Of a DNA stretch of 64,000 nucleotides, positions 1-64,000 are shown piece by piece. The stretch covers positions 1-64,000 of the forward strand of contig JANXDZ010000001.1 of NCBI GenBank assembly GCA_025059075.1. Reading direction: 5' to 3'. How positions within the stretch are numbered: the first letter of the stretch is position 1; each line of letters starts with the position of its first letter. Source of the stretch: Sulfolobales archaeon (GTDB lineage: Archaea; Thermoproteota; Thermoprotei_A; Sulfolobales; Desulfurococcaceae). A program made the translations under genes and the position numbers. Under the pieces are notes generated by a model, which was not told where the DNA came from, made no database searches, and saw only the letters and a program-made list of their open reading frames with translations.

Positions 1-239
1 ATGTTTAACTCCACTACTCTAGCTCCAGGAATATTGTTATCTTCACTTCCTCCCCACGGCATTTCTCACAAGCTCCTTAGTGTTGTTCCTGTGGATAACA
101 TCCTCCACCGCAATACTTAGTTATCTAATGACGTATACAAACTAAGAGGCTGATTCACTGAGTTCTCAGCGATTAAAAAAATTTGGTATCTAATTACTTC
201 CTTAAGTTACTTTTAACTATCTTGCCCAGTTTGTGTGGA
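1..239. other. Intergenic stretch with no convincing gene
   Basis: This stretch lies downstream of the first pilin-like gene, which is on the minus strand. I see a short open segment of about 24 codons on the minus strand (roughly positions 47-121, ending in TGA) without a clear start. It may be the tail of a degraded gene, but it matches no family I can name. The rest is AT-rich without an obvious promoter or RNA structure. Confidence 0.4.
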
Positions 240-650
240 TTATGTGGCCCTTACAACTGTTGGATAAGCTCCACCAGCCTTGGTGTAAACAGTAACTGAA
301 TACATTGATCCTGTCACTAGAATACAATTAGTAGTAAATATTACAGTCACTTCCCTTGATTCTCCTGGACCTATTTCAATGTAAGTTGTATTAGTAGTAG
401 CGCAGTTAGGTCCATTTATTGATACACTAGTTATATTTGCTAGTGCTCCACCGCTATTAACTACTATCAATTTTAATTGTACAGCACCACTAGTAGTAGT
501 GAGGCTTACTCCTGTTACTGATAGTTGTTCTCTTGGCGTTGTTACTGCTCCCCATAGGCCCATGATCCATCCAATTACTGCTATAGCTACTACTACTGCT
601 ATAGCGATCAGTATGACTGCTGCTATAACTGGCTCTATTCCTCTAGCCAT
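240..650 (-). CDS. Type IV pilin-like protein
   Basis: Small surface pilin of about 136 residues. The N-terminus reads MARG followed by IEPVIAAVILIAIAVVV, a short basic leader ending in Gly and then a hydrophobic helix with an early Glu. This is the class III signal recognised by archaeal prepilin peptidases (PibD/EppA type), so cleavage after Gly4 is expected, with the helix packing inside a pilus and the beta-rich, Thr/Ser/Asn-rich remainder exposed. I chose the ATG at 650 because GGGTGA lies 5 bases upstream; an in-frame start 12 bases earlier (662) would bury that ribosome site in the coding sequence. It follows two other pilin-like genes on the same strand. No assembly ATPase or platform protein is in the window, so those must lie elsewhere. 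It could be a pseudopilin or archaellin relative rather than the main pilin. Confidence 0.8.
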   Translation of the reverse strand: MARGIEPVIAAVILIAIAVVVAIAVIGWIMGLWGAVTTPREQLSVTGVSLTTTSGAVQLKLIVVNSGGALANITSVSINGPNCATTNTTYIEIGPGESREVTVIFTTNCILVTGSMYSVTVYTKAGGAYPTVVRAT

Positions 651-769
651 ATATTCACCCACTCAACACGTGTATTAATTCAATGAGTAAGTATTTAAAT
701 ATTTGCTCGTTAGCTAAGTCTCCATGCCTAAGATCCATGGATTGTTTAATGGTGTTTAGGCTTAGGAAA

Positions 770-1867
770 TTAACTAGGCTTAGGCTCCCATAGTAGTGTA
801 GCTCCATTTACAGCTAAGTACTCTAGGCTAATTCGACTTACAGTTATTCCACCTGTTCGCATATTTATATTTATGTATATGCTTAGAGAGTATTCTCCTC
901 CACTAGATATGCCTCCAAAGGCTTTTTCAAAAGCTCCAGCTGGAAATGTAGCCCATCCAACTATAACGAGTACATCAGTACTGCCTCCTCTAGCAGATGA
1001 AGCAGTTGTCCTCACTTGCTGTCCTCCACTTACAGGTGTAAGTATAACTTCTGAGTTTATTAAAACGTCGTGTGGATTACCTCCACTTATACTTAACACT
1101 AGCTTAAAGTATATGTTAACTACATCAGCGCCTGAAGGTATGGCAACTAACTTAAGGAAAGTTATGTTTACAACTCCCTCCTTTTCTACTATTTCAACAG
1201 CCTTTCTCTTATTATGATCATATACTATGAGTTCGTTCACTCTATTACCATCAACATCTGGATTCAGTGAAGTACTTGTTGATATAGGCTGTGGACATGT
1301 CCGGCTAGCTGAAGGCCAGTACTTCCACCCACCGCTGCCATTATAGAGGATTGAGTACACTACATTGTCTACTGTAACTATGTAGCATGCATCTACGCTC
1401 TCAACTCTCCTTGGGCTAAGGACGTTGTCGCTTATGAATGGTGAACCTGCTTGAGGGACTTCATACTGTTTCTTAATTCTCTCACACTCCTCTCTTAGAG
1501 GAATAACATTGCCTCTAGAAGTAACTACGTATTCTGGAGCAGTACTTACGCTTCCTGCATTGTAATCTACGCCTGGGCTTAAATCAATGATTCTTGACTC
1601 ATAGCTTCCCCTACTCCATAGCCTAACTATAGTTACATTCAATGGACCTCTATTCCTTAAGTAGCAAACTTCATTTCTATACAGTACTCCAAGAGATCTT
1701 AGCTCAAGAATTCTCTCAGACTCAAACTTAGATCTAGTTGTTAAAGCACTGCTAGTTGATGTAGTTGTATTAAAGACGCTTCCAAGAAGCATCATGAATG
1801 TAAGGAATAGTATTGATATAGCTATTGCACCACCTACTACTTCAGATTGAGCTCTCTTAACCTGCAT
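770..1867 (-). CDS. Pilin-like surface protein, 365 aa
   Basis: The N-terminus (MQVKRAQSEVVGGAIAISI and on) is a short basic leader followed by a single hydrophobic helix, like archaeal pilin-type or TadE-like proteins. The rest is a predicted extracellular beta-rich domain with Asn-X-Ser/Thr sites and a cysteine near residue 68 and others near 128 and 160. The ATG at 1867 is preferred over the upstream in-frame start at 1891, because GGAGGTGG lies about 7 bases before it. It then overlaps the previous pilin-like gene by only 11 bases, indicating translational coupling. It may be a minor pilin or pilus-tip subunit because it is much longer than its neighbours. I do not recognise a specific family for the extracellular domain. 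Confidence 0.7.
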   Translation of the reverse strand: MQVKRAQSEVVGGAIAISILFLTFMMLLGSVFNTTTSTSSALTTRSKFESERILELRSLGVLYRNEVCYLRNRGPLNVTIVRLWSRGSYESRIIDLSPGVDYNAGSVSTAPEYVVTSRGNVIPLREECERIKKQYEVPQAGSPFISDNVLSPRRVESVDACYIVTVDNVVYSILYNGSGGWKYWPSASRTCPQPISTSTSLNPDVDGNRVNELIVYDHNKRKAVEIVEKEGVVNITFLKLVAIPSGADVVNIYFKLVLSISGGNPHDVLINSEVILTPVSGGQQVRTTASSARGGSTDVLVIVGWATFPAGAFEKAFGGISSGGEYSLSIYININMRTGGITVSRISLEYLAVNGATLLWEPKPS

Positions 1868-2366
1868 AGATATACCACCTCCCAACTTCATAGTAGCTCT
1901 GGCCAGCTCTCACCAATAGTACAATTACTTCACTAGAACCCTTACCTATACACAGTAGTTGAGGTATACTTGAGCTAACGTCTATAGAGTATAGGTAAGC
2001 TCTCTGTGAATTAAATACTGATAGAGGTACGTAGCTTCCCTCAGAGACAATAATGTAGATAGATGAAGGATCTGCAGCTATAGCTCCTGAAGAACTGACT
2101 TTCCTAAAGTCTCTTGAAGCAGTGAAGTAGTAGTATCTGCCGAAAGTACCGTCAACTCTAAGTACTCCTATACACAAATCACTCCTACCTTCATACTCAT
2201 AGTATAGAACTGTCTTAATAGCTTCACTTTGAACATAGTTCCTTAACTCACTATCAGCTCTAATCATTGATGAATAGCTTGCAGCATAACCCATTAATCC
2301 AGCGCCTAAAGCAATAACTGCCGCTAACAATATGACTAACACTATTGGAGCTGATTGAGCCTGCAT
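1857..2366 (-). CDS. Small pilin-like protein, 169 aa
   Basis: The first gene of the three-gene pilin-like run on the minus strand. The N-terminus (MQAQSAPIVLVILLAAVIAL) is almost wholly hydrophobic with only a few residues before it. This resembles the pilin-type anchoring helix but lacks a clear basic leader with Gly at the cleavage point, so processing is uncertain. The remainder looks like a beta-rich extracellular domain. AGGTG sits 6 bases before the ATG. The gene is divergent from the giant surface protein that starts near 2510, and AT-rich promoter-like sequence between about 2385 and 2470 serves both. Best guess is a minor pilin; a membrane-anchored surface protein is the alternative. 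Confidence 0.65.
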   Translation of the reverse strand: MQAQSAPIVLVILLAAVIALGAGLMGYAASYSSMIRADSELRNYVQSEAIKTVLYYEYEGRSDLCIGVLRVDGTFGRYYYFTASRDFRKVSSSGAIAADPSSIYIIVSEGSYVPLSVFNSQRAYLYSIDVSSSIPQLLCIGKGSSEVIVLLVRAGQSYYEVGRWYIYAG

Positions 2367-2455
2367 TCACTACACCTAGCTACCGAGTATATTACTTATA
2401 TACTCTTTCTTATACTTATATAGAGTTAATTAAAGCAGTTTTCGCTTTCGACCCC

Positions 2456-2470
2456 AACTATTTAATACTT
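2456..2470 (+). promoter_or_regulatory. TATA-like promoter of the giant surface protein
   Basis: The AT-rich string TATTTAATACTTTA around 2459-2472 has the look of an archaeal TATA element. A transcript beginning about 25 bases downstream would carry GGTGA at about 2498-2502 as ribosome site for the TTG at 2510. This is an inference from spacing only. Confidence 0.4.
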
Positions 2471-2509
2471 TATCTACATAGTACTGGAGTAGTGCTTGGT
2501 GAACGGTGT

Positions 2510-5500
2510 TTGAGTAAGCGCAGCTTAATTCCCTTAGCTTTAGCCTTAATCATTGTTGCTTCAATGCAAGCATTAATTAATGGCTCTGCAGCTAGCTTAA
2601 GCAGTAGTGATGTAGCTATATATTATTTACCTGAAGTAGTTAACTCAAGTCATTTAGCTATAATTAATTCTTCGTTAGCTTTAATAACTTCCAATAGTGG
2701 AGGGAGCTATATACATAGAGTAGTTATTCCTTTAGAGCCTGCTAGAAGCATCCTTGAGCAAGTAGTGCTTGAGAGCTATGTATTGACTGGTGGAGTTAAG
2801 TATATTGCTAAGAGTTCTTCACTAAACCCATTGTTTGTAGCTCTTGCAACAAATCAAGGGGAAGTCATATTAATGAATACTTCTAGTGGAGAACTAAAGC
2901 CAGCGTTAATGAGGTTTCATGCATCTCCAGGAGTTGACGGCATTTCAATATCAAGTAGTGGAGTAGCACTAGTGCAGTCAATTAATTCACTTAAAGCACT
3001 TAGATACGGCAGTGAGGGATGGTGTGAGATATCTCCAGCAATAGACTTAGGAAATGCTACAACTGGTTTAAGCGGAGTTAAAGTAATAGGTTATTCAATG
3101 GCTTTTAGAAGCACTCCAATAGGCTATGAATACATTCCAACAACAGCAATAGCATTTATAGAAGAGCCAATACCAACGCTGGACTCAGTAGTATTGAATG
3201 TCACTACAGCACTATATAACTCTACAACAGGGAGCATAGCTATTCAACCAGGATCAGTAGTGAGAGTCAAGTTTGATAATATGAGTAGAGTAGTTGCAAC
3301 AGATGGAGGAAGAGCCTCAATTAAAGTCCCTGCATCAGTAAACGTACTCATTGAAGCATTCTACCAGGATCCAGTTAGCTTAATGACTTACTACGGCAAT
3401 GCAAGCATTAGTGCATCAATACTACAGCAGTACCTGGGCAGATATCTCCCAATTACAGTAATTATGTTTGAATCAATTCTAATTGAACCAATTCCTCAGC
3501 CAGTGACTCCAGTATACATTAGAGTAATTGACTTATTGAATCCACTGAACTGCACTCGTTCATTCACCAATCCACTGCTTGAATTAGTCATTAATACAAC
3601 TAATCCATTGCTAACTCAAGTGCACTCACTTTACTTAAGTGGTAGTGAAGCAACTCTAGTCATTAGTTATGTTGATCAGTTTAAGCAAAGCATTATTGAA
3701 GTTAGGGCAGTGGACATTGTATCTAAGGCTTTAAAGCAGAGGAGCTATAGAGTTATTGAAGCACAAGTAGCTAAGTCATCTATGAGCAGTGATGGAAGAG
3801 TCCTAGCAGTAGCCTTAGGAAACAACATCCTGTACCTATATGCAAGGCAGGCTACAGGCTACTATACTATAGTTGATTCATATAAGCTCCCTGGATCTCC
3901 TACATCCATTTCAATAGTATCTACAAGAGCTGTTAATGGATACTCAGTCTTGATTGGTGATTACTCTGGAAACGCATTAATACTAATCTATGGGCCTGGA
4001 AGCGGAGTGAAGCCTTTGAATAGACTTAATGAACTAGCTTTAAACATAGGCTCTGCCCCAAGCTACGTAGACTCACTTGAAGACTTAGGCTTAGTGGCTA
4101 TATCGACTCCACTAACAGTACTGTATACAAGGGACTTGGGTTCAATAGCTTCTAGAGTTGGAGTAGATTTAAGCAACTACATCGCTAGACAGCTATTCAT
4201 TAAGGCAAGTGTTAGAGGAATTGCTTCAGAGTCGAGAGTCGCTATTGGAGGAAGTGAGAGCAGTAGCTATAGGACTAGGAGGGGGAACCTTACTTTAATA
4301 AACCTAGGGTTGGGGAACTACTCTATATTAATTGAGCCAGACGATCGCTATGCTCCAAGAGCATCAATGAACATAGAGGTAGGAGTCAGTGGAGTAGGCT
4401 TAGAGCTATCGCTAATAGACTTCTTTACTAACAGCTCGATTCCACTAGATGCAAGTGTGTATGTTGGAGGAGAGCTCTACGATTCAATAACTAATGTCCT
4501 TAGCCCAAGAGTTTACCTACCCTATGGAGCTAAGTACAATGTAACTATGGATGCTAGAGCTATAAGCATAAGTGGATACAGCCTTAAAGCCTACGGTAGT
4601 GCAAGCTTAGTGATAGATTTAACTAATAAGCTCTCAATATACATTGAATACAGCGTTGATAGAAGAATCCATGCTGATAGAGCATCCATATGCATTTACG
4701 CTGAAGATAGTGAAGTAGTTAAAGGAGTGCAGTTAAGCATGACTGGGTTTTCAACGAACTACACTGTTTCACCAGTAGTAGAGCATACGGGTTGTTTAGT
4801 TGCTTCAAAAATACCACTAGACCTATACTTAGTTAGAGTATTGAGTGCTCCAGAAGTAGTTGATTTACCTAAGGAATTCACAGTCCTCATAGACTCAAAG
4901 AACTACACGCATGTTGGAACGTACTCATATAAGCCCATTAACTTAACAATAGACTTTGCTGAGCCTCTTCTAACAGATGTAGAAGTCTATGTAAATGGAT
5001 CGCTATACGTAGCTAGAGCTGGCTCAAGAACTATGAGTATAGCTAGGTTGAAGCCGGGGCTCTATAGCTTATTCATAAATTCAACTCCCGTAAGTATTGA
5101 GGGTGTAAAGGCGTCAATATATCTCCCCAAGGCTTTCACTGTAAATGCAGTGAACTTAACTAATTACGTGTTGTTAAGGCTTGATAGAGGAATATCAAAG
5201 ACTTTAACTATATGCTTGCTCTCTGAAGAAGGCTATAGAATAACTGATACAAATGTCCTAATAGTAGGGCTTACATCAGGGGAGGAATTCAGCTTAGCCA
5301 TAGACCCTGAGTCCAAGTGCTTCTACGCGCGTGGAGTTCCATACGACGTTTATAGAGTAGCTTTCACTGTTGAATCAGCTTACGTCAACTTAACTGAGAA
5401 AGTAGTGGCTGTTGATAGAGATGAAGTTGCAGTAGACTTCTACTTCCCATACTGGCCTTTAAGCGTGTTAATAGAGTTTCCTGAACCACTAGTAGTTGAT

Positions 5501-6349
5501 GCATATGTAGAGTTAGGTGAATTAAGGCTCTATGCTCCAGCTGGATCCAGTGGAGTATTATTTGAAAGAGTTAGTCCAGGGACATACATGCTTAGAGTAC
5601 TGCCCCAGCCCACTCTACCATCATTTAATACAACCATTAGTTACTACAAGGATTACTTAGCTACAGTGTTTATAAGTGGTTTACTGAACTTCACTACATT
5701 AAGTGTGCCTCTAGAGCCTTTATATAGAGAGATCACTATATTGTTTGAGGATGCAACTCTTGGAGGACTCGTTGTAGACGACTTAGTCTTATTAATCAAC
5801 GACATCCCGGTTGGAACAATTAGAGCGGGAACTATTAATGTAACTGGCTACATTCCTTTAGGCGAGTTTAAGCTATCAATTAGATCTGCTAGAGGAATAT
5901 ACTCTAACTACACTAGAGAGTTTGAGGGAGCTTCCTTAGGCAACATAATTAGAGTACCTTTAACTAGAGTTACTGTACCCATAACTGTATTGACTTACAG
6001 CAACTTAGGTGATGCCCTCAGCTCAGTGACTATTGTTGCTTTATGCATTCCATATAGCACTGGGGCACTGAGCATTGATGGAAGGGCTGAAATAATGCTT
6101 CCCATAGAGTCTATGTGCTACATAGAGGCCTCTTTGCCGGGCTACAGTACTGTAGGGCAGAGCATTTATGTAGCTAAGGCGGATTCAGTGACTCTAGTCT
6201 TATCTGCAAGCCTTATAATGATCTTACAGAGGTTTCTGCCAATAATAGTTGCTGTAATCATAGTGGCATCTGTTGGAGTAATAGTAATATACATGAGGAG
6301 GAAGCTTATTGAGAGAATGAGGGAGGCTGCTGCTGAAGTACCTATTTAA
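2510..6349 (+). CDS. Giant membrane-anchored surface protein
   Basis: A protein of about 1,279 residues likely exposed on the cell surface. It begins with a signal peptide (basic SKR followed by LIPLALALIIVASMQALI). The N-terminal half has repeated beta strands reminiscent of a beta-propeller, including segments such as DGRVLAVALGNNILYLY. The C-terminal half is a series of beta-sandwich modules resembling PEGA or carboxypeptidase-regulatory-like domains. It ends in one membrane helix (FLPIIVAVIIVASVGVIVIY) followed by MRRK, so the bulk is outside and the tail inside. Many Asn-X-Ser/Thr sites suggest N-glycosylation. An open frame runs back to 2345, but that would cross the divergent pilin start; the TTG at 2510 fits the signal peptide and ribosome site. 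The neighbouring pilin genes suggest a role in the cell envelope or adhesion. S-layer component is possible, not shown. Confidence 0.75.
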   Translation: MSKRSLIPLALALIIVASMQALINGSAASLSSSDVAIYYLPEVVNSSHLAIINSSLALITSNSGGSYIHRVVIPLEPARSILEQVVLESYVLTGGVKYIAKSSSLNPLFVALATNQGEVILMNTSSGELKPALMRFHASPGVDGISISSSGVALVQSINSLKALRYGSEGWCEISPAIDLGNATTGLSGVKVIGYSMAFRSTPIGYEYIPTTAIAFIEEPIPTLDSVVLNVTTALYNSTTGSIAIQPGSVVRVKFDNMSRVVATDGGRASIKVPASVNVLIEAFYQDPVSLMTYYGNASISASILQQYLGRYLPITVIMFESILIEPIPQPVTPVYIRVIDLLNPLNCTRSFTNPLLELVINTTNPLLTQVHSLYLSGSEATLVISYVDQFKQSIIEVRAVDIVSKALKQRSYRVIEAQVAKSSMSSDGRVLAVALGNNILYLYARQATGYYTIVDSYKLPGSPTSISIVSTRAVNGYSVLIGDYSGNALILIYGPGSGVKPLNRLNELALNIGSAPSYVDSLEDLGLVAISTPLTVLYTRDLGSIASRVGVDLSNYIARQLFIKASVRGIASESRVAIGGSESSSYRTRRGNLTLINLGLGNYSILIEPDDRYAPRASMNIEVGVSGVGLELSLIDFFTNSSIPLDASVYVGGELYDSITNVLSPRVYLPYGAKYNVTMDARAISISGYSLKAYGSASLVIDLTNKLSIYIEYSVDRRIHADRASICIYAEDSEVVKGVQLSMTGFSTNYTVSPVVEHTGCLVASKIPLDLYLVRVLSAPEVVDLPKEFTVLIDSKNYTHVGTYSYKPINLTIDFAEPLLTDVEVYVNGSLYVARAGSRTMSIARLKPGLYSLFINSTPVSIEGVKASIYLPKAFTVNAVNLTNYVLLRLDRGISKTLTICLLSEEGYRITDTNVLIVGLTSGEEFSLAIDPESKCFYARGVPYDVYRVAFTVESAYVNLTEKVVAVDRDEVAVDFYFPYWPLSVLIEFPEPLVVDAYVELGELRLYAPAGSSGVLFERVSPGTYMLRVLPQPTLPSFNTTISYYKDYLATVFISGLLNFTTLSVPLEPLYREITILFEDATLGGLVVDDLVLLINDIPVGTIRAGTINVTGYIPLGEFKLSIRSARGIYSNYTREFEGASLGNIIRVPLTRVTVPITVLTYSNLGDALSSVTIVALCIPYSTGALSIDGRAEIMLPIESMCYIEASLPGYSTVGQSIYVAKADSVTLVLSASLIMILQRFLPIIVAVIIVASVGVIVIYMRRKLIERMREAAAEVPI

Positions 6350-6386
6350 CGAGGGGTGTTAAAACAAGCTGTTTTTAAATAAAGTT

Positions 6387-6800
6387 TTAGAGCTTTAGGA
6401 ATATGTACTTAGGCAAGTCATCTATTACTATGACGCTAAGCTTTGCTGAAATATCTGCTGAAGCAACTGATTCAATGCTCTTCTTAAGTGATTGCAGTAA
6501 GGTAATCTTATTGTTAATTGATTCAGCAAGCTGTTCTAGTGCTGGAACCTCCACTCTTGGAGATGGGCTTAAAGCGATTTTAACTATCTTTAAGTCAATT
6601 AAACCACTTACTCCCTCAACCTTACTGCCAGTGAGTTTAGCTAAGTACTCAGAGAGCTTTGACTCTAGTCCAGCTCTAACTCTAGCATCCTCTATTAATC
6701 TAAGGAGCTCAGCAAGCTTCCTCCTATAGCTGTCTAGAGCTGAATCTATGTACTTAATGAATTCCTCAATTGAGTTAAATTCCCTTAATTCACTAGTCAT
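6387..6800 (-). CDS. Hypothetical helical protein, 137 aa
   Basis: I do not recognise this protein. It is rich in Leu, Lys, Glu and Ser, with predicted long amphipathic helices (residues roughly 5-60 and 90-120) that could form coiled coils, and has no membrane segment or catalytic motif. It is on the minus strand, convergent with the giant surface protein, and its ATG faces the promoter region of the next plus-strand gene. Codon use looks like that of its neighbours, and the reverse reading frame contains only a shorter open stretch, so I regard it as a real gene. Confidence 0.6.
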   Translation of the reverse strand: MTSELREFNSIEEFIKYIDSALDSYRRKLAELLRLIEDARVRAGLESKLSEYLAKLTGSKVEGVSGLIDLKIVKIALSPSPRVEVPALEQLAESINNKITLLQSLKKSIESVASADISAKLSVIVIDDLPKYIFLKL

Positions 6801-6929
6801 AGAGGCCGCCTACTCTAACTAATTGAGTCAACTCATTTATAAACCTTAAGAATACTCTTAGAGCTCAATTACCTAGATACATTTTTATTCCTGAGGCTAG
6901 TTCATTAAAGCTGGGAGGTGTAATTAGAC

Positions 6930-7250
6930 TTGGTTAAAGTGAGGAAGCTTATTCTCGTTACTGCAACACACCACCCATACCACAGTTTGTGGATGAAGCT
7001 CACTGAGGATTTATCCTCAGAGCTAGGCGTTGAAAAAGAAGTTAGAGAAGAAGACTATGTGTTTTTAATTGAACATGGTGAAACAGATGAATTTGGAATG
7101 GCTTGGGCTCCACAGCTAGTTGCAGAACTAGATGATGGAGGCTACTTACTGCTTCTCTCAAAAATGCCCTTCAATGAACTCCTCCAGCCGGACTTAAGTA
7201 AGGCTAGAGAAGAGGCTTTAAACAAGCTGAGAGTACTCAGTAGTGAGTGA
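6930..7250 (+). CDS. Conserved small archaeal protein, 106 aa
   Basis: This starts at TTG 6930 behind a strong ribosome site (GGGAGGTG at 6913-6920). The protein opens with a beta strand and loop (KLILVTATHHPYHSLWMKL) and has acidic stretches such as EVREEDYVFLIEHG and ETDEFGMAWAPQL, which suggests a small soluble alpha/beta fold, possibly thioredoxin-like. No Cys pair is present. I cannot assign a function. It nearly overlaps the following methyltransferase gene, implying one transcript. Confidence 0.7.
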   Translation: MVKVRKLILVTATHHPYHSLWMKLTEDLSSELGVEKEVREEDYVFLIEHGETDEFGMAWAPQLVAELDDGGYLLLLSKMPFNELLQPDLSKAREEALNKLRVLSSE

Positions 7251-7257
7251 CCTAAGT

Positions 7258-7749
7258 ATGGCCCTTATTGGAAGAATACTCGTACCATATGTTCCAACAC
7301 CAATTGGCGTTGTAAGAGAAATGCTTAAGCTAGCTAGAGCAGGCCCTAGCGATGTAGTATATGACTTGGGCTGCGGTGATGGAAGAATACTCATAACTGC
7401 TGTAAGGGAGTTTAATGTTAGGAAAGCTGTTGGAGTAGAAATTAGGGAAGATAAAGTTAGGGAATCCATTGAGAACGCTAAGGCAGCAGGGCTCTTCGAT
7501 AAGATAAGGATTATTCACGGAGACATGTTTGAAGCAGACATTAGTGAAGCAACTATTGTAACAATGTTCCTACTCACAAGTGTAAATGAAAAGCTTAAGC
7601 CTAAGCTTGAGAGAGAGCTGAGAGTTGGTGCAAGAGTTGTATCACATGAATTCAGAGTCCCGGGCTGGAGTCCAAAGGCTATAGTTGATGTAAGGGATGA
7701 AAATAACTTAACTCACACAATATACCTATACATAATTGGTGAGACGTAG
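7258..7749 (+). CDS. SAM-dependent methyltransferase, class I
   Basis: A Rossmann-fold methyltransferase of about 163 residues. Motif I is clear (VVYDLGCGDGRILITAV), followed by an acidic residue at the end of the second strand (GVEIRED) that would bind the ribose of SAM, and a motif near GDMFEAD. The substrate cannot be read; small archaeal proteins of this shape are often annotated as RNA or protein methyltransferases. I place the start at ATG 7258; an in-frame GTG at 7243 would overlap the upstream gene by 8 bases. It is probably cotranscribed with the 106-residue protein. Confidence 0.8.
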   Translation: MALIGRILVPYVPTPIGVVREMLKLARAGPSDVVYDLGCGDGRILITAVREFNVRKAVGVEIREDKVRESIENAKAAGLFDKIRIIHGDMFEADISEATIVTMFLLTSVNEKLKPKLERELRVGARVVSHEFRVPGWSPKAIVDVRDENNLTHTIYLYIIGET

Positions 7750-7817
7750 TTTTAGAACAAGCAGTGGGCTCTAGGGGAGTTCACAATTGCCTATAAGTCT
7801 AGTTGAGGAGCCTTTAG

Positions 7818-8606
7818 TTATTTAAATTGTTGTCTTAGTGTTTTCCTAGCATAAACTATGTAGCCTGTGTGCGTTACTGATATTTGCGCAGGCCTTGTCG
7901 CTCCTTCTTCAATGCTCATCTCTCTAAGCATTATTTCTACTGCCCTTACATCGCAGTAGCCTCCATGTCTTCTAAGCGCTAGAACTGTTTTCTCAACTTG
8001 GTTTACTGTTGGAATGTAGGCTAGCAATAGGTGCGATGGCTTTAATGCCTTATATGAGCTTTCAATAGCATTCCATGGGTCCGGTATGTCTAGGAATACA
8101 GCGTCTACTCCTTCTTCATCTATGCTATCCCTAACGTCCTTGAGCTTTAGCTTAACTCTACTTAGTAATCCAGCTATAGCTAAGTTCTCCATGGCTGCTT
8201 TTAGGAAGTCTTCTCTAACTTCATATCCATATACAGCCCCGTTTTCCCCCACTGCTCTAGCTAAGCATGTAGTTAAGTAGCCTGTTCCAACTCCTCCCTC
8301 TACTACTATTGATCCAGGCCCTATGCCAGACATATAGATCATGTATCCAGCGTCCTTTGGATATATTACTTGCGTAACTCTCCTATATCCATGGATGTAG
8401 TCGTAGTGCATTGGCTTAAGCACTATGGCTCTATGCCCTTGGCTAGTTTTAACTATTGAGCCATATTCTAAGCCTATTAAGTCTTCGTGATTTATGTAGC
8501 CTTTATCAGTTCCGAGAACTCCGCCCTTCTCAACCCTAGTTAAGAACCTCCTCTTCCTATCAATAACTAACAATACTATGGATCCTTCACTTACTACTTC
8601 ACTCAA
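7818..8606 (-). CDS. trmI: tRNA (adenine-58-N1) methyltransferase
   Basis: TrmI/GCD14-family enzyme of 262 residues that methylates A58 (and in archaea also A57) in the T-loop of tRNA, a stabilising modification in thermophiles. An N-terminal small beta domain (about residues 1-75) precedes a class I SAM domain with motif I VVEGGVGTGYLTTCLARAV. The family signature around RRVTQVIYPKDAGYMIY is visible just before the SAM domain. Length matches archaeal TrmI. The start is a TTG with AGGTG 7 bases upstream. It stands alone between the methyltransferase above and an ASCH-domain gene in the other direction. Confidence 0.88.
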   Translation of the reverse strand: MSEVVSEGSIVLLVIDRKRRFLTRVEKGGVLGTDKGYINHEDLIGLEYGSIVKTSQGHRAIVLKPMHYDYIHGYRRVTQVIYPKDAGYMIYMSGIGPGSIVVEGGVGTGYLTTCLARAVGENGAVYGYEVREDFLKAAMENLAIAGLLSRVKLKLKDVRDSIDEEGVDAVFLDIPDPWNAIESSYKALKPSHLLLAYIPTVNQVEKTVLALRRHGGYCDVRAVEIMLREMSIEEGATRPAQISVTHTGYIVYARKTLRQQFK

Positions 8607-8733
8607 TTCTACTACACCTTGAGTTAGTCAGCCCTGGTATCACTCATCACTATTCAGTAATACCAACCCTCTCCATCTAATATCCACTTATTTACTCAAG
8701 ACTGTAATAAACTTAGTGAGCTTGGTGAAGAGC

Positions 8734-9171
8734 TTGGATGCATACTTAATGAGCATTAAGCCTAAGTATGCTTACAAAATACTAGCTGGAGAAAAGAAGT
8801 ATGAATTGAGGAGAGTTGTTAGAAGTAGAATTATAGAGGGATCTATAGTAGTTCTATATGCCTCAGGTAGAGTGAAGGCAATTGTAGGCGAGTTTACAGC
8901 TGGCAAAGTGTTTTGTGGAAGTCCTAAGTACGTTTGGAGCATTGCTTATAGAGAGGGCAGTGGAGTTAATAGAGAGGATTGGAGTTACATAGCTGGATCT
9001 AGGGAGGCAATGGCCATTGAAGTAGTTAATCCAAGAATGTATAAGCATTCAGTAAAGCTAGAGGATCTAAGAATAATTATGCCCTGGTTTAATCCCCCTT
9101 TAAGCTATAGAAGGCTCTCAACTATTGAGCCATTATATAAATTAATAATTGGTTTACTTAGGAATCCTTAA
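8734..9171 (+). CDS. ASCH/PUA-like domain protein
   Basis: A protein of about 145 residues with the ASCH signature near its start: AYLMSIKPKYAYKILAGEK followed by KYELRR, then a strand IVVLYASGRVKAIVGEF. ASCH domains are PUA-like folds thought to bind RNA or modified bases; the specific ligand here is unknown. An upstream in-frame GTG at 8716 exists, but GGTGA at 8724 is well placed (about 6 bases) for the TTG at 8734, which begins just before the domain. The gene is convergent with the ribbon-helix-helix gene that follows. Confidence 0.75.
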   Translation: MDAYLMSIKPKYAYKILAGEKKYELRRVVRSRIIEGSIVVLYASGRVKAIVGEFTAGKVFCGSPKYVWSIAYREGSGVNREDWSYIAGSREAMAIEVVNPRMYKHSVKLEDLRIIMPWFNPPLSYRRLSTIEPLYKLIIGLLRNP

Positions 9172-9175
9172 GAAA

Positions 9176-9328
9176 TTACTCTCCTTCAATCATCCAAAGC
9201 TCCTTCTTCAATAAATCCCTTATAGCAACTCTTATTATTTCACTCCTACTGCTATATCTACCTGTCTTAACTAGTTCATCTAGTCCTTCAACGTATATTT
9301 CAGGCATTTTAACAGTAATTAACTTCAT
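9176..9328 (-). CDS. Ribbon-helix-helix (CopG-type) DNA-binding protein
   Basis: A very short regulator of about 50 residues. It has one N-terminal strand ([20 protein letters not shown]) and two helices ([20 protein letters not shown]), the classical RHH fold in which a dimer inserts a two-stranded sheet in the DNA major groove. I prefer the ATG at 9328, where the RHH strand begins; a TTG at 9361 would add 11 residues. There is AT-rich promoter-like DNA just upstream (about 9365-9395). The target is unknown. No toxin partner is obvious next to it. Confidence 0.8.
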
Positions 9329-9609
9329 TCTAGATGGAAGCCCTGGCACGTGTTTCACCAAAACATATTTATTTTCATAAAAACTTATAAAGCAGAGACC
9401 TTTTCCACACTTAGCTACAAGAGGGATTCATTGGAGATCGATTCACCGAGGCTTTAGAGCTGTGGACATATGCTGAAGAAGATCTTGATAAAGCATGAGT
9501 GGAGTGGGGGCTCTATAGAAACTTAAGGTTTTGTTAAACCATTGGTTTAACGATCATATGTAAAGATTTTTATTTTTAGATTTCAAGAGTTATGTTAGGT
9601 GTTTGCTTA

Positions 9610-10176
9610 GTGGCTACTTTAAGGGATGCAAGGCTTTACGGTGGAATAGGTTCAATTCTAATGCTGTTATTTATTGCACCATATGGCTACATAATAGCGT
9701 TAATTGGACTAGCCCTAGTTACAGTAGCTATATACACTATATCCAATGTCGCTGGAACTCCATCGATATTCAGGAACTACTTAATATTCCTACTTCTATC
9801 CATGGCTGGAGTTGCAATATTCATAGCTATTGGTGCTACAGCTATTGTAGAAGTCGTTGAGATACTCATGGGGGAAGGAGATCCTACTGCAGTTATAGGG
9901 AGAATAATTGTATCATGGCTGATCTTCGTTGCACTAGCTACTATAGCAGCTGTATTTCTGAGGAGAAGCTATAGATCGATTTCTCAGGCTTTAAACGTAG
10001 GAATGTTCTCTATAGTAGGCTTACTCTATTTAATAGGTACTGTTGCTCTAGTGATACTTGTTGGAGTATTCATACTGATCATAGCATTAATACTGCAGAT
10101 AATAGCTTTCTTCTCAATACCTGAAGAACTCCCTAAGCCAGCAACAGAAATCCCACCTCCACCAATACCTCTATAA
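9610..10176 (+). CDS. DUF996-type integral membrane protein
   Basis: A protein of about 188 residues with five or six hydrophobic helices. The N-terminus (ATLRDARLYGGIGSILMLL) matches the start of archaeal DUF996 membrane proteins, whose function is unknown. The tail is proline-rich (PKPATEIPPPPIPL). Start choice: an ATG at 9592 is in frame, but AGGTG at 9597-9601 is correctly spaced for the GTG at 9610. The nearest upstream TATA-like stretch is at about 9567-9578. It precedes the corrinoid cluster on the same strand but is separated from it by about 200 bases with their own promoter and hairpin. Confidence 0.7.
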   Translation: MATLRDARLYGGIGSILMLLFIAPYGYIIALIGLALVTVAIYTISNVAGTPSIFRNYLIFLLLSMAGVAIFIAIGATAIVEVVEILMGEGDPTAVIGRIIVSWLIFVALATIAAVFLRRSYRSISQALNVGMFSIVGLLYLIGTVALVILVGVFILIIALILQIIAFFSIPEELPKPATEIPPPPIPL

Positions 10177-10290
10177 ACCATACTTCTATAGAGCTATTAT
10201 AAACCAACTTTACAGCACACTACAGTAATTGTTAAAAAGTTTCAAGCTATTTAAAGTCAATTGAAGCACTTAATGATGTAATAAGCATAG

Positions 10291-10317
10291 AATATATGGC
10301 TAGGGTAGCCATATATT
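10291..10317. promoter_or_regulatory. Perfect 12-bp inverted repeat before the corrinoid operon
   Basis: Arms AATATATGGCTA (10291-10302) and TAGCCATATATT (10306-10317) are perfect complements separated by GGG. It lies about 10 bases upstream of a TATA-like CTTTTATAG and about 70 bases before the start codon of the corrinoid protein. The position suits a dimeric regulator binding site next to the promoter. It could also fold as a hairpin, but if transcription starts near 10358 it would not be in the transcript. Confidence 0.6.
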
Positions 10318-10383
10318 GAGTAAAGCTTTTATAGTGAAGTATATAGTATATATATCGAAATATGTAAAATGGGTGGTAAATCC

Positions 10384-11028
10384 ATGTCTATTAGTGAAGC
10401 ATTTATAAACTCAATTCTAGAACTTGATGAAAGGAGGGCCATTGAACTAGCCAGGGTTAGAATTAGTGAAGGAGAAGATCCATTGAAGATACTTGAAGAA
10501 CTAAAAACAGCTGCTGAAAAAATAGGTGAAAAGTATGAGAGGGGGGAGTTCTTCATAGCAGACTTAGTAATGGCTGGAGAAATAATGAAGGAGATCTCGG
10601 AGCTCGTTAGACCAAGGCTTAGAGAACTTGGAAAAACTAGGGAACTCATAGGTAGGCTCGTCATAGGCACTGTTGAAGGAGATATCCACGATATTGGTAA
10701 GAACATTGTTGTAACTATGGCTGAAGCAGCTGGATTTGAAGTAATAGACCTTGGAGTAGATGTACCTCCATGGAAATTTGTAGAAGCAATAAAGCAATAT
10801 AAGCCAGACATAGTTGGAATGTCGTGTCTAATAACAATTGGAATAGAGTCTATGAAGAAGACTGTTGATGCAATAAAAGAAGCAGGCCTCAGAGATAAAG
10901 TAAGGATAATCATCGGGGGAGGGAGAGTAGATGAATACGCTAAAGAGTATAGTGGAGCAGATGCTTGGACAAACGATGCAGCGACAGGAGTAAAGAAAAT
11001 GATGGAGTGGATGAGGGAGAAGAGGTAG
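10384..11028 (+). CDS. Methyltransferase corrinoid protein (MtaC/MtbC/MtoC family)
   Basis: A cobalamin-binding methyl carrier of about 214 residues. An N-terminal helical cap domain (about residues 1-85) is followed by a Rossmann-like B12 domain. The cobalt-ligating motif DIHDIGK is intact, with His at about residue 102, followed by the expected SCLITIG and GGG segments. It accepts a methyl group from a substrate-specific methyltransferase and hands it to a second methyltransferase. GGGTGG at 10371 sets the ATG at 10384 as start rather than the in-frame ATG at 10369. It is the first gene of the cluster, followed after 5 bases by a UroD-fold methyltransferase. The order corrinoid protein, UroD-type methyltransferase, RACE activator is that of Mto/O-demethylase systems. 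The exact donor is unknown. Confidence 0.9.
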   Translation: MSISEAFINSILELDERRAIELARVRISEGEDPLKILEELKTAAEKIGEKYERGEFFIADLVMAGEIMKEISELVRPRLRELGKTRELIGRLVIGTVEGDIHDIGKNIVVTMAEAAGFEVIDLGVDVPPWKFVEAIKQYKPDIVGMSCLITIGIESMKKTVDAIKEAGLRDKVRIIIGGGRVDEYAKEYSGADAWTNDAATGVKKMMEWMREKR

Positions 11029-11033
11029 AGGAA

Positions 11034-12296
11034 TTGAAGGAGCTAGTGGATGAAGTTAGAGAGAGACAGCTGAAGGAGCCTGAGGCTATAGCTAGTGAGA
11101 GACTTAGGAGATTTGAGGAAGCAGTTGAACTCAAGGAGCCTGATAGAGTCCCACTAATGTTCTTTACATGCGGCCACTTGCTTGGAAAGTACTATAAGTT
11201 GAGTGAAATATACTTCAACTACGATGTTGCAAAAAAAGCTGTTTCAAGAGCATTCCAAGACTTCCCCTCAGACATATTCATTGCAGTACCAGCAGCTGAA
11301 GGATTCATTCTTTCACTAGCCTTCTCAAACCACCCTGACTTAGCTCCATTCGTCCGATTCCTAACTGGACCTATGCACGACGTTCTTGGAGACAAGTACA
11401 CTAAGTGGCCTGGGAGAGAGCTAAGTGAAGACAAGCCTTTCCAATTCATAGGAGGGGAATTCATGAGTCCAGAGGAGTACGGTAAGTTTACTGAAGACCC
11501 CGTGGGCTTTATAAATGAAGTACTTCTACCAAGAGTTTGCGTAAACTTAAGTAAACCCGGTGCTGCAAGATACGCTACTTTAGCTAAGCTAGGTATGGCT
11601 GCTAAAGACTACTTCAATGCATTGATAGGCATGGGGATTGAGTTAGCTAAATTAGGAGCTCCATCGCTTTCAGTAACGTTTGCATATACTCCACTAGACA
11701 TTATAGGGGACTTCTTAAGGCACCCTACTCACGTAATGATTGATCTACGTAGATATCCAGATAAAGTTAAGCAAGCAACTGAAGTACTTGTTGAACCAAT
11801 AATTAAAGTAGCTCTAGCTTTAAAGCCTGTTGGAGCGAAGTACGCATTCATACCACTGCACTTAAATGAAATGCTTTCTCCAAAGCTCTTCAAAGAGTTC
11901 TACTGGCCGTACTTAAAGAAAGTGATCGTGGAGTTGTACAATAATGGGATAAAGTCCTTCGTATTATTTGAAGGAGATCACACGCCTCACTTAGAGACTG
12001 TTCTCGAGCTACCTAAGGGGTGGGGCATTGGAGTATTTGAAAGAGCTGATATTAGGAGAGTTAGAAAAGTCTTGAAAGGACACACATGCATTGCTGGAGG
12101 AGTACCCGTATCACTGCTGCAGCAAGCTACTCCTGAGAAAATAGATAGCTATGTAAGAGAACTCATTAGAGATGTAGCTCCTGAAGGAGGATTTGTAATA
12201 AGCCCCAGTGTTGCTGAAATAGCTGCTGAAGTACCTAACGCTAACTTAAGGGCTTTAATAAATGCAGTACTAAAGTACGGTGAATACAGGAGGTAG
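11034..12296 (+). CDS. UroD-fold methyltransferase, MtoB/O-demethylase-like (copy 1)
   Basis: A 420-residue uroporphyrinogen-decarboxylase-superfamily protein. The family opening (RLRRFEEAVELKEPDRVPLM) and closing segment (PNANLRALINAVLKYGEY) are both clear. The zinc-thiolate motif of MtaA/MtbA-type enzymes (His-X-Cys with a later Cys) is absent: the corresponding places read FEGDHTPHLETV and ISPSVAEIAAEV. That argues against methylation of coenzyme M and for a substrate-side methyltransferase such as MtoB or bacterial O-demethylase subunit B. The long open frame begins earlier, but TTG at 11034, 5 bases after the corrinoid gene and behind GAGG, avoids a long overlap. A tandem paralogue follows. 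The substrate could be a methoxylated aromatic or another methyl donor. Confidence 0.82.
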   Translation: MKELVDEVRERQLKEPEAIASERLRRFEEAVELKEPDRVPLMFFTCGHLLGKYYKLSEIYFNYDVAKKAVSRAFQDFPSDIFIAVPAAEGFILSLAFSNHPDLAPFVRFLTGPMHDVLGDKYTKWPGRELSEDKPFQFIGGEFMSPEEYGKFTEDPVGFINEVLLPRVCVNLSKPGAARYATLAKLGMAAKDYFNALIGMGIELAKLGAPSLSVTFAYTPLDIIGDFLRHPTHVMIDLRRYPDKVKQATEVLVEPIIKVALALKPVGAKYAFIPLHLNEMLSPKLFKEFYWPYLKKVIVELYNNGIKSFVLFEGDHTPHLETVLELPKGWGIGVFERADIRRVRKVLKGHTCIAGGVPVSLLQQATPEKIDSYVRELIRDVAPEGGFVISPSVAEIAAEVPNANLRALINAVLKYGEYRR

Positions 12297-12371
12297 TGGG
12301 GTAGTTAAAGCTTTAACAAATCTTTTTCCCTCTCTCCAATAGATCTAGATGAGTTTGTGAAAGGTGTGAAA

Positions 12372-13655
12372 GTGATTGAGAAAGAGAAGACTCCTGAAGA
12401 ACTCCTTAGTGAAAGAAGGGATAGGTTTGAGAAAGCTTTAAAGGGCTTGAGGCCCGATAGAGTGCCATTCCTACCACTATTCCACTACTTTCCAGCTAAG
12501 TACGTGGGCTTAAGCTATGCTGAATACTCATTGGATTACCAGAAGTTTAGTGGAGCAGTGTTAAGAGTCTACCAAGACTTTGACTTTGATGCTGTTGGCT
12601 TAGCACTGCCTGGAGCAGCCATGACACTTCCATTAAACATTATCTTCACTAAAACACACCCCGATTTAGCTGTAAACATATTTACTATAGCAAGGGCTTT
12701 CCACGACATATTGATGGATAAGTACACTAAGTGGCCTGGGAGAGAGCTTTCACCTAATGCTCCCGCTCAGTTCCTTGGCGGAAGATTCATGGATGTTGAG
12801 GAATATGATGAACTTGCAAGAGACCCCATAAGCTTCATTGCAATGAAGATTATTCCACGTGCTTATGGAGCTCTTAAGGAGCCTGCTTCACCTGAAGCAT
12901 ATGGAGCATTAATTAAGTTTGGAAGTGAGTCAAGTAAATTTGCCTCAGCCTTCATGGACTTAATGATTAATTTAAGGAAGCTTGGATACCCTATATACCC
13001 CATTGGACTTGGTTATGCACCACTGGACTTCATAGCTGATTACTTAAGGCATGTAACGCACACTCTCACAGATCTCTATAGATATCCAAGTAGAGTTAAG
13101 GCTGCTTTAGATTCTCTTACTCCATTAATATCAGAGTGGAGCAGGATTACTATTTCTCTACCGCCTGAAGCCCTGGCATCATTTGATGTAAAGACTCCAT
13201 TAGTATTCATACCACTGCACTTAAATGAAATGCTTTCTCCAAAGCTCTTCAAAGAGTTCTACTGGGAGCCATTGAAAAAAGTAGTCGTAGACCTCATAAA
13301 TTCTAGAGCTATTCCATGGATCTTCTTTGAAGGCGACTACACGCCATTCCTAGAGACTCTTCTTGAACTACCTAAGGGCAGTGTAGTAGCTTACTTCGAG
13401 AGAACCGATCTTAGAAAAGTTAGAAGAGTCTTAGGAGATCATGTCATAGTCATGGGCGGCCTCCCGCCATCACTATATATACTTGGAGCACCGGAGAAAG
13501 TATATGAAGAAACATGTAGACTCTTAAATGAAGTTAAGGAACCCGGGGGCTTCATATTTAGTGGAAGCGGTGTTTCAGGAGTACCTGATGAAGCTAGGCC
13601 GGAGAACTTGAGGGCTGCTATTAATGCTTTAAATAAGTGCGGTGTATACCAATAA
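12372..13655 (+). CDS. UroD-fold methyltransferase, MtoB/O-demethylase-like (copy 2)
   Basis: Paralogue of the preceding gene, about 427 residues, with the same overall architecture: opening RRDRFEKALKGLRPDRVPF, central FFEGDYTPFLETL in place of the zinc His-X-Cys motif, and a closing RPENLRAAINALNKCGVY. Again the late Cys of the zinc site is missing, so a substrate methyltransferase is likelier than a CoM or thiol methyltransferase. The two copies differ over most of their length but share stretches of identical DNA. GGTG at 12363 favours GTG 12372 over GTG 12357. The 75-base gap before it contains a T-rich run, so it may be partly independently expressed. It could have a different substrate range, or form a heteromer with copy 1. 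Confidence 0.82.
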   Translation: MIEKEKTPEELLSERRDRFEKALKGLRPDRVPFLPLFHYFPAKYVGLSYAEYSLDYQKFSGAVLRVYQDFDFDAVGLALPGAAMTLPLNIIFTKTHPDLAVNIFTIARAFHDILMDKYTKWPGRELSPNAPAQFLGGRFMDVEEYDELARDPISFIAMKIIPRAYGALKEPASPEAYGALIKFGSESSKFASAFMDLMINLRKLGYPIYPIGLGYAPLDFIADYLRHVTHTLTDLYRYPSRVKAALDSLTPLISEWSRITISLPPEALASFDVKTPLVFIPLHLNEMLSPKLFKEFYWEPLKKVVVDLINSRAIPWIFFEGDYTPFLETLLELPKGSVVAYFERTDLRKVRRVLGDHVIVMGGLPPSLYILGAPEKVYEETCRLLNEVKEPGGFIFSGSGVSGVPDEARPENLRAAINALNKCGVYQ

Positions 13656-13763
13656 CACTTCAACAATGAATATAGGCTATTAATAGCTTAACACAAGTGT
13701 TTTTTAGATAGCTTAGCTCATTTAACACATTACTAAGGCACTCAGGCTTTAGGTGTAGTTAAC

Positions 13764-15644
13764 GTGGTTTTAGTAACTATAGAGCCTTATGGCAGTAGAG
13801 TTGAAGTCTGTGAAGGTTCAACTCTACTGCATGCAATTAGGCTAGCTGGATTAAGCATAACTTCACTATGCGGTGGATTTGGCTCATGTGGGAAGTGTAG
13901 AGTGATTGTAATCAGTGGATCCAGTAAGTTAAGTGAACTATCTCAATTAGAGGTAAAGCATTTAAGGGACAGCGAAATTAGAGCTGGCTATAGACTCTCA
14001 TGTCAAGTGAGAGCCTTCAATGATGTAACTCTATACATTCCTGTAGAGAGTAGAGTTAGAGTTGGTGAAAGAAGGGCTGTAACCAGGGGATTTATGAGAA
14101 AAGTTGAGGTAAAGCCCTTAGTCAAGAAGATTAGAGTACAGCTTCCCCCTCCATCACTACGCGATCAGAGGTCAGACTTAGATAGACTCATAGACTCATT
14201 GAAGACTGTAGTTGAAGAAAGTAAAGTCGAAGTAGACTACGAGGTTTTAAAGAACTTGCCCACTATACTTAGAGGGAGTAATTGGGATGTAGCCAGCGTA
14301 CTATGGGGTAGGGAGATAGTATCTATTGAGCCGGGCGATGCATTTAGTGAATCCTATGGAGTAGCAATAGATGTAGGTACTTCTAAAATAGTTGTACACT
14401 TAATAGACCTTACTACTGGTGAAGTAAGAGCTGTAGGTCTTGCTGAAAACCCTCAGTTAGCGTACGGCGAAGACATCGTATCTAGAATGACTTTTGCAAA
14501 CATTAGTGAGGATAACTTAAGGACTCTACAGCTCTTATTGATTAACTCAATTAATGAGCTGGTGGAAAGCGTCTGTAGGCAAGCTGGAGTAAGCATCAAT
14601 AGAGTCTATGAAATAGTTGTTGTAGGAAATACCGCCATGCACCACTTCCTCCTAGGATTAAAGACGAAGTACTTAAGTGCATCACCATTCACGCCCGTGG
14701 TTGGGAGAACTATTAGCTTTAAAGCAAGAGATCTAGGGGTAAAGAGCAGCACTGGAGCTATAGTAACTTTTCTACCAGTAATAGCTGGATTCGTAGGTGC
14801 AGATGCTGTAGCAGATGCACTAGCAACAGGAATACTAAGTAGGGAAGACAACGTAGTTCTACTTGACGTAGGGACAAACACTGAAATATTCGTGGGAAAC
14901 TCTGAGAGAATGCTTGTTTGTTCAGCTCCATCAGGCCCAGCACTTGAAGGAGCTCATATAAGGCATGGAATGAAGGCAGTTGATGGAGCAATAGAGGAAG
15001 TAAGCATAAGTAGTGATGGAGAAGTTGAGTATAGAGTAATAGGGGATGCAAAGCCTAGAGGAATATGTGGCTCAGCAATAATAGACATAGTGGCTGAACT
15101 CTATAGAAATAACTTCATAGATTCTCGCGGAAAGTTTAGGAGAAGTTATGGATTAAAGAGGCTTAGGAAGAGCGTTAACGGATGGGAGTATGTAATTGCG
15201 TGGAGTAATGAGACATCTATAGGAAAGGACATAGTTGTCTCAGAAAAAGACATTAGTGAAGTAATGTTAGCTAAAGCAGCCATATATGCTGGAATATCAG
15301 TATTACTAAGGAGGAGGGGGTTGAGTGAAAGAGACATTAGTGAAATAATAGTTGCCGGCTCTTTTGGAACTCACATAAACCCCCTTAGCGCCAGGATCAT
15401 TGGTATTATACCCGATGTCCCGGGCGATAAAGTAAAGTTTGTTGGAAATACAGCAATCATGGGAGCAGACATGGTTCTGCTGTCAATTGACGCTAGATCT
15501 GAAGCGGAGAAAGTAGCTAGAACAATTGAGTATGTAGAGCTTTCAGCAGATCCATACTTCAGTGAAGAATTCTCATCCGCTCTCCTGATACCCCATAAGG
15601 ATGTGGAAAAATTCACATTAGTTAAAGCATTGCTAAATCAGTGA
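13764..15644 (+). CDS. Reductive activator of corrinoid protein (RACE, MtoD-like)
   Basis: A 626-residue activator that re-reduces accidentally oxidised Co(II) corrinoid to Co(I), using ATP. The N-terminal ferredoxin domain has a plant-type [2Fe-2S] set: Cys36, Cys42, Cys45 and Cys80 (LCGGFGSCGKC, then LSCQV). A linker (about 95-195) precedes an ASKHA ATPase domain with phosphate loops AIDVGTSKIVVHLID and LLDVGTNTEIF and the late IIVAGSFGTHI. This is the RACE family, not the 8-iron RamA of methylamine systems. Length is typical. Start GTG at 13764 behind AGGTG. It follows the two methyltransferase genes after 108 bases and ends facing the MtrH-family gene. Its presence shows the corrinoid system must cycle through Co(I). 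Confidence 0.9.
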   Translation: MVLVTIEPYGSRVEVCEGSTLLHAIRLAGLSITSLCGGFGSCGKCRVIVISGSSKLSELSQLEVKHLRDSEIRAGYRLSCQVRAFNDVTLYIPVESRVRVGERRAVTRGFMRKVEVKPLVKKIRVQLPPPSLRDQRSDLDRLIDSLKTVVEESKVEVDYEVLKNLPTILRGSNWDVASVLWGREIVSIEPGDAFSESYGVAIDVGTSKIVVHLIDLTTGEVRAVGLAENPQLAYGEDIVSRMTFANISEDNLRTLQLLLINSINELVESVCRQAGVSINRVYEIVVVGNTAMHHFLLGLKTKYLSASPFTPVVGRTISFKARDLGVKSSTGAIVTFLPVIAGFVGADAVADALATGILSREDNVVLLDVGTNTEIFVGNSERMLVCSAPSGPALEGAHIRHGMKAVDGAIEEVSISSDGEVEYRVIGDAKPRGICGSAIIDIVAELYRNNFIDSRGKFRRSYGLKRLRKSVNGWEYVIAWSNETSIGKDIVVSEKDISEVMLAKAAIYAGISVLLRRRGLSERDISEIIVAGSFGTHINPLSARIIGIIPDVPGDKVKFVGNTAIMGADMVLLSIDARSEAEKVARTIEYVELSADPYFSEEFSSALLIPHKDVEKFTLVKALLNQ

Positions 15645-15676
15645 GGAGTTGTTGGGAAAGCCAGTTGATTAAGTAA

Positions 15677-16555
15677 TTAAAGTTCTATTAGTAACTCCCT
15701 TATTTTAGCTAAGTATCTATAGGAAGTCGTTATCACGTATGTAGCTGGGAATACTTCTCCGCATGCTTCTATTGGTCCATAGAGTACGAAGTCTGCTGAT
15801 AAAACTATTGGAGTCATATTTGATGCTAGTTCAGCTGCCCTCAACCCATTGTCTCCATAGGTTTCCCTAAACTTCTTCCTCATTAGTGAAACAGCATTGT
15901 GAGCTCCACAACCACATGGGAGGCCTAGTGTTGACTTTACGTAAATTATTGTTCTTGAGGCAGCCGATAGACTTGGTATATCTATTACAAAAGTATCTAT
16001 TAGTGGAGCCGTTACGCCAGCTTTTTCAGCTTTAACTAGTAGTTCTTTTAGAGCATTTAGTCTAGCATCTACATCCATTACTTTGCTAGTGTAGAGAAGG
16101 AGTATTGCTGATTTAGCTCCATACTCCTTAAGTATGTTGAGTTCTTCATCCTTTGATCTAGGAGTTAATGAATTGAAGATCACTCTATTTAATAAACCAA
16201 CTTCTTTAGCATAACTAAATGCAGCCTTCATTACTTCTGGAGTTGGGACATCGACTAGGAATGGTTTATCAGTTGCTTTAGATACAAAATCCATGTAGTT
16301 AACTACGGCTTCTGGAGATTGAGCAACTACATCAATTAAACCAGGGATCTTAGTTTTATCTGAAGCTTCTTCTTGATGCTTTATTAGTTCCTCAGCTATT
16401 TCTTTATCAAATTCTCCCTTCTTTTCATCCCTTACTATCCTATGTTTATGATAAAATATTGAGCCTATGAGCACTGGGGGATTCTCACTTCTTAAACCCC
16501 CGATCTTAATTCTACATATTTCAAAGACTTTTTGCTCAACTTTAAACTTGAACAT
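15677..16555 (-). CDS. MtrH-family methyl-corrinoid:H4MPT methyltransferase
   Basis: A 292-residue TIM-barrel protein of the MtrH family, which binds tetrahydromethanopterin and moves its N5 methyl group to or from a corrinoid. The start (KFKVEQKVFEICRIKIGG), GSIFYHKHRIVRDEKKGEFD and the closing GLPCGCGAHNAVSL segment are strongly MtrH-like. No other Mtr subunit (MtrA-G) is in the window, so this looks like a free-standing MtrH homologue as used with Mto-type or other methylotrophic corrinoid proteins to deliver methyl groups to H4MPT. It sits convergent with the RACE gene, 32 bases away, on its own transcript. It would connect the methyltransferases to Mer, Mtd, Mch, Ftr and Fwd encoded downstream. 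The reverse direction (methyl-H4MPT to corrinoid) is possible. Confidence 0.9.
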   Translation of the reverse strand: MFKFKVEQKVFEICRIKIGGLRSENPPVLIGSIFYHKHRIVRDEKKGEFDKEIAEELIKHQEEASDKTKIPGLIDVVAQSPEAVVNYMDFVSKATDKPFLVDVPTPEVMKAAFSYAKEVGLLNRVIFNSLTPRSKDEELNILKEYGAKSAILLLYTSKVMDVDARLNALKELLVKAEKAGVTAPLIDTFVIDIPSLSAASRTIIYVKSTLGLPCGCGAHNAVSLMRKKFRETYGDNGLRAAELASNMTPIVLSADFVLYGPIEACGEVFPATYVITTSYRYLAKIRELLIEL

Positions 16556-16616
16556 TTAACGTCACCACGTATTTGGTTTAGAGTGAAAGTTAAAAGATTT
16601 CTTCCCTTAGCAGAAC

Positions 16617-17297
16617 TTAGTATAGAGCTTTCACTACAATGCCTTTATGAATAGCTGTAGCAATTAGTGCACCGCTTACTCCAAGTGATTTTAAGTACAA
16701 TACGTCTTCCTCACTTCTTACTCCTCCTCCAACAATTAGTTCGCCTTTGAATACTCCTTTAACTAACGCTATTGCCTTCGTGTTTAAACCAGTCAGTGTA
16801 CCAACTCTACTTAAGTCTATTAAGAGGATCTTTGTTGGACTAGGTTTTACGAGTTCTACTACAGCTTTCTCTAAGGATACGCTAGCATTCCTAAAGACTA
16901 CTCTATCTCCATAGATATCAATGCTCATAGCTCTATTCCTAACTAAATCTACTTCACTTGGGTAATCTAAGTACTCAGTTCCAATAACGTACTCTAGGAG
17001 ACCTCTATCAGTGAGCTCAATACCTCTCCTGCCTAAGTCTGCTAAAACTCTAAAGCCCTTCATAATGGCTAAGTCAACTACCCATTCATTGCTTCCACAT
17101 CCCATTATTGAATCAAGATCTGCTATGTAAATTCTCCTAAACCCCAGCCTCCATAAACTATCTATAGCTTCCCTAGGCTCAGGGCTTGAGCATATAGAGC
17201 TATTTGTAAGAGGTTTATATAGCTCCCTCTTGCCAGCTATAGCGTGGACGACTAAGCCCTTCATTACATCAATTACTGGTATTACCTCTATCCCCAT
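16617..17297 (-). CDS. HisA/HisF-like TIM-barrel protein of the C1 gene neighbourhood
   Basis: A 226-residue protein with HisA-type phosphate-binding patterns: the start IEVIPVIDVMKGLVVHAIAG, a middle IYIADLDSIMGCG and the late GELIVGGGVRSEEDV. True HisA is a little longer and would sit with his genes; here the neighbours are methanofuran genes. HisA-like proteins of unknown function are found near H4MPT and methanofuran genes in methanogens and methylotrophs. I therefore infer a role in one-carbon cofactor biosynthesis, not histidine biosynthesis. It is divergent from mfnF, with promoters in the shared 80-base gap. Confidence 0.75.
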   Translation of the reverse strand: MGIEVIPVIDVMKGLVVHAIAGKRELYKPLTNSSICSSPEPREAIDSLWRLGFRRIYIADLDSIMGCGSNEWVVDLAIMKGFRVLADLGRRGIELTDRGLLEYVIGTEYLDYPSEVDLVRNRAMSIDIYGDRVVFRNASVSLEKAVVELVKPSPTKILLIDLSRVGTLTGLNTKAIALVKGVFKGELIVGGGVRSEEDVLYLKSLGVSGALIATAIHKGIVVKALY

Positions 17298-17378
17298 TAG
17301 TTAACAACCTCCATAACATCACGTTGAATAAGCATTATTAACTATTTATAAGCGATAGCTAGCTGAGGAGGAATTGAG

Positions 17379-18461
17379 ATGAACGTTGTTGGACTCGACA
17401 TTGGTGGAGCGAACATTAAGGCTGTAAAGATCTCTTTTAAGGATGGTGAAGTAGTTCTAGAGAAAGTGCTTAGGACATACTTCCCAGTGTGGATTCATGG
17501 AGGAAGATCTATTGGCGGAAAGCTAGTGGAGCTTAAGCACGCATTAGACTTAGAGCCCAGTGAGTATTACGTTGGAGCATGCATGACTGCTGAGCTCAGT
17601 GATGCATTTAGAGTTAAGAGTGAGGGAGTTAGAGTAATTGTAGAAAGTGTAGAGGAAGCATTCCACGACTCTTTATTAAACTTCTACGTAACTACTGAAA
17701 TGAGCCTTGTAGATAGCCGTAGAGCGATCTCCAATTACTTAAAGGTTGCTGCAGCTAATTGGGCTGCAACAGCTTGGCTACTGGAGAAGCAAATGCCCTC
17801 ACGAGGAATTATAAATGCTATACTCATAGATGTAGGTAGCACTACAACTACTATAATTCCCTTAGTAAATGGAAAAACAGTAGTACGTGGATACACTGAT
17901 CCAGAGAAGTTGACTTACGGCGAACTAGTTTACACAGGCGTACTGAGAGGGAACGTTGCAACAATTGTAGACAAAGTACCGTATAAGGGTTTCTTAACTA
18001 GAGTCTCCTCAGAGAGATTTGCTTTAACTGGAGACGTACACTTAGTGCTTGGATACATCGATAGCAGTAGCTATACAACTGAGACAGCTGATGGAAGAGG
18101 TGTATCGATGAGAGAAGCAGTTGAAAGATTGTCTAGAGTTCCATGCGCTGACGTAGATATGATGAGCGTGCGTGAAGTAGTTGAAGTAGCTCGATACATT
18201 TATGAAGCACAAGTATTTAAAGTATTTGAAGCACTAATGCAAGTGAGAACGTGGATTGCATCAATGAACGTAGACTTAAATGACTTCACTGTAATAACTG
18301 CTGGAATAGGCAAGCATTTAGCTATTGAAGCAGCTGAGAGAGCGGGCTTCAATAAGTTCATTGAGGTAGATAAGTTAGTTGGCTCACAAGTTTCAAGCGT
18401 GCTGCCCGCTTATGCCTCAGCATTAATGGCTTTAGACAAGGCTTTAAGAGGGGCTTACTGA
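17379..18461 (+). CDS. mfnF: Methanofuran biosynthesis protein MfnF
   Basis: A 360-residue ASKHA-fold protein related to hydantoinase/oxoprolinase, beginning NVVGLDIGGANIKAVKI with an ATP phosphate-loop and a second AILIDVGSTTTTIIPLV. In methanogens MfnF joins the phosphorylated aminomethylfuran made by MfnE to gamma-glutamyltyramine, building the core of methanofuran. MfnE follows immediately (stop and TTG start separated by one base), and MfnB is convergent after it, which supports the assignment. The ATG has GGAGGA about 6 bases upstream. Confidence 0.9.
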   Translation: MNVVGLDIGGANIKAVKISFKDGEVVLEKVLRTYFPVWIHGGRSIGGKLVELKHALDLEPSEYYVGACMTAELSDAFRVKSEGVRVIVESVEEAFHDSLLNFYVTTEMSLVDSRRAISNYLKVAAANWAATAWLLEKQMPSRGIINAILIDVGSTTTTIIPLVNGKTVVRGYTDPEKLTYGELVYTGVLRGNVATIVDKVPYKGFLTRVSSERFALTGDVHLVLGYIDSSSYTTETADGRGVSMREAVERLSRVPCADVDMMSVREVVEVARYIYEAQVFKVFEALMQVRTWIASMNVDLNDFTVITAGIGKHLAIEAAERAGFNKFIEVDKLVGSQVSSVLPAYASALMALDKALRGAY

Positions 18462-18462
18462 A

Positions 18463-19113
18463 TTGAAGAGGGTTGTTGTAAAAGTTAGCGGCAATCTAAT
18501 AACACACCTTGATGAAGCGAGGGAGCTGTTGAGTAAAGTATACTCATACGTTAGAGAACACTTAATTGTATTAGTACCTGGTGGAAGTGTATTTGCAGAT
18601 TTTGTTAGAAGCCTTCAAGGTAGCTTAGGGTTTAGTGATGAAGTAGCCCACTGGATGGCTATAAAATCCATGGAAATCTACGGAATCTACCTCAGTAGCT
18701 TACATAAGTCCTTAAAGCCTGTGGAGTATGTAGATGAAGCTTATGAAGCCTTCCATGAAGGCAGAGTTCCACTATTAATGCCTTATAGAGTTCTGAGAGA
18801 GTTAAATAAGTTGCCTAAGACGTGGTCTGTGACGAGTGACTCCATAGCTATATACGTAGGGCACCTCATAGAGGCCGACATAGTTGCATTAAGCAAAGTA
18901 GTGGATGGATTAAGGGGGCCTGATGGTCGTTTAATTAAATTATTGAAGGCAAGTGAGGTTCCTCGAGGCCAGAGTGTAATAGATGAATATGCTGCTCACT
19001 TAGCTAAGGAATACTGCTTAAAAGTAGCTGTATTCAACGGGCTTAAGCCATGGGTCCTCGACGACATACTTTACTCTAGAGAGGGGCTTTATACACTCAT
19101 CCTCCCTGAGTAA
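18463..19113 (+). CDS. mfnE: [5-(aminomethyl)furan-3-yl]methyl phosphate kinase MfnE
   Basis: A 216-residue amino-acid-kinase-fold protein. It starts RVVVKVSGNLI (the AAK phosphate-binding strand and glycine loop), followed by LIVLVPGGSVFADFVR and a later TSDSIAIYVGHLIEADIVALSKVVDG nucleotide-binding region. MfnE adds a second phosphate to the aminomethylfuran phosphate. Linked one base after mfnF, which uses its product. TTG start. Its 3' end overlaps the convergent mfnB by 25 bases. Confidence 0.88.
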   Translation: MKRVVVKVSGNLITHLDEARELLSKVYSYVREHLIVLVPGGSVFADFVRSLQGSLGFSDEVAHWMAIKSMEIYGIYLSSLHKSLKPVEYVDEAYEAFHEGRVPLLMPYRVLRELNKLPKTWSVTSDSIAIYVGHLIEADIVALSKVVDGLRGPDGRLIKLLKASEVPRGQSVIDEYAAHLAKEYCLKVAVFNGLKPWVLDDILYSREGLYTLILPE

Positions 19114-19811
19114 GTAAGCAGTATGTTCTTTAATTCAGCCACTAGTTCTCTAGAAACTCTACTTACTCTACCCCCCTTGCATGCAGCTCCCCTTATGCCT
19201 ATAACGTCAAAGCCTAACTTAATGCAGTCAGGTATATGCTCTCTTCCCAAGCCTCCAGCTATTGCTTTTAGTAAGTTGAGCTTTCCTGCTTCTTCAACGA
19301 ACTCCTCTAGGTAGCTTCTTGAGAGGAAGTTGAATGTATTCTTTCCATCCTTTATTAGTGTATCAATCATGACTCCATGGGCTTTCACTTCTTTCGCTAA
19401 CCTAATTACTTCAAGAGGTTCAATACACCCAGACCTAGAGTAATCAGCGTATCCAGCGAGAACTAGCTTAGGCTTACTTACGTAATTCACTTGCTTAGAG
19501 ACTTCTGAAGCTATCAATAGGCATTTACTTACATCGCCTGAAGCCAAGCCAGCCTTTACATAGTTTACTCCAGTTAATGCAGCTGCATAAGCTATGTACT
19601 TTAATGAATTACTATATTCGCTTAAGTCCCCTATAGCTACGCTGACTTCTCTTAATCCACTAACACTCAACACTACTTCTCTAACTACATCTAGATCCGG
19701 TAGTCCTAAGCTCCCCTTAGATGGATCCTTAACATCAATTACATCTGCTCCTCCATAGAGAGCATCACTTAATTCATCTAAATGCCATACAGTTATGAGT
19801 AGCTTAACCAC
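19089..19811 (-). CDS. mfnB: (5-formylfuran-3-yl)methyl phosphate synthase MfnB
   Basis: A 240-residue TIM barrel that condenses two glyceraldehyde 3-phosphate molecules to form the furan ring of methanofuran. The catalytic pattern IDVKDPSKGSLG with Lys28 and the second conserved Lys at 86 (NYVKAGL) are in place, and the C-terminal phosphate-binding IRGAACKGGR is present. Length matches the family. It is convergent with mfnE and divergent from the MobA-like gene, between two other genes of C1 cofactor synthesis. Confidence 0.9.
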   Translation of the reverse strand: MVKLLITVWHLDELSDALYGGADVIDVKDPSKGSLGLPDLDVVREVVLSVSGLREVSVAIGDLSEYSNSLKYIAYAAALTGVNYVKAGLASGDVSKCLLIASEVSKQVNYVSKPKLVLAGYADYSRSGCIEPLEVIRLAKEVKAHGVMIDTLIKDGKNTFNFLSRSYLEEFVEEAGKLNLLKAIAGGLGREHIPDCIKLGFDVIGIRGAACKGGRVSRVSRELVAELKNILLTYSGRMSV

Positions 19812-19888
19812 TGCAATACACCGCTAAAAATGTATTTTAGCAAGGTTAAATACCATATTTAGCTACAGAGCGGCAGTGGGTTGAGTTA

Positions 19889-20551
19889 GTGATTATTGAT
19901 GCAAGCTTAGTTATTTTAGCAGGCGGAAGGGGGGATAGGCTTAAGGCATATAAGCCCCTTCTAAAAGTTAAAGGGAAGTACTTAATAGAGCTCGTACTTA
20001 AAAACCTAGCTTCATTCTTTAAAGAAGTCGTAATAGTTGTTAGAGAAGAGTGGCAGAGGAATCTACTGGCAGAAAGCATTAAAACGATCTATAGAGATCT
20101 CAATATATCTTACGCCATAGACGTCCCCTTAATAGAAGGCCCACTAGCAGCTATGTACACTGGGGCATTAGAGTCAAGAGAGTTAAAGATAGCAGTAGCG
20201 CCTTCAGATACGCCATTCATTACTCACAGAGTATTCTTAAAGATGAACATAGTTCTAAGCAAAGGATATGAAGCAGTAGTACCGATGTGGCCGGAGGGAT
20301 ACGTTGAACCGACAATTGCAATGTATTTAAGAGAACCTCTACTAAAAGCTATAGACAGATCTATTTCAATGGGGGGGAGAAGCGCTCACTCAATACTAAG
20401 GTACTTAAACGTAGCTTATGTAAATACTTATGATCTCTCGCAAAACCCTGTAAAGGAGTTCTTAAATGTAAATACTTACAAAGATCTAGCTTTAGCTGAG
20501 GATCTAGTTGGAAAGGAGGGCTTAAACAGTTCTGAAGTAAGAGATACGTAA
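19889..20551 (+). CDS. MobA-like nucleotidyltransferase
   Basis: A 220-residue NTP-transferase with the MobA signature LVILAGGRGDRLKAYKPLL at the N-terminus, a KEVVIVV strand and the metal-binding PSDTPFI. MobA attaches GMP to molybdopterin to make the dinucleotide used by Fwd/Fmd, encoded later in the window, so a molybdopterin guanylyltransferase role is reasonable. The family also includes CofC-like and other NTP transferases; a separate, better CofC candidate is at 42936. GTG start. Divergent from mfnB, with its own AT-rich promoter region. Confidence 0.8.
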   Translation: MIIDASLVILAGGRGDRLKAYKPLLKVKGKYLIELVLKNLASFFKEVVIVVREEWQRNLLAESIKTIYRDLNISYAIDVPLIEGPLAAMYTGALESRELKIAVAPSDTPFITHRVFLKMNIVLSKGYEAVVPMWPEGYVEPTIAMYLREPLLKAIDRSISMGGRSAHSILRYLNVAYVNTYDLSQNPVKEFLNVNTYKDLALAEDLVGKEGLNSSEVRDT

Positions 20552-20553
20552 TT

Positions 20554-21630
20554 TCACTGGCTAAACCACTTTAATGGCTTTAAGTAATCTCTCCCCCCAG
20601 CTTCAAAAGTACCTATAGTTACTTGGCAAAATTCTTCTCCAGTCACACGATCTTCTACTTCCTCAAGCTTACCTCTAGCAATAACTTCATCCCCTGGCTC
20701 TGCTAAGTCTATGTATAAGCCCTCATAGCTTACAATCTTTATCAAAGGCTTCGTAGGCTTAGTTCCCTCAATTACTTTAGCGTTTTCAACTAGGTATGTA
20801 GCTGGCATAAATATTGAGTCAGAGGAGTCAATTACTCTAGCTCTTACTTCAACTACTCCAAGCGGCTTATGGACTTTCTGCTCCCACTCTTCACTAACTT
20901 CATGCTCTAGCTTAACTGGGTGTACTGAGAACTGCCTATTTTTATACAAACCTCTATTCCACTTATACTTGCTGTAGAGTAGCATGGCTTCACGGAGAGT
21001 TAATGAATGGATCTTAATTATGTCACTTGCCCAAGCTTCAAGAACATCCCCCTTTGGGAGAGAGAATCCTGAATTCTCATCACTGTAGAGCTTCTTTAAT
21101 GCTTCTCTAAGCTTAAGTGAACTAGTTCTTCCATAAACTATTACGTCTATATCTGAGTAAGCTAAGTTATGTATTTTTAAGAGTAGTGAGCCAGTTATAC
21201 CGAAGTTACTTAAGCTTACTCTTGCTTCACTAGATAGCTTAGATACAAGTTCTTTAGCTAGCTCTTCCAATGGATCTGTGGGCTCTGCAAATATCTCCAT
21301 AAGCCTTTCCTCAGGTCTATAGTGGTGCTTCACTCTATCTCTTGGAACTTCAATCATTTCAATAGACTTATATCTATCGAAGACTACGTAGCTTGAGTAA
21401 TGCTCTTTTAAAAACTCCATAGTTTTCCCAACCCCCATAGCACTATAGTACGGCAGTATTCTACCATACATTACTCCATGCCTAGACCACTTGACTCTTA
21501 TTGTAGACTTCAATTGAGGCACGTACTTGAGGTAGGCTATCACTCTATCCCTAGGATGGATATTGCCTATAACGCAGAAGAAGAGGCCCTCTATTGACTC
21601 AATGAAGTCTCTATCCCTAAACCCCCTCAT
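20554..21630 (-). CDS. Archaeal predicted nucleotidyltransferase (COG1665-like)
   Basis: A 358-residue archaeal protein. The N-terminal half carries a nucleic-acid-handling region (RDRVIAYLKYVPQ, VKWSRHGVMYGRILPYYS), and the middle a nucleotidyltransferase-like motif, FGITGSLLLKIHNLAYSDID followed by VIVYG, in which Gly-Ser and Asp-X-Asp-like residues match the pol-beta fold. The C-terminal third (about 260-355) is a beta domain. Such proteins are widespread in archaea but their target is unknown. AGGTG 6 bases before the ATG at 21630 favours it over the GTG at 21639. It ends 2 bases from the stop of the MobA-like gene. Confidence 0.75.
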   Translation of the reverse strand: MRGFRDRDFIESIEGLFFCVIGNIHPRDRVIAYLKYVPQLKSTIRVKWSRHGVMYGRILPYYSAMGVGKTMEFLKEHYSSYVVFDRYKSIEMIEVPRDRVKHHYRPEERLMEIFAEPTDPLEELAKELVSKLSSEARVSLSNFGITGSLLLKIHNLAYSDIDVIVYGRTSSLKLREALKKLYSDENSGFSLPKGDVLEAWASDIIKIHSLTLREAMLLYSKYKWNRGLYKNRQFSVHPVKLEHEVSEEWEQKVHKPLGVVEVRARVIDSSDSIFMPATYLVENAKVIEGTKPTKPLIKIVSYEGLYIDLAEPGDEVIARGKLEEVEDRVTGEEFCQVTIGTFEAGGRDYLKPLKWFSQ

Positions 21631-21735
21631 AACATACACCTATTGGAATATTTCAAGATCCACTCTGCCTCCATAGATACTTTCACACTCCGTCATTTAA
21701 ACTTAATTCAAATCAAGGGGGATGTATGGGAGTTG

Positions 21736-21981
21736 TTAAGAGATCTTTTCAAGAATTATTGAGTAGGAGTTACTTGAGTAATCCTCAACATGTAGCATTA
21801 AGTGGTGTTTTTCAGCAAGAGCCTTTAATGTCTTAAGAGGAAGTGTGAGTGGATCTCCAAGTACTCTTAGAGCCTCCCCACTCCTCAGCTTACTTACTTC
21901 CTTCCTTAGCTTTACAAATGGATAAGCTATGCACTCATCAGATCCCTTTCTTAAATCTATGGTGGATACTACTTTTTTCAC
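21736..21981 (-). CDS. TusA-like sulfur carrier protein
   Basis: A protein of about 81 residues with the TusA/SirA fold pattern: VSTIDLRKGSDECIAYPFVK followed by LRKEVSKLRSGEALRVLGD and a C-terminal sheet. The active-site Cys is kept but the loop (ECIAYPF) is one residue longer than the usual Cys-Pro-X-Pro. TusA-like proteins carry persulfide sulfur for tRNA thiolation, molybdopterin or Fe-S chemistry. AGGTGA four bases before GTG 21981 supports this start over ATG codons at 22008 and 22005. The exact pathway is unknown. Confidence 0.6.
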   Translation of the reverse strand: MKKVVSTIDLRKGSDECIAYPFVKLRKEVSKLRSGEALRVLGDPLTLPLKTLKALAEKHHLMLHVEDYSSNSYSIILEKIS

Positions 21982-22114
21982 TATATCACCTAAGCTTGCC
22001 AGCATCAATGCATATAGGCATATATGCTATAGCCTGCCTTAAGCTTTCATGAGTCCTCCAATCATTATAACGCTTAATTAGCCTCAGACCCTATCTCCCA
22101 GATCGGTGTAATAC

Positions 22115-22948
22115 TTGGACTACTGCATTGAAGTTGAAGACTTAGTTGTTGAAGCAGAAGGCCAGAGAATTATTGACAGTGTTTCATTCAAAGTAAAGTG
22201 TGGAGAATACGTTGTAGTAACAGGGCCAAGTGGAGGAGGGAAGTCTGTTCTCCTAAGAACGATCTCTGGAGGCGCTGGCTACTTAAGTGGCTTAAGCATT
22301 AAAGGCCGTGTATACGTTAATGGAGTTAATGTTTTAGAAGGAGGCGTAAAAAGTGTTGCAGGCACTATTGGAGTAGTTCTACAGAACCCAGTTAACCAAG
22401 TATTTAACTTAACTGTAGAAGAAGAAGTAGCGTTCCCTCTAGAGAACATGGGTTTAGATCCATTGGCTATAGAGGAAAGAGTTAAGTGGTCTTTAAGCCT
22501 CCTGGGAGTAGAAGACCTTAGAAAGAAGCTTGTATCAGAGCTCTCAATGGGCCAACTGCAGAGAGTAGTAGTAGCTTCAATAATAGCCATGAAGCCAAAG
22601 ATCATGCTCTTAGACGAGCCATGCTCTCACATAGATCCAGCTTCAAAGAAGGACTTCTACGCCGCTCTCAAAGATCTTTGGAAAGCCCTCGACTTAACCA
22701 TAGTTGTAGTAGAACACGAGCTAAGCCACGTACTTGGCTATGCAACGAAAATGCTATTGTTAAACAAGCGCTTAATAGCGTATGGAGATCCCATAGAGAT
22801 TCTAAGTAGAGTCAATGTAGAGGAGTATGGAGTAAAAGAACCACCTCACATAAAGTACTGTAGGTTGCTTAAATCAAAGCTAAGGCCTATTAGCGAGAGC
22901 GAAGTAGTTGAGTGTCTAAAGGAAGTCTTCTGTAAAACTTCTAAGTAG
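22115..22948 (+). CDS. ECF transporter ATP-binding protein
   Basis: A 277-residue ABC ATPase of the EcfA type. Walker A is VTGPSGGGKSVLL, the Q-loop is VLQNPVNQVF (typical of ECF ATPases), the signature is LSMGQLQR and Walker B is IMLLDEPCSHIDP with the His of the switch in VVEHEL. The C-terminal extension is typical of EcfA. It is alone on the plus strand, about 460 bases from a convergent module with EcfT, another EcfA, pantoate kinase and an S component, so it is likely the second ATPase of that transporter. TTG start behind GGTG. Confidence 0.88.
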   Translation: MDYCIEVEDLVVEAEGQRIIDSVSFKVKCGEYVVVTGPSGGGKSVLLRTISGGAGYLSGLSIKGRVYVNGVNVLEGGVKSVAGTIGVVLQNPVNQVFNLTVEEEVAFPLENMGLDPLAIEERVKWSLSLLGVEDLRKKLVSELSMGQLQRVVVASIIAMKPKIMLLDEPCSHIDPASKKDFYAALKDLWKALDLTIVVVEHELSHVLGYATKMLLLNKRLIAYGDPIEILSRVNVEEYGVKEPPHIKYCRLLKSKLRPISESEVVECLKEVFCKTSK

Positions 22949-23407
22949 AGCATTGCAGCCCCCATAGATCAAGAGTTACTTAAGAGCACTGGTAATCCAT
23001 AGGTGTAGAAGTTACTTAAGTAAATGACGCTAGGGGAAGAAGCCCGCTATTTCTAGGAAGTACATAATGGCTTAAAGCAATCGAAGGCAGGGCATTCACT
23101 AATACAAGTACCTTATCCTAAGAAGGATCTCTTCCTCCTCCACAATGAAGGAAGACTGGCTCTCAGTGCACAACTATGTTATGCAACTACAACTATTCTT
23201 CAATGATCAATTGATCATTGAGGAAGCGCTTTCCCCAACTCTTTTTAATTAAAATTAATGAAGTAATTACGTAAAAAGCCTAAGAATCTGGGAGAAACGG
23301 TTAACAACTAAACTCATAAAGAAGCCGAAGTTCTCCACAGCTTTACTCCTCTTGGAGCTATACATTAGCTCTTAGAAGGCGTTGGAAATGTTAATTAAAA
23401 GCCTGAA
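22949..23407. other. Convergent intergenic region without a recognised gene
   Basis: About 460 bases between two genes that converge. I find no convincing open frame. It contains a perfect palindrome (annotated separately) and AT-rich tracts around 23240-23280. An uncharacterised RNA is possible but I see no known RNA family. Confidence 0.5.
23200..23221. repeat. Perfect 22-bp palindrome
   Basis: The half-site TCAATGATCAA and its exact complement meet with no spacer at 23210/23211. It lies between convergent genes, so it is not an ordinary promoter operator. A dimer binding site or DNA cruciform is possible. An AT-rich stretch including CTCTTTTTAATTAAAATT follows about 20 bases on. Confidence 0.6.
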
Positions 23408-24127
23408 TTATTTAACTAAGTTAAGAGCTAAGTGAGGACCTATGACTACTAGCGGTATTAGGGCTATGACTACAATATCCATTAAATTAACTTTTTCAAC
23501 AAATGCATAGCTTCTATGCTTGCTTAACCCAAAACCCTTTACTTCAAGCACTATTGACATGTCGTTTAATCTATCAGTTGATGCAACTATCAATGGTATG
23601 AATAATGAGAGAGTATTCCTAATTCTCATAAGTGTACTACCGGAATCTATCCTTAAGCCCCTGATTGCTTGAACGTCATATATTTCTTGGAAGTCGCTCA
23701 TTAATATAGACATGTATCTAATTGCTAGGACTAGGATATACGTATACTTGTAAGGCACTCTAAGCTTACTCAACATTCTTACTATTGACTGAGGTCTTGT
23801 TGTTGAAAAAAGCACTGCGAAGGAGAGCATTAATTTAAGGAGTTTTATAGATCCAATAATTACTCCTTGAGTAAAGCTAGCCTCTAGAATAATTCTTGGT
23901 GAATGAGTTGAGAGAACTCCATAGAGCAATGTGAATAGAGCTAACACTAGTATAATTGTGAGAGCTGAACGCATTATCCTTAAGAACTTAGCGAACTCCA
24001 TTCCCACGGCACTTAAGGAGGCAACAAACGTTAGGAATGCAATTAAACAAACTAGTGGACAAATAGATGCAACAATTATGGATGCTATAACAATAACTAC
24101 TTTAGTGACTGGATGAAGTCTATACAT
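23408..24127 (-). CDS. ECF transporter transmembrane protein EcfT
   Basis: A 239-residue membrane protein with about five hydrophobic helices and the EcfT coupling motifs in the cytoplasmic helices: YKYTYILVLAIRYMSILMSD followed by AIRGLRI, and a later MSIVLEVKGFGL. These contact the EcfA ATPases. Last gene of a minus-strand run S component, pantoate kinase, EcfA, EcfT. Confidence 0.85.
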   Translation of the reverse strand: MYRLHPVTKVVIVIASIIVASICPLVCLIAFLTFVASLSAVGMEFAKFLRIMRSALTIILVLALFTLLYGVLSTHSPRIILEASFTQGVIIGSIKLLKLMLSFAVLFSTTRPQSIVRMLSKLRVPYKYTYILVLAIRYMSILMSDFQEIYDVQAIRGLRIDSGSTLMRIRNTLSLFIPLIVASTDRLNDMSIVLEVKGFGLSKHRSYAFVEKVNLMDIVVIALIPLVVIGPHLALNLVK

Positions 24128-24186
24128 TAATTTACTACTGCTTCTGGACGTAAAGAATTCACTAAAGTCTCTAGCGAGAACTTTAA

Positions 24187-25065
24187 TTAACTGCAGATCA
24201 GTTCACCAATAACATCCTTCCTTAAGACAGTCCTTTCAATTAATTCTTCAACAGAGGGTTCACGGCCTTCAGCACCTATGCCCAACAATTCATTTAGATA
24301 TGTACTTAAAGCTATAGCAGCCGGCGGTAGGAGTTTATTTGAGAGCAGTAAGTGAGCTCTACTTAAAAGATCTCTTATGTAGCCATTAAACGACAGCCTC
24401 CCATTATTAAGTAAGATCACTTTAGCCTCGGGGAACAGCGTCAATAGATCGATGTCGTGTGATGACATAACTACTGTACGCCCCCTCCTCAACACTGCTT
24501 TTTGAACTATGTTAACGTAGTCGACTTTATTTAAGTAGTCGAGTCCTGCTGTAGGTTCATCAAGCAGCACTATGCTTGGATCATGTGTTACTGCAGCTGC
24601 TATAGATACTCTACGAGCCTCTCCTTCACTAAGTGAGTGTGGAGATCGTTGAAGCAAGTGAGCTATGTTAAGCCATGTAGATACTTCCAGTACTCTAGCC
24701 TCATACTCCTCTTTACTTAAGCCAATGTTTCTAGCTACATAAGCTATTTCATTAAATACAGTGTTGTTGAAGAAAGCCATCCACGGGTTCTGCGGCACGT
24801 AACCTACGTACTTAGCTACTTCTGAAAGCTTTACTCGCTTAGTATTGATACCGCATAAGTATACATCGCCGCTTGAGGGTTTTAGTATTCCAGCCATTAA
24901 TTTAAGGACTGTAGTTTTACCAGATCCATTTGGGCCCATTATTAAAGCGAGCTCTCCACTACGTATAGTGAACGAGAGATCACTTAATGCAAATCCATTG
25001 CTATAGCTGAATGAAACGTCATTAAATACTATTGCATCCCCCGCCCTACATAGATCTCTAGGCAT
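24187..25065 (-). CDS. ECF transporter ATP-binding protein
   Basis: A 292-residue EcfA. Walker A MGPNGSGKTTVL, Q-loop YVPQNPWMAFFNN, signature LSEGEARR and Walker B IVLLDEPTAGLDY are all complete, and the switch is SSHDID. GGAGG 8 bases upstream makes ATG 25065 the probable start; the longest frame begins at 25092. Either way it overlaps the 3' end of the pantoate kinase gene (by 37 bases with ATG 25065), indicating translational coupling. With the plus-strand ATPase at 22115 it can make an A/A' pair. Confidence 0.88.
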   Translation of the reverse strand: MPRDLCRAGDAIVFNDVSFSYSNGFALSDLSFTIRSGELALIMGPNGSGKTTVLKLMAGILKPSSGDVYLCGINTKRVKLSEVAKYVGYVPQNPWMAFFNNTVFNEIAYVARNIGLSKEEYEARVLEVSTWLNIAHLLQRSPHSLSEGEARRVSIAAAVTHDPSIVLLDEPTAGLDYLNKVDYVNIVQKAVLRRGRTVVMSSHDIDLLTLFPEAKVILLNNGRLSFNGYIRDLLSRAHLLLSNKLLPPAAIALSTYLNELLGIGAEGREPSVEELIERTVLRKDVIGELICS

Positions 25066-25955
25066 TTCGCTGGCCTCCATGAGTAGATCCAACTTGGGGC
25101 AGTGCTCTTAACGTAATCAATGACTTGATCTAGGTACTCCTTTTCAACAAGCCCGTAGAGTCCTTCACCAATCATGTTCATTGAAGCCCCTATTACTCCA
25201 CGCAACTTATTGACTTCTAGAACTATATTCCTTAGCTTCCCTTGAAGAAGCCCTGTTTTAAGTGAGAACTCTAGGCAACTCTTCATGAAGTTCTCTGGGC
25301 ACGGATCTCTAACGATCTTCTTAAGAGTGCTTAATCCAATGCTCCTAACGCTAGATAATAAGTCGTGTTGAGAAAGTAGTTCAGCCTTACTAATAGGCTT
25401 GTAGAAAGCTGTAAAGGCAGTAATTGAGTTATCCAATAGTACGTGATCAACGTTAGTGTAGAAAGGCCCCCCAGGCCTTTTAACAATGACTATTCCATAG
25501 CCCTGATTCAATATCCCCACTACTGTTCCTAATCCAGTTTTACAGACTATATCAGCTTCATGAGCTACTTCAGCAATCCACTTCAAAGTCCTTCTAATCC
25601 CTAAAGCTTTAGCCAACGCTACTGCTATTGCTAAAGCTGATGCTGCGCTAGTACCATACCCTCCACCAATAGGTACTCTCACCAACTGTTTAACAATGAC
25701 TCTATAGGAGTCTACGCCAGCTTCTCTAAAAATCTTGGCAGTCACATAGTTTGCTATACAGCTCTCAACTCTACTTCCATTTATATAGTTCTCAACTAAT
25801 GTTTCTCTAGAAGCACTGCTTACTACGTTAAGCTCCACTAAGACTCCTTCATCTAGAACTAGTCCTCCTCCAATAGCGCCTGTAGTAGCTAGCTCATTAG
25901 TAATATGGGGTGCAAAGAACCCGGATAGACCTGCTGGCACTTTGACTAAATACAT
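25029..25955 (-). CDS. Pantoate kinase (GHMP family)
   Basis: A 308-residue GHMP kinase. The N-terminal VPAGLSGFFAPHIT is characteristic of archaeal pantoate kinase (PoK), which phosphorylates pantoate so that archaeal phosphopantothenate synthetase can make 4'-phosphopantothenate for CoA. The ATP loop IGGGYGTSAASALAIAVA is complete, and length is typical. It lies within an ECF transporter operon, between the S component and EcfA, with coding overlap. That position suggests that the transported vitamin or precursor may be linked to CoA synthesis. The phosphopantothenate synthetase gene is not in the window. Confidence 0.85.
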   Translation of the reverse strand: MYLVKVPAGLSGFFAPHITNELATTGAIGGGLVLDEGVLVELNVVSSASRETLVENYINGSRVESCIANYVTAKIFREAGVDSYRVIVKQLVRVPIGGGYGTSAASALAIAVALAKALGIRRTLKWIAEVAHEADIVCKTGLGTVVGILNQGYGIVIVKRPGGPFYTNVDHVLLDNSITAFTAFYKPISKAELLSQHDLLSSVRSIGLSTLKKIVRDPCPENFMKSCLEFSLKTGLLQGKLRNIVLEVNKLRGVIGASMNMIGEGLYGLVEKEYLDQVIDYVKSTAPSWIYSWRPAKCLEIYVGRGMQ

Positions 25956-25970
25956 GATCTATCGCCGCAG

Positions 25971-26717
25971 CTATTTCTTTAACCTAGCCTCTAAGCTCTT
26001 GATTATAGGTGGAGAAAGGATCATTAGGAACGGTATTTCAGTATAATAAGTCCACATAAACCATATTAAAGCCATAGCTAGTGATGCATCTGCTACTCCT
26101 CCTGGAAGCGGTAGAAACTGGCTGTAGAACCATAGGCCTACGCCTATTATTGCTGAACCACTCATTAATCCAATAGTGTAAGCTATTGCTTGGTTTGAGG
26201 GAATGTACTCCCTGTAAATAGTCATTGAGATCGCTGTTGGAGCTAGGCTAATTATTGAAATAGCTAGATAAGTTAGAGCTATTGATAATTCAATTAAGTT
26301 AGTGTAATATAGTAATACGATTACTAATGGAGGCACTGCTTGAAGAATAATGCTGAATATGTAAGTTAACCTTGGCTTAAAGCCAGCCATTCTCCTAGCT
26401 ATGTATCCAATTAAGTGGAAGCAAACGTAGTTTGCTGGAACGCCTACAGTTAAGCTAAGTAAGGCATTGCCGTGTACAAGCATATCACTGATGAATATCC
26501 CTGCTGCTGCACCAATACCTCCAACAACTGGTGAAAAAACTACTGAAAATACAGCTGGTATAAATACAGCTGGCCAGAATCTAACGACGCCTACTCCAAT
26601 GGCAAATACACCTAAGTGAGTTAAGTAGCCTACTAATGCGTAGAGAGCAGCATTCATTCCTGCAAGCACTATATCCCTTACCTCCAATAATCCCCCCTCT
26701 ATAGCTTTATTCAACAA
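25971..26717 (-). CDS. ECF transporter substrate-binding S component
   Basis: A 248-residue membrane protein with about six hydrophobic helices and little soluble sequence. Topology, glycine-rich helices (AIGVGVVRFWPAVFIPAVFS) and adjacency to EcfA and EcfT fit an S component, the ligand-binding subunit of an ECF transporter. The ligand cannot be read. Pantoate kinase is the next gene, 15 bases downstream, which makes pantoate or pantothenate plausible. The start is uncertain, because TTG and GTG codons within the first 17 residues also follow purine-rich sites. Confidence 0.7.
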   Translation of the reverse strand: MLNKAIEGGLLEVRDIVLAGMNAALYALVGYLTHLGVFAIGVGVVRFWPAVFIPAVFSVVFSPVVGGIGAAAGIFISDMLVHGNALLSLTVGVPANYVCFHLIGYIARRMAGFKPRLTYIFSIILQAVPPLVIVLLYYTNLIELSIALTYLAISIISLAPTAISMTIYREYIPSNQAIAYTIGLMSGSAIIGVGLWFYSQFLPLPGGVADASLAMALIWFMWTYYTEIPFLMILSPPIIKSLEARLKK

Positions 26718-26793
26718 GCATTGTGTCTAAATGAATCTACAATGAATTGAAGCTTATTAACTTATGTTACAGCTAGGCATGTAGGTGTATGAG

Positions 26794-27750
26794 TTGAAGT
26801 TTATTGACTCCTTTACAGCCTTGATCTCGAGCTCTATTTCGCTAGAGGTATCTGCTTATCCAAAGCCAGGCAATGTGCATAGGCTCTCAGATCACGTGGA
26901 TAAATTCTTTGAGGATTTCGTAGTAGCAAGCCACGTAGCACATGGGTGGATTAGGAGAGGAGTGTTAAGGGGGTATAGAGATTCCTATAGCAAGTACTTA
27001 GTTGGAGACATAATTTATGGAATGGTTAAGGAAAGCATGGAGGTTACAGGCAGCTCAAACACTATCCTAGGCATAGCGATACTGCTATCGCCTCTCTCAA
27101 TAGCTTTAGGGAAGTGCTTAAAGGAAGGTGTTGTAAGGGCTTCCCGCATAACTTCAGTGGCTAGAGATGTATTAGAAAAGAACTCTACAACTCTTGACTC
27201 AATAGCGTTATACCGCGCCATAAGGCATGCTTCACCTAGCTACATAAGGAGAAGCGATAAAACAAGTGGGCCCCCCAACGTCTGGAGCAAGGACTATAGG
27301 CGCAAGATACTGGAGGGTAATTACAGGCTGTGGGAAGTTCTTGTAGCAAGCTCTTCAGTCGACGTAGTCTCCAAAGAAGTAGTTGAAGGATACCCTAGAT
27401 CGCTTAAAGCAGCAAGCTACCTTAACGATAGGTTGAACACTCATGGAAATTGGAATAGGGCAGTTGTTGAAGCATACTTATTCATACTTAGCAAAGATAT
27501 TGATACACTAGTTTTTAGGAAGCATGGAGCTAGAGTCGCTGAAGAAGTTGGGGAAAGAGCTGGAGAAATCCTATATGAAGTAGAGAAGGCTGGGGAAGAG
27601 TGGTTTAAGCAAGTTATAGAATTAGACAAAGACCTTAGGGCTAAGGGCATTAACCCAGGTTCAGCTGCAGATATAACTGCTGCTACAATAGCTTTACACA
27701 ACATAGACTGTAGAAGAAGAATTCTTAGGAAAGTAGAGCAAGAGCGGTAA
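26794..27750 (+). CDS. CitG-like (triphosphoribosyl-dephospho-CoA synthase family) protein
   Basis: About 318 residues of the CitG/MdcB family, all helical. The signature AYPKPGNVHRL is near the N-terminus, and NPGSAADITAATIAL near the C-terminus. Bacterial CitG makes the citrate-lyase prosthetic group from ATP and dephospho-CoA. No citrate lyase is here, and archaeal relatives near C1 genes have no proven reaction; one involving a phosphoribosyl or CoA-like cofactor is an inference. AGGTG at 26783 with six bases to TTG 26794 supports that start over GTG 26785. Downstream of, and divergent from, the ECF S component gene. Confidence 0.8.
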   Translation: MKFIDSFTALISSSISLEVSAYPKPGNVHRLSDHVDKFFEDFVVASHVAHGWIRRGVLRGYRDSYSKYLVGDIIYGMVKESMEVTGSSNTILGIAILLSPLSIALGKCLKEGVVRASRITSVARDVLEKNSTTLDSIALYRAIRHASPSYIRRSDKTSGPPNVWSKDYRRKILEGNYRLWEVLVASSSVDVVSKEVVEGYPRSLKAASYLNDRLNTHGNWNRAVVEAYLFILSKDIDTLVFRKHGARVAEEVGERAGEILYEVEKAGEEWFKQVIELDKDLRAKGINPGSAADITAATIALHNIDCRRRILRKVEQER

Positions 27751-27818
27751 TACTTAGCTCATGGAGATATATTGTTGTGTAATTCAACACTTTATCCAGA
27801 GAGTTAGGGGAGTCACCA

Positions 27819-28262
27819 ATGGATCTACTTACAATAGCTCTACTAGGCCTTATGAGCATAGTAACTGTTGAAACTTATGCAACGCTAAAGATATACCTAA
27901 AGTATGGAGAGACTTATGCTAACTTACTTGAGAGAATAACTTTACTTGAGAGGAGGAGCTCAGATCTTGGGAGAAGGCTTAAAGCCCTTGACTCTAGGCT
28001 AAAGGACGTTGAACTAAAGGTTGAAGCTCTAGAGGACATACAGTTAAACATGAGCTTGCTATCACTAAATGGCAGTACTAAGAGGAAGAGAAGTAAGAAG
28101 AGTTCCTTAAATGATGATTTAAGCAAGGAGGTTCTAAGACTAAAGATACTTGCATTAAGAAGAAGAGGCCTATCTGAAGGAGAAATAGCTGAAAAACTCA
28201 ACATTACTGTAGATACAGTTCGAGAACTCATAAAGGATTTTGAGGAACGAGCTGAGAAATAG
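27819..28262 (+). CDS. Membrane-anchored coiled-coil protein with C-terminal HTH
   Basis: A 147-residue protein with three parts: an N-terminal membrane helix (LLTIALLGLMSIVTVETYA), a charged coiled coil (about 30-80) rich in Leu, Arg and Lys, and a C-terminal helix-turn-helix (RRRGLSEGEIAEKLNITVDT followed by VRELI). A Lys/Arg-rich linker separates coil and HTH. The architecture suggests a DNA-binding domain tethered to the membrane. I do not recognise a characterised family. It starts 68 bases after the CitG-like gene and may share its transcript. Confidence 0.75.
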   Translation: MDLLTIALLGLMSIVTVETYATLKIYLKYGETYANLLERITLLERRSSDLGRRLKALDSRLKDVELKVEALEDIQLNMSLLSLNGSTKRKRSKKSSLNDDLSKEVLRLKILALRRRGLSEGEIAEKLNITVDTVRELIKDFEERAEK

Positions 28263-28472
28263 CGTTATCACATAGTGCTTAATAGCTTAAAGTAGCCATA
28301 AAATGATCTAGAAATACCGATAGAGTATGGAGTCGCCATAGACTTTACCCCAGGCAGTGAACTAAGTGAAGGAACCCACGTTCTTCAGGTCAGGAGAATA
28401 TCTATAGCGAAATCTGTGATGTTAATAAGTCAGGTAAATATGTCAAGCTAGTAGTTATTAATGGAGAGCATT

Positions 28473-28551
<79 letters not shown>

Positions 28552-28677
28552 TCTTCAACTAAAATGATAGACAGTGGGTTTATATTCTTTAAATTTAAAT
28601 GCTGCTGGCAATAAGTGAAGACGTATTAGCGATCTCTTCATTGCATTGCTCAAGTCGTTGAAGCCGTGGAGCTATGC

Positions 28678-29361
28678 TTACAACCTAGCTGAAATCCTTA
28701 GCCCTGGAATCGATGTCTTTCTTTCAATGAATTTAAATGCCTCAGTAGCCGCTATTGAGAATGCTACGTATATTACTGCTATAATTGAGTACACCTCTAT
28801 GTATAGAAAAGTCCTGCTCCCAATGAATTTACTTACATAGATCAGCTCTGGAACCGTGATGAAGTAAGCTACTGAAGAGTACTTAAATAAGTAGATCAAT
28901 TCATTTGCTAAAGTTGGTATAGCTATTCTAATTGATTGAGGCAGTATGACTTCCCTAATTGCTTGAAGCTTAGTTAGCCCAATGGACAGCGCCGCCTCCC
29001 ACTGTGAGTAACTTATGGAGCTCATTGAAGCCCTCAAGTACTCTGATTGATAGGCTGCTGAATTCAGCCCAATAGCTATGATTGCTGCTGGCAAAGGATC
29101 TAGGGCTAAGTCTACTCTGGGTAAAACGTAGTATATGAGGAATAGTTGGATAAGCATTGGAGTCCCCCTAGTTAGTTCAACAAATGCTTGGCAGAGGGCT
29201 TTAACAAACCCTGGGCCGTAAGCTCTAGAAATAGATATCAATACACCTAGAGCAAAGCCAATTAAGTAGGATGAAGCAGTTAAGTAGAAGGATATCAGTA
29301 AGCCGTTGAGTAAGAAACTTCCATAGGAGTTCACTAAGTCTAATAGTTTGTCAAGAGACAT
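28678..29361 (-). CDS. Polar amino-acid ABC transporter permease (copy 1)
   Basis: A 227-residue HisM/GlnP-like permease with about five helices and the cytoplasmic EAA loop (QWEAALSIGLTKLQAIREVI followed by LPQSIRIAIP) that docks on the ATPase. Distal gene of a four-gene minus-strand operon: binding protein, permease, ATPase, permease. AGGTGA lies before the ATG. Together with the other permease it should form the heterodimeric membrane channel. Substrate: polar amino acids such as glutamine, glutamate or arginine; the exact one is unknown. Confidence 0.88.
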   Translation of the reverse strand: MSLDKLLDLVNSYGSFLLNGLLISFYLTASSYLIGFALGVLISISRAYGPGFVKALCQAFVELTRGTPMLIQLFLIYYVLPRVDLALDPLPAAIIAIGLNSAAYQSEYLRASMSSISYSQWEAALSIGLTKLQAIREVILPQSIRIAIPTLANELIYLFKYSSVAYFITVPELIYVSKFIGSRTFLYIEVYSIIAVIYVAFSIAATEAFKFIERKTSIPGLRISARL

Positions 29362-29370
29362 TGCTTCACC

Positions 29371-30123
29371 TTACTTCAATGAATATACGTATTGCATTCT
29401 CTCCATAAATCTACGGACTCTCTCATTCCTAGGCCTAAGGATGACTTCTTCTGGAGGACCTCTTTCTACAATAGCACCTGAATCCATGAATACTACTTCA
29501 TCAGCAACTTTCATTGCAAAGCCAAGCTCATGCGTTACTACAATCATCGTCATCCTCTCCTTAGACATCTTTTCCATGACTCTTAGAACTTCCCATATCA
29601 ACTCTGGGTCAAGAGCTGACGTAGGTTCATCAAATAGCACGAGCCTAGGGCTCATAGCTATAGCTCTAGCTATAGCAACTCTCTGCTGCTGTCCACCAGA
29701 CAGTTGGGCAGGATACTTACTCCAAAGGTCTTCACTTATACCTACTGAAAGCAGTGATTCCCTAGCTACTTTAAATGCATCATCTCTATTCATCCCCTTT
29801 ACTTTAATTAATCCAAGCATGACGTTCTCGAGAGCTGTTAAGTGGTTAAATAAATTGAAGTGCTGGAAGACAAAGCCTATTTTGCTTCTAACTCTAGCTA
29901 CGTTAACTCCTGGAGCAGTGACTTCTTCTCCATCTAAGATTATGCTGCCTCTATCTGGCTTAATCAATAAGTTGATGCATCTAAGTAAAGTAGATTTACC
30001 TGCCCCTGAGGGCCCTAGTATTACTTTAGCTTCTCCTTCTCTAACGCTGAATGAAACTCCTCTTAACACAGGGCTCTTGCCGAAGAACTTCCATAAGTTA
30101 CTTACCTCCAATACTACCTTCAT
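29371..30123 (-). CDS. Polar amino-acid ABC transporter ATP-binding protein
   Basis: A 250-residue GlnQ/HisP-type ATPase. Walker A LGPSGAGKSTLLRCINLL, Q-loop FQHFNLF, signature LSGGQQQR, Walker B LVLFDEPTSALDP and switch VVTHEL are all intact. Lies between the two permease genes, 9 bases from the downstream one. Powers import of a polar amino acid. Confidence 0.92.
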   Translation of the reverse strand: MKVVLEVSNLWKFFGKSPVLRGVSFSVREGEAKVILGPSGAGKSTLLRCINLLIKPDRGSIILDGEEVTAPGVNVARVRSKIGFVFQHFNLFNHLTALENVMLGLIKVKGMNRDDAFKVARESLLSVGISEDLWSKYPAQLSGGQQQRVAIARAIAMSPRLVLFDEPTSALDPELIWEVLRVMEKMSKERMTMIVVTHELGFAMKVADEVVFMDSGAIVERGPPEEVILRPRNERVRRFMERMQYVYSLK

Positions 30124-30139
30124 GTATCATCACCTCACA

Positions 30140-30796
30140 CTATACAGCTGCTACACCCATAGCTAAGAGCTTCCTCCTAGCTCTCTCTGAAATTATTGAA
30201 AGCGGGTAGCATATGCTGAAGTACACTATTGATACAAGGATGAGGGGCTGGAGATAGTCTAGGACTACTTGAGCAACATGAACGGCTTGTGTAAAGAGCT
30301 CTGTAACCCCTATGGCATAGGCTATCGAAGAGTCCTTGAGGACTATTGTAAACTCATTTAACCAGCCTGGGAGAGCTGCTCTAAAAGCTTGTGGAGCAAT
30401 GATGTATCTAAAGGCAGCCCACTTCGATAAACCAATTGAGTAAGCTGCCTCCAGCTGCCTTTCCCCAACTCCTTCTATAGCTCCTCTAAATAATTGTGCT
30501 TGGTAGCCTGAGTCAACTATTGTTATACCAATTATTGCTGATGCAATGTTTGGTAGAGCTATCCCCACTCTAGGAAGGCCATAGAATACTAGGAGTAGAG
30601 CTAGGAGTAACGGCACTCCCCTAAGCACTCTAGTAACCCAGTCTACTGTAATTGAAATAGGCTTAGGGGAGAATACCTCAATGAATGCCATTAGAAGCCC
30701 GAGCAGTGTTGCAAGTAAAAAGCCTGCAGTAGAAAGAATTAAAGTATTCCATACACCCATGAGTATTACTGGAACATATGTTAAAAAGCCATTCAT
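30140..30796 (-). CDS. Polar amino-acid ABC transporter permease (copy 2)
   Basis: A 218-residue permease homologous to copy 1, with an N-terminal FLTYVPVILMGVWNTLILS and an EAA-type loop (RQLEAAYSIGLSKWAAFRYI, then IAPQAFRAALP). Follows the binding-protein gene after 13 bases and precedes the ATPase. With copy 1 it should make a heterodimeric channel. Confidence 0.9.
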   Translation of the reverse strand: MNGFLTYVPVILMGVWNTLILSTAGFLLATLLGLLMAFIEVFSPKPISITVDWVTRVLRGVPLLLALLLVFYGLPRVGIALPNIASAIIGITIVDSGYQAQLFRGAIEGVGERQLEAAYSIGLSKWAAFRYIIAPQAFRAALPGWLNEFTIVLKDSSIAYAIGVTELFTQAVHVAQVVLDYLQPLILVSIVYFSICYPLSIISERARRKLLAMGVAAV

Positions 30797-30809
30797 TTAC
30801 AGAGACCCT

Positions 30810-31586
30810 TCAGCCCCCGAGGTATTTATCAATTATTTGAATCCATTCATCAGTTTTTAAAAATTCTTCAAGGGCTTCATTGAGTTTGTTTAGCAACTCA
30901 ACATCATCCTTTCTAACGGCTAAGCCGTACTTCTCCCCAGTTTGTATTACTGCTGAAACTTCTACATTGTATTCCTTAGCAAACATTTGAGCTACTGGTG
31001 AATCAACTATAACTGCATCAAGCCTTCCGTTAACTAAGTCTACTACTGCTAAGACATAGCTTGAGTAACTCCTTACATCAATGGATTTTCCAGTATTAGT
31101 GATGTAGTCATGCACTAATTGCTCAGCAGTAGTTCCACTTTGAACTCCTACTTTCTTATTAACAAGGTCGTCCAGTGACCGTGGCTTAAAGCCGCTGCCC
31201 ATTACAATTAATATGGCTTGATCAGCTTCCCAATATGGAGTAGTGAATGCAACTACCTCAGCTCTCTCTTCAGTAATAGTCATTCCTGAAGCAATGATGT
31301 CTATTTGCTTATTCAAGAGAGCTGGTATAAGTCCCTCGAAGTCTATTGAAATCACTTCGACTTCGTATCCAAGCCTCTTAGCAATAGCCTTAATTAAGTC
31401 TATGTCTATTCCAACAATATTCCCTTTTTCATCTATGAACTCAAATGGAGGGAAATCAGGTGATGTCCCTACTTTAAGGACTTTTGTAGGAGGTGTAGTT
31501 AGCCGTGGATATATAAGTAAAGAAGCTAAGGCAATAACTACTACTACTGCAACAATTAATACTACAAGGTACTTTGATATAGCCAT
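30810..31586 (-). CDS. Polar amino-acid ABC transporter substrate-binding protein
   Basis: A 258-residue family-3 solute-binding protein. A single N-terminal hydrophobic helix (YLVVLIVAVVVVIALASLLI) with no lipobox Cys anchors it to the membrane. The SBP signature KVGTSPDFPPFEFIDEKGN opens the mature domain, and GIDIDLIKAIAKRLGYEVEV and IASGMTITEERAE are the typical lobes. First gene of the transport operon; AT-rich promoter-like DNA lies before it (about 31620-31660). The ligand is probably a polar amino acid. Confidence 0.9.
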   Translation of the reverse strand: MAISKYLVVLIVAVVVVIALASLLIYPRLTTPPTKVLKVGTSPDFPPFEFIDEKGNIVGIDIDLIKAIAKRLGYEVEVISIDFEGLIPALLNKQIDIIASGMTITEERAEVVAFTTPYWEADQAILIVMGSGFKPRSLDDLVNKKVGVQSGTTAEQLVHDYITNTGKSIDVRSYSSYVLAVVDLVNGRLDAVIVDSPVAQMFAKEYNVEVSAVIQTGEKYGLAVRKDDVELLNKLNEALEEFLKTDEWIQIIDKYLGG

Positions 31587-31751
31587 AGCTTAACGCCTCT
31601 CACATACCCTCTACATAACCTATATATAAGAGTTTCTAACCTTATTTAAATAACGATTATCAATAAGAAAGCGGAAGGGGTACTTCTTAGAGTCCTTCAT
31701 CAATTCAAATAAGCAAGGAAATGGCCATGGGAATTGGTGGTGAGAGAGTGT

Positions 31752-32540
31752 TTAGATTAAGCCAAGTGCTTTAGCAACAACTTCAGTAAGCCTGATTAAG
31801 CCCTTATTTCTAGATGAACCACTGATCTCGAGGATTATTAGTTTATCCCCATGCATTGCGCTTATAACACTATCCCACTTAATGTTTCCCATTAGCGGTA
31901 GTAAATGAAGATCCTGTGTTCCATCGTTATCGTGGACATGGTACATACCTATGTAATCCTCAATAACTTCATGAAAGAGAGCTAAGTCAAGTCCGTTAAC
32001 GTGAGCATGCCCAATGTCGAAGCACACCATTGTATCCTCAAGTCCCTCAACTATCTTCACTAAATCCATTGGTAGAAATCCATAAGTCCTCTGGGAACTG
32101 TTTTCAATGAATATTTTAAAGACGCCGCGAGCCATGGAGTCTATTTCTCTAAAAGCTCTCTTATTTAGATCTCTGGTAGCTTTAAGCATGCTTTCAGTAG
32201 ACATTTCAGTGCTTGGACTTATTTGAAATACGTGGAGTGTTAGTGAATATACTTCAAGTTGTGAAGCAAGCTTAAATAAGCTTTCAACGTTCCTAACGGC
32301 ATTTAATGCACGACGTACATTAAATAGCTCTAGAGGAGCGTGGATAGCTACAAGCCTTACATTAGTTGTTGAAATCAATTCTTTAAGCATTTTAACGTAG
32401 CTTACATCCTTAAGCATTAAGTATTTAGCGTGTGATGCCGTTAATTCAAAGTTTCTTATAACCCTTGCTTCCTCACTAAAAGTATTGACAGCTGCTACTG
32501 GATCAAGATCTTCAATTACTAGGGATGAAATTGCAATCAT
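31752..32540 (-). CDS. Xylose-isomerase-like TIM-barrel protein
   Basis: A 262-residue AP-endonuclease-2/sugar isomerase-epimerase-like TIM barrel. Metal-site residues are suggested by IFIENSSQ, MVCFDIGHAHVNG and MYHVHDNDGTQDLH, which match the usual Glu, Asp/His and His-X-His-X-Asp ligands of this superfamily. Reaction could be sugar epimerisation, isomerisation or inosose dehydration; the superfamily is too broad to say. Divergent from the glycosyltransferase gene. Confidence 0.75.
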   Translation of the reverse strand: MIAISSLVIEDLDPVAAVNTFSEEARVIRNFELTASHAKYLMLKDVSYVKMLKELISTTNVRLVAIHAPLELFNVRRALNAVRNVESLFKLASQLEVYSLTLHVFQISPSTEMSTESMLKATRDLNKRAFREIDSMARGVFKIFIENSSQRTYGFLPMDLVKIVEGLEDTMVCFDIGHAHVNGLDLALFHEVIEDYIGMYHVHDNDGTQDLHLLPLMGNIKWDSVISAMHGDKLIILEISGSSRNKGLIRLTEVVAKALGLI

Positions 32541-32631
32541 TTCCTAAACCACACTCCATTCCTAGAGATGACCATAGCAATATATAGCATTGATGAAGTT
32601 AAGTTAAGCATAGCGTATTGGTGGCTGAGAT

Positions 32632-33690
32632 TTGAGAATAGCCGTTATTCAACGCGAGGATTTAGGCATAGTTTATGGAGTAAATAGATTTGTATTTGAA
32701 TTAGCTAAGGGGTTTAAGAACATAGGTATTGAAACGCACATAGTTGCCCACCACATGTCTAACGACATATGCGTTAAGGCTTGGGGCAGCTTAGATATAC
32801 CAGTTCACTTAATTAGTGGAAAGCCAGGTAATTTAGCTAAAGTACTTTACGACTGGCTTATGGATGGTTCAAGAACTCTAAGTGAGATAGGGGCAGACTG
32901 CGTTGTAATGAATGGAGCTGTTTACTTAAGGAAGGACTTCATCAAGGTAGCCGTAGTCCACGGCCCATTAAAGGAGAAAGTTAGCTTATTTGAGAGACTC
33001 CTACATAGATTCCTACTTAAATCATGTGATGTGAGGATAGCTGTATCAGAACGCACAGCGCTTCAGCTAGAGGAAAAGCTAGGAGTTAAAGCGGATTACA
33101 TTATGCCAGTGTGTATAAATGTTGATGCATTCAACAATTTGTATAAACATGGAATTGTTAGAGAAAACACTATTGTACACATAGGGCTGACTCCCAATAA
33201 GAACCCAGAGCTATCAATAAAGATCGTTAAAATGTTGAGGGAGAAGGGGGTTGATGCAAGGCTAGTTTTATTTGGAATGAATACAAGCTACACTAGGGAG
33301 TTAGTTAAGAAGTATAGTGGAGAACATTACATAGAGTTTAAGCTAAGTATAGCAGGTGATGAAGTTTTAAGAGAGCTAGCTAAAGCCAAAGCCCTCATAC
33401 TTCCATCAACTATAGAGACTTTTTCATATGCATCCCTAGAGGCAATGGCCCTCGGCACCCCTGTAGTAGTATCAGATGCCGTACCACCAAGCTTAGTATT
33501 AAGTGGAGTTACAGGTTATAGAGTGCCTTTAAGTAACGTTAGTGGATATGTAGATGCACTAGAAGCCTTATTAGTAAGACAGGAGTTGTTTGAGGAGCTA
33601 AGCAATAATGCTAGGAGGCATGCTGCTGAATTTAACTGCATTGATATAGCGAGGAAATATGTTGAAATTATATCAAGTTTAAAAAAATGA
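32632..33690 (+). CDS. Glycosyltransferase family 4-type enzyme
   Basis: A 352-residue GT-B fold glycosyltransferase. The C-terminal Glycos_transf_1 signature is visible: an IVHIGLTPNKNPELSIKIVK strand and the sugar-nucleotide-binding LILPSTIETFSYASLEAMAL with the EX7E Glu residues, followed by GTPVVVSD. The N-terminal domain has GVNRFVFELAKGF. It likely adds a sugar to a lipid or protein glycan, consistent with N-glycosylated surface proteins encoded in the window; acceptor unknown. Start TTG behind a GGTGG site. Confidence 0.85.
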   Translation: MRIAVIQREDLGIVYGVNRFVFELAKGFKNIGIETHIVAHHMSNDICVKAWGSLDIPVHLISGKPGNLAKVLYDWLMDGSRTLSEIGADCVVMNGAVYLRKDFIKVAVVHGPLKEKVSLFERLLHRFLLKSCDVRIAVSERTALQLEEKLGVKADYIMPVCINVDAFNNLYKHGIVRENTIVHIGLTPNKNPELSIKIVKMLREKGVDARLVLFGMNTSYTRELVKKYSGEHYIEFKLSIAGDEVLRELAKAKALILPSTIETFSYASLEAMALGTPVVVSDAVPPSLVLSGVTGYRVPLSNVSGYVDALEALLVRQELFEELSNNARRHAAEFNCIDIARKYVEIISSLKK

Positions 33691-33695
33691 ATTAA

Positions 33696-35888
33696 TTACT
33701 TTCTTCTAGTTGCATTAAATATAGTTACGACAAGCAGTATTGTTAAGAAAGCCAGTATTAAGTAGATCGACGACATTTGATTGCCTTGATCCTTCTTCAA
33801 TTCTTCAACATACCCATGTATGTCGTCGGCTTTCACCAAAAGATCTCCTAAGTTTGTCCTCACTAATGCTACTCCATTATTTACGCTCACTACTTCACCA
33901 TAAATAGTTCCTAGGCTTGTTTTTATTTCAACAATTCCACTGCCTAAGTAGCTTAGCGTTGTATTTAAGTCCTCTAAAGTTAAGTTTAATTCACCTAAGA
34001 TAGTCTTTACTGTAACTAAGTCGTTGTATAAGCCGCTTATCCCTATGGATATTTCACTTAGCTTTAATTTAACTAGGCCTATTGAAGTATTTAAAGTCAA
34101 TACACCGTTAGTTAAGTTAACTACTTTTGCATCAATTGTATTCAATAATTTGCTTAGCACAGTGATTGAAGCATTAAGATCGTTAAATATAGCCGTAAGG
34201 ACTTGGGTTAGAGAGCTATTAATGCTAAATAGATCTCTTCTCAAAAACTCTGAAGATTCATTAATGCTTACTAGAACTTCTCTAGATGCTTGAGATATGC
34301 TGGATGATAGATCTCTATGTATGCTTTCAATAGAACTACTAAAGTTGCTTACTTTAATAGCTGCTACAGCTGTTCTACTTAAAAACCAGTAGTCTGCTCT
34401 AACTAGTATGAATATAGTAGTGGCTTCATTGAATAGAGGTATTGAAACCAGGTATAGGCCCGGCATAAGCTTTATTGCATTTAGTGGAATACTCAATCCA
34501 TTAGTTAAGCACTCAACGCTAAGTGAATCTGGATCAATCATTTTATTTCCATAAGTCACGTGGACTAATGCATAGTCGCTTAAGCCAGCATCAATATAGC
34601 TTGGAGCAGCTACTTCAACAAGCAGTTCCTCCATAGGTGTAAAGGCCTTGAAGTAATAGTCGAGAAAGAGCCCCCACCAAGTCTCAGTTGGGAAAGATGT
34701 TTGATAGAAGTACCAATACCTCTCCTCTAAATACCAATCAATGCTTGGAGGCATGTATATCGATAATCCATGTGATTTAGGGTGTCCAGGAGCACTCCAA
34801 CTAACTATGATGGAGCTCTTCAATGCACTTATTGCAGAAGCAAGCATAGGCCTTGGATCATAGTTTGATAGCCACCCCTCGTAGTTCAACAGCTTCTCAA
34901 ATAAGTCAACTACATCAATGAACTCTCCTTCACCTGTCTTATCACATGCATCCCTCAGTTCCTTTATTGAATAAGCTATGCTTGGATTTAAGTACACGTT
35001 GTAAGTCATGTACATTGAAGCTAAATCCATGTATGGCACAGCATACTCTATGTAGTTAACTAAGTCTACTGCTGATAGTGTTGGATAGTCTAGGGGATAG
35101 ACTGCAGTGTAGTAGTATTCATATGCTGAAACAATTGCTTTAGCTAGATCTATTGGAGACATCCCTGGATTAGCGATCAGTTGGGTTAAAAACTTAGTGT
35201 AGTACCAGCCGTCGAAGGGTTCGTATTCTTGTGAAGCCACCAATATGTCGGCGTAACCCCTTGATCCAATGTCGTAAGCTACTTCAGCCATAGCTTCAAG
35301 ACATGCGTCAAAACCCAGTATGTCTAAGTGTACTCCAACTTCACTATTGATCCTATCTAGTGCTTCAATGAGCTCTCTTTCATCTATATAATCGTTATCA
35401 CTGTAATCGTAAGCTACTCCTCTGACTTCTCTAAACGATCTCCTCCATGCATTGCCATGATCCCATATAACCAACATGTAGTGCTCAGCTGGGAAGTTTA
35501 CTGCAGTGTAGTTGGCTAAGAACACGAGGGTATCAGGATCCCCCATGTTCATTTCATTTAAGTCTAGGAGGAGCTGTGAGTTTATTATATTGGGTTCTAG
35601 ATCTCTTTTAACTAAGTATATTCTAGTGTTACTCCAATTATTGTTGCTGGAGTCATAGCCTGGGTGTCTATCAAACATCACTACTATTGCTACATCCTTA
35701 GTTGAGCCCGCCATCTCCATTTCATTAAAGTCTTCTATGCCTGCTCTCTCTAAGTCATTGTCTGCATCCATGTAGATCATTATAGTCCACTTATACAATG
35801 AGTTTCCAGCACTAGTGAGTACTGGTGGTAGAAGTAGCGTTAGTAAGAGGAGTGTAGTGAAGAACCCTGTAATCCACTTACTACTCAC
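33696..35888 (-). CDS. Clostripain-family (C11) surface peptidase
   Basis: A secreted cysteine peptidase of about 730 residues. The signal peptide is followed by WTIMIYMDADNDLE, the C11 hallmark, and the catalytic dyad is present: His in YMLVIWDHGNAW and Cys in DILGFDACLEAMAE. Cleavage after basic residues is expected. After the protease region (to about 400) come a beta domain and a long heptad-like Ser/Asn/Leu stalk (about 530-700) rich in Asn-X-Ser/Thr, and a final membrane helix (IYLILAFLTILLVVTIF) with a basic tail. The result is a stalked protease anchored in the cell membrane. Start GTG 35888 is behind GGGGTG; a GTG 9 bases upstream is in that site. Not in an obvious operon. Confidence 0.88.
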   Translation of the reverse strand: MSSKWITGFFTTLLLLTLLLPPVLTSAGNSLYKWTIMIYMDADNDLERAGIEDFNEMEMAGSTKDVAIVVMFDRHPGYDSSNNNWSNTRIYLVKRDLEPNIINSQLLLDLNEMNMGDPDTLVFLANYTAVNFPAEHYMLVIWDHGNAWRRSFREVRGVAYDYSDNDYIDERELIEALDRINSEVGVHLDILGFDACLEAMAEVAYDIGSRGYADILVASQEYEPFDGWYYTKFLTQLIANPGMSPIDLAKAIVSAYEYYYTAVYPLDYPTLSAVDLVNYIEYAVPYMDLASMYMTYNVYLNPSIAYSIKELRDACDKTGEGEFIDVVDLFEKLLNYEGWLSNYDPRPMLASAISALKSSIIVSWSAPGHPKSHGLSIYMPPSIDWYLEERYWYFYQTSFPTETWWGLFLDYYFKAFTPMEELLVEVAAPSYIDAGLSDYALVHVTYGNKMIDPDSLSVECLTNGLSIPLNAIKLMPGLYLVSIPLFNEATTIFILVRADYWFLSRTAVAAIKVSNFSSSIESIHRDLSSSISQASREVLVSINESSEFLRRDLFSINSSLTQVLTAIFNDLNASITVLSKLLNTIDAKVVNLTNGVLTLNTSIGLVKLKLSEISIGISGLYNDLVTVKTILGELNLTLEDLNTTLSYLGSGIVEIKTSLGTIYGEVVSVNNGVALVRTNLGDLLVKADDIHGYVEELKKDQGNQMSSIYLILAFLTILLVVTIFNATRRK

Positions 35889-35999
35889 TATAGACACCCC
35901 TGAATACTTAATTATGTGGGTTAAGTAAAATGCATTGCTTAAATAAAACGTTTATTTAAGTATCCATATGTAGCCTCTATACGTAGTAGGGAAAGCTAT

Positions 36000-37133
36000 T
36001 TGTTGCTTACGCTAAATAACTTTAATACTTTGCTAACGGACTTAAAAGCCTGGTGGAGGAAGCTGTCTACTAAAGTAATGCACTTCGCATTAACATGCAG
36101 TAAGAGGACTTCAAAGACTGGGTTAAAAGTAGCAGTAGTTGGCGCTGGAGTATGTGGATTAATAGCAGCAGGCTATATTGCTTGTGCAGGCCACGAAGTC
36201 GATGTATATGATAAGCAACCTATGCCGGGCGGCTCATTAGTGTTTGCTGTTCCTCCATGGAGAATACCTAGGGAGAGTGTGCTAGAGGGGGCTAAAGAGC
36301 TTGAAGAAAGACTTGGAGTAAAGTTCTTTCTAAAAACAAAGGTTTTTTCTGGAGTTAACCTTAGTGAAGAAGGAGATGAGTTTGTTGAAAAAGTACTGCC
36401 ATTAGAGGATCTAGTTGGGAGCTATGACGCTGTCCTAATAGCAAGTGGTGCTTGGAGGACTAGGAGACCGGAGATACCGGGTCTGAATTCAGTGAACGTA
36501 TACTCAGCTCTATCATACCTTTACTATAGGAGACTTCAGGAAATGAACCTCATTAATAAAGGGGTTAGCATTGGCAGAAGAGTAGTGGTCTATGGAGGCA
36601 GCATAAGTGCTCTTGCAGCTGCTGGACAAGCTCTTAGTGATGGAGCTGAAGTCTACGTTATTTATGAAGACTCCTTTAAGAGAGCTTCAATAGATCCAGT
36701 GGATCTTAAGAAGCTTGAGGACGAAGGCGTTGTAGCAATAGATCTTGCGAGAATAGCTGAAGTAAGCGTTATAAATAGTGTAGTAACTGAAGTAAAGTTC
36801 CAGCGTCTACAGCTTAGCTCAATTAATGAAGGTAGAGTAGCTATTCCTATACCTAACTCTTACTTTACATTAAGCGTGGACTCACTACTGCTAGCTGGAG
36901 TAGAAGAGCCTTCACCTCCTCTATCCAGCGATGTAGCTAGCGTAATGAAGATAGCTGTGGGCCCTAAGACTATATTAGTGGATGAATGGGGTCGGACAAC
37001 TAATAAGAAAGTATTTGCAGCAGGAAGCGTTATAACTGGCTTAACTACTATTGGTGACGCTGTTAGACAAGGAGTGAGGACAGCTAGAGAAATTGATCGT
37101 TGGCTAAAAGCTTTAACTATAAAGTTGAAGTGA
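36000..37133 (+). CDS. FAD/NAD(P)-dependent oxidoreductase (GltD-like)
   Basis: A 377-residue flavoprotein like the small subunit of glutamate synthase. The FAD-binding GxGxxG reads VVGAGVCGLIAAGYIACAGH, with MPGGSL a little further on; a second nucleotide-binding segment is VVYGGSISALAAAGQAL; the C-terminal FAD contact is VFAAGSVITGLTTIGDAVRQ. An unusual N-terminal segment of about 45 residues with several Cys and Trp residues precedes the FAD domain. A four-cluster ferredoxin gene starts 10 bases later, so the two likely form an NAD(P)H:acceptor complex. The real partner is not known: it may serve glutamate synthesis, an AOR-type enzyme or ferredoxin:NADP exchange. Confidence 0.82.
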   Translation: MLLTLNNFNTLLTDLKAWWRKLSTKVMHFALTCSKRTSKTGLKVAVVGAGVCGLIAAGYIACAGHEVDVYDKQPMPGGSLVFAVPPWRIPRESVLEGAKELEERLGVKFFLKTKVFSGVNLSEEGDEFVEKVLPLEDLVGSYDAVLIASGAWRTRRPEIPGLNSVNVYSALSYLYYRRLQEMNLINKGVSIGRRVVVYGGSISALAAAGQALSDGAEVYVIYEDSFKRASIDPVDLKKLEDEGVVAIDLARIAEVSVINSVVTEVKFQRLQLSSINEGRVAIPIPNSYFTLSVDSLLLAGVEEPSPPLSSDVASVMKIAVGPKTILVDEWGRTTNKKVFAAGSVITGLTTIGDAVRQGVRTAREIDRWLKALTIKLK

Positions 37134-37143
37134 GGTGGAGCCC

Positions 37144-37668
37144 ATGGAGCAGCAGCCACCTGGAGTAATAGCTCCACAGCCTAGGCGAATCAGAGTAGTG
37201 GATTTATCCAAGTGCATAGGCTGTGGAGCGTGTGAAGCATCATGTGAGGCGCTGTATGGAATGCCATTCATAAAGGTCTATAGAGTTGGTGCAAGCATAT
37301 ACATCCCTATTTCATGTATGCACTGCCAGAAAGCTCCATGTGTAGCAGTATGCCCCACTAAGGCAATGCATGTAGGGAGCGATGGCTTCATCTACATTGA
37401 TAAAGCTAAGTGCATTGGATGCCTGGCGTGCCTTGAAGCATGCCCATTTGGAATACCTGAGCTAGAGCTTAAGCTCAGGGTAGTTACTAAGTGCGATTTA
37501 TGTAGAGATCTTAGGGTGAAGGGCCTTGATCCAGCGTGCTCTGCGATATGTCCAACTGGAGCCATAGTGTATGGCTTAGAGGACCGCGTATTTAGTGAAA
37601 TAAAGAGAAGAGTTGCTGAATCCATAGCTAAAGCACAGAAGGAGACTCCATATTATTTAAAGAAGTAG
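37144..37668 (+). CDS. Four-cluster [4Fe-4S] ferredoxin-like protein
   Basis: A protein of about 174 residues with 16 cysteines in four motifs: CIGCGACEASC; CMHCQKAPCVAVCP; CIGCLACLEACP; CDLCRDLRVKGLDPAC with a final CP. This is the DMSO-reductase/HycB-type electron-transfer subunit, able to hold four [4Fe-4S] clusters. GAGGTGG places the start at ATG 37144 rather than GTG 37135. Tightly linked to the FAD oxidoreductase (10 bases after its stop); likely moves electrons between that flavin and an enzyme such as ferredoxin or Fwd. It is not the FwdF or FwdG protein by obvious features. Confidence 0.88.
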   Translation: MEQQPPGVIAPQPRRIRVVDLSKCIGCGACEASCEALYGMPFIKVYRVGASIYIPISCMHCQKAPCVAVCPTKAMHVGSDGFIYIDKAKCIGCLACLEACPFGIPELELKLRVVTKCDLCRDLRVKGLDPACSAICPTGAIVYGLEDRVFSEIKRRVAESIAKAQKETPYYLKK

Positions 37669-37682
37669 TTGAGTGATTCTAC

Positions 37683-38831
37683 TTGAAGATTTTAATTACA
37701 GAGTACTTTACTAGTACTTTCTCACCTAAAAGCATGCACATGGATATTCTTGTAGAAGGATACTCCATGGCTTATACAGCCGCTAAGCTACTTAAGTTAG
37801 CTAATCAAGAGGTTTCACTAACGATCAGTAGATATTTAGATGTAGTGGAAGAGGAGGCTATATACATTGATCCACATAACTACTATGATTTCTTAAGTAA
37901 GTGCTTAGTGAATTACGATGGAGTAATTGCAGTAGCTCCACCAGCTGAGTTAATTAAAGTCTCAGAAATCGCTGGAGGCAAACTCATAGGATCTCCTCAT
38001 GATTTAACTAAGTTATTTTCAAATAAATACACAACTTACCTAGCCTTATCTAAGTGTGGGATAAGAGTTCCTGAAACTATTCTCATTAAAAGAGGCTTTA
38101 AGTGCTCTAAGAGTGAATTAAGCGAAGTTGAATTACCTTTAGTTGTTAAACCAGCAATGCTTGCTGGATCGGAGTGTGTATACGTAGCCCATAGCTTAGA
38201 TGAGTTATGTTCTTATGCTTATGAGGCTGTTAAATGCGATCCTTTTGGTGAAGCAGTTGTACAGAGATACATTAGGGGAGTTCATGGAAGTATATCAGTA
38301 GTGTACTCTAAGTTTGGCGTAGCTCTATTTTCATTGAATCTCCAGTTGATTGGACGAGTTGGGAGTTCATTAAAGTACTTCGGTGGAGTTCTCCCAATAA
38401 GAGATGAACGCATAGTCAATGAAGCTAGAACACTACTTGAAAAACTCTTCTCTAAGCACCCATTGCTAAGGGGCTTCATAGGGTTAGACGTAGTTTGGAA
38501 TGATGAAGGAATTTACGTAGTTGAAGTAAATCCACGCCTTACAACTTCTATACTTGGAGTAGCAGAACTCTATCCTGAATTAGGAAGCGTATTGGTGAAT
38601 TCGTGGACTGGAGCAAGGCTGGAAGCCCGCTCAACTTTCCTAGGAGACGTAGTTAATGGCTATTCATACTATCTCCTAAGCTACATCGATGAGAGTTATT
38701 TAAGCAGTAAAGTAATAGAGCTTCCACAGTGCTCTAGAAAAATCACTGTAGGAGTTAGAGAGACTCTACATGAAGCACTTAACGTAGCTAAGACTACTGT
38801 TAATAAGGTAGCTGAACTAGCTCTAGGGTAG
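37683..38831 (+). CDS. mfnD: Tyramine-L-glutamate ligase MfnD-like ATP-grasp protein
   Basis: A 382-residue ATP-grasp enzyme. The substrate loop and ATP site are visible: KLIGSPHDLTKLFSNKYTTY, LVVKPAMLAGSECVYV and metal-binding FIGLDVVWNDEGIYVVEVNP. The closest characterised function of such an archaeal ligase beside F420 and methanofuran genes is MfnD, which joins glutamate to tyramine in methanofuran synthesis. It ends 18 bases before cofE. A TTG start. Related ATP-grasp ligases could act on another amine, so the specific name is inference from context and general similarity. Confidence 0.72.
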   Translation: MKILITEYFTSTFSPKSMHMDILVEGYSMAYTAAKLLKLANQEVSLTISRYLDVVEEEAIYIDPHNYYDFLSKCLVNYDGVIAVAPPAELIKVSEIAGGKLIGSPHDLTKLFSNKYTTYLALSKCGIRVPETILIKRGFKCSKSELSEVELPLVVKPAMLAGSECVYVAHSLDELCSYAYEAVKCDPFGEAVVQRYIRGVHGSISVVYSKFGVALFSLNLQLIGRVGSSLKYFGGVLPIRDERIVNEARTLLEKLFSKHPLLRGFIGLDVVWNDEGIYVVEVNPRLTTSILGVAELYPELGSVLVNSWTGARLEARSTFLGDVVNGYSYYLLSYIDESYLSSKVIELPQCSRKITVGVRETLHEALNVAKTTVNKVAELALG

Positions 38832-38849
38832 AAGACGGGGGGTCTATAC

Positions 38850-39608
38850 ATGAGGAGAATAGAAGTAATAGGATTAAGGTATGATAGAGAAATAGTTAAA
38901 GGAGATAGCGTTAGTGAAGCAGTCATTGAAGCCATTAAAAGCAATGGAGTTAAATTAAGGGATGGCGACATAATTGTCGTCACACATAAAGTTGTATCAA
39001 AAGCTGAAGGGAGGGTCGTTGACTTAAATAGCGTTAATCCAAGCGGGAAAGCCTTAGAAATAGCTAGAGAAACAGACAAGGACCCTAGGCTAGTTGAGCT
39101 AATACTCCGGGAGTCTAGGGAAATCCTTAAGATCAGTGGCGGTCACATAATAGTCTTAACTAAGCATGGAATAGTCTGCGCTAATGCTGGAATAGATAAG
39201 TCAAATGCTGGTGGAGAAAGTTATGTAGTCCTACTTCCAGAAGACCCAGATCGCTCGGCGAGGGAAATAAGGTATAGAGTAATGGAGGAATTTGGCGTTA
39301 GAGTTGCAGTAATAATATCGGATACTTACGGCAGGCCGTTTAGAGAAGGGATGGTGAATCAAGCAATAGGTTTTGCTGGTATAAATCCATATAGAAATTA
39401 CATAGGTAAGCCAGATAGAGATGGATATATAATGAGGGTGACGAGAGTAGCTATAGTAGATGAAGTTGCTGGAGCAGCTGAACTAGTGATAGGGCAAACT
39501 ACTGAGAATACTCCATTCGCAATAGTTCGTGGAGTGGATTACGAGGAGTGTAGCGAGTGCAGCTTCAAGGACTTAGTCATGCCGAAGGAGAAGTGGCTGT
39601 TCCAATAG
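38850..39608 (+). CDS. cofE: F420-0:L-glutamate ligase CofE
   Basis: A 252-residue enzyme that adds gamma-linked glutamates to F420-0 using GTP. The signatures LRDGDIIVVTHKVVSKAEGR and VCANAGIDKSNAGG are typical, as is VIISDTYGRPFREGMVNQAI. Full length for archaeal CofE. Start behind a GGGGGG site. It follows the MfnD-like gene and precedes an FrhB-like gene on the plus strand. Confidence 0.94.
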   Translation: MRRIEVIGLRYDREIVKGDSVSEAVIEAIKSNGVKLRDGDIIVVTHKVVSKAEGRVVDLNSVNPSGKALEIARETDKDPRLVELILRESREILKISGGHIIVLTKHGIVCANAGIDKSNAGGESYVVLLPEDPDRSAREIRYRVMEEFGVRVAVIISDTYGRPFREGMVNQAIGFAGINPYRNYIGKPDRDGYIMRVTRVAIVDEVAGAAELVIGQTTENTPFAIVRGVDYEECSECSFKDLVMPKEKWLFQ

Positions 39609-39672
39609 TGCCTAAGGCAAGCTATACTAACTTTATTAATACGTCTTAACACTGTTTAAGTAGGGATCTTCA

Positions 39673-40749
39673 TTGGAGAAAGCTGTCGTAAGACTACTTA
39701 ACGTTAGTGAAAGCATTGAGCGAGGCTTTTGCTCGTTCTGTGGAGCTTGCATCGCTGTCTGTCCATTCAATAATTTAAGCTATGAGTTAAGCAATCCAAG
39801 TAAGCCAACGCTAGGAGACTCCAAGTTCTGCAAGAAGTGTAAACAAACTCTATGTGTAAGCGTGTGTCCACAACTGAATGTCCCCAGAGAGCTTTTCTCA
39901 ATTAATACTTATGTATTTAGCGAAGCATATGAAGCTAGGTCAACGATACCTGAAGTAATTAAAGTTGCGCAAGACGGGGGGGCTGTAACGAGTCTATTGA
40001 TCGCTGGCCTTAAGCTCGGGCTATTTGATGCAGCTCTAGTTACTTCAAGAGATGAAGTGTGGCGCCCTAAACCATCTATAGCAGTAATGGATTGTGAAGT
40101 TATTGAAGCAGCTGGAACAAAATACGTTTATTCACCGACTCTTTTAGCATTAAAGGACTTGGCCTCAAGAAGGGGCGTAAAGTCTGTAGCAATTGTTGGA
40201 CTGCCGTGTCAAATAATGGCTGTTGAGAAAATGAAGAGGCTTAGCCTAAAGCTATTTGAAGGCCTAAGCTTAGTGAGCATAGGGCTATTTTGCACTCACA
40301 ACTTCACTTATGAAAAGATCCTTAGCTTAACTAATGATTTGAAAATAAAAATTGGGGACTTAACTAAGATCTCTATAAAGAAGGGGAAGTTAATTTTTAC
40401 GACAAAGGATGGTGGAAGCGCTCTATATTCATTAAGTAAGGCGTCTAAAGACATGAGGACTGCATGTATGCAGTGCCCAGAATTCATCTCTCCTTACGCA
40501 GATCTAAACATAGGCAGCATAGGGAGCTCTGAAGGTTGGAGCACAGTGTTAGTTATGAATAGTATTGGTAGAAGAATCCTTGCAAAAGCAGTTGACTGGG
40601 GCTTTATTGAAGCTAAGCCTTTAAGCATTGAAGGGAGGGATGCAGTATTTAAATTCATTGAAAAGAAGGTTCGTGAATCCCTTGAAAAATATGGAGAGTA
40701 CACTAGGAATTATGGAGATATAATTAACGCTGATCCATCTAAGTGGTGA
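39673..40749 (+). CDS. FrhB-like F420-interacting Fe-S flavoprotein
   Basis: A 358-residue protein of the FrhB/FdhB family, which carries FAD and Fe-S centres and exchanges hydride with F420. Cysteines at the start (CSFCGACIAVCP and CKKCKQTLCVSVCP) should hold [4Fe-4S] clusters; the later MACMQC-like segment (TACMQCPEFISPYADLNIGS) and the FAD domain follow. There are no hydrogenase or formate dehydrogenase subunits next to it, so it is probably an F420:ferredoxin or other F420 oxidoreductase. This would serve to recycle F420H2 from Mer and Mtd. TTG start. Confidence 0.85.
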   Translation: MEKAVVRLLNVSESIERGFCSFCGACIAVCPFNNLSYELSNPSKPTLGDSKFCKKCKQTLCVSVCPQLNVPRELFSINTYVFSEAYEARSTIPEVIKVAQDGGAVTSLLIAGLKLGLFDAALVTSRDEVWRPKPSIAVMDCEVIEAAGTKYVYSPTLLALKDLASRRGVKSVAIVGLPCQIMAVEKMKRLSLKLFEGLSLVSIGLFCTHNFTYEKILSLTNDLKIKIGDLTKISIKKGKLIFTTKDGGSALYSLSKASKDMRTACMQCPEFISPYADLNIGSIGSSEGWSTVLVMNSIGRRILAKAVDWGFIEAKPLSIEGRDAVFKFIEKKVRESLEKYGEYTRNYGDIINADPSKW

Positions 40750-40756
40750 ACTGTAA

Positions 40757-41617
40757 TTAAAGGCATATAGGCCTAATTAATACAGCTGGATAATGCCTGA
40801 CCCTACTCATATCGCTCCAAAGGACTTCGCTAAAGCTCTCTCTACCTAAGTTTGAAACCATTTCTAAGACATTTCTGCCAAGTCCATAGCCCATCAGTTT
40901 ATCAGCTAGCCTAGCTACTTTAAGTATGTTAGTGAGCCCAATCCACTTACCTGCATAGGCTACTGGCGTAGGATACTCTACAAATAACTCATTTAACGTT
41001 CTCCCAATGAAGTATGCTATTCCACCTAAGTCAATTACTCCCCTCACACTTGAAGGCCTTGTTGCTATCGCTAAGTTAGCAAAGTTCCTTAACTTAAAGG
41101 TTCTATCACTATCAACTATGAGTACTCCTAAGCTAGTCTTAAGCAGTTTAACTAAGTCATCTCTAAGGATCTTAGCTTCTTTGTCAGCATTCCTTATTGG
41201 AAGAGATACATACGTGTATGGTAAGTTAGTAGCATCAATGCCTGCCTCGGATAGCGGTTTAATGAAATGTTTCAACCCCCCTAGCTTCAGTGAAAGCTTC
41301 TTGTGAGATGCTATGTAGTTTAGAGGGGTTTTCAGTAAGAAGTGCCTTGTCCTCTCGTTAAAGAGTTCTCTGAGGAACTTTCCCCAAATAACTCTATTCA
41401 CTATGTATGCAGCGAACTTTGTGAATGGATCTGGGTGAATAACGCCTTCATCGTATAGGAGCCCCTTAGATACGCAGAGGGCTTTCTCAGAAATAGCTAT
41501 TAGATCTCCTGGTCTAACTAGGTTGCCGTAGACTCTAGCTATTTCACTAGCTACGTTAGTTCCCGGATACCAGTACTTGAATGGCTTTTTAATAGCCTTA
41601 AAGTAAGTTACTTTCAA
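40757..41617 (-). CDS. CofE-superfamily paralogue
   Basis: A 286-residue protein with the F420 ligase (CofE) fold: RPGDLIAISEKALCVSKG corresponds to the CofE substrate loop. It has only part of the strictly conserved CofE metal/GTP residues that I can recognise, and a true cofE is 1.1 kb away. It might add glutamates to another substrate or act on a different stage of F420. Convergent with the FrhB-like gene (8 bases) and followed on the same strand, 22 bases upstream, by mer. Confidence 0.7.
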   Translation of the reverse strand: MKVTYFKAIKKPFKYWYPGTNVASEIARVYGNLVRPGDLIAISEKALCVSKGLLYDEGVIHPDPFTKFAAYIVNRVIWGKFLRELFNERTRHFLLKTPLNYIASHKKLSLKLGGLKHFIKPLSEAGIDATNLPYTYVSLPIRNADKEAKILRDDLVKLLKTSLGVLIVDSDRTFKLRNFANLAIATRPSSVRGVIDLGGIAYFIGRTLNELFVEYPTPVAYAGKWIGLTNILKVARLADKLMGYGLGRNVLEMVSNLGRESFSEVLWSDMSRVRHYPAVLIRPICL

Positions 41618-41638
41618 AAAAATTACCTATTTACAAAG

Positions 41639-42625
41639 CTATTTAAACGATGGAATGACTTCCTCAGCTATTGTTTTTAAAGCCTCCTTCTTTTTCTTAC
41701 CTATAGGAGATCCGAAGACTATGTGAGTTACACCTAGTTTAACCAGCTTATTTAACGAGTCTATGCATTCACTAGGAGTTCCATATATTGAGAATGCCTG
41801 CAGCATTTCCTCAGTTACATTAGAGAACGCTGTCTTAAAGTCCCCCCTACTTATTGCAGATGCTATTACTTGAGCTTTCTCAAAGCTTACTCCATGTCTC
41901 TCCAGAGCATTTCTTGGAGCACCTGCAACTATGAATGCAACTATCGGTAGTGCAGCTTTTCTCGCTTCATTCCTGTCCCTATCTATTGAAAAACATGTGT
42001 ATGCAACTATGTCTAACTTATCAAATCTATCTCCAGCTGCCTCTTTGATTATTCCAACTGCTTGCTCATAGTCCTTTGGATTTGATGCATTTATTAAGAC
42101 TCCATCACCTATTGAAGCAGCTAGCTTAAGCATTCTTGGTGCTTGAGCACCAATGTAGATAGGTATTTCATGTAGAGGCTTGTAATTTAGCTTAACTCCT
42201 CTTACTTTAATGAATTCTCCATTGAAGTCTACCGTCTCCCCCTTTAACAACTTCCTTATTACAGTAACGCTCTCTTCAATTGCCTTCAGTGGAGTCCTCC
42301 ACTCTATGGATAGTTTTTCAAGGGTAGCTCTATCCCCAGCCCCTATGCCTAAGAGAGCTCTTCCACCTGATACTTCGTCTAGAGATGCTATTGCTGAAGC
42401 AGTCCATGCTGGGTTTACGATATATGGATTAGTGACTCCTGGGCCTAGGAGTATCCTATTAGTCCTTAACGCTATGCTGGACAGCGTTATGTAGACATTC
42501 CTATTGTTGTAGTGGTCGGTTATCCAAACAGTGTTTAACCCTAATTGCTCAGCTATAATGGCTAAGTCAACGAGCTCACTTATGGTGGTTGAAGGAACTA
42601 GCTCTAGACCAAACCTAAGTGGCAT
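41639..42625 (-). CDS. mer: F420-dependent methylene-H4MPT reductase Mer
   Basis: A 328-residue luciferase-like TIM barrel. It begins MPLRFGLELVPS and contains the family-defining VWITDHYNNRNVY and LLGPGVTNPY, with a later GDGVLINASNP. Mer interconverts methylene-H4MPT and methyl-H4MPT with F420, the step connecting the MtrH-type methyltransferase to oxidation. The longest frame runs to 42709, but AGGTGA three bases upstream and the family start make ATG 42625 the likely initiation site. It precedes the CofE paralogue on the same strand. Confidence 0.95.
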   Translation of the reverse strand: MPLRFGLELVPSTTISELVDLAIIAEQLGLNTVWITDHYNNRNVYITLSSIALRTNRILLGPGVTNPYIVNPAWTASAIASLDEVSGGRALLGIGAGDRATLEKLSIEWRTPLKAIEESVTVIRKLLKGETVDFNGEFIKVRGVKLNYKPLHEIPIYIGAQAPRMLKLAASIGDGVLINASNPKDYEQAVGIIKEAAGDRFDKLDIVAYTCFSIDRDRNEARKAALPIVAFIVAGAPRNALERHGVSFEKAQVIASAISRGDFKTAFSNVTEEMLQAFSIYGTPSECIDSLNKLVKLGVTHIVFGSPIGKKKKEALKTIAEEVIPSFK

Positions 42626-42853
42626 TAAATCACCTAAAACTATATTATTCATGGAGAACGCTATTATTCTTTTCCCTTTGCCTCCAAACGAGTTCTTCAT
42701 CACTCTCACCTCCTTTAATTGCTTTATTCAGGGACTCCCCGACGGCTGTTGAACCTAATGGAGTGAGGCTTCTAGAGAAACAGAAGTCTTTAAATCCATT
42801 GATGTACTCATTCACTACTTAACTAGGAGCTATTTCCATTTTAGGGAAAAGCT

Positions 42854-42867
42854 TAGCTTATAAGCTA
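42854..42867. promoter_or_regulatory. Palindrome over a TATA-like element before cofC
   Basis: TAGCTTATAAGCTA is a perfect 14-base palindrome centred on TATA about 70 bases before the cofC ATG. It may simply be the promoter TATA element; AT-rich palindromes this short arise by chance. Confidence 0.3.
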
Positions 42868-42935
42868 TGAAGTATGGTCTCTCTTTTAGATAGCTCTGGG
42901 TAGTGATGAGTTGAGTTTAAGGAGGTTTAAACTCT

Positions 42936-43595
42936 ATGTCAACAGTATGTATATTGCCCGTTAAAAGCTTCATTAATGCTAAGACAAGGCTTTCAAACAT
43001 TTTGTCAAGGCATGAGAGAGTGGAGCTTGCTAAAGCAATGCTCATGGATGTCTTGTGCGCAATAGTTGAAGCCAAGGAAGTTAATGAAGTAGTGATTGTA
43101 ACTCCTGGGAGAGATGTTGAGAAAGTCGCATTAGAATTTAATAAAGTCACTGTAATCAACGATCTTGGCCTAGGGCAAATTGAAGCAGTTAGAAAAGCGA
43201 TGGAATATGTTGGAAAAAACTTTAGAGTCAGCAAATTGATTTTAGCTGTTGGAGATACTCCACTAATAACTAAAGAAGACGTAAGCTTCATTCTAAGCCA
43301 AGTCTACAGTGAACGCTGTATAGCGATGGTTCCATCAATTGATGGAGGAACAAACTTAATGGTTCAAAGCCCTCCGGGAGTCATAGATTTAATGTATGGA
43401 CCTGGGAGCTTTCGTAAACACTTGAGTAAAGCTCTGGGGAGTGGAGTCAAGACTTCGATATACTTATCAGAGGGGGCAGTAATTGATGTAGATGACTCAA
43501 GAGATCTTGTTGAACTAATGCACATGTGTTCAAGCATTCCTCGCGGAGTAGGCATTAATACATGTAGATTAGTAAAGGGTTTAGTAAAGAGTTAA
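42936..43595 (+). CDS. cofC: Phospholactate/PEP guanylyltransferase CofC
   Basis: A 219-residue NTP transferase activating the lactyl or enolpyruvyl phosphate used in F420 biosynthesis. The start VCILPVKSFINAKTRLS, the metal motif AVGDTPLITKEDV and the end region VIDVDDSRDLVELM are CofC patterns. Its partner CofD starts 39 bases later. Shine-Dalgarno GGAGG lies upstream of the ATG. Confidence 0.92.
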   Translation: MSTVCILPVKSFINAKTRLSNILSRHERVELAKAMLMDVLCAIVEAKEVNEVVIVTPGRDVEKVALEFNKVTVINDLGLGQIEAVRKAMEYVGKNFRVSKLILAVGDTPLITKEDVSFILSQVYSERCIAMVPSIDGGTNLMVQSPPGVIDLMYGPGSFRKHLSKALGSGVKTSIYLSEGAVIDVDDSRDLVELMHMCSSIPRGVGINTCRLVKGLVKS

Positions 43596-43633
43596 TTTGT
43601 TGGAGAACCATTTTAAAAAGACTGGTGTCTTAA

Positions 43634-44587
43634 TTGAAGGTATTAGCATTATCAGGTGGTACGGGAACTCCAAAGCTTTTAGAAGGTTTTGAGGGAGTTA
43701 TAGGCCAAGAGAACATCAGTGTTGTAGTTAATACATCTGATAACATCTGGCTAAATGGATTATACATAGCTCCAGACATTGACTCAATAACATATCTCTT
43801 TTCAAGACTACTAGACGTTGAGCGTGGCTGGGGAATTAAGGGAGATACCTTTAACTCATTTGAAGCACTAAAAACTTATGGAGCACAGGACTGGTTCTAC
43901 ATAGGTGATAGAGACTTAGCTACTCATCTATATAGAACTCACTTATTGAATAAGGGGTATTCACTGACTAGTGTAACTAAGTACATAGCGTCTAAGCTAG
44001 GCGTTAAAGCCTCTGTGCTACCCATGTGTAATGAACACGTTGAGGCTAGAGTACTGACGGATCATGGGGATTTACATATACAGGAGTACTTAGTTAAACA
44101 TAAGCTGAAGCCAAAGGTATACGGCATAACGTTTAGTGGAATAGATAAGGCAAAGGCACCTCAAGAAGTCCTCAAAGCCATTGATGAAAGTGAACTAGTA
44201 GTCATAGGTCCAAGCAACCCCATAAATAGCATTGGCTCCATATTAATGGTGCCTGGAATTAGGGAGAAAGTAGTTGAAAAGAGGAGGAAGGGGACACCGA
44301 TCATAGCTGTATCGCCAATAATTGGAGGAAGGCCTCTAAAGGGTCCAGCCCACATATTCCTAAGCGCACTAGGCTATGAAGCATCTTCATTTGGAGTAGC
44401 TGAAGTATATGCTGATGTAGTAACTGCAATAATAGTGGATAGAGTTGATGAAATGGAGGCATCAAGGATAAGGAGCAAGCTTGGCTTAACGACTTACATC
44501 GAGGACATAGTTATGAAAGATCTAGAGGGTAAGGTTAAGTTAGCTAAAAGAATCCTCGATATAGCTAAGGAACTAGGCGGGCATTAA
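43634..44587 (+). CDS. cofD: F420 2-phospho-L-lactate transferase CofD
   Basis: A 317-residue enzyme that joins the activated phospholactate (or enolpyruvate) unit to Fo, forming F420-0. The glycine-rich start VLALSGGTGTPKLLEGF and VVVNTSDNIWLNGLYIAPD, GPSNPINSIGSIL and SPIIGGRPLKGPA are diagnostic. It follows cofC. Its stop overlaps the convergent ECF EcfT gene by 23 bases. Fo synthase (CofG/CofH) is not in the window. Confidence 0.95.
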   Translation: MKVLALSGGTGTPKLLEGFEGVIGQENISVVVNTSDNIWLNGLYIAPDIDSITYLFSRLLDVERGWGIKGDTFNSFEALKTYGAQDWFYIGDRDLATHLYRTHLLNKGYSLTSVTKYIASKLGVKASVLPMCNEHVEARVLTDHGDLHIQEYLVKHKLKPKVYGITFSGIDKAKAPQEVLKAIDESELVVIGPSNPINSIGSILMVPGIREKVVEKRRKGTPIIAVSPIIGGRPLKGPAHIFLSALGYEASSFGVAEVYADVVTAIIVDRVDEMEASRIRSKLGLTTYIEDIVMKDLEGKVKLAKRILDIAKELGGH

Positions 44588-45353
44588 TCAGTAGAATCAC
44601 TGTTAGTATAGCCGTATTCAATGCTATAAAGACAACATCTCTCTTACACATCTTAAGATCTCTGTAAAAAGTTCTTTCTCTTAAGCCAAAGCACCTTGCC
44701 TCTAGAGCCTCTGCTACATTGACTACTCTCTCCAACAATACCTTAGTTACTGAAGTAAGCATGTACGATAACTGCTTCACGCCTTCTAGAACGTTTAAGC
44801 CCCACTTTACTCTAAACCCTCTTATCTTAAAGTAATCATGGGCGTTGAGAATGTCTCTTGCAACTGTCGGCACAAACCTTATTGTTAATGAGAATAAGTA
44901 TGCTTGTTTAAATGGAGTGCCAAACTTTACTAGTGTTTGCGCAATATCTTCTGGAGAACTTGTTGAAAGAACAGCTATGAGTAGTAGCGAGATATTCGCT
45001 ATTCTTAAAGCCGTGGATGTTGCATTGAGAGTGGAGTAGATTAAAGGCTCTTTAAGTAAAGCTACATGTGTAACTACTAAAAGTGTTATTAAGAAAAGTA
45101 GTGTAAGAGCTATGGGTTTAACTGCTTCTATAAACTTTCTTACATGATAGCCAGCTAGTATAAGGGATACTATATAGCAAAACAGTAGTGCTTGTCCAAG
45201 AAGTTTATTGACTATTGAGATAGCTATCAATGCTATAACCATGTATATCAACTTAGCCCTAGGATCTACTTTATACAATAGTGCGTCGGCTTCCTCAACG
45301 CGGTATATGAAGCCCTCATATACTCCTCTAATCGCTTGCTCTACAACACCCAT
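44565..45353 (-). CDS. ECF transporter transmembrane protein EcfT (second transporter)
   Basis: A membrane protein of about 262 residues with EcfT features: VDPRAKLIYMVIALIAIS near the N-terminus and a coupling helix AYLFSLTIRFVPTVARDI followed by YFKIRGFRVKWG and LEARCFGLRERT. The start is ATG 45353; an in-frame ATG at 45359 exists. Last gene of a minus-strand module S component, EcfA, EcfA', EcfT, with small overlaps throughout. Confidence 0.87.
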   Translation of the reverse strand: MGVVEQAIRGVYEGFIYRVEEADALLYKVDPRAKLIYMVIALIAISIVNKLLGQALLFCYIVSLILAGYHVRKFIEAVKPIALTLLFLITLLVVTHVALLKEPLIYSTLNATSTALRIANISLLLIAVLSTSSPEDIAQTLVKFGTPFKQAYLFSLTIRFVPTVARDILNAHDYFKIRGFRVKWGLNVLEGVKQLSYMLTSVTKVLLERVVNVAEALEARCFGLRERTFYRDLKMCKRDVVFIALNTAILTVILLINARLVP

Positions 45354-46194
45354 GGCCATCGCCTAAGCGCTCCATAGCTATTGATAGAAATTCCTCAACA
45401 CTTATAGGCTTATTTAATGCATTAAAACACTTCCTTAGTTCACTGAAGAGCTTTGGTACAGTAGGTGTAGTTAAGCGAGCTCTAACTAACTCCATGTAGT
45501 CGTATAGTACTTCACTGAGGCTGCCGTAGGCAGTAATCCTCCCTTCATTTAAAATAGCTACTTCGTTAAATGCCTTTGAGACAAATTCAACATCGTGTGA
45601 AGATGCAATTACAGTCTTATTACTCTCTACTAACTGCCTTATGATTCTAGCTAGTGCTTCTCTATAGCGCTTATCTAAACCCATCGTTGGCTCATCAATT
45701 ACTACTACTTCAGGGTCGTGGGATAGGGCTATGGCTATTGATGCTAGTCTCAGCTGGCCATAGCTGAGCGTAGAAGGATCTTCATTTAAGAGACTTCCTA
45801 TACCTATGGATTCAGCAATGCGTTCAATTCTATCCTTAATGCATTTATCAGGGTATTTAAAGTTCTTCAATGTAATGATTAGTTCATCTCTAATTGATGG
45901 TGCAAAGAACATGTAGTTAGGGTTTTGGGGGATGAAGCCAACGTATTTAGTGAGCTCTTGGAAGCCCATGACTTGGACATCAATCCCAAAGACCTTCACT
46001 ACTCCTCTCTGGGGCTTTAGGAGTCCAACTATGTGTTTCAATAGAGTCGTTTTCCCAGAGCCGTTAGCGCCCATTATTGCTATAGAAGTGCCTCTATTGA
46101 TAACGATGCTCAGCCCTTTGAGGACGTAATCACTGTTGCTCAAGTACTTGAACCATACATCAATGAGTTCAACTGCAGGGCTTTTATTCAACAA
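45328..46194 (-). CDS. ECF transporter ATP-binding protein EcfA'
   Basis: A 288-residue ATPase with Walker A MGANGSGKTTLLKHIVGLL, Q-loop FIPQNPNYMFF, signature LSYGQLR (the usual Ser-Gly-Gly-Gln is changed to Ser-Tyr-Gly-Gln), Walker B VVVIDEPTMGLDK and switch SSHDVEF. Overlaps neighbours at both ends. Pairs with the next EcfA. Confidence 0.88.
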   Translation of the reverse strand: MLNKSPAVELIDVWFKYLSNSDYVLKGLSIVINRGTSIAIMGANGSGKTTLLKHIVGLLKPQRGVVKVFGIDVQVMGFQELTKYVGFIPQNPNYMFFAPSIRDELIITLKNFKYPDKCIKDRIERIAESIGIGSLLNEDPSTLSYGQLRLASIAIALSHDPEVVVIDEPTMGLDKRYREALARIIRQLVESNKTVIASSHDVEFVSKAFNEVAILNEGRITAYGSLSEVLYDYMELVRARLTTPTVPKLFSELRKCFNALNKPISVEEFLSIAMERLGDGHGCCRASD

Positions 46195-47036
46195 CCCAGT
46201 ATTCCTCTAAGTAACTCAATTGCTTCTGCTACACTTAATGGGATTTTGCTGCAATAACCAGCGTTCTTAAGGGCCTTAAACAATGTGATTAGCGTTGGCT
46301 CATCTACATCAATGCTGCTTAATACTCCTTCACTAACCAAGCTACGTACATCTCTGTAGACAAGTGCTCTGCCATCGCTTAATACTATCACGTTATCTAC
46401 AAAGGGAAGAGCGTACTCTACCCTATGCTCAGAGATCACTACTGTCTTTCCACACTCTCTTTTTAAGTAGTTCAATAAATTCATTAAGTCAACAGCTGTC
46501 AAAGGCTCTAGAGTGGATGTAGGTTCATCTAACACTATTATATTTGGATCTAGGGCTAGTACAGAGGCTATGGCGACCTTAAGCATTTCACCTCTGGAGA
46601 GTTCATGAGGTACTTTATACCTCAGCTTATCTAAGCCCAATTCCTTGAGTACAGAGTTTACTTTACTCAAAATCTCGCTAGGCCTTAAACCTACGTTTTC
46701 TAGTCCAAAAGCTACTTCGCTCTCTACACTAAATGTCAATAACTGGTTTTCAGGCTCTTGAGAGACCATGCCTACGTACTTCGAGAGTTCAGCTATTGAA
46801 GCACTTCTAGTGTCAACTCCATTGACTCTTACACTCCCTCTAAATTCCCCTCTATAGAACCATGGTATAAGTCCATTGAAAAGCCTTAGAAGCGTTGTCT
46901 TCCCCGATCCTGTGGAGCCTACTACTAAGTTAAACGATCCTTCTTCAATGTCTAAAGAGACTTCTTTAAGAACCCACTTTAAGCCACCCCTATACTTAAA
47001 CCAGCAGTTCCTTACTTCAATTACTGACTTAGGCAA
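46188..47036 (-). CDS. ECF transporter ATP-binding protein EcfA
   Basis: A 282-residue ATPase with Walker A VVGSTGSGKTTLLRLFNGL, Q-loop VSQEPENQLLTF, signature LSRGEM and Walker B IIVLDEPTSTLEP. GGGAG five bases before TTG 47036 favours that over the GTG at 47048; then it begins 3 bases after the stop of the S component. Overlaps the downstream EcfA' by a few bases. Confidence 0.88.
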   Translation of the reverse strand: MPKSVIEVRNCWFKYRGGLKWVLKEVSLDIEEGSFNLVVGSTGSGKTTLLRLFNGLIPWFYRGEFRGSVRVNGVDTRSASIAELSKYVGMVSQEPENQLLTFSVESEVAFGLENVGLRPSEILSKVNSVLKELGLDKLRYKVPHELSRGEMLKVAIASVLALDPNIIVLDEPTSTLEPLTAVDLMNLLNYLKRECGKTVVISEHRVEYALPFVDNVIVLSDGRALVYRDVRSLVSEGVLSSIDVDEPTLITLFKALKNAGYCSKIPLSVAEAIELLRGILGC

Positions 47037-47038
47037 TG

Positions 47039-47599
47039 CTACTCCCACATTTTCCAGAACTTCTCTACACTTAAGTATGCTGCATAAGCTACTCCAATGT
47101 TTATTAAAGCCATAGTTAAATTAAATGCATATAGTGGAGCTATGAGGATCTTAGCTACTTCCTTAGACATACCTATTAGTGGTGGAAGCACGTAATAGTT
47201 CATGAAGGCCATGACTGTTGCTCTAGTGAATGCTGGAACGGTAAAAGCTAATGCAATAGTTATCCAAGTTTTTGTAGAGCGCTTCTCCCTATTCACTCTT
47301 TTGAAGAAGTAATGTAGTGGAATTATTGTAGATAGTTCAGCTACTCCTTTAAATAATGAGCCTATCCAGTTTCCACGAATCAATATGCCTATGCAAGCGA
47401 GTAACTGTACTGGCACTCCTACATCTAATCCATATAGTAGTGTAGCTAGTGTAGCTGGAATCCCTATAGCATCCCATGAAATTCGGGGGAGTAGGGGGAA
47501 TGGGACTCCTATTGGCACAAGGCCTAATACTATTGCTAATGCACCAAACAAAGCTATAGCTGAAAATTTCACTGCTGTAAGAGTCAAGCTATACACCAA
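47039..47599 (-). CDS. ECF transporter S component (RibU-like)
   Basis: A 186-residue membrane protein with about five or six helices. Segments AIALFGALAIVLGLVPIG, FPLLPRISWDAIGIPATLAT and GNWIGSLFKGVAEL recall RibU and related S components in which a proline/aspartate-rich loop lies at the binding pocket. Ligand could be riboflavin or another flavin-like or vitamin precursor; this is suggestive only, because it lies next to cofD (F420) rather than near a flavin gene. First gene of the four-gene transporter, divergent from ftr. Confidence 0.75.
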   Translation of the reverse strand: MVYSLTLTAVKFSAIALFGALAIVLGLVPIGVPFPLLPRISWDAIGIPATLATLLYGLDVGVPVQLLACIGILIRGNWIGSLFKGVAELSTIIPLHYFFKRVNREKRSTKTWITIALAFTVPAFTRATVMAFMNYYVLPPLIGMSKEVAKILIAPLYAFNLTMALINIGVAYAAYLSVEKFWKMWE

Positions 47600-47699
47600 T
47601 ATTTTTGCTAAAGCTCACTCCGTATTTAAGCGTAAGTGCTTGAGTTAACATTAATTAATATACTAGCCATGAGTACTATAATTAGTGGAGTGTGTCGCT

Positions 47700-48629
47700 A
47701 TGTTAAAGGTAGGTGAAGTAATTATTGAAGACACTTTTGCAGAAGCATTCCCAATGTACGCTACTAGAATAGTTGTTACAGCCATTAACCGTAACTGGGC
47801 TTTAACAGCTGCTCGCAATGCCACTGGCTTTGGAACATCAATAATAGGGTGCCCCGGTGAAGCAGGCATAGAGGCATTTATTTCGCCGAAAATAACGCCT
47901 GACGGACGTCAGGGAGTAGCTATACAAATATACCACAGCGATCCTGGGAGCCTTAAGCTAGTTACAATAATGAGAGTTGGGCAGTCTATTCTAACGTGTG
48001 CAACTACTGCTGCATTTGATGGACTTCCAAGAGTTAGGAGGAGGATGAGTGTTGGTAGAGCGCTAGCGAAGTTTGGCGATGGATTTGAGAAAGAGGACTC
48101 TATCAGTGGAAGAAGGGTGTGGAGAATACCAGTTATGGAAGGAGAGTTCGTAATTGAAGACTCCTTTGGTGTAGTAAAGGGAGTTGCAGGCGGCAACATA
48201 CTCATACTAGCTAAGACGCAGAGCTCTGGCCTACTTGCTGCTGAAAAATCAGTGAAAGCCATACGCCAATACTCAAAGTACGTAGTGACTCCATTCCCTG
48301 GGGGGATAGTGCGTTCAGGATCTAAAGTCGGCTCACTTAAGTATCCAAAGCTCAGAGCTACAACAAACCACTTGTACTGCCCAGCCATTAAGGATATAGT
48401 TAAGGATACACGCATTCCTACAGAAGTAAGCTCCGTCTATGAAATAGTCATAAATGGACTTAGGAAGGAGGATGTGCTTAAATCCATGGGGATAGCCATT
48501 AAGGCAGCTGCAAGCGTTCCTGGAGTAGTGAAAATTGATGCAGGGAATTATGGTGGAAAGCTAGGCCCATATCACTTTTATCTAAGAGATGCACTGGAGT
48601 CAGTAAAGGAAGTTGATGTAAAGGTTTAA
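47700..48629 (+). CDS. ftr: Formylmethanofuran:H4MPT formyltransferase Ftr
   Basis: A 309-residue enzyme that moves a formyl group between methanofuran and H4MPT. The start VGEVIIEDTFAEAFPMYATR, the middle GFGTSIIGCPGEAGIEAF and DGRQGVAIQIYH are conserved Ftr patterns. ATG 47700 is preferred to GTG 47685 because the family starts here. First gene of the ftr-mtd-fwdDB-fwdA-fwdC-mch run, 54 bases before mtd. Confidence 0.95.
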   Translation: MLKVGEVIIEDTFAEAFPMYATRIVVTAINRNWALTAARNATGFGTSIIGCPGEAGIEAFISPKITPDGRQGVAIQIYHSDPGSLKLVTIMRVGQSILTCATTAAFDGLPRVRRRMSVGRALAKFGDGFEKEDSISGRRVWRIPVMEGEFVIEDSFGVVKGVAGGNILILAKTQSSGLLAAEKSVKAIRQYSKYVVTPFPGGIVRSGSKVGSLKYPKLRATTNHLYCPAIKDIVKDTRIPTEVSSVYEIVINGLRKEDVLKSMGIAIKAAASVPGVVKIDAGNYGGKLGPYHFYLRDALESVKEVDVKV

Positions 48630-48683
48630 TATAGTAAATAACGTTAGATGAACTAGGGGAGAGTTCTCTTAAGAGGGGTATGT

Positions 48684-49535
48684 ATGTTGGATAAAGTAAT
48701 AAAGATCTGTATATTAAAGATGGGCTGTATAGCTTCAGCGCCATTGCTTGAGTACATCTTAGATGAAAGAGCTGATCGTAAAGACATAGAGGTTAGAGTA
48801 CTTAGTGTTGGATCAAAGCTAGCTCCAGAAGACTATGGAGTTGAACTAGCTGAAAAGGGGTTAAAGGAGGAGTGCGACCTATACATTGTTGTCAGCCCCA
48901 ATGCCGCCTTGCCAGGCCCAACTAAAGCTAGAGAAGTCCTTAGGGAGAAGGGGAAGAGCGTCATAGTTATATCAGATGCACCAGCTAAGAAAATAACTAA
49001 GGAACTTGATGAAAAGGGGTTTGGCTACATAATTGTATTAGCTGACTCAATGATTGGCGCTAGAAGGGAGTTCCTGGATCCAGTTGAAATGACTATATTC
49101 AACGGTGATATAATTAAAGTGCTAGCAATTACAGGAGTCTATAGGCTTATTCAAGTGGAGGTAGGTAAAGTCATTGATGGATTGAAGCGCGGTGAAAAAC
49201 CAGTTCTTCCCAGAGTTGTTGTAGATAAAGAAATAGCTATTAATGCAGCTCAGTTTAAGAATGCGTATGCTAAAGCAAAAGCCATGGCTGCTTATGAAGT
49301 AGCTAGGAAGGTAGCTGACTTAACGACTGAAGGATGCTTTGTAGTTAAGGAGAGCGAGAGATATATACCTATAGTAGCTGCAGCTCATGAAATGATGAGG
49401 TATGCAGCCTTACTAGCTGATGAAGCTCGTGAGATAGAGAAGTATGGAGATACATTAGTTAGGACTCCTCACAGCACTGAGGGAGCCATACTATATAAAG
49501 AGAAGTTGATGGAGAAGCCGCAAGTGAGGGGCTGA
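48684..49535 (+). CDS. mtd: F420-dependent methylene-H4MPT dehydrogenase Mtd
   Basis: A 283-residue enzyme reducing or oxidising methylene/methenyl-H4MPT with F420. Characteristic segments: IKICILKMGCIASAPLLEYI, VSPNAALPGPTKAREVL, ADSMIGARREFLDPVEMTIF and a HEMMRYAALLADEAREIEKY tail. Length is typical of archaeal Mtd. Follows ftr and is separated by 6 bases from fwdDB. Confidence 0.96.
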   Translation: MLDKVIKICILKMGCIASAPLLEYILDERADRKDIEVRVLSVGSKLAPEDYGVELAEKGLKEECDLYIVVSPNAALPGPTKAREVLREKGKSVIVISDAPAKKITKELDEKGFGYIIVLADSMIGARREFLDPVEMTIFNGDIIKVLAITGVYRLIQVEVGKVIDGLKRGEKPVLPRVVVDKEIAINAAQFKNAYAKAKAMAAYEVARKVADLTTEGCFVVKESERYIPIVAAAHEMMRYAALLADEAREIEKYGDTLVRTPHSTEGAILYKEKLMEKPQVRG

Positions 49536-49541
49536 AGTCTT

Positions 49542-51278
49542 TTGTATTTAATTAAAGACAATGTTTTTTCCCTAATAACCGGCAGGACGATTACTCAAGG
49601 AATATCCATGGAGAGCGAGGGTAAGTTCAGCAAGGAGTACTTCAAGGCAGTTGCATTAATTGAAATGAATCCCACTGATGTAAGTAAACTAGGGATTAGA
49701 GATAGAGCCAAAGTTATAGGTGAGTGCGGTGAAGTAGTTCTTCCAGTAAAAGCAAGCAACGATGTTCCACCTGGAGTGGTCTTTATACCCATGGGGCCTT
49801 GGGCTAACTTCATTTTAAGTTCTATAACTGATGGAACTGGGATGCCTACAGTAAAGGCTGTTAGAGTAGCCATAGAGGCAACTAATGAAGAAGTTACTTC
49901 ATTAATCGACATACTTAAAGCCGTGAGGGCAAAGAGCTTAGAACGCATCCCCCAGGAGAGGCCTATTAAAACTGGAGAGAAGAAAGTGTTTGAAGACGTT
50001 CCATGCCCGTTCTGCGGAGATCTATGTGATTACCTTAGAATAGAGCTTGATGGAGAGAGAGTTGTTAGAAACATCGGTGGGTGTGCTATATCAACAGCTA
50101 AGTTTCTCAACTATCATAAGGACCGAGTTCTAAAACCATTCATAAGGAGCGGCGGGAGGCTTGTTGAAGTAAGCCTTAATGAAGCCCTGGAAGTAGCATC
50201 AGAGATAATTGCTAAAGCCAAGTACCCACTCCTATATGGATGGTCGAATACATGTAATGAAGCAATAGAGTTAGGCGTTGAACTAGCTGAAGTAACTCGT
50301 GGAGTGATAGATAATACTTCAACCATCTGCCACGGCCCAACAATCCTTGGAGCTCAGGAAGTGGGCTCCGTTAGATCAACTTTTGGTACAATAATTCAAT
50401 TAGCGGACTTAGTGATATTCTGGGGATCTAATCCAGCACACGCTCACGCCAACCACTATGCTAGGCTCGTAATGAGTGAGGGTAAGTACGTTAAGGGACG
50501 TAAGGAGAGGAAAGTAGTAGTAATAGATGTTAGGAGGACTCCTATAGCAAGCATGGCTGATTTATTCATAAGGATAGAGCCCGGCAGAGACTACGAGCTT
50601 ATAACTGCTTTGAGGATGGCGATAAAAGATCTTGAGATAGAGGCTAAAGAGATCGCGGGTGTTTCAAAGGAGAAAGTTCTTGAGTTAGCTGAAATGGTGA
50701 AGACAGCTAATTACGGCATAGCATTCATTGGAGTTGGATTAACAATGACGGGGGCTAAGCATAGAAACTTACAGGAGTTAATAAAGCTTGTACAAGAGTT
50801 AAATGAGTGGACGAAGTTCGCTATAATACCTATGAGAGGGCATTACAATGTCTCTGGCGCAAACAACGTAGATCTATGGCTAACGGGCTATCCTTATGCA
50901 GTTGACTTCTCGAGAGGCTTTCCAAAAATGATTCCTGGAGTAACTACAGCTGTAGACCTGCTTTCAAATAGTGAAGTAGATGCAGCACTAGTTGTTGCAA
51001 GCGATCCAGTTGCACACTTGCCTAGGAGGGCTGTTGAACACTTATCTGAAATACCTGTTGTAGTAATTGATGCAAAGTGGTCTCTTACTACAACTGTTGC
51101 AGACGTAATTATTCCAACGGGACTTGTTGGAATAGAGTGTGAGGGAACTGCTTATAGAATGGATGACATTCCACTTAGAATGAAGAAGCTAGTTGATCCT
51201 CCTCAAGGAGTTCTATGCGATACCGAGATCTTATCCATACTTCTTGATAAAGTAAAGGCTAAGAGGGGAGTAGTTTGA
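49542..51278 (+). CDS. fwdDB: Formylmethanofuran dehydrogenase FwdD-FwdB fusion
   Basis: A 578-residue single polypeptide with two parts. The first 130 or so residues resemble FwdD, the small molybdopterin-binding beta-barrel (GRTITQGISMESEGKFSKEY, MGPWANFILSS, TGMPTVKAV). From about residue 150, FwdB begins with the [4Fe-4S] Cys pattern CPFCGDLCDYL and continues through LADLVIFWGSNPAHAHANHY to the end. The tungsten/molybdenum ligand is Cys in TICHGP at residue 263, not selenocysteine. FwdB and FwdD are separate genes in the best-studied methanogens. Located between mtd and fwdA, overlapping the latter by 4 bases. No fwdF, fwdG or fwdE is next to it. TTG start. Confidence 0.92.
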   Translation: MYLIKDNVFSLITGRTITQGISMESEGKFSKEYFKAVALIEMNPTDVSKLGIRDRAKVIGECGEVVLPVKASNDVPPGVVFIPMGPWANFILSSITDGTGMPTVKAVRVAIEATNEEVTSLIDILKAVRAKSLERIPQERPIKTGEKKVFEDVPCPFCGDLCDYLRIELDGERVVRNIGGCAISTAKFLNYHKDRVLKPFIRSGGRLVEVSLNEALEVASEIIAKAKYPLLYGWSNTCNEAIELGVELAEVTRGVIDNTSTICHGPTILGAQEVGSVRSTFGTIIQLADLVIFWGSNPAHAHANHYARLVMSEGKYVKGRKERKVVVIDVRRTPIASMADLFIRIEPGRDYELITALRMAIKDLEIEAKEIAGVSKEKVLELAEMVKTANYGIAFIGVGLTMTGAKHRNLQELIKLVQELNEWTKFAIIPMRGHYNVSGANNVDLWLTGYPYAVDFSRGFPKMIPGVTTAVDLLSNSEVDAALVVASDPVAHLPRRAVEHLSEIPVVVIDAKWSLTTTVADVIIPTGLVGIECEGTAYRMDDIPLRMKKLVDPPQGVLCDTEILSILLDKVKAKRGVV

Positions 51279-52996
51279 CTCAAATAATTATTAGAAATGG
51301 CTTAGTCTACGATCCACTGAATGGAGTTAATGGAGAAGAAATTGATATAGGAGTCAAGGACGGTAGAATAGTTGACCCCTCTGAGATCAATGTTGCAGAG
51401 GCCATTAACATAGATGCTAAGGGGAAGGTTGTTATGCCTGGGGGGATAGATATACATTCACATATAGCTGGCCCTAAAGTAAATGTCGGTAGACTCATTA
51501 GGCCTGAAGACCACTACTTAACTAATATCCCTCATCGCTTGCCCTATAAGAGGGCTGAAACAGGGCTTACAGTCCCTAATACATTTAAGATAGGCTATGA
51601 GTACGCTAGAATGGGTTATACTCTTGTAGCTGAACCAGCGAGTCCTCCTATAAAAACAAGGCATACTCACGAGGAGCTTAACGCTATTCCAATGATAGAT
51701 AAAATGACTTTTATACTCGTTGACTCAAATTGGATAGCTCTTGACTTAATTCAAGGAGGTGAGAAAGAAGTTCTTGCTGCATACTTAGGCTGGCTTCTAT
51801 ATGCGACTAAGGGCTATGCATTAAAGATAGTTGATCCAGGCTCAGATGTAGCTTGGATGATGAAGGGGAAGGGCATAGATCTAGATGAACAGATCCCTGG
51901 ATATAACTTGACTCCAAGGGATATAATTAAGGCAACTGGTGAAGCAGCTCAAGTACTTAACTTACCTCACAAAGTACACGTCCACTGCAATAGACTTGGG
52001 TATCCTGGAAACTACGCTACAACACTTAAGACTATGGGCTTAACTAAGGATATAACTAAGCTATCTGAGAAACCAGTGCTTCACATAACTCACGTACAGT
52101 TCACTGGCTATAAAGGTGATTCCTGGACTAATTTAGAGAGCGGTGGTGAAGACATAGCTAAGGAATTAAATGCAAACCCTAACGTAACCTTAGACTTAGG
52201 TCAAGTTATCCCAGGTAGGCCTGCTACAACTATGACTGCTGACGCTCCATTTGAATATGTCTTATATCACTTAACTCGCTGGAAGTGGAGTACAAGTGAT
52301 GTAGAAGTAGAAAGTGCTTCAGGCATAGTTCCATATAGGTATCGGAAGAAGAACTATGTGAATACTATACAGTGGACTATAGGGCTTGAAGTAGCTTTAC
52401 TATCCAGGGATATGTGGAGGATTTACTTAACAACAGATCATCCCAATGGAGGTCCATTCATAGATTACCCTAAGGTAATTGCATGGCTAATGAGTAAGAA
52501 GGCTAGAGAGGACTTCATGAGGGAGCTCAGCCAGAGGGCTTTGAGAAAAACATCTCTACCAGCTATAGATAGAGAGCTGTCTCTATACGACATAGCTGTA
52601 ATTACTAGAGCTGCTTCAGCAAAACTCCTAGGGCTTGAAAAGACTAGGGGTCATTTAGGATTGGGGGCTGAAGCAGACATAGCGATCTACGACATTGATC
52701 CAAGGAGAGTTGACTTAAGCAAGCAGTATGATAAAGTGATTAGGGCTTTTAGAAGAGCTTACATGACTATAAAGAGTGGAGAAATAGTTGTAAGAAATGG
52801 AGAGATAGTTAGAACTACTTATGGTAGAACTATCTACGTGAAGCCTGAGCTACCAATAGACTTACTTAAAGATTTAGAGAAAATGATCTCAGCAAAGTTC
52901 AAGCAGTACTACTCTATATCGCTCAATAACTTCATCATAGGAGAGCACGAGTTGAAGAAAGGCGTAGAAGTAGCTTTAAAAACACACTTAAGGTGA
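51275..52996 (+). CDS. fwdA: Formylmethanofuran dehydrogenase subunit FwdA
   Basis: A 573-residue amidohydrolase-like subunit with a dinuclear zinc site that converts formate and methanofuran to formylmethanofuran. Ligands are visible: His-X-His in GGIDIHSHIAGPKVN, a carboxylatable Lys in YALKIVDPG, His residues in KVHVHCNRLG and LHITHVQFTG, and Asp in TTDHPNGGPFIDYP. Start TTG overlaps the stop of fwdDB; its stop overlaps the fwdC frame. Complete length. Confidence 0.96.
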   Translation: MTQIIIRNGLVYDPLNGVNGEEIDIGVKDGRIVDPSEINVAEAINIDAKGKVVMPGGIDIHSHIAGPKVNVGRLIRPEDHYLTNIPHRLPYKRAETGLTVPNTFKIGYEYARMGYTLVAEPASPPIKTRHTHEELNAIPMIDKMTFILVDSNWIALDLIQGGEKEVLAAYLGWLLYATKGYALKIVDPGSDVAWMMKGKGIDLDEQIPGYNLTPRDIIKATGEAAQVLNLPHKVHVHCNRLGYPGNYATTLKTMGLTKDITKLSEKPVLHITHVQFTGYKGDSWTNLESGGEDIAKELNANPNVTLDLGQVIPGRPATTMTADAPFEYVLYHLTRWKWSTSDVEVESASGIVPYRYRKKNYVNTIQWTIGLEVALLSRDMWRIYLTTDHPNGGPFIDYPKVIAWLMSKKAREDFMRELSQRALRKTSLPAIDRELSLYDIAVITRAASAKLLGLEKTRGHLGLGAEADIAIYDIDPRRVDLSKQYDKVIRAFRRAYMTIKSGEIVVRNGEIVRTTYGRTIYVKPELPIDLLKDLEKMISAKFKQYYSISLNNFIIGEHELKKGVEVALKTHLR

Positions 52997-53001
52997 ATAA
53001 C

Positions 53002-53874
53002 TTGGCTGGTGTGAAGACTACTTATGTAGTTAAGCTAAAGTCTAAGCCTACAGTGCCCATTGACTCAAGAAATATTTCTCCAGATAAATTTGCTGGAAGA
53101 AGTCTATCTGACATCAAACTTTTAAAAGTCTTAGAGGGAGGCAGAGAGACTGTTTTAGAGGAATTATTTGATCTAGAGGGCCCAACTACAGCTGTAAGAG
53201 AGCCTGGAGAAATAGAAATAGTAATTACTGGTCCTGAGACAAGTAAGCTAAAGTACTTAGGCTACAAAATGAGTAATGGCAAGTTAGTTGTTAAAGGCGA
53301 TGTAGGCCACCTAGCTGGATACAAAATGTCTGGAGGAAGCATTGTTATTGAAGGCGGAGCTGGAAGCTACCTTGGGGCAAAGATGAAGGGGGGAACTATA
53401 GAAGTTTTTAGAGATGTAGGTGACTTCGCTGGTGGAAAGCTGCAGGGAGAAAAGCCTGGTAAAGGAATGTCTGGAGGCACAATAGTTGTACACGGTAATG
53501 CAGGTTCTCAAATAGGTGTTGGAATGAGTAAGGGGACGATAATTGTTGAGGGAAGCGCTAAAGTACTTGTAGGAGCATTCATGACGGGGGGCTCAATACT
53601 AGTTCAGAGAAGCTGCGGTGGATTTGCTGGAGCTAGAATGACTGGAGGCAAGATAGTTATTGGTGGAGCTGTAGAGAGTGTTCTCCCAAGCTTCTACGTA
53701 GATTCAATGGTTCCTTCAGCTGGCGTAAAGGGGAGAACGATCAATAAGCAATTCATGGTATTCATTGGAGATGTATTAGTTGATGGAAAGGGCATGCTCT
53801 ACGTTGCATATGAAGATAACAAATTATTACTTGAGCAGTATAGGGAATTAGTGGAGGTGGCTTTAATTGAGTAG
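53002..53874 (+). CDS. fwdC: Formylmethanofuran dehydrogenase subunit FwdC
   Basis: A 290-residue beta-helix subunit that binds FwdA and FwdB. The hallmark Gly-rich repeat (Met-X-Gly-Gly-X-Ile-X-Val/Ile) appears many times: KMSGGSIVIEGGAG, KMKGGTIEVFRDVG, GMSGGTIVVHGNAG, FMTGGSILV and RMTGGKIVIG. Start TTG 53002 has AGGTGA five bases before it; the GTG at 52993 overlaps the fwdA stop. Overlaps mch by 8 bases. Confidence 0.95.
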   Translation: MAGVKTTYVVKLKSKPTVPIDSRNISPDKFAGRSLSDIKLLKVLEGGRETVLEELFDLEGPTTAVREPGEIEIVITGPETSKLKYLGYKMSNGKLVVKGDVGHLAGYKMSGGSIVIEGGAGSYLGAKMKGGTIEVFRDVGDFAGGKLQGEKPGKGMSGGTIVVHGNAGSQIGVGMSKGTIIVEGSAKVLVGAFMTGGSILVQRSCGGFAGARMTGGKIVIGGAVESVLPSFYVDSMVPSAGVKGRTINKQFMVFIGDVLVDGKGMLYVAYEDNKLLLEQYRELVEVALIE

Positions 53875-54823
53875 ATCTATGAATAAAATAACCGTAGACT
53901 TAATCATGAGAGCCATTGATTTAAGGAGGGAGTTGAGAATAGGCCTAACTAAAGTAGGTGGAGCTACAGTAATCGACATGGGTTTAAAAGCTCCCGGGGG
54001 ATTTGAAGCAGGGCTATGGCTTTCTAAGATATGCATGGGTGGTTTAGGACAAGTGTCGTTGACAAGCTTTCATATTAGTGACATAATTGTCCCAGCAGTC
54101 AATGTATATACGGACCATCCGTTGGAGGCATGTATGGCTTCGCAATACGCTGGATGGAGGATTAAAGTTGGAGACTACTTCGCTATGGGAAGCGGGCCTG
54201 CTAGAGCATTAGCTAAGAAACCTAAGGGGCTCTACGATGAAATAGCTTACTCAGAGGAATCTGATGAAGCTGTAATAGCTCTTGAAGCAGATAGGTATCC
54301 AAGTGAAGAAGTGATAAAGTACATAAGTGATTCAACGAACGTTAGCCCAGGGAACTTGTATGTAATTGTAGCTCCAACTAATAGTGTTGCTGGATCAGTG
54401 CAAGTAAGTGCTCGAATAGTTGAGACAGGCATACATAAATTTCACTCAATAGGATTCGACATTAAGGCCATAAAGTACGGCTTTGGAATAGCTCCTGTAG
54501 CTCCACTGCACCCTAATTCATTAGTAATGATGGGGAGAACTAACGATATGCTTCTATACGGTGGCTCAACTTTCTACATAGTTGACTACCCTGATGAATT
54601 GAAGTTGAAGAATTTTGTTGAGCAAGCGCCTAGCACTGCATCAAAGGATTACGGGAGGTCTCTAGCTGAAGTAGTTATGGAGGTAGGAGTAGAGTTCCTC
54701 TATAAACTTGATCCAAAGGTGTTTGCTCCAGCTGTTGTAGAAGTAAATAGTGTTAAGAGTGGTTTAACGTATAGAGCAGGCTACGTAAACTATGAGGCTT
54801 TAAAAAGATCTATTGGCTTATAA
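53867..54823 (+). CDS. mch: Methenyl-H4MPT cyclohydrolase Mch
   Basis: A 318-residue enzyme that interconverts formyl- and methenyl-H4MPT. The signatures GGATVIDMGLKAPGGFEAGL, WLSKICMGGLGQVSL, FAMGSGPARALA and YGFGIAPVAPLHPNSLVMMG are diagnostic. Start TTG 53867 behind GGAGGTGG overlaps the fwdC end by 8 bases. Last gene of the operon that contains all four central oxidation steps. Confidence 0.97.
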   Translation: MSRSMNKITVDLIMRAIDLRRELRIGLTKVGGATVIDMGLKAPGGFEAGLWLSKICMGGLGQVSLTSFHISDIIVPAVNVYTDHPLEACMASQYAGWRIKVGDYFAMGSGPARALAKKPKGLYDEIAYSEESDEAVIALEADRYPSEEVIKYISDSTNVSPGNLYVIVAPTNSVAGSVQVSARIVETGIHKFHSIGFDIKAIKYGFGIAPVAPLHPNSLVMMGRTNDMLLYGGSTFYIVDYPDELKLKNFVEQAPSTASKDYGRSLAEVVMEVGVEFLYKLDPKVFAPAVVEVNSVKSGLTYRAGYVNYEALKRSIGL

Positions 54824-54828
54824 AACCA

Positions 54829-55743
54829 CTATTTTTTCAACTTATCAACAACATACTTTACTATTTCCATAGCTATGTTTTTTTCTACAACGCTTTGTAA
54901 ACCACTCCACCCAGGTTGACTGTTTACTTCAAGAACATATGGAGATCCTTTTACTACAGCTATGTCTACACCTGCTACTTCGCATTCAAGTACTTTTGCA
55001 GCCTTTAGAGCTAAATCCTCTATAACTGGGTCGAGTTTATCAATTCTTTTAGGCATAGCTCCTTGAGCTACGTTAGTCTTCCAAGAGTCTGCTGGAGCAA
55101 TGCGGTACATTGCTGCTAGGACTCTATCACCTAGAATGAACGCCCTTATGTCAATGCCTTTGTGCGGCAGAAACTCCTGTAGATAGAGTACGTGTCTTGT
55201 GAAAACCATTGATCTAAGTACTTCCCACAGCACGTCTCTATCTCTAACCCTAGTGCTTCCATGACCTCTTGATCCAAAGACTGGCTTAACTACAACGTCA
55301 GAGCTCTTCAATAGATCTAGTCCTTTAAGAGCTAGGCTTGAGCGTTCAGTGACAATAGTTCTTGGCACTGGCACTCCATGCATCTTCAGTATGTAGAGGG
55401 ATCGGAATTTATCAGTGCATTTCTCTATGGCTGAAGGCCTATTGATTACCTCTACTCCACTCTCATGTAGGGCGTACAGTAAGTCGAGCCTAAATATGGC
55501 TTGATCAAGGCTTGATCTGCCCAGAGGCCTAACTATAATTGCTGGGACTTCTTTAATTAAGTCAGCGCCTTTTGCAAACAGCTTAACGCCTCCTTCATTA
55601 ATGAAGGCCACTATATCGCTGAACTTAAATGGCAGAGGCGTGTGGCCTAAAGCCTTAATTGCTTCAATAAGCCTTGTAGAAGCCCAACCTTGTTGATTTC
55701 TAGTTAACACACCGATCATCATGTTTACTAATGCCTCTGGCAT
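54829..55743 (-). CDS. RimK-type alpha-L-glutamate ligase (MptN/CofF-like)
   Basis: A 304-residue ATP-grasp ligase of the RimK family. ATP-binding segments: DVVVKPVFGSRGHGSTRV (substrate/phosphate loop), LYLQEFLPHKGIDIRAFILG and metal-binding VAGVDIAVVKGSPYVLEVNS. Archaeal members near H4MPT genes are MptN (alpha-glutamate onto tetrahydromethanopterin, forming tetrahydrosarcinapterin) or CofF (alpha-glutamate on F420). I cannot separate them. The stop is 5 bases from that of mch, in convergent orientation. The first Met is one of several close together (positions 1, 8 and 9). Confidence 0.82.
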   Translation of the reverse strand: MPEALVNMMIGVLTRNQQGWASTRLIEAIKALGHTPLPFKFSDIVAFINEGGVKLFAKGADLIKEVPAIIVRPLGRSSLDQAIFRLDLLYALHESGVEVINRPSAIEKCTDKFRSLYILKMHGVPVPRTIVTERSSLALKGLDLLKSSDVVVKPVFGSRGHGSTRVRDRDVLWEVLRSMVFTRHVLYLQEFLPHKGIDIRAFILGDRVLAAMYRIAPADSWKTNVAQGAMPKRIDKLDPVIEDLALKAAKVLECEVAGVDIAVVKGSPYVLEVNSQPGWSGLQSVVEKNIAMEIVKYVVDKLKK

Positions 55744-55989
55744 TCACTCAAAGTAATGAGTTAAAGAACTAATAACGTTATCTGACCTTCCAGCCATTAA
55801 TGAGGAAACAGCCTTTATGGAGGATTATAAAGTCATAGACTCATCGATCGCGTTGGAAGTAGGTTATTAGGAGTTAGAGAGAGTTGCTGTAATGAAGGAG
55901 TTCTAGCGATCTATGGGTTAGCTACAAATACTTGAAGTATTGTGAATAGTGTAGTATCACTAGTATCTTTCTCTACGGAGTGAAGGGCG

Positions 55990-56385
55990 TTAGTTGGCAT
56001 TTAATTCTCTCTTAACCCATAGTTTACCTTTCCTAATCCACTCTCTTCTGACATCACTATGTATTCTCTGTATGCTCCTCATGAATTCTTCATCAATGTA
56101 TAGTGGCTTTCCATCCTCCATGATTTCCATTATGAAAGTGCTTCCATTCTTTAGTTTTTTAATGAATGTCTCTGTGTTCATTCCTATTGGATTGACGTTT
56201 GGGAACTCGTAGTCGTATAGAAGTACGTAGGCTTCCCTTGGATCTACTGGAAGATCGTCTGCTACAACGAGTACGTCGATGTCACTTGAGTCTGTGAAGT
56301 CTCCTCTAGCTCTAGAGCCAAAGAGTATAATTAGCTTAAGTCTATTTATCCTTCTTGAATATCTCTCAACTAGCTCTCTCAACAA
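55990..56385 (-). CDS. MNT-type nucleotidyltransferase
   Basis: A 131-residue minimal nucleotidyltransferase. The signature LIILFGSRARGDFTDSSDID, then VLVVADD, holds the two catalytic Asp residues and the Gly-Ser pair. In HEPN-MNT pairs the MNT protein is the antitoxin, which adds AMP groups to its HEPN partner. The HEPN gene is directly upstream on the same strand with a 20-base overlap. Confidence 0.88.
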   Translation of the reverse strand: MLRELVERYSRRINRLKLIILFGSRARGDFTDSSDIDVLVVADDLPVDPREAYVLLYDYEFPNVNPIGMNTETFIKKLKNGSTFIMEIMEDGKPLYIDEEFMRSIQRIHSDVRREWIRKGKLWVKRELNAN

Positions 56386-56758
56386 CTTCTATCACCCACT
56401 TCAATACTTTTTCAGCACACGATATGCAGCTTGAAGCATCTTTAACAGTATAGTAGTCAGCTGGAGAACCCTCGTCATAGACGTCGGGGTATCTAGATGG
56501 TATGTAGTGTTTATCTAAGTGAGTTGCACAGTCCTTAATTTCACTAGGCATTTGTAAGCCTACTTCAGCTGCGAGAAAAGTTATGGAGTGCCCCCGCCGC
56601 TCTTTATGTAAGTAGTTCAGTAAGGCCTTGAAGGCCTTCTCAGCGGCTTGATGCGATTCATAACATGACTCCTCATATAATCCCTCTCTAAAGTTAACTC
56701 GAGCAGACAACAGGTTTCTCTCAGCTTGCTTTAACCAATCCCTGTAGCGTGAAACCAT
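56366..56758 (-). CDS. HEPN-domain protein
   Basis: A 130-residue helical protein of the HEPN family (COG1895 type). It begins RYRDWLKQAERNLLSAR and contains ESHQAAEKAFKALLNYL and DKHYIPSRYPD, which is the usual conserved region of archaeal HEPN proteins. In characterised systems HEPN is an RNase toxin inhibited by its MNT partner. The archaeal DKHYIPSRYPD type may have non-toxic roles. Confidence 0.87.
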   Translation of the reverse strand: MVSRYRDWLKQAERNLLSARVNFREGLYEESCYESHQAAEKAFKALLNYLHKERRGHSITFLAAEVGLQMPSEIKDCATHLDKHYIPSRYPDVYDEGSPADYYTVKDASSCISCAEKVLKWVIEVVERAS

Positions 56759-56788
56759 TTAACGTCACTGCCTCTTAACTAAGCTAGG

Positions 56789-56971
56789 TTATAGCAAGCT
56801 ATAAATCCTAGTGTGAACAGTTCGTTGAGTAGCTAAATACTTGTACTTCGCTCTTAAAGTCCTAAAGTCCTTGTAAAGCTGCAGTAATCCAACTACTTTT
56901 AATGAATCGCTAATGCCTTGCTTCAGGAGCTGTTCAATACCGTGTGAAATCCTTTGCCCAATGGCCTTGCA
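56789..56971 (-). pseudogene. Possible decayed coding fragment
   Basis: An open stretch of about 60 codons without a usual start codon (segments such as ISHGIEQLLKQGISDSLKV and TLRAKYKYLATQRTVHTR), ending in TAA. Just upstream in another frame lies EGSTHVVEHSYGKLIKLMQ, which would continue into it by a frameshift. The combined composition looks protein-coding. I do not recognise the family. The rest of 56972-57188 holds only short direct repeats (GTAGTTAACTGT twice near 57104-57145). Confidence 0.35.
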
Positions 56972-57188
56972 TTAGCTTAATGAGCTTCCCATAGCTATGC
57001 TCCACTACATGAGTTGATCCTTCTACTGAATCTCTAGAGCTTTAGCTGCAGTATACGAAGTAGGGGGTCTTGGTTGCTATTTAGCTGTTGGTGTAGTTAA
57101 TGCGTAGTTAACTGTACTGCTGGGTAGTTAACTGTGTGTATAGTGCAGTAGATGTTGACTGTCTTTAAGCCTATAGGATCTAGGGTTT

Positions 57189-57635
57189 TTAGCACTTATG
57201 CTCGTAGAGTACTCCTTCATCAATTATGTGAAGAACTCTGATCCCCTTTAAGCATATAGTGCTTGATATGAATCTTCTGTGGCACTTAAACCACTGCTTT
57301 TCACTACACATTATTGCTATAGAGCCTTTACATTTATTTATTAACTCAATTAATTTCTCTACTCCTTCTTCATAGCTTCTAGTCTTCATGTACTCTCTAT
57401 ATCCTCCAGATCTATATCCACCTAAGGATTCTCCAAGCCACGCGTACTCTACTCCAATAGTGTTTAAGTATTTTTCTAAAGCACTCCTATTGAACCATGG
57501 AGCTCTTCTACTGCTTGGAAACCTCCTGACGTCAACTACTAGCGTTACTCCATAAGCCTTAAGTAACTCCAAGAACTTCTCTATAGCTCTATCGCTATGG
57601 CCTATGGTGTAGACTTGTTTAAATGATGTGCTCAC
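57189..57635 (-). CDS. DUF488 family protein
   Basis: A 148-residue protein with the DUF488 pattern: YTIGHSDRAIEKFLELLKAY, VVDVRRFPSSRRAPWFNRS and IAIMCSEKQWFKCHRRFI. The family is widespread and uncharacterised; conserved Cys and His residues in CSEKQWFKCHR suggest a catalytic or metal role. Alone between the HEPN region and a divergent ChrA-like gene. Confidence 0.85.
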   Translation of the reverse strand: MSTSFKQVYTIGHSDRAIEKFLELLKAYGVTLVVDVRRFPSSRRAPWFNRSALEKYLNTIGVEYAWLGESLGGYRSGGYREYMKTRSYEEGVEKLIELINKCKGSIAIMCSEKQWFKCHRRFISSTICLKGIRVLHIIDEGVLYEHKC

Positions 57636-57741
57636 GCAGTCTTCCTCAATTAAGATAGAGCTCTCCTAAAGATATTAAAGTTGCTTCATGAATACTTTTA
57701 ATAGCTAAAGGAGGCCTTACTTATAGTGCATGGGTGTATGT

Positions 57742-58296
57742 ATGTTGAACAATGGCTTAATTGAATTATTCTTCGTATTTCTTAAAGTAGGGTTATTTAT
57801 GTTTGGAGGAGGATATGCTTCTATAGCTCTACTCCACAGAGAGCTCGTCGTTGAGCATAGGTGGCTTAGTGAAGAAGAGTTTGCGGATATAGTTGGTTTA
57901 GCTGAATCTACTCCAGGGCCTATAGCAATTAATTCAGCTACTTACGCAGGCTATAGACTGCATGGACTCATAGGATCGCTTATTGCTACTGGAGGCATTG
58001 TATTGCCAGCATACTTAATAATGGTTTCACTAGCCTCGCTTTTAGCAAAGTACTTAGATAACCCCTGGACTAAAACAGTGTTTAGGGGAATTAATGCAGC
58101 TGTTGTTGCACTAATACTCTACTCATTAATTATTTTAGCTAAAGCCAACTTTGTGGAGGGCGGTGGAATTAAAGCAGTATCAATAGCCATATTCCTATTC
58201 AGCTTAGTACTACTAGTGTCTTTAAGACTCCACCCAATGTACGTTATATTAGCATCAATAGCTTTAAGCACAATTCTTAAGCTAATTGGAGTATAG
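57742..58296 (+). CDS. Half-size chromate transporter-like protein (ChrA family)
   Basis: About 184 residues, one CHR domain with five or six helices. The signature FLKVGLFMFGGGYASIALLH and EEEFADIVGLAESTPGPIAI then NSATYAGYR is intact. Short CHR proteins normally occur as adjacent pairs, but here there is only one in the window, followed by an AT-rich gap. Substrate: chromate or another oxyanion such as sulfate is assumed from family. GGTG five bases upstream supports ATG 57742 rather than 57730. Confidence 0.85.
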   Translation: MLNNGLIELFFVFLKVGLFMFGGGYASIALLHRELVVEHRWLSEEEFADIVGLAESTPGPIAINSATYAGYRLHGLIGSLIATGGIVLPAYLIMVSLASLLAKYLDNPWTKTVFRGINAAVVALILYSLIILAKANFVEGGGIKAVSIAIFLFSLVLLVSLRLHPMYVILASIALSTILKLIGV

Positions 58297-58782
58297 TAAG
58301 TGAAGTGGGGAAAGACGAGGATACGTGTATCAACACTCAGTCTGCAAAAGCCATCTAAAGCACTGAGATCACTACAGTAATACTTCATTAAATCTCCTGA
58401 AGCTCAACAAGCACAAGGGATATTGCTCAAAGAAGCCAGCCCTACTTAAGAGATTTATGAAACGTATTACCTAAGTAAATCATATACTCAGTTAAGTAAT
58501 CAAATACAGTGAATTAAGAGTCTGTTCTCTATATCAATTAACAATACTTGAATATATCATAATACATATTTGACAATGTCAATATTTATCATATCATAAC
58601 ATAATTAATGTAATAATAGATTCTAATATATAAGATATTTATAATTAATTGATATAATTAATTGTACTTAGACTAAATTGTGGCTACTGAATAACTATCG
58701 TTATAACTGTGGATTTACACAGATGCTAAATATGGCTTTGTAAATAAAGCTATTTAAGTCTACTTACAACTATAGCATAATA
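58297..58782. other. AT-rich intergenic region
   Basis: Nearly 490 bases with no gene I can support. Between about 58540 and 58680 it is extremely AT-rich, with repeated ATAATTAAT-like strings, such as AATTAATT on both sides of GATAT near 58640. It differs sharply from neighbouring sequence. Unknown role; a replication origin or a site left by a mobile element are possibilities. Confidence 0.5.
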
Positions 58783-58794
58783 TTGGTGGAGCAA

Positions 58795-59778
58795 TTGAGG
58801 ACGAGTCATGTTGGAAGCTTCCCACTATCTTACTCAAAGCAGAACTTAGAGGCTGTAATCATTGACTTAAAGGACGTTGGAATAGACGTCCCTCCATACC
58901 CTCAGTTGAGGAACTTCATTGATATCTATGTAGAGCCACTCCTACGTGAAGGAGTAGTAATGAAGAGTGGGTTAACATACTGCATTAATTTAAGTAGAAT
59001 TGATTTAATTGACGATGTTGAAGTATTTGTCCCTGAAGCTGAAGAATCCATTGCATTAATGAAGAAGCTTTTATTTAAGTGGTTTCGAGCACCTGTTACA
59101 GGAGCATTTACTTTAGCTTCAAAAATATATGTTGAGGGCGGAAAACGTGATCTTTGGTCAAGCCTTTTATCAAGGAGGGACGTAGTTTTAAACTACGTTG
59201 TTCCATACGTAAGGAAAGCAGTTGAATATATGGCTAAGTTAGGCTATACTACAGTGTTCCTAGATGAGCCTATACTGGGCTTAATTATTGGAACTCATAA
59301 GATAATGTTTAACTATAGTGAAGAAGATGTAGTTAATGCAATAAATAGCATCTATAGAGGCTTAAGCATAGAGAAAGGAATACATATATGCGGTAAAATA
59401 CCGAGTAGAGTATTCAAGCTTCTAGTAAGAATAAGAGAGCTAAACTACCTAAACTTAGAGTTCTATGAAGCGAGGAGTAATCTAAAAGTAGTAGAAGCAG
59501 AGCTACTTGAAGAAGGATCTAAGTACATAGCTCCAGGAGTAGTGAGCTCTGTAAAGCCTAGAGTAGAGGAATTAAGTGAAGTAATTGCTTTACTGAGCGA
59601 AGTCATAAAGGTAAGCAATGGTAAAATAGATCTAGTCTCAGCTGACTGCGGCTTCGGAGGACTTGGCGGAGTAATTTCAAGAGAGGAGGCTTACAGAATT
59701 AGCTTAGAGAAGCTAAAAGTATTGAAGAAAGCTGTAAAAACACTTAATCCCCAGAGTCACATAGATCTATCTACATAG
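58795..59778 (+). CDS. Core-MetE-like methionine synthase
   Basis: A protein of about 327 residues equivalent to the C-terminal catalytic half of cobalamin-independent methionine synthase. It starts RTSHVGSFPLSYSKQNL. The zinc site is complete: His and Cys in HICGKI (about residues 197 and 199), a Glu in NLEFYEA and a Cys in ADCGFGG (about 285). Short archaeal core-MetE proteins are thought to methylate homocysteine with a methyl-corrinoid or other donor rather than methyl-H4folate-Glu3. A connection with the corrinoid system here is possible. GGTGGA at 58785 supports TTG 58795 over TTG 58783. Confidence 0.85.
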   Translation: MRTSHVGSFPLSYSKQNLEAVIIDLKDVGIDVPPYPQLRNFIDIYVEPLLREGVVMKSGLTYCINLSRIDLIDDVEVFVPEAEESIALMKKLLFKWFRAPVTGAFTLASKIYVEGGKRDLWSSLLSRRDVVLNYVVPYVRKAVEYMAKLGYTTVFLDEPILGLIIGTHKIMFNYSEEDVVNAINSIYRGLSIEKGIHICGKIPSRVFKLLVRIRELNYLNLEFYEARSNLKVVEAELLEEGSKYIAPGVVSSVKPRVEELSEVIALLSEVIKVSNGKIDLVSADCGFGGLGGVISREEAYRISLEKLKVLKKAVKTLNPQSHIDLST

Positions 59779-60331
59779 CATAGTAGCCTGAAGTTAATAA
59801 ATCGCCTCCGTATTTTAAGGATAAACTAAGGTTCTACTTGATTCCAATACGCACAACTTGAACTAAGTTTCGAGATTTTTAGATGACACTAGTCCCATTT
59901 GTTTTAATAATGGAGCTTTGAAAATTACAAACAGACATTCAGAGTTTTAGTTTAGTAAATCTAAAGGATGAAAAACAATCCCCTTGAGTATAGTGATTGC
60001 ATTCGCTCTGCATTATGGTTTAAACTATGCTCAATGTAATCAAGTCGTTAGAAATGTTCTTATTTCCCCCTGTAGCAAAAAGTTGAACAGATCAACTTTA
60101 AAGAACCCTAACTCTATTAATAAGTAATTGTTAAATGCTATCTCACACCTAGGTTTTATCCATGCCCTCCCACTTCTTGTTTATAAATTTCACAAAGATT
60201 CCATCATTGAGTAACTTTACTTTTAGATAACGTGAGATCTCTAATCCTCGCTTTTTACACTTATCCATATGCTAATACTATTATTGCTATATTGCTATTA
60301 AGTAAACGTTGTATTGCTATAGTTATTCATT
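59779..60331. other. AT-rich gene-poor stretch
   Basis: About 550 bases with no supported gene. A minus-strand open frame of about 39 codons beginning ATGGATAAGTGTAAA near 60274 is the longest that resembles coding sequence, but it has no known relatives that I can name and I leave it unannotated. Base composition is lower in GC than the C1 genes, in keeping with the decayed region that follows. Confidence 0.45.
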
Positions 60332-60733
60332 TTAATCACTCGGAGGTCTAGAAGAAAGAACCTTTTTGTCACCTTGATAAAGCTCGTCGCCTTCATATAA
60401 GGAGAAAGGCCAGTCTTCTACATCAATAAATCTTTCTTCTAAAGTTATCAAATCTTTAACTTTCATTTTGGCAGTTTTCCATCTAATATGTTCAGCGTCA
60501 AATTCCCCTTCAATACTATAAGCTTCAAAAAGAGGTTTTTCAGGATTTCGCGGATCCCATAATTTCCTCGGGACTCCATAAACTTGTCTATATTTTACTC
60601 CATTAAAAAGAGGAATTATAAAACTTCTACCACTACTATCTTGAACATAGATTGAAGCGTAGCGAAAATCATCGTGGGGGTTTGCCCAAACAACAAATTT
60701 CTTCGGTTCCAACTCTGCTTTATCTTTAGCCAT
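60332..60733 (-). CDS. Hypothetical protein, 133 aa
   Basis: I do not recognise this protein. It is rich in charged and aromatic residues (AELEPKKFVVWANPHDDFRY, YEGDELYQGDKKVLSS), with likely beta strands and no membrane helix. Several Trp-containing segments (RKLWDPRNPEKPLF, DVEDWPFSLYEGDE) suggest a small domain. Codon use and AT content differ from the C1 genes, and it sits between decayed sequences, so it may have been acquired with a mobile element. Confidence 0.6.
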   Translation of the reverse strand: MAKDKAELEPKKFVVWANPHDDFRYASIYVQDSSGRSFIIPLFNGVKYRQVYGVPRKLWDPRNPEKPLFEAYSIEGEFDAEHIRWKTAKMKVKDLITLEERFIDVEDWPFSLYEGDELYQGDKKVLSSRPPSD

Positions 60734-60815
60734 GCTTTATATTATTGAGAGTTATAGTTAATAAATCTTTCAGCATCTTCATAATTTTGAGTTCTAGAGC
60801 TCCGCAAACATTGCA

Positions 60816-60953
60816 CTAACTTGCTAAGTTATTTAGGAAAAGATCTATTGTTTCGCTTATGGTCATCGTCGAAATTATTAAACCTATTTTAAGTGCAATG
60901 AAAAGAGCTTTCATTATTGCTGCTTTTCCAGTATTGTTCTTACCAATGAAAGC
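60816..60953 (-). pseudogene. Remnant of a P-loop ATPase
   Basis: A 45-codon open segment with an upstream TAA and a downstream TAG contains AFIGKNNTGKAAIMKALFIA, similar to the first strand and Walker A loop of OLD/AAA-type ATPases (usual form GxxNSGKS/T). The essential Ser/Thr after Gly-Lys is Ala here, and the segment is cut off on both sides. It is best read as a decayed gene. Just downstream on the plus strand, a 38-residue open frame (61114-61230) with helical content may be part of another fragment. Confidence 0.5.
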
Positions 60954-61423
60954 TTAGTTCAAGCTTTCATTAGTGGCAATGAATAGATATTTATGAACTT
61001 CATTGATCTGAGTTCCATTTGAGTACATCCTCATTCCAACTTTTGAGAACTACCTTATAAATGAAGTAATTGAGGAACTTAGAAATAATAAAAGAAGATT
61101 CTGATAAAAAGAGATGACTCTTAAAGAGAAACTAGACTCGAAGAACTTTCTAAGATTTAAAGAAGAGCAGAATAGATTTGGGATGACTTTAAGTGAAGAT
61201 GTTAAAGTAAAAGCTAGAGAAGTCTTGTAAGCTTAGTGAAGAAGGAAAGGGAATATTTCCATTAGGCGAGGTAGGAGTAGGTGAGAAAGCTGAGCAATCT
61301 AATAAATAGATCACCATGAGTTATTCAAGAAATAGCTGGGATAACGGAAATTCGAGAAGAGATAACGGCTTTACACATTTCTCATAGTTTCTAATACAGG
61401 CATACATGAGCTTCGCTATGCCT

Positions 61424-61848
61424 TCAGACCTCAAGCCAGGTAAGCCGTGAATAGCTATCTTCGTGGATAAGCCAGCCCTCGAAGCACTTGATCTTCGCAA
61501 TACTAGTCAGAATATTATCCAAATGCTCTATCGTTAAAGGCACGTTCTTCAATGAAACCTATAGAAGCTAGCTATAGCAAACCACTGAGACTTAGCCTCT
61601 TAGCAGAGATTTCCTAATCCCCTGAGCACGGAATCCTCCATAAGCCTGAGAACATATTCATAGCTAAGCTTGACCAGCTCGCTTGGGCTTTCTCTAATGA
61701 AGTTCGCAAACTGCATGAAAGCCTTAGTGTAATCCCTAACAATCCCCCTATTCCTCAGGGAAAGAGAAACAATTGCTCTCTTACACTCTTCAAAGCTTAA
61801 AAAAGCGAAAAACTTGCTGAGGAGGCCTTCACATTTCTTCATAGCCAC
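61424..61848 (-). pseudogene. Probable frameshifted gene, unknown family
   Basis: The first part, 61848-61600, is an 82-codon open frame (KKCEGLLSKFFAFLSFEECK, then VRDYTKAFMQFANFIRESP). It stops at TAA, and 45 bases later a 44-codon open stretch in another frame (61555-61424; SLKNVPLTIEHLDNILTSIA, then IKCFEGWLIHEDSYSRLTWL) continues with similar style. Beyond it, a third frame reads GLRSEGIAKLMYACIRNYEK. The pieces look like an original gene of perhaps 180-220 residues broken by frameshifts. The helical, Lys/Arg/Glu-rich character could suit an integrase or other DNA-handling protein, but I cannot name the family. Confidence 0.45.
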
Positions 61849-62001
61849 CTACCCTTAGTTGTAAAGAGAGGGGAGTCTCATGCATTAGGATGATTCAATG
61901 GGAATAAGTAGCCACCGTAGCGTAAGCTGCTCAACATGAATTGATCCTTCGATAGTATGACTTAAATAACGAGTACTCCAAGGAGTTCCCAGGTGCATGG
62001 C

Positions 62002-63963
62002 TTGAGTAGGAAAGTCTTCCACAAACTCATTGATTCACGCGATGTAGAGAGAATTATTTTAAGCAGAATTGATTTAAAGCCTCTTGGAGTTGAAGAAGTT
62101 GAGCTACGCAATGCACTAGGCAGAGTATTAGCTGAAGACATCTATGCTCCAATAGATTACCCTCCATTTGATAGAAGTGAAGTAGATGGATACGCTGTTA
62201 GAGCTGAAGATACTTATGGAGCAGATGAACTACACTCAGTTAAGCTAAGTCTAATTGGTGAAGTAGAAGCAGGGGAAAAGCCTCTAATTGAAGTTAAAGC
62301 AGGGGAAGCTGTTGAAGTAGCAACTGGATCAATGATCCCTCGTGGAGCGACTGGAGTAGTAATGGAGGAGTATGTAAAGAGAAGTGGGAGTGAAGTAATT
62401 GTTTACAAAAGCATAGTGCCGGGAGAAAACATTGTTACAGCAGGTAGCGACATTAACTTAGGAGACTTAGTTATAGCTGAAGGCACTATGATTACTCCTA
62501 GAGAAGTAGCTCTATTAGCTGGCTTAGGAATATGGAGGCTAAAAGTCTATAGAAAAGTGAGGGCAGCAGTATTTTCAACTGGTAGAGAAGTCGTTGAGCC
62601 ATGGGAGGAGCTAGTTGATGGAATGATCTACGATGTAAATGGGCACTTGATCTCTTCATCTCTAATTAACATAGGTGTTGAAGCAAAGTTCCTAGGCCTC
62701 TTGCCAGATAACTATGACTCAATAATGGATGCAGTTAGCAAAGCCCTCGAAGAACACGATGTAGTAATCACTAGCGGCAGTACTTCAGCTGGCTTAGGAG
62801 ACTTAATCTATAGAGTTTTTGAAAGCCTTGGAGAAGTAGTAATTCATGGATTAAAGGTCAAGCCAGGTAAGCCAACTGTTATAGCTATATCTAGAGGTAA
62901 GCTACTAATAGGGCTCCCCGGATTCCCCTTGTCATGCTTCATAGTCTTCAATGAGGTGATCAAGCCATTGATCGTGAGGTTAACTGGTTTAAGAAGTGAG
63001 GCTATTCAAGAAGTGAAGGCGAGAATTAACTATAGGATCAGGAAGCCTCTTGGAGTAGTGTGGTTCTACCCAGTCCTATTGATCAATAGGAGGGGGGAGT
63101 ACATTGCTCTACCAGCTCACTCTAGAAGCGGGGATTTATCCCCCCTGATTACTTGTGATGGTTATGCAGTACTGGATCCTGCGAAGGACCTAGTTATTGA
63201 AGGAGATGAAGTTACAGTAAGGTTATTCCACGATAGAAGCAGAGTTCCATTAATCAACGTTGTTGGAAGCAACGATCCGATACTATATAGGCTTCTCTCA
63301 ATAATGGGCCTAGCTCAGATATCTAGAGTATTATCAATTGGAAGCACTGGAGGCTGGCTAGCGATAAGGAATGGTGAAGCTGACATAGCTCCAACTCACT
63401 TACTAGATGAAGAGACTCTTACATACAATACGCCCTTCCTACACAAGTATAGAGTTTTAGAGAAAGCTGTCTTAGTTAGAGGCTATGACCGTAGAATAGG
63501 TTTAGTAGTCAGTAAGGGTAATCCAAAGAACGTTAGAAGCATTAGAGACTTCATTAGAAGTAACGTAGTTATAGTTAATAGACCTCGTGGAGCTGGAGTG
63601 AGAGTATACTTAGACCTTGAATTAGGGAAGCTAGCTAAAGAACTTGGCTTAGAGTTAAAGGAGTTAGCTAAATCCATTAAGGGGTATAACTATGAAGTTA
63701 AGTCTCATACAGCAGTGGCTTTAGCAGTAAAGCACGGTAGAGCTGACGTAGGAATAGCTGTAGAATATGTAGCTAAACAATATGGGCTAGATTTCCTACC
63801 ACTTACTTGGGAACAATACGATTTTCTAGTTAACAAGGAATCTTTAGAGAAGAAGGAAGTACAGAAGTTTATAGAGAGTTTAAGAAACTCTGAAGTAATA
63901 AAGACCATTAATAGTACTCCAGGATATAGAGCACCAGAGAACATCGGCTTCTTCATGAATTAA
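62002..63963 (+). CDS. moeA: MoeA molybdopterin molybdenumtransferase with C-terminal PBP-like domain
   Basis: A 653-residue two-part protein. The first 400 residues are MoeA, which inserts molybdate (or tungstate) into adenylylated molybdopterin: key segments are DYPPFDRSEVDGYAVRAEDT, ATGSMIPRGATGVVMEEY, VITSGSTSAGLGDL and KPGKPTVIAISRGKLLIGLP. The last 230 residues resemble a periplasmic-binding/LysR ligand domain (VVGSNDPILYRLLS, GEADIAPTHLLDEET, KHGRADVGIAVEYVA). This MoeA-PBP fusion is known in archaea; the extra domain may sense or bind the oxyanion. It would supply the cofactor for Fwd. GGTG six bases before TTG 62002 favours this start over GTG 61993. Confidence 0.92.
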   Translation: MSRKVFHKLIDSRDVERIILSRIDLKPLGVEEVELRNALGRVLAEDIYAPIDYPPFDRSEVDGYAVRAEDTYGADELHSVKLSLIGEVEAGEKPLIEVKAGEAVEVATGSMIPRGATGVVMEEYVKRSGSEVIVYKSIVPGENIVTAGSDINLGDLVIAEGTMITPREVALLAGLGIWRLKVYRKVRAAVFSTGREVVEPWEELVDGMIYDVNGHLISSSLINIGVEAKFLGLLPDNYDSIMDAVSKALEEHDVVITSGSTSAGLGDLIYRVFESLGEVVIHGLKVKPGKPTVIAISRGKLLIGLPGFPLSCFIVFNEVIKPLIVRLTGLRSEAIQEVKARINYRIRKPLGVVWFYPVLLINRRGEYIALPAHSRSGDLSPLITCDGYAVLDPAKDLVIEGDEVTVRLFHDRSRVPLINVVGSNDPILYRLLSIMGLAQISRVLSIGSTGGWLAIRNGEADIAPTHLLDEETLTYNTPFLHKYRVLEKAVLVRGYDRRIGLVVSKGNPKNVRSIRDFIRSNVVIVNRPRGAGVRVYLDLELGKLAKELGLELKELAKSIKGYNYEVKSHTAVALAVKHGRADVGIAVEYVAKQYGLDFLPLTWEQYDFLVNKESLEKKEVQKFIESLRNSEVIKTINSTPGYRAPENIGFFMN

Positions 63964-64000
63964 CAGGAGTTAGCTTAGGAGTTAATCCTTAAATTGTACT

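Follow-up and report, generated by a model that had tools for sequence, protein, structure and literature searches.

The window, i.e. the whole 64,000-nucleotide stretch of DNA that was analysed, carries five intact open frames at 10369-16555, encoding a corrinoid protein, two UroD-fold proteins, a [2Fe-2S] activator and an MtrH-like protein:

10369..11028, plus strand: corrinoid protein (corC, MtoC-like), Pfam PF02607 and PF02310 (B12-binding_2 and B12-binding)
10965..12296, plus strand: UroD1, corrinoid methyltransferase with UroD fold, by sequence on the CdmB branch (putatively MtoB-like), Pfam PF01208
12357..13655, plus strand: UroD2, second UroD-fold corrinoid methyltransferase, Pfam PF01208
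13764..15644, plus strand: RACE corrinoid reductive activator, MtoD-like, Pfam Fer2 and RACo linker, middle and C-terminal domains
15677..16555, minus strand: stand-alone MtrH-like methyltransferase, MtoA-like, Pfam PF02007 (MtrH)

The DxHxxG motif of corC is intact (D-I-H-D-I-G at residue 105) and the N-terminal domain of the activator has the plant-type [2Fe-2S] set (Cys 36, 42, 45 and 80). Frames, Pfam matches and motifs thus bear out the sequence-only reading, in which a corrinoid protein, two UroD proteins, a [2Fe-2S] RACE protein and MtrH form one cluster. The annotated start of UroD1, TTG at 10965, lies within the corC gene; it is doubtful, and the true start is probably among the GTG/TTG codons at 11007-11046, which match the homologues better. 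UroD2 is 44% identical to UroD1 and 70-72% identical to its Ignisphaera homologues, and a third UroD gene (UroD3, contig C12), 59% identical to UroD1, is found elsewhere in the genome. The corC protein is 76% identical to its homologue in the Asgard archaeon Baldrarchaeum (L062) and 81% identical to the one on contig C18 of G001, a second species of the genus. The MtrH gene is part of the cluster but forms a separate transcription unit, as it lies on the minus strand and is convergent with the activator gene; it is the only MtrH copy in the genome and, like the MtrHs of the related clusters, it is close to the MtrH-like structure PDB 8z9u.

The cluster is accompanied in the window by the following genes, most of which belong to the H4MPT, methanofuran and F420 pathways (NCBIfam marks a match to a curated model):

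16617..17297, minus strand: HisA/HisF-related protein, adjoining the methanofuran genes
17379..18461, plus strand: MfnF-like H4MPT/methanofuran pathway protein, NCBIfam
18463..19113, plus strand: MfnE-like kinase, NCBIfam
19089..19811, minus strand: MfnB-like 4-HFC-P synthase, NCBIfam
37683..38831, plus strand: MfnD-like ligase, NCBIfam
38850..39608, plus strand: CofE, F420-0:glutamate ligase, NCBIfam
39673..40749, plus strand: FrhB/FpoF-like F420-reactive subunit
41639..42709, minus strand: Mer, methylene-H4MPT reductase, NCBIfam
43634..44587, plus strand: CofD, NCBIfam
47685..48629, plus strand: Ftr, NCBIfam
48684..49535, plus strand: Mtd, NCBIfam
49542..51278, plus strand: fused FwdD-FwdB, NCBIfam
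51275..52996, plus strand: FwdA, NCBIfam
52993..53874, plus strand: FwdC, NCBIfam
53867..54823, plus strand: Mch, NCBIfam
54829..55743, minus strand: MptN-like ligase, NCBIfam
58783..59778, plus strand: core methionine synthase-like protein, consisting of the MetE catalytic domain alone, with HxC and distal Cys

The matches to Mer, Mtd, Mch, Ftr and the Fwd subunits, together with those to the Mfn, Mpt and Cof genes, confirm the earlier proposal that the window holds every step from methyl-H4MPT to CO2. G001 carries the order RACE-MtrH-HisAF-MfnF-MfnE-MfnB-CofC as found in the window (80-89% identity) and the same pathway; this, together with the uniform GC across the region, rules out a binning artefact.

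The genome as a whole is that of a heat-loving hot-spring archaeon from the Desulfurococcus/Ignisphaera group (GTDB Sulfolobales). It encodes a complete CODH/ACS (operon CdhABCDE), an ADP-forming acetyl-CoA synthetase (Acd) and three NiFe hydrogenase large subunits, each with both Cys pairs. The H4MPT methyl branch and CODH/ACS make up the archaeal Wood-Ljungdahl pathway, both halves of which are present. The gene mcrA was absent from this genome and 98 related genomes, and mtrA from this genome and 60 relatives, so that the lack of Mcr and Mtr seen in the window extends to the genome, and a methanogen is ruled out; such gene absences are not absolute, since the genome is 92% complete. Oxidation of methyl-H4MPT, as proposed from the window, is retained as a route to CO2, but CO2 as the only fate is not, since the complete CODH/ACS and the ADP-forming synthetase open a way from methyl-H4MPT to acetyl-CoA as well.

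The UroD proteins are central to any reading of the cluster. In a search of the PDB, CdmB was the sole match of both UroD1 (E 2e-65) and UroD2 (E 2e-70), at about 34% identity, and a profile of 14 sequences gave 1e-104 for CdmB vs 0.004 for hemE. Curated cut-offs were missed by a wide margin (PRK06252, 54.6 bits vs 244; hemE, 34 vs 303), with still lower scores for MtaA/MtbA, which rules out both a true uroporphyrinogen decarboxylase and a CoM methyltransferase. In the maximum likelihood tree UroD1, UroD2 and CdmB fall into one corrinoid-linked set, where CdmB stands on a long branch outside the UroD1 and UroD2 clades, arising from a fork that the tree does not resolve. The conserved H-X-C plus Cys set typical of zinc-dependent MtaA-type enzymes is not shared by UroD1 and UroD2. 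The AlphaFold2 model of UroD1 (pLDDT 88) has the UroD fold according to Foldseek, whose matches reflect the general fold (TM about 0.57) and are uninformative on substrate. Judged by these comparisons with CdmB, hemE and MtaA/MtbA, UroD1 and UroD2 are members of the CdmB branch, apart from hemE and from the thiol methyltransferases as the sequence-only reading had supposed; among characterised proteins in print, CdmB has MtoB as its nearest relative, at 31% identity (PMC13222342).

The general features of the cluster may be compared with those of known methyl transfer systems. MtoC, MtoB, MtoA and MtoD homologues stand in one cluster, so the Mto-type parts list proposed earlier holds by family and gene content, and the MtrH-like protein occurs without a membrane Mtr complex, mtrA being absent from the genome. 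The Mto clusters of Methermicoccus and Archaeoglobus have the same gene set plus MFS transporters (PMC8630106, PMC8359953). As in MtoABCD of Methermicoccus shengliensis, there is a corrinoid protein, two adjacent 47-48 kDa methyltransferases, here of putative MtoB type, an MtrH-like second methyltransferase and a 68-kDa activator with an N-terminal [2Fe-2S] domain, in an order similar to MtoC-MtoB1-MtoB2 (PMC8630106); however, the present cluster belongs to a non-methanogen, has its MtrH gene on the other strand and adjoins no MFS transporter. Archaeoglobus fulgidus (AF_0006-AF_0013) is likewise a non-methanogen with Mto-type genes, a complete H4MPT methyl branch and CODH/ACS (PMC8359953), but it belongs to a different phylum and respires sulfate; here, among the genes surveyed, hydrogenases are the visible electron outlet. 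CdmBCA of Acetobacterium dehalogenans (PDB 9rui) also pairs a zinc-free UroD-fold methyltransferase with a corrinoid partner (PMC13222342), yet its CdmA is of the MtqA type and uses tetrahydrofolate; the present cluster contains no such enzyme, its second methyltransferase being of the MtrH family. Finally, MtgBC/MtgA of Bathyarchaeia shows archaeal O-demethylation with methyl passing to H4MPT and the Wood-Ljungdahl pathway (PMC10989822), as is predicted here, although MtgB is an unrelated methyltransferase of ~300 aa, in contrast to the UroD fold.

Other Thermoproteota, as well as Baldrarchaeum (corC-UroD1-MFS-UroD2-MtrH-RACE), have equivalent clusters, which often include an MFS transporter. 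The orders include MtrH-corC-UroD-MFS-UroD-UroD-RACE (G498), corC-UroD-MtrH-RACE (G409), UroD-corC-RACE-MtrH (G302 and G367) and MtrH-UroD-corC (G317); the same parts with the same neighbours in other lineages rule out chance co-location. In Ignisphaera corC-UroD adjoins Mch-Fwd-Ftr and/or Mfn/Mpt genes (L101, L103) or an MFS transporter (L103, L106). A transporter is thus present in the Ignisphaera, G498 and Baldrarchaeum clusters, and no homologue of the Ignisphaera one was found in the genome studied; MFS transporters are usual in Mto clusters, though not known to be required. A contig scan for patterns close to the window's own subfamily gave 12 loci, none of them in Archaeoglobus or Methermicoccus, and a plasmid search gave one distant match, in Sporomusa termitida (24% identity). 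Within the order, 12 of 214 genomes have a strong UroD1/2 homologue; Ftr is present in 11 of these 12 vs 4 of the 202 others (Fisher p 2e-14, uncorrected for relatedness). The lone UroD genome without Ftr, G041, which is probably I. aggregans, lacks CdhC too. Two in-frame stops interrupt its UroD gene; recoding is ruled out by a frameshift in its corC. It appears that this organism lost Ftr and CODH/ACS while its UroD cassette is being lost at the same time.

We consider it likely that the cluster carries out corrinoid-dependent, Mto-like demethylation and methyl transfer into a complete Wood-Ljungdahl pathway, with an O-methyl compound as the most likely donor. UroD1 and UroD2 would each bind a methylated donor, and the Co(I) form of corC would take the methyl group; accidental Co(II) would be returned to Co(I) by the activator and ATP. 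MtrH would then pass the methyl group from CH3-Co(III) to H4MPT, and we hold such a corrinoid-to-H4MPT transfer to be highly probable. From methyl-H4MPT we infer a possible flow to CO2 via Mer, Mtd, Mch, Ftr and Fwd, with electrons possibly released as H2 through the NiFe hydrogenases, or else to acetyl-CoA, which CODH/ACS would form from methyl, CO and CoA for biomass or for acetate and ATP. Some methyl may reach methionine via the core methionine synthase, a third possible outlet. That the donor is an O-methyl compound is probable, and a methoxyaromatic in particular is a tentative suggestion, against which the balance tips slightly. Two observations count against the overall reading: this genome has no transporter of the type that adjoins such genes elsewhere, and CdmB, the closest relative of solved structure, is inactive on methoxyaromatics (PMC13222342).

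The donors could also be O-methylated sugars or glycosides, which would tie the cluster to polysaccharide degradation. Carbohydrate genes stand beside some UroD relatives. Two genomes of the group have a GH38 mannosidase directly after RACE-corC-UroD (L066, L067), a Bathyarchaeota has GalT-GalK after corC-UroD (L061), in G234 the UroD genes have an apiosidase and GH35-like genes nearby (L162), and in the same genome as the window a xylose-isomerase-like TIM barrel comes after UroD3 (L045); these fit O-methyl sugars as well as aromatics. Such genes are, however, common in these genomes, their place is taken in other neighbourhoods by MFS transporters or aldehyde:ferredoxin oxidoreductases, and no sugar gene adjoins the window cluster, so we regard sugar donors as rather unlikely.

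A different role is suggested by the methionine synthase gene of the window. CO2-derived methyl-H4MPT might pass through MtrH to corC and then, by the core MetE, to homocysteine, so that corC, MtrH and the activator would mainly make methionine and the UroD genes would be an accessory methyl source. Corrinoid proteins are the presumed methyl source of core MetE enzymes (PMC7857596), core MetE-RACE-corC-UroD is contiguous in G032 and G037, and a dozen of the relatives examined group a divergent MtrH with core MetE and corC, usually with RACE, and without UroD, so the corC-MtrH-RACE set could work in methionine synthesis and not in catabolism. Yet the MtrHs of such clusters form a separate clade (28-37% identity), 42 kb separate the window core MetE from corC, and the UroD genes are distributed with the H4MPT pathway; we find this role quite improbable.

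Least probable of all, and very doubtful in our view, is that UroD1 and UroD2 are dehalogenases feeding corC from haloalkanes, the substrates of the zinc-free CdmB, which does not act on methoxyaromatics (PMC13222342): they share with it the missing zinc set, but their 34% identity to this sole PDB relative does not discriminate between donors, as MtoB lies at a similar distance from CdmB, and both the MtrH-like partner, as in Mto, and the position of CdmB outside their clades speak against it.

The usual picture of the order of Sulfolobus, Desulfurococcus and Ignisphaera is one of fermenters, sulfur reducers and 3HP/4HB or DC/4HB autotrophs. The use of methoxylated or other methyl compounds by a non-methanogen was earlier put forward as a physiology that would be notable for a TACK-like archaeon. 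It is not unprecedented, since methoxydotrophy without methanogenesis has been published for A. fulgidus and homologues of mtoABC have been reported from several lineages of TACK and Asgard archaea (PMC8359953), but an Mto-like system in the present lineage was not reported in the literature searched. H4MPT genes were previously noted in Ignisphaera (PMC5020050), and a demethylation system gives them a testable role; the apparently decaying cassette of G041 is a natural experiment. A demethylation-fed Wood-Ljungdahl pathway would add methylotrophy or acetogenesis to the possible lifestyles in hot springs. We speculate, and no more firmly than that, that hyperthermophilic Desulfurococcaceae and Ignisphaera might be at least facultative methyl-fed acetogens, which would feed O-methyl groups from plant or microbial polymers, possibly from sugars rather than lignin aromatics, into a complete Wood-Ljungdahl pathway of the H4MPT type by means of mobile UroD/corrinoid cassettes common to Bathyarchaeia and Asgard archaea.

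The five genes that the sequence-only reading had placed in one demethylation cluster are intact open reading frames in the window, they adjoin each other, and their domains match the earlier description:

10369-11028, + strand, corrinoid protein (corC)
10965-12296, + strand, UroD1, UroD-fold methyltransferase
12357-13655, + strand, UroD2, UroD-fold methyltransferase
13764-15644, + strand, reductive activator of the corrinoid protein (RACE)
15677-16555, - strand, MtrH, stand-alone MtrH-like methyltransferase, convergent with the activator

The cobalt-binding motif (DxHxxG) is present in corC, as had been read, and all four cysteines of the [2Fe-2S] domain are kept in the activator. NCBIfam assigns corC, the activator and MtrH to broad families that also serve methylamine, betaine and acetogen systems, and none of the three reaches a substrate-specific cut-off; MtrH passes the cut-off for the general 'MtrH family protein' model but falls short of the one for the subunit of the Mtr complex. 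The C1 genes are flanked by two sets of ECF-type ATPase/CbiQ-like transporter genes (22115-25092 and 44565-47048), for which cobalt or cobalamin uptake is a possible role.

The sole PDB match of both UroD1 and UroD2, at 34% identity, is the Acetobacterium dehalogenans chloromethane:corrinoid methyltransferase CdmB, and the profile search separates CdmB from hemE by a hundred orders of magnitude. In a tree of 55 proteins, the UroD1 and UroD2 clades form one well-supported set with CdmB, and the remaining UroD proteins from this order (GTDB Sulfolobales, including Desulfurococcus and Ignisphaera) lie outside it. On sequence grounds we place UroD1 and UroD2 in the CdmB/MtoB branch as a whole; the suggested match to MtoB stands for the branch but not for MtoB as distinct from CdmB. 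The closest characterised relative of CdmB is MtoB (31%), and methoxyaromatics are no substrate of CdmB (PMC13222342). Identity with hemE or MtaA/MtbA is ruled out, the scores being far under the NCBIfam cut-offs. Within the tree UroD2 groups with Ignisphaera UroD2s, and UroD1 with UroD3 of the same genome, a solitary MtoB-like gene on contig C12 that has no corrinoid protein of its own; a gene for a xylose-isomerase-like TIM barrel protein comes after it (L045 8876-11489).

The genome (1.34 Mb, 92% complete) includes a 396-kb contig whose first 64 kb make up the window, and the proposed route from methyl-H4MPT to CO2 was confirmed in the window: Mer, Ftr, Mtd, a fused FwdD-FwdB, FwdA, FwdC and Mch are encoded, together with Mfn, Mpt and Cof genes. 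For the fused protein (49542-51278, 578 aa), an ORF of equal extent is seen in G032, of the same family, and in Ignisphaera G051. The reported lack of Mcr and Mtr extends to the whole available genome, as mcrA was not found in it or in 98 relatives, nor mtrA in it or in 60 relatives, with the control detected in both searches. CODH/ACS is present, however, and CO2 is thus not the sole outlet: CdhC occurs in 10 of the 99 genomes screened, including this one and its congener G001, and locus L118 of the host encodes CdhA, CdhB, CdhC, CdhD and CdhE with a second, AcsV-type activator. Since both CODH/ACS and the oxidation enzymes are encoded, there are at least two outlets for methyl-H4MPT, namely CO2 and acetyl-CoA; methionine is a possible third, for the corrinoid-bound methyl group, via the core methionine synthase (core MetE, 58783-59778). 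The genome also has an ADP-forming acetyl-CoA synthetase above its cut-off and three NiFe hydrogenase large subunits, each with both cysteine pairs, whose contexts, judged by eye, resemble a cytosolic HydBGDA type in one case and membrane-bound types in the other two. In the relatives G032 and G037 UroD, MtrH, core MetE and Ftr are present and CdhC was not found, so the only catabolic route that can be seen there is oxidation.

Among the order's genomes that were retrieved, a dozen, of the Staphylothermus type and others, have a set of core MetE, a corrinoid protein, usually RACE, and a divergent MtrH (L043, L044, L046-L052, L054-L056; 28-37% identity to the window MtrH), which looks like a corrinoid-dependent methionine synthase. 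Neither Ftr nor CdhC was found in the screened genomes among them.

Strong UroD1/2 homologues occur in 12 of the order's 214 genomes and Ftr in 15, with 11 having both (Fisher's p = 2e-14, treating related genomes as independent). The lone exception, G041, has neither Ftr nor CdhC; in this finished 1.88-Mb genome UroD carries two in-frame stops and corC a frameshift (L105 9282-11216), and cassette and pathway are apparently decaying jointly. In Ignisphaera (L101, L103) corC-UroD adjoins Mch-Fwd-Ftr and/or methanofuran/H4MPT biosynthesis genes. At the syntenic site of G001 the corC-UroD1-UroD2 stretch has shrunk to a broken UroD2 end (L029 13525-13945), and another contig holds an intact corC-UroD-UroD set; a similar UroD2 remnant is found in an Ignisphaera genome (L115 9242-9834). 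The second methyltransferase has been lost repeatedly, and the cassette is gained and lost, yet tracks the H4MPT pathway.

Parts of the cluster recur side by side in other Thermoproteota and in the Asgard archaeon Baldrarchaeum:

Baldrarchaeum (L062): corC-UroD1-MFS-UroD2-MtrH-RACE-MtrH
G498: MtrH-corC-UroD-MFS-UroD-UroD-RACE
G409: corC-UroD-MtrH-RACE
G302 and G367: UroD-corC-RACE-MtrH
G317: MtrH-UroD-corC

The Ignisphaera MFS protein shares 64-67% identity with its counterparts in Baldrarchaeum and G498, and published Mto clusters include an MFS transporter too (PMC8630106, PMC8359953). The UroD tree intermixes phyla (Ignisphaera G051, for instance, groups with Bathyarchaeota G439), a sign that the cassette has spread laterally. 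A second UroD lineage is tied to the same pathway in G155, where MtrH, core MetE, a UroD of another family and a corrinoid protein adjoin Mch-Fwd (L028 4890-8976); Ignisphaera has it too. In G007, MtrH is divergent from a corrinoid protein and an MttB-type-like methyltransferase (L026 2958-6034), with aminotransferases and an APC-like transporter as neighbours, probably a quaternary-amine counterpart of the cassette.

Going beyond gene content, we infer that UroD1 or UroD2 would transfer the methyl group of a donor to Co(I)-corC, giving CH3-Co(III)-corC, from which MtrH would form CH3-H4MPT; the Wood-Ljungdahl enzymes would then oxidise the latter or join it to CO, and the activator would restart dead Co(II). 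Three kinds of donor are candidates: methoxyaromatics by analogy to Mto, haloalkanes as the UroD proteins are near CdmB, and O-methyl sugars, to which some neighbour genes in relatives point. A hint of the last is a GH38 alpha-mannosidase right after coreMetE-RACE-corC-UroD in two genomes (L066 10303-12912, L067 9568-12153).

Mto-like systems in non-methanogenic archaea, and how widely such systems occur, were described in 2021 (PMC8359953), and the H4MPT genes of Ignisphaera were published in 2016 (PMC5020050). The literature searched, mostly without subscription journals, yielded no account of Desulfurococcaceae or Ignisphaera that combine demethylation clusters with a complete Wood-Ljungdahl pathway. 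The Mto-like system is therefore known in kind, but its host, a Desulfurococcaceae-type crenarchaeon (GTDB Sulfolobales), is unexpected.
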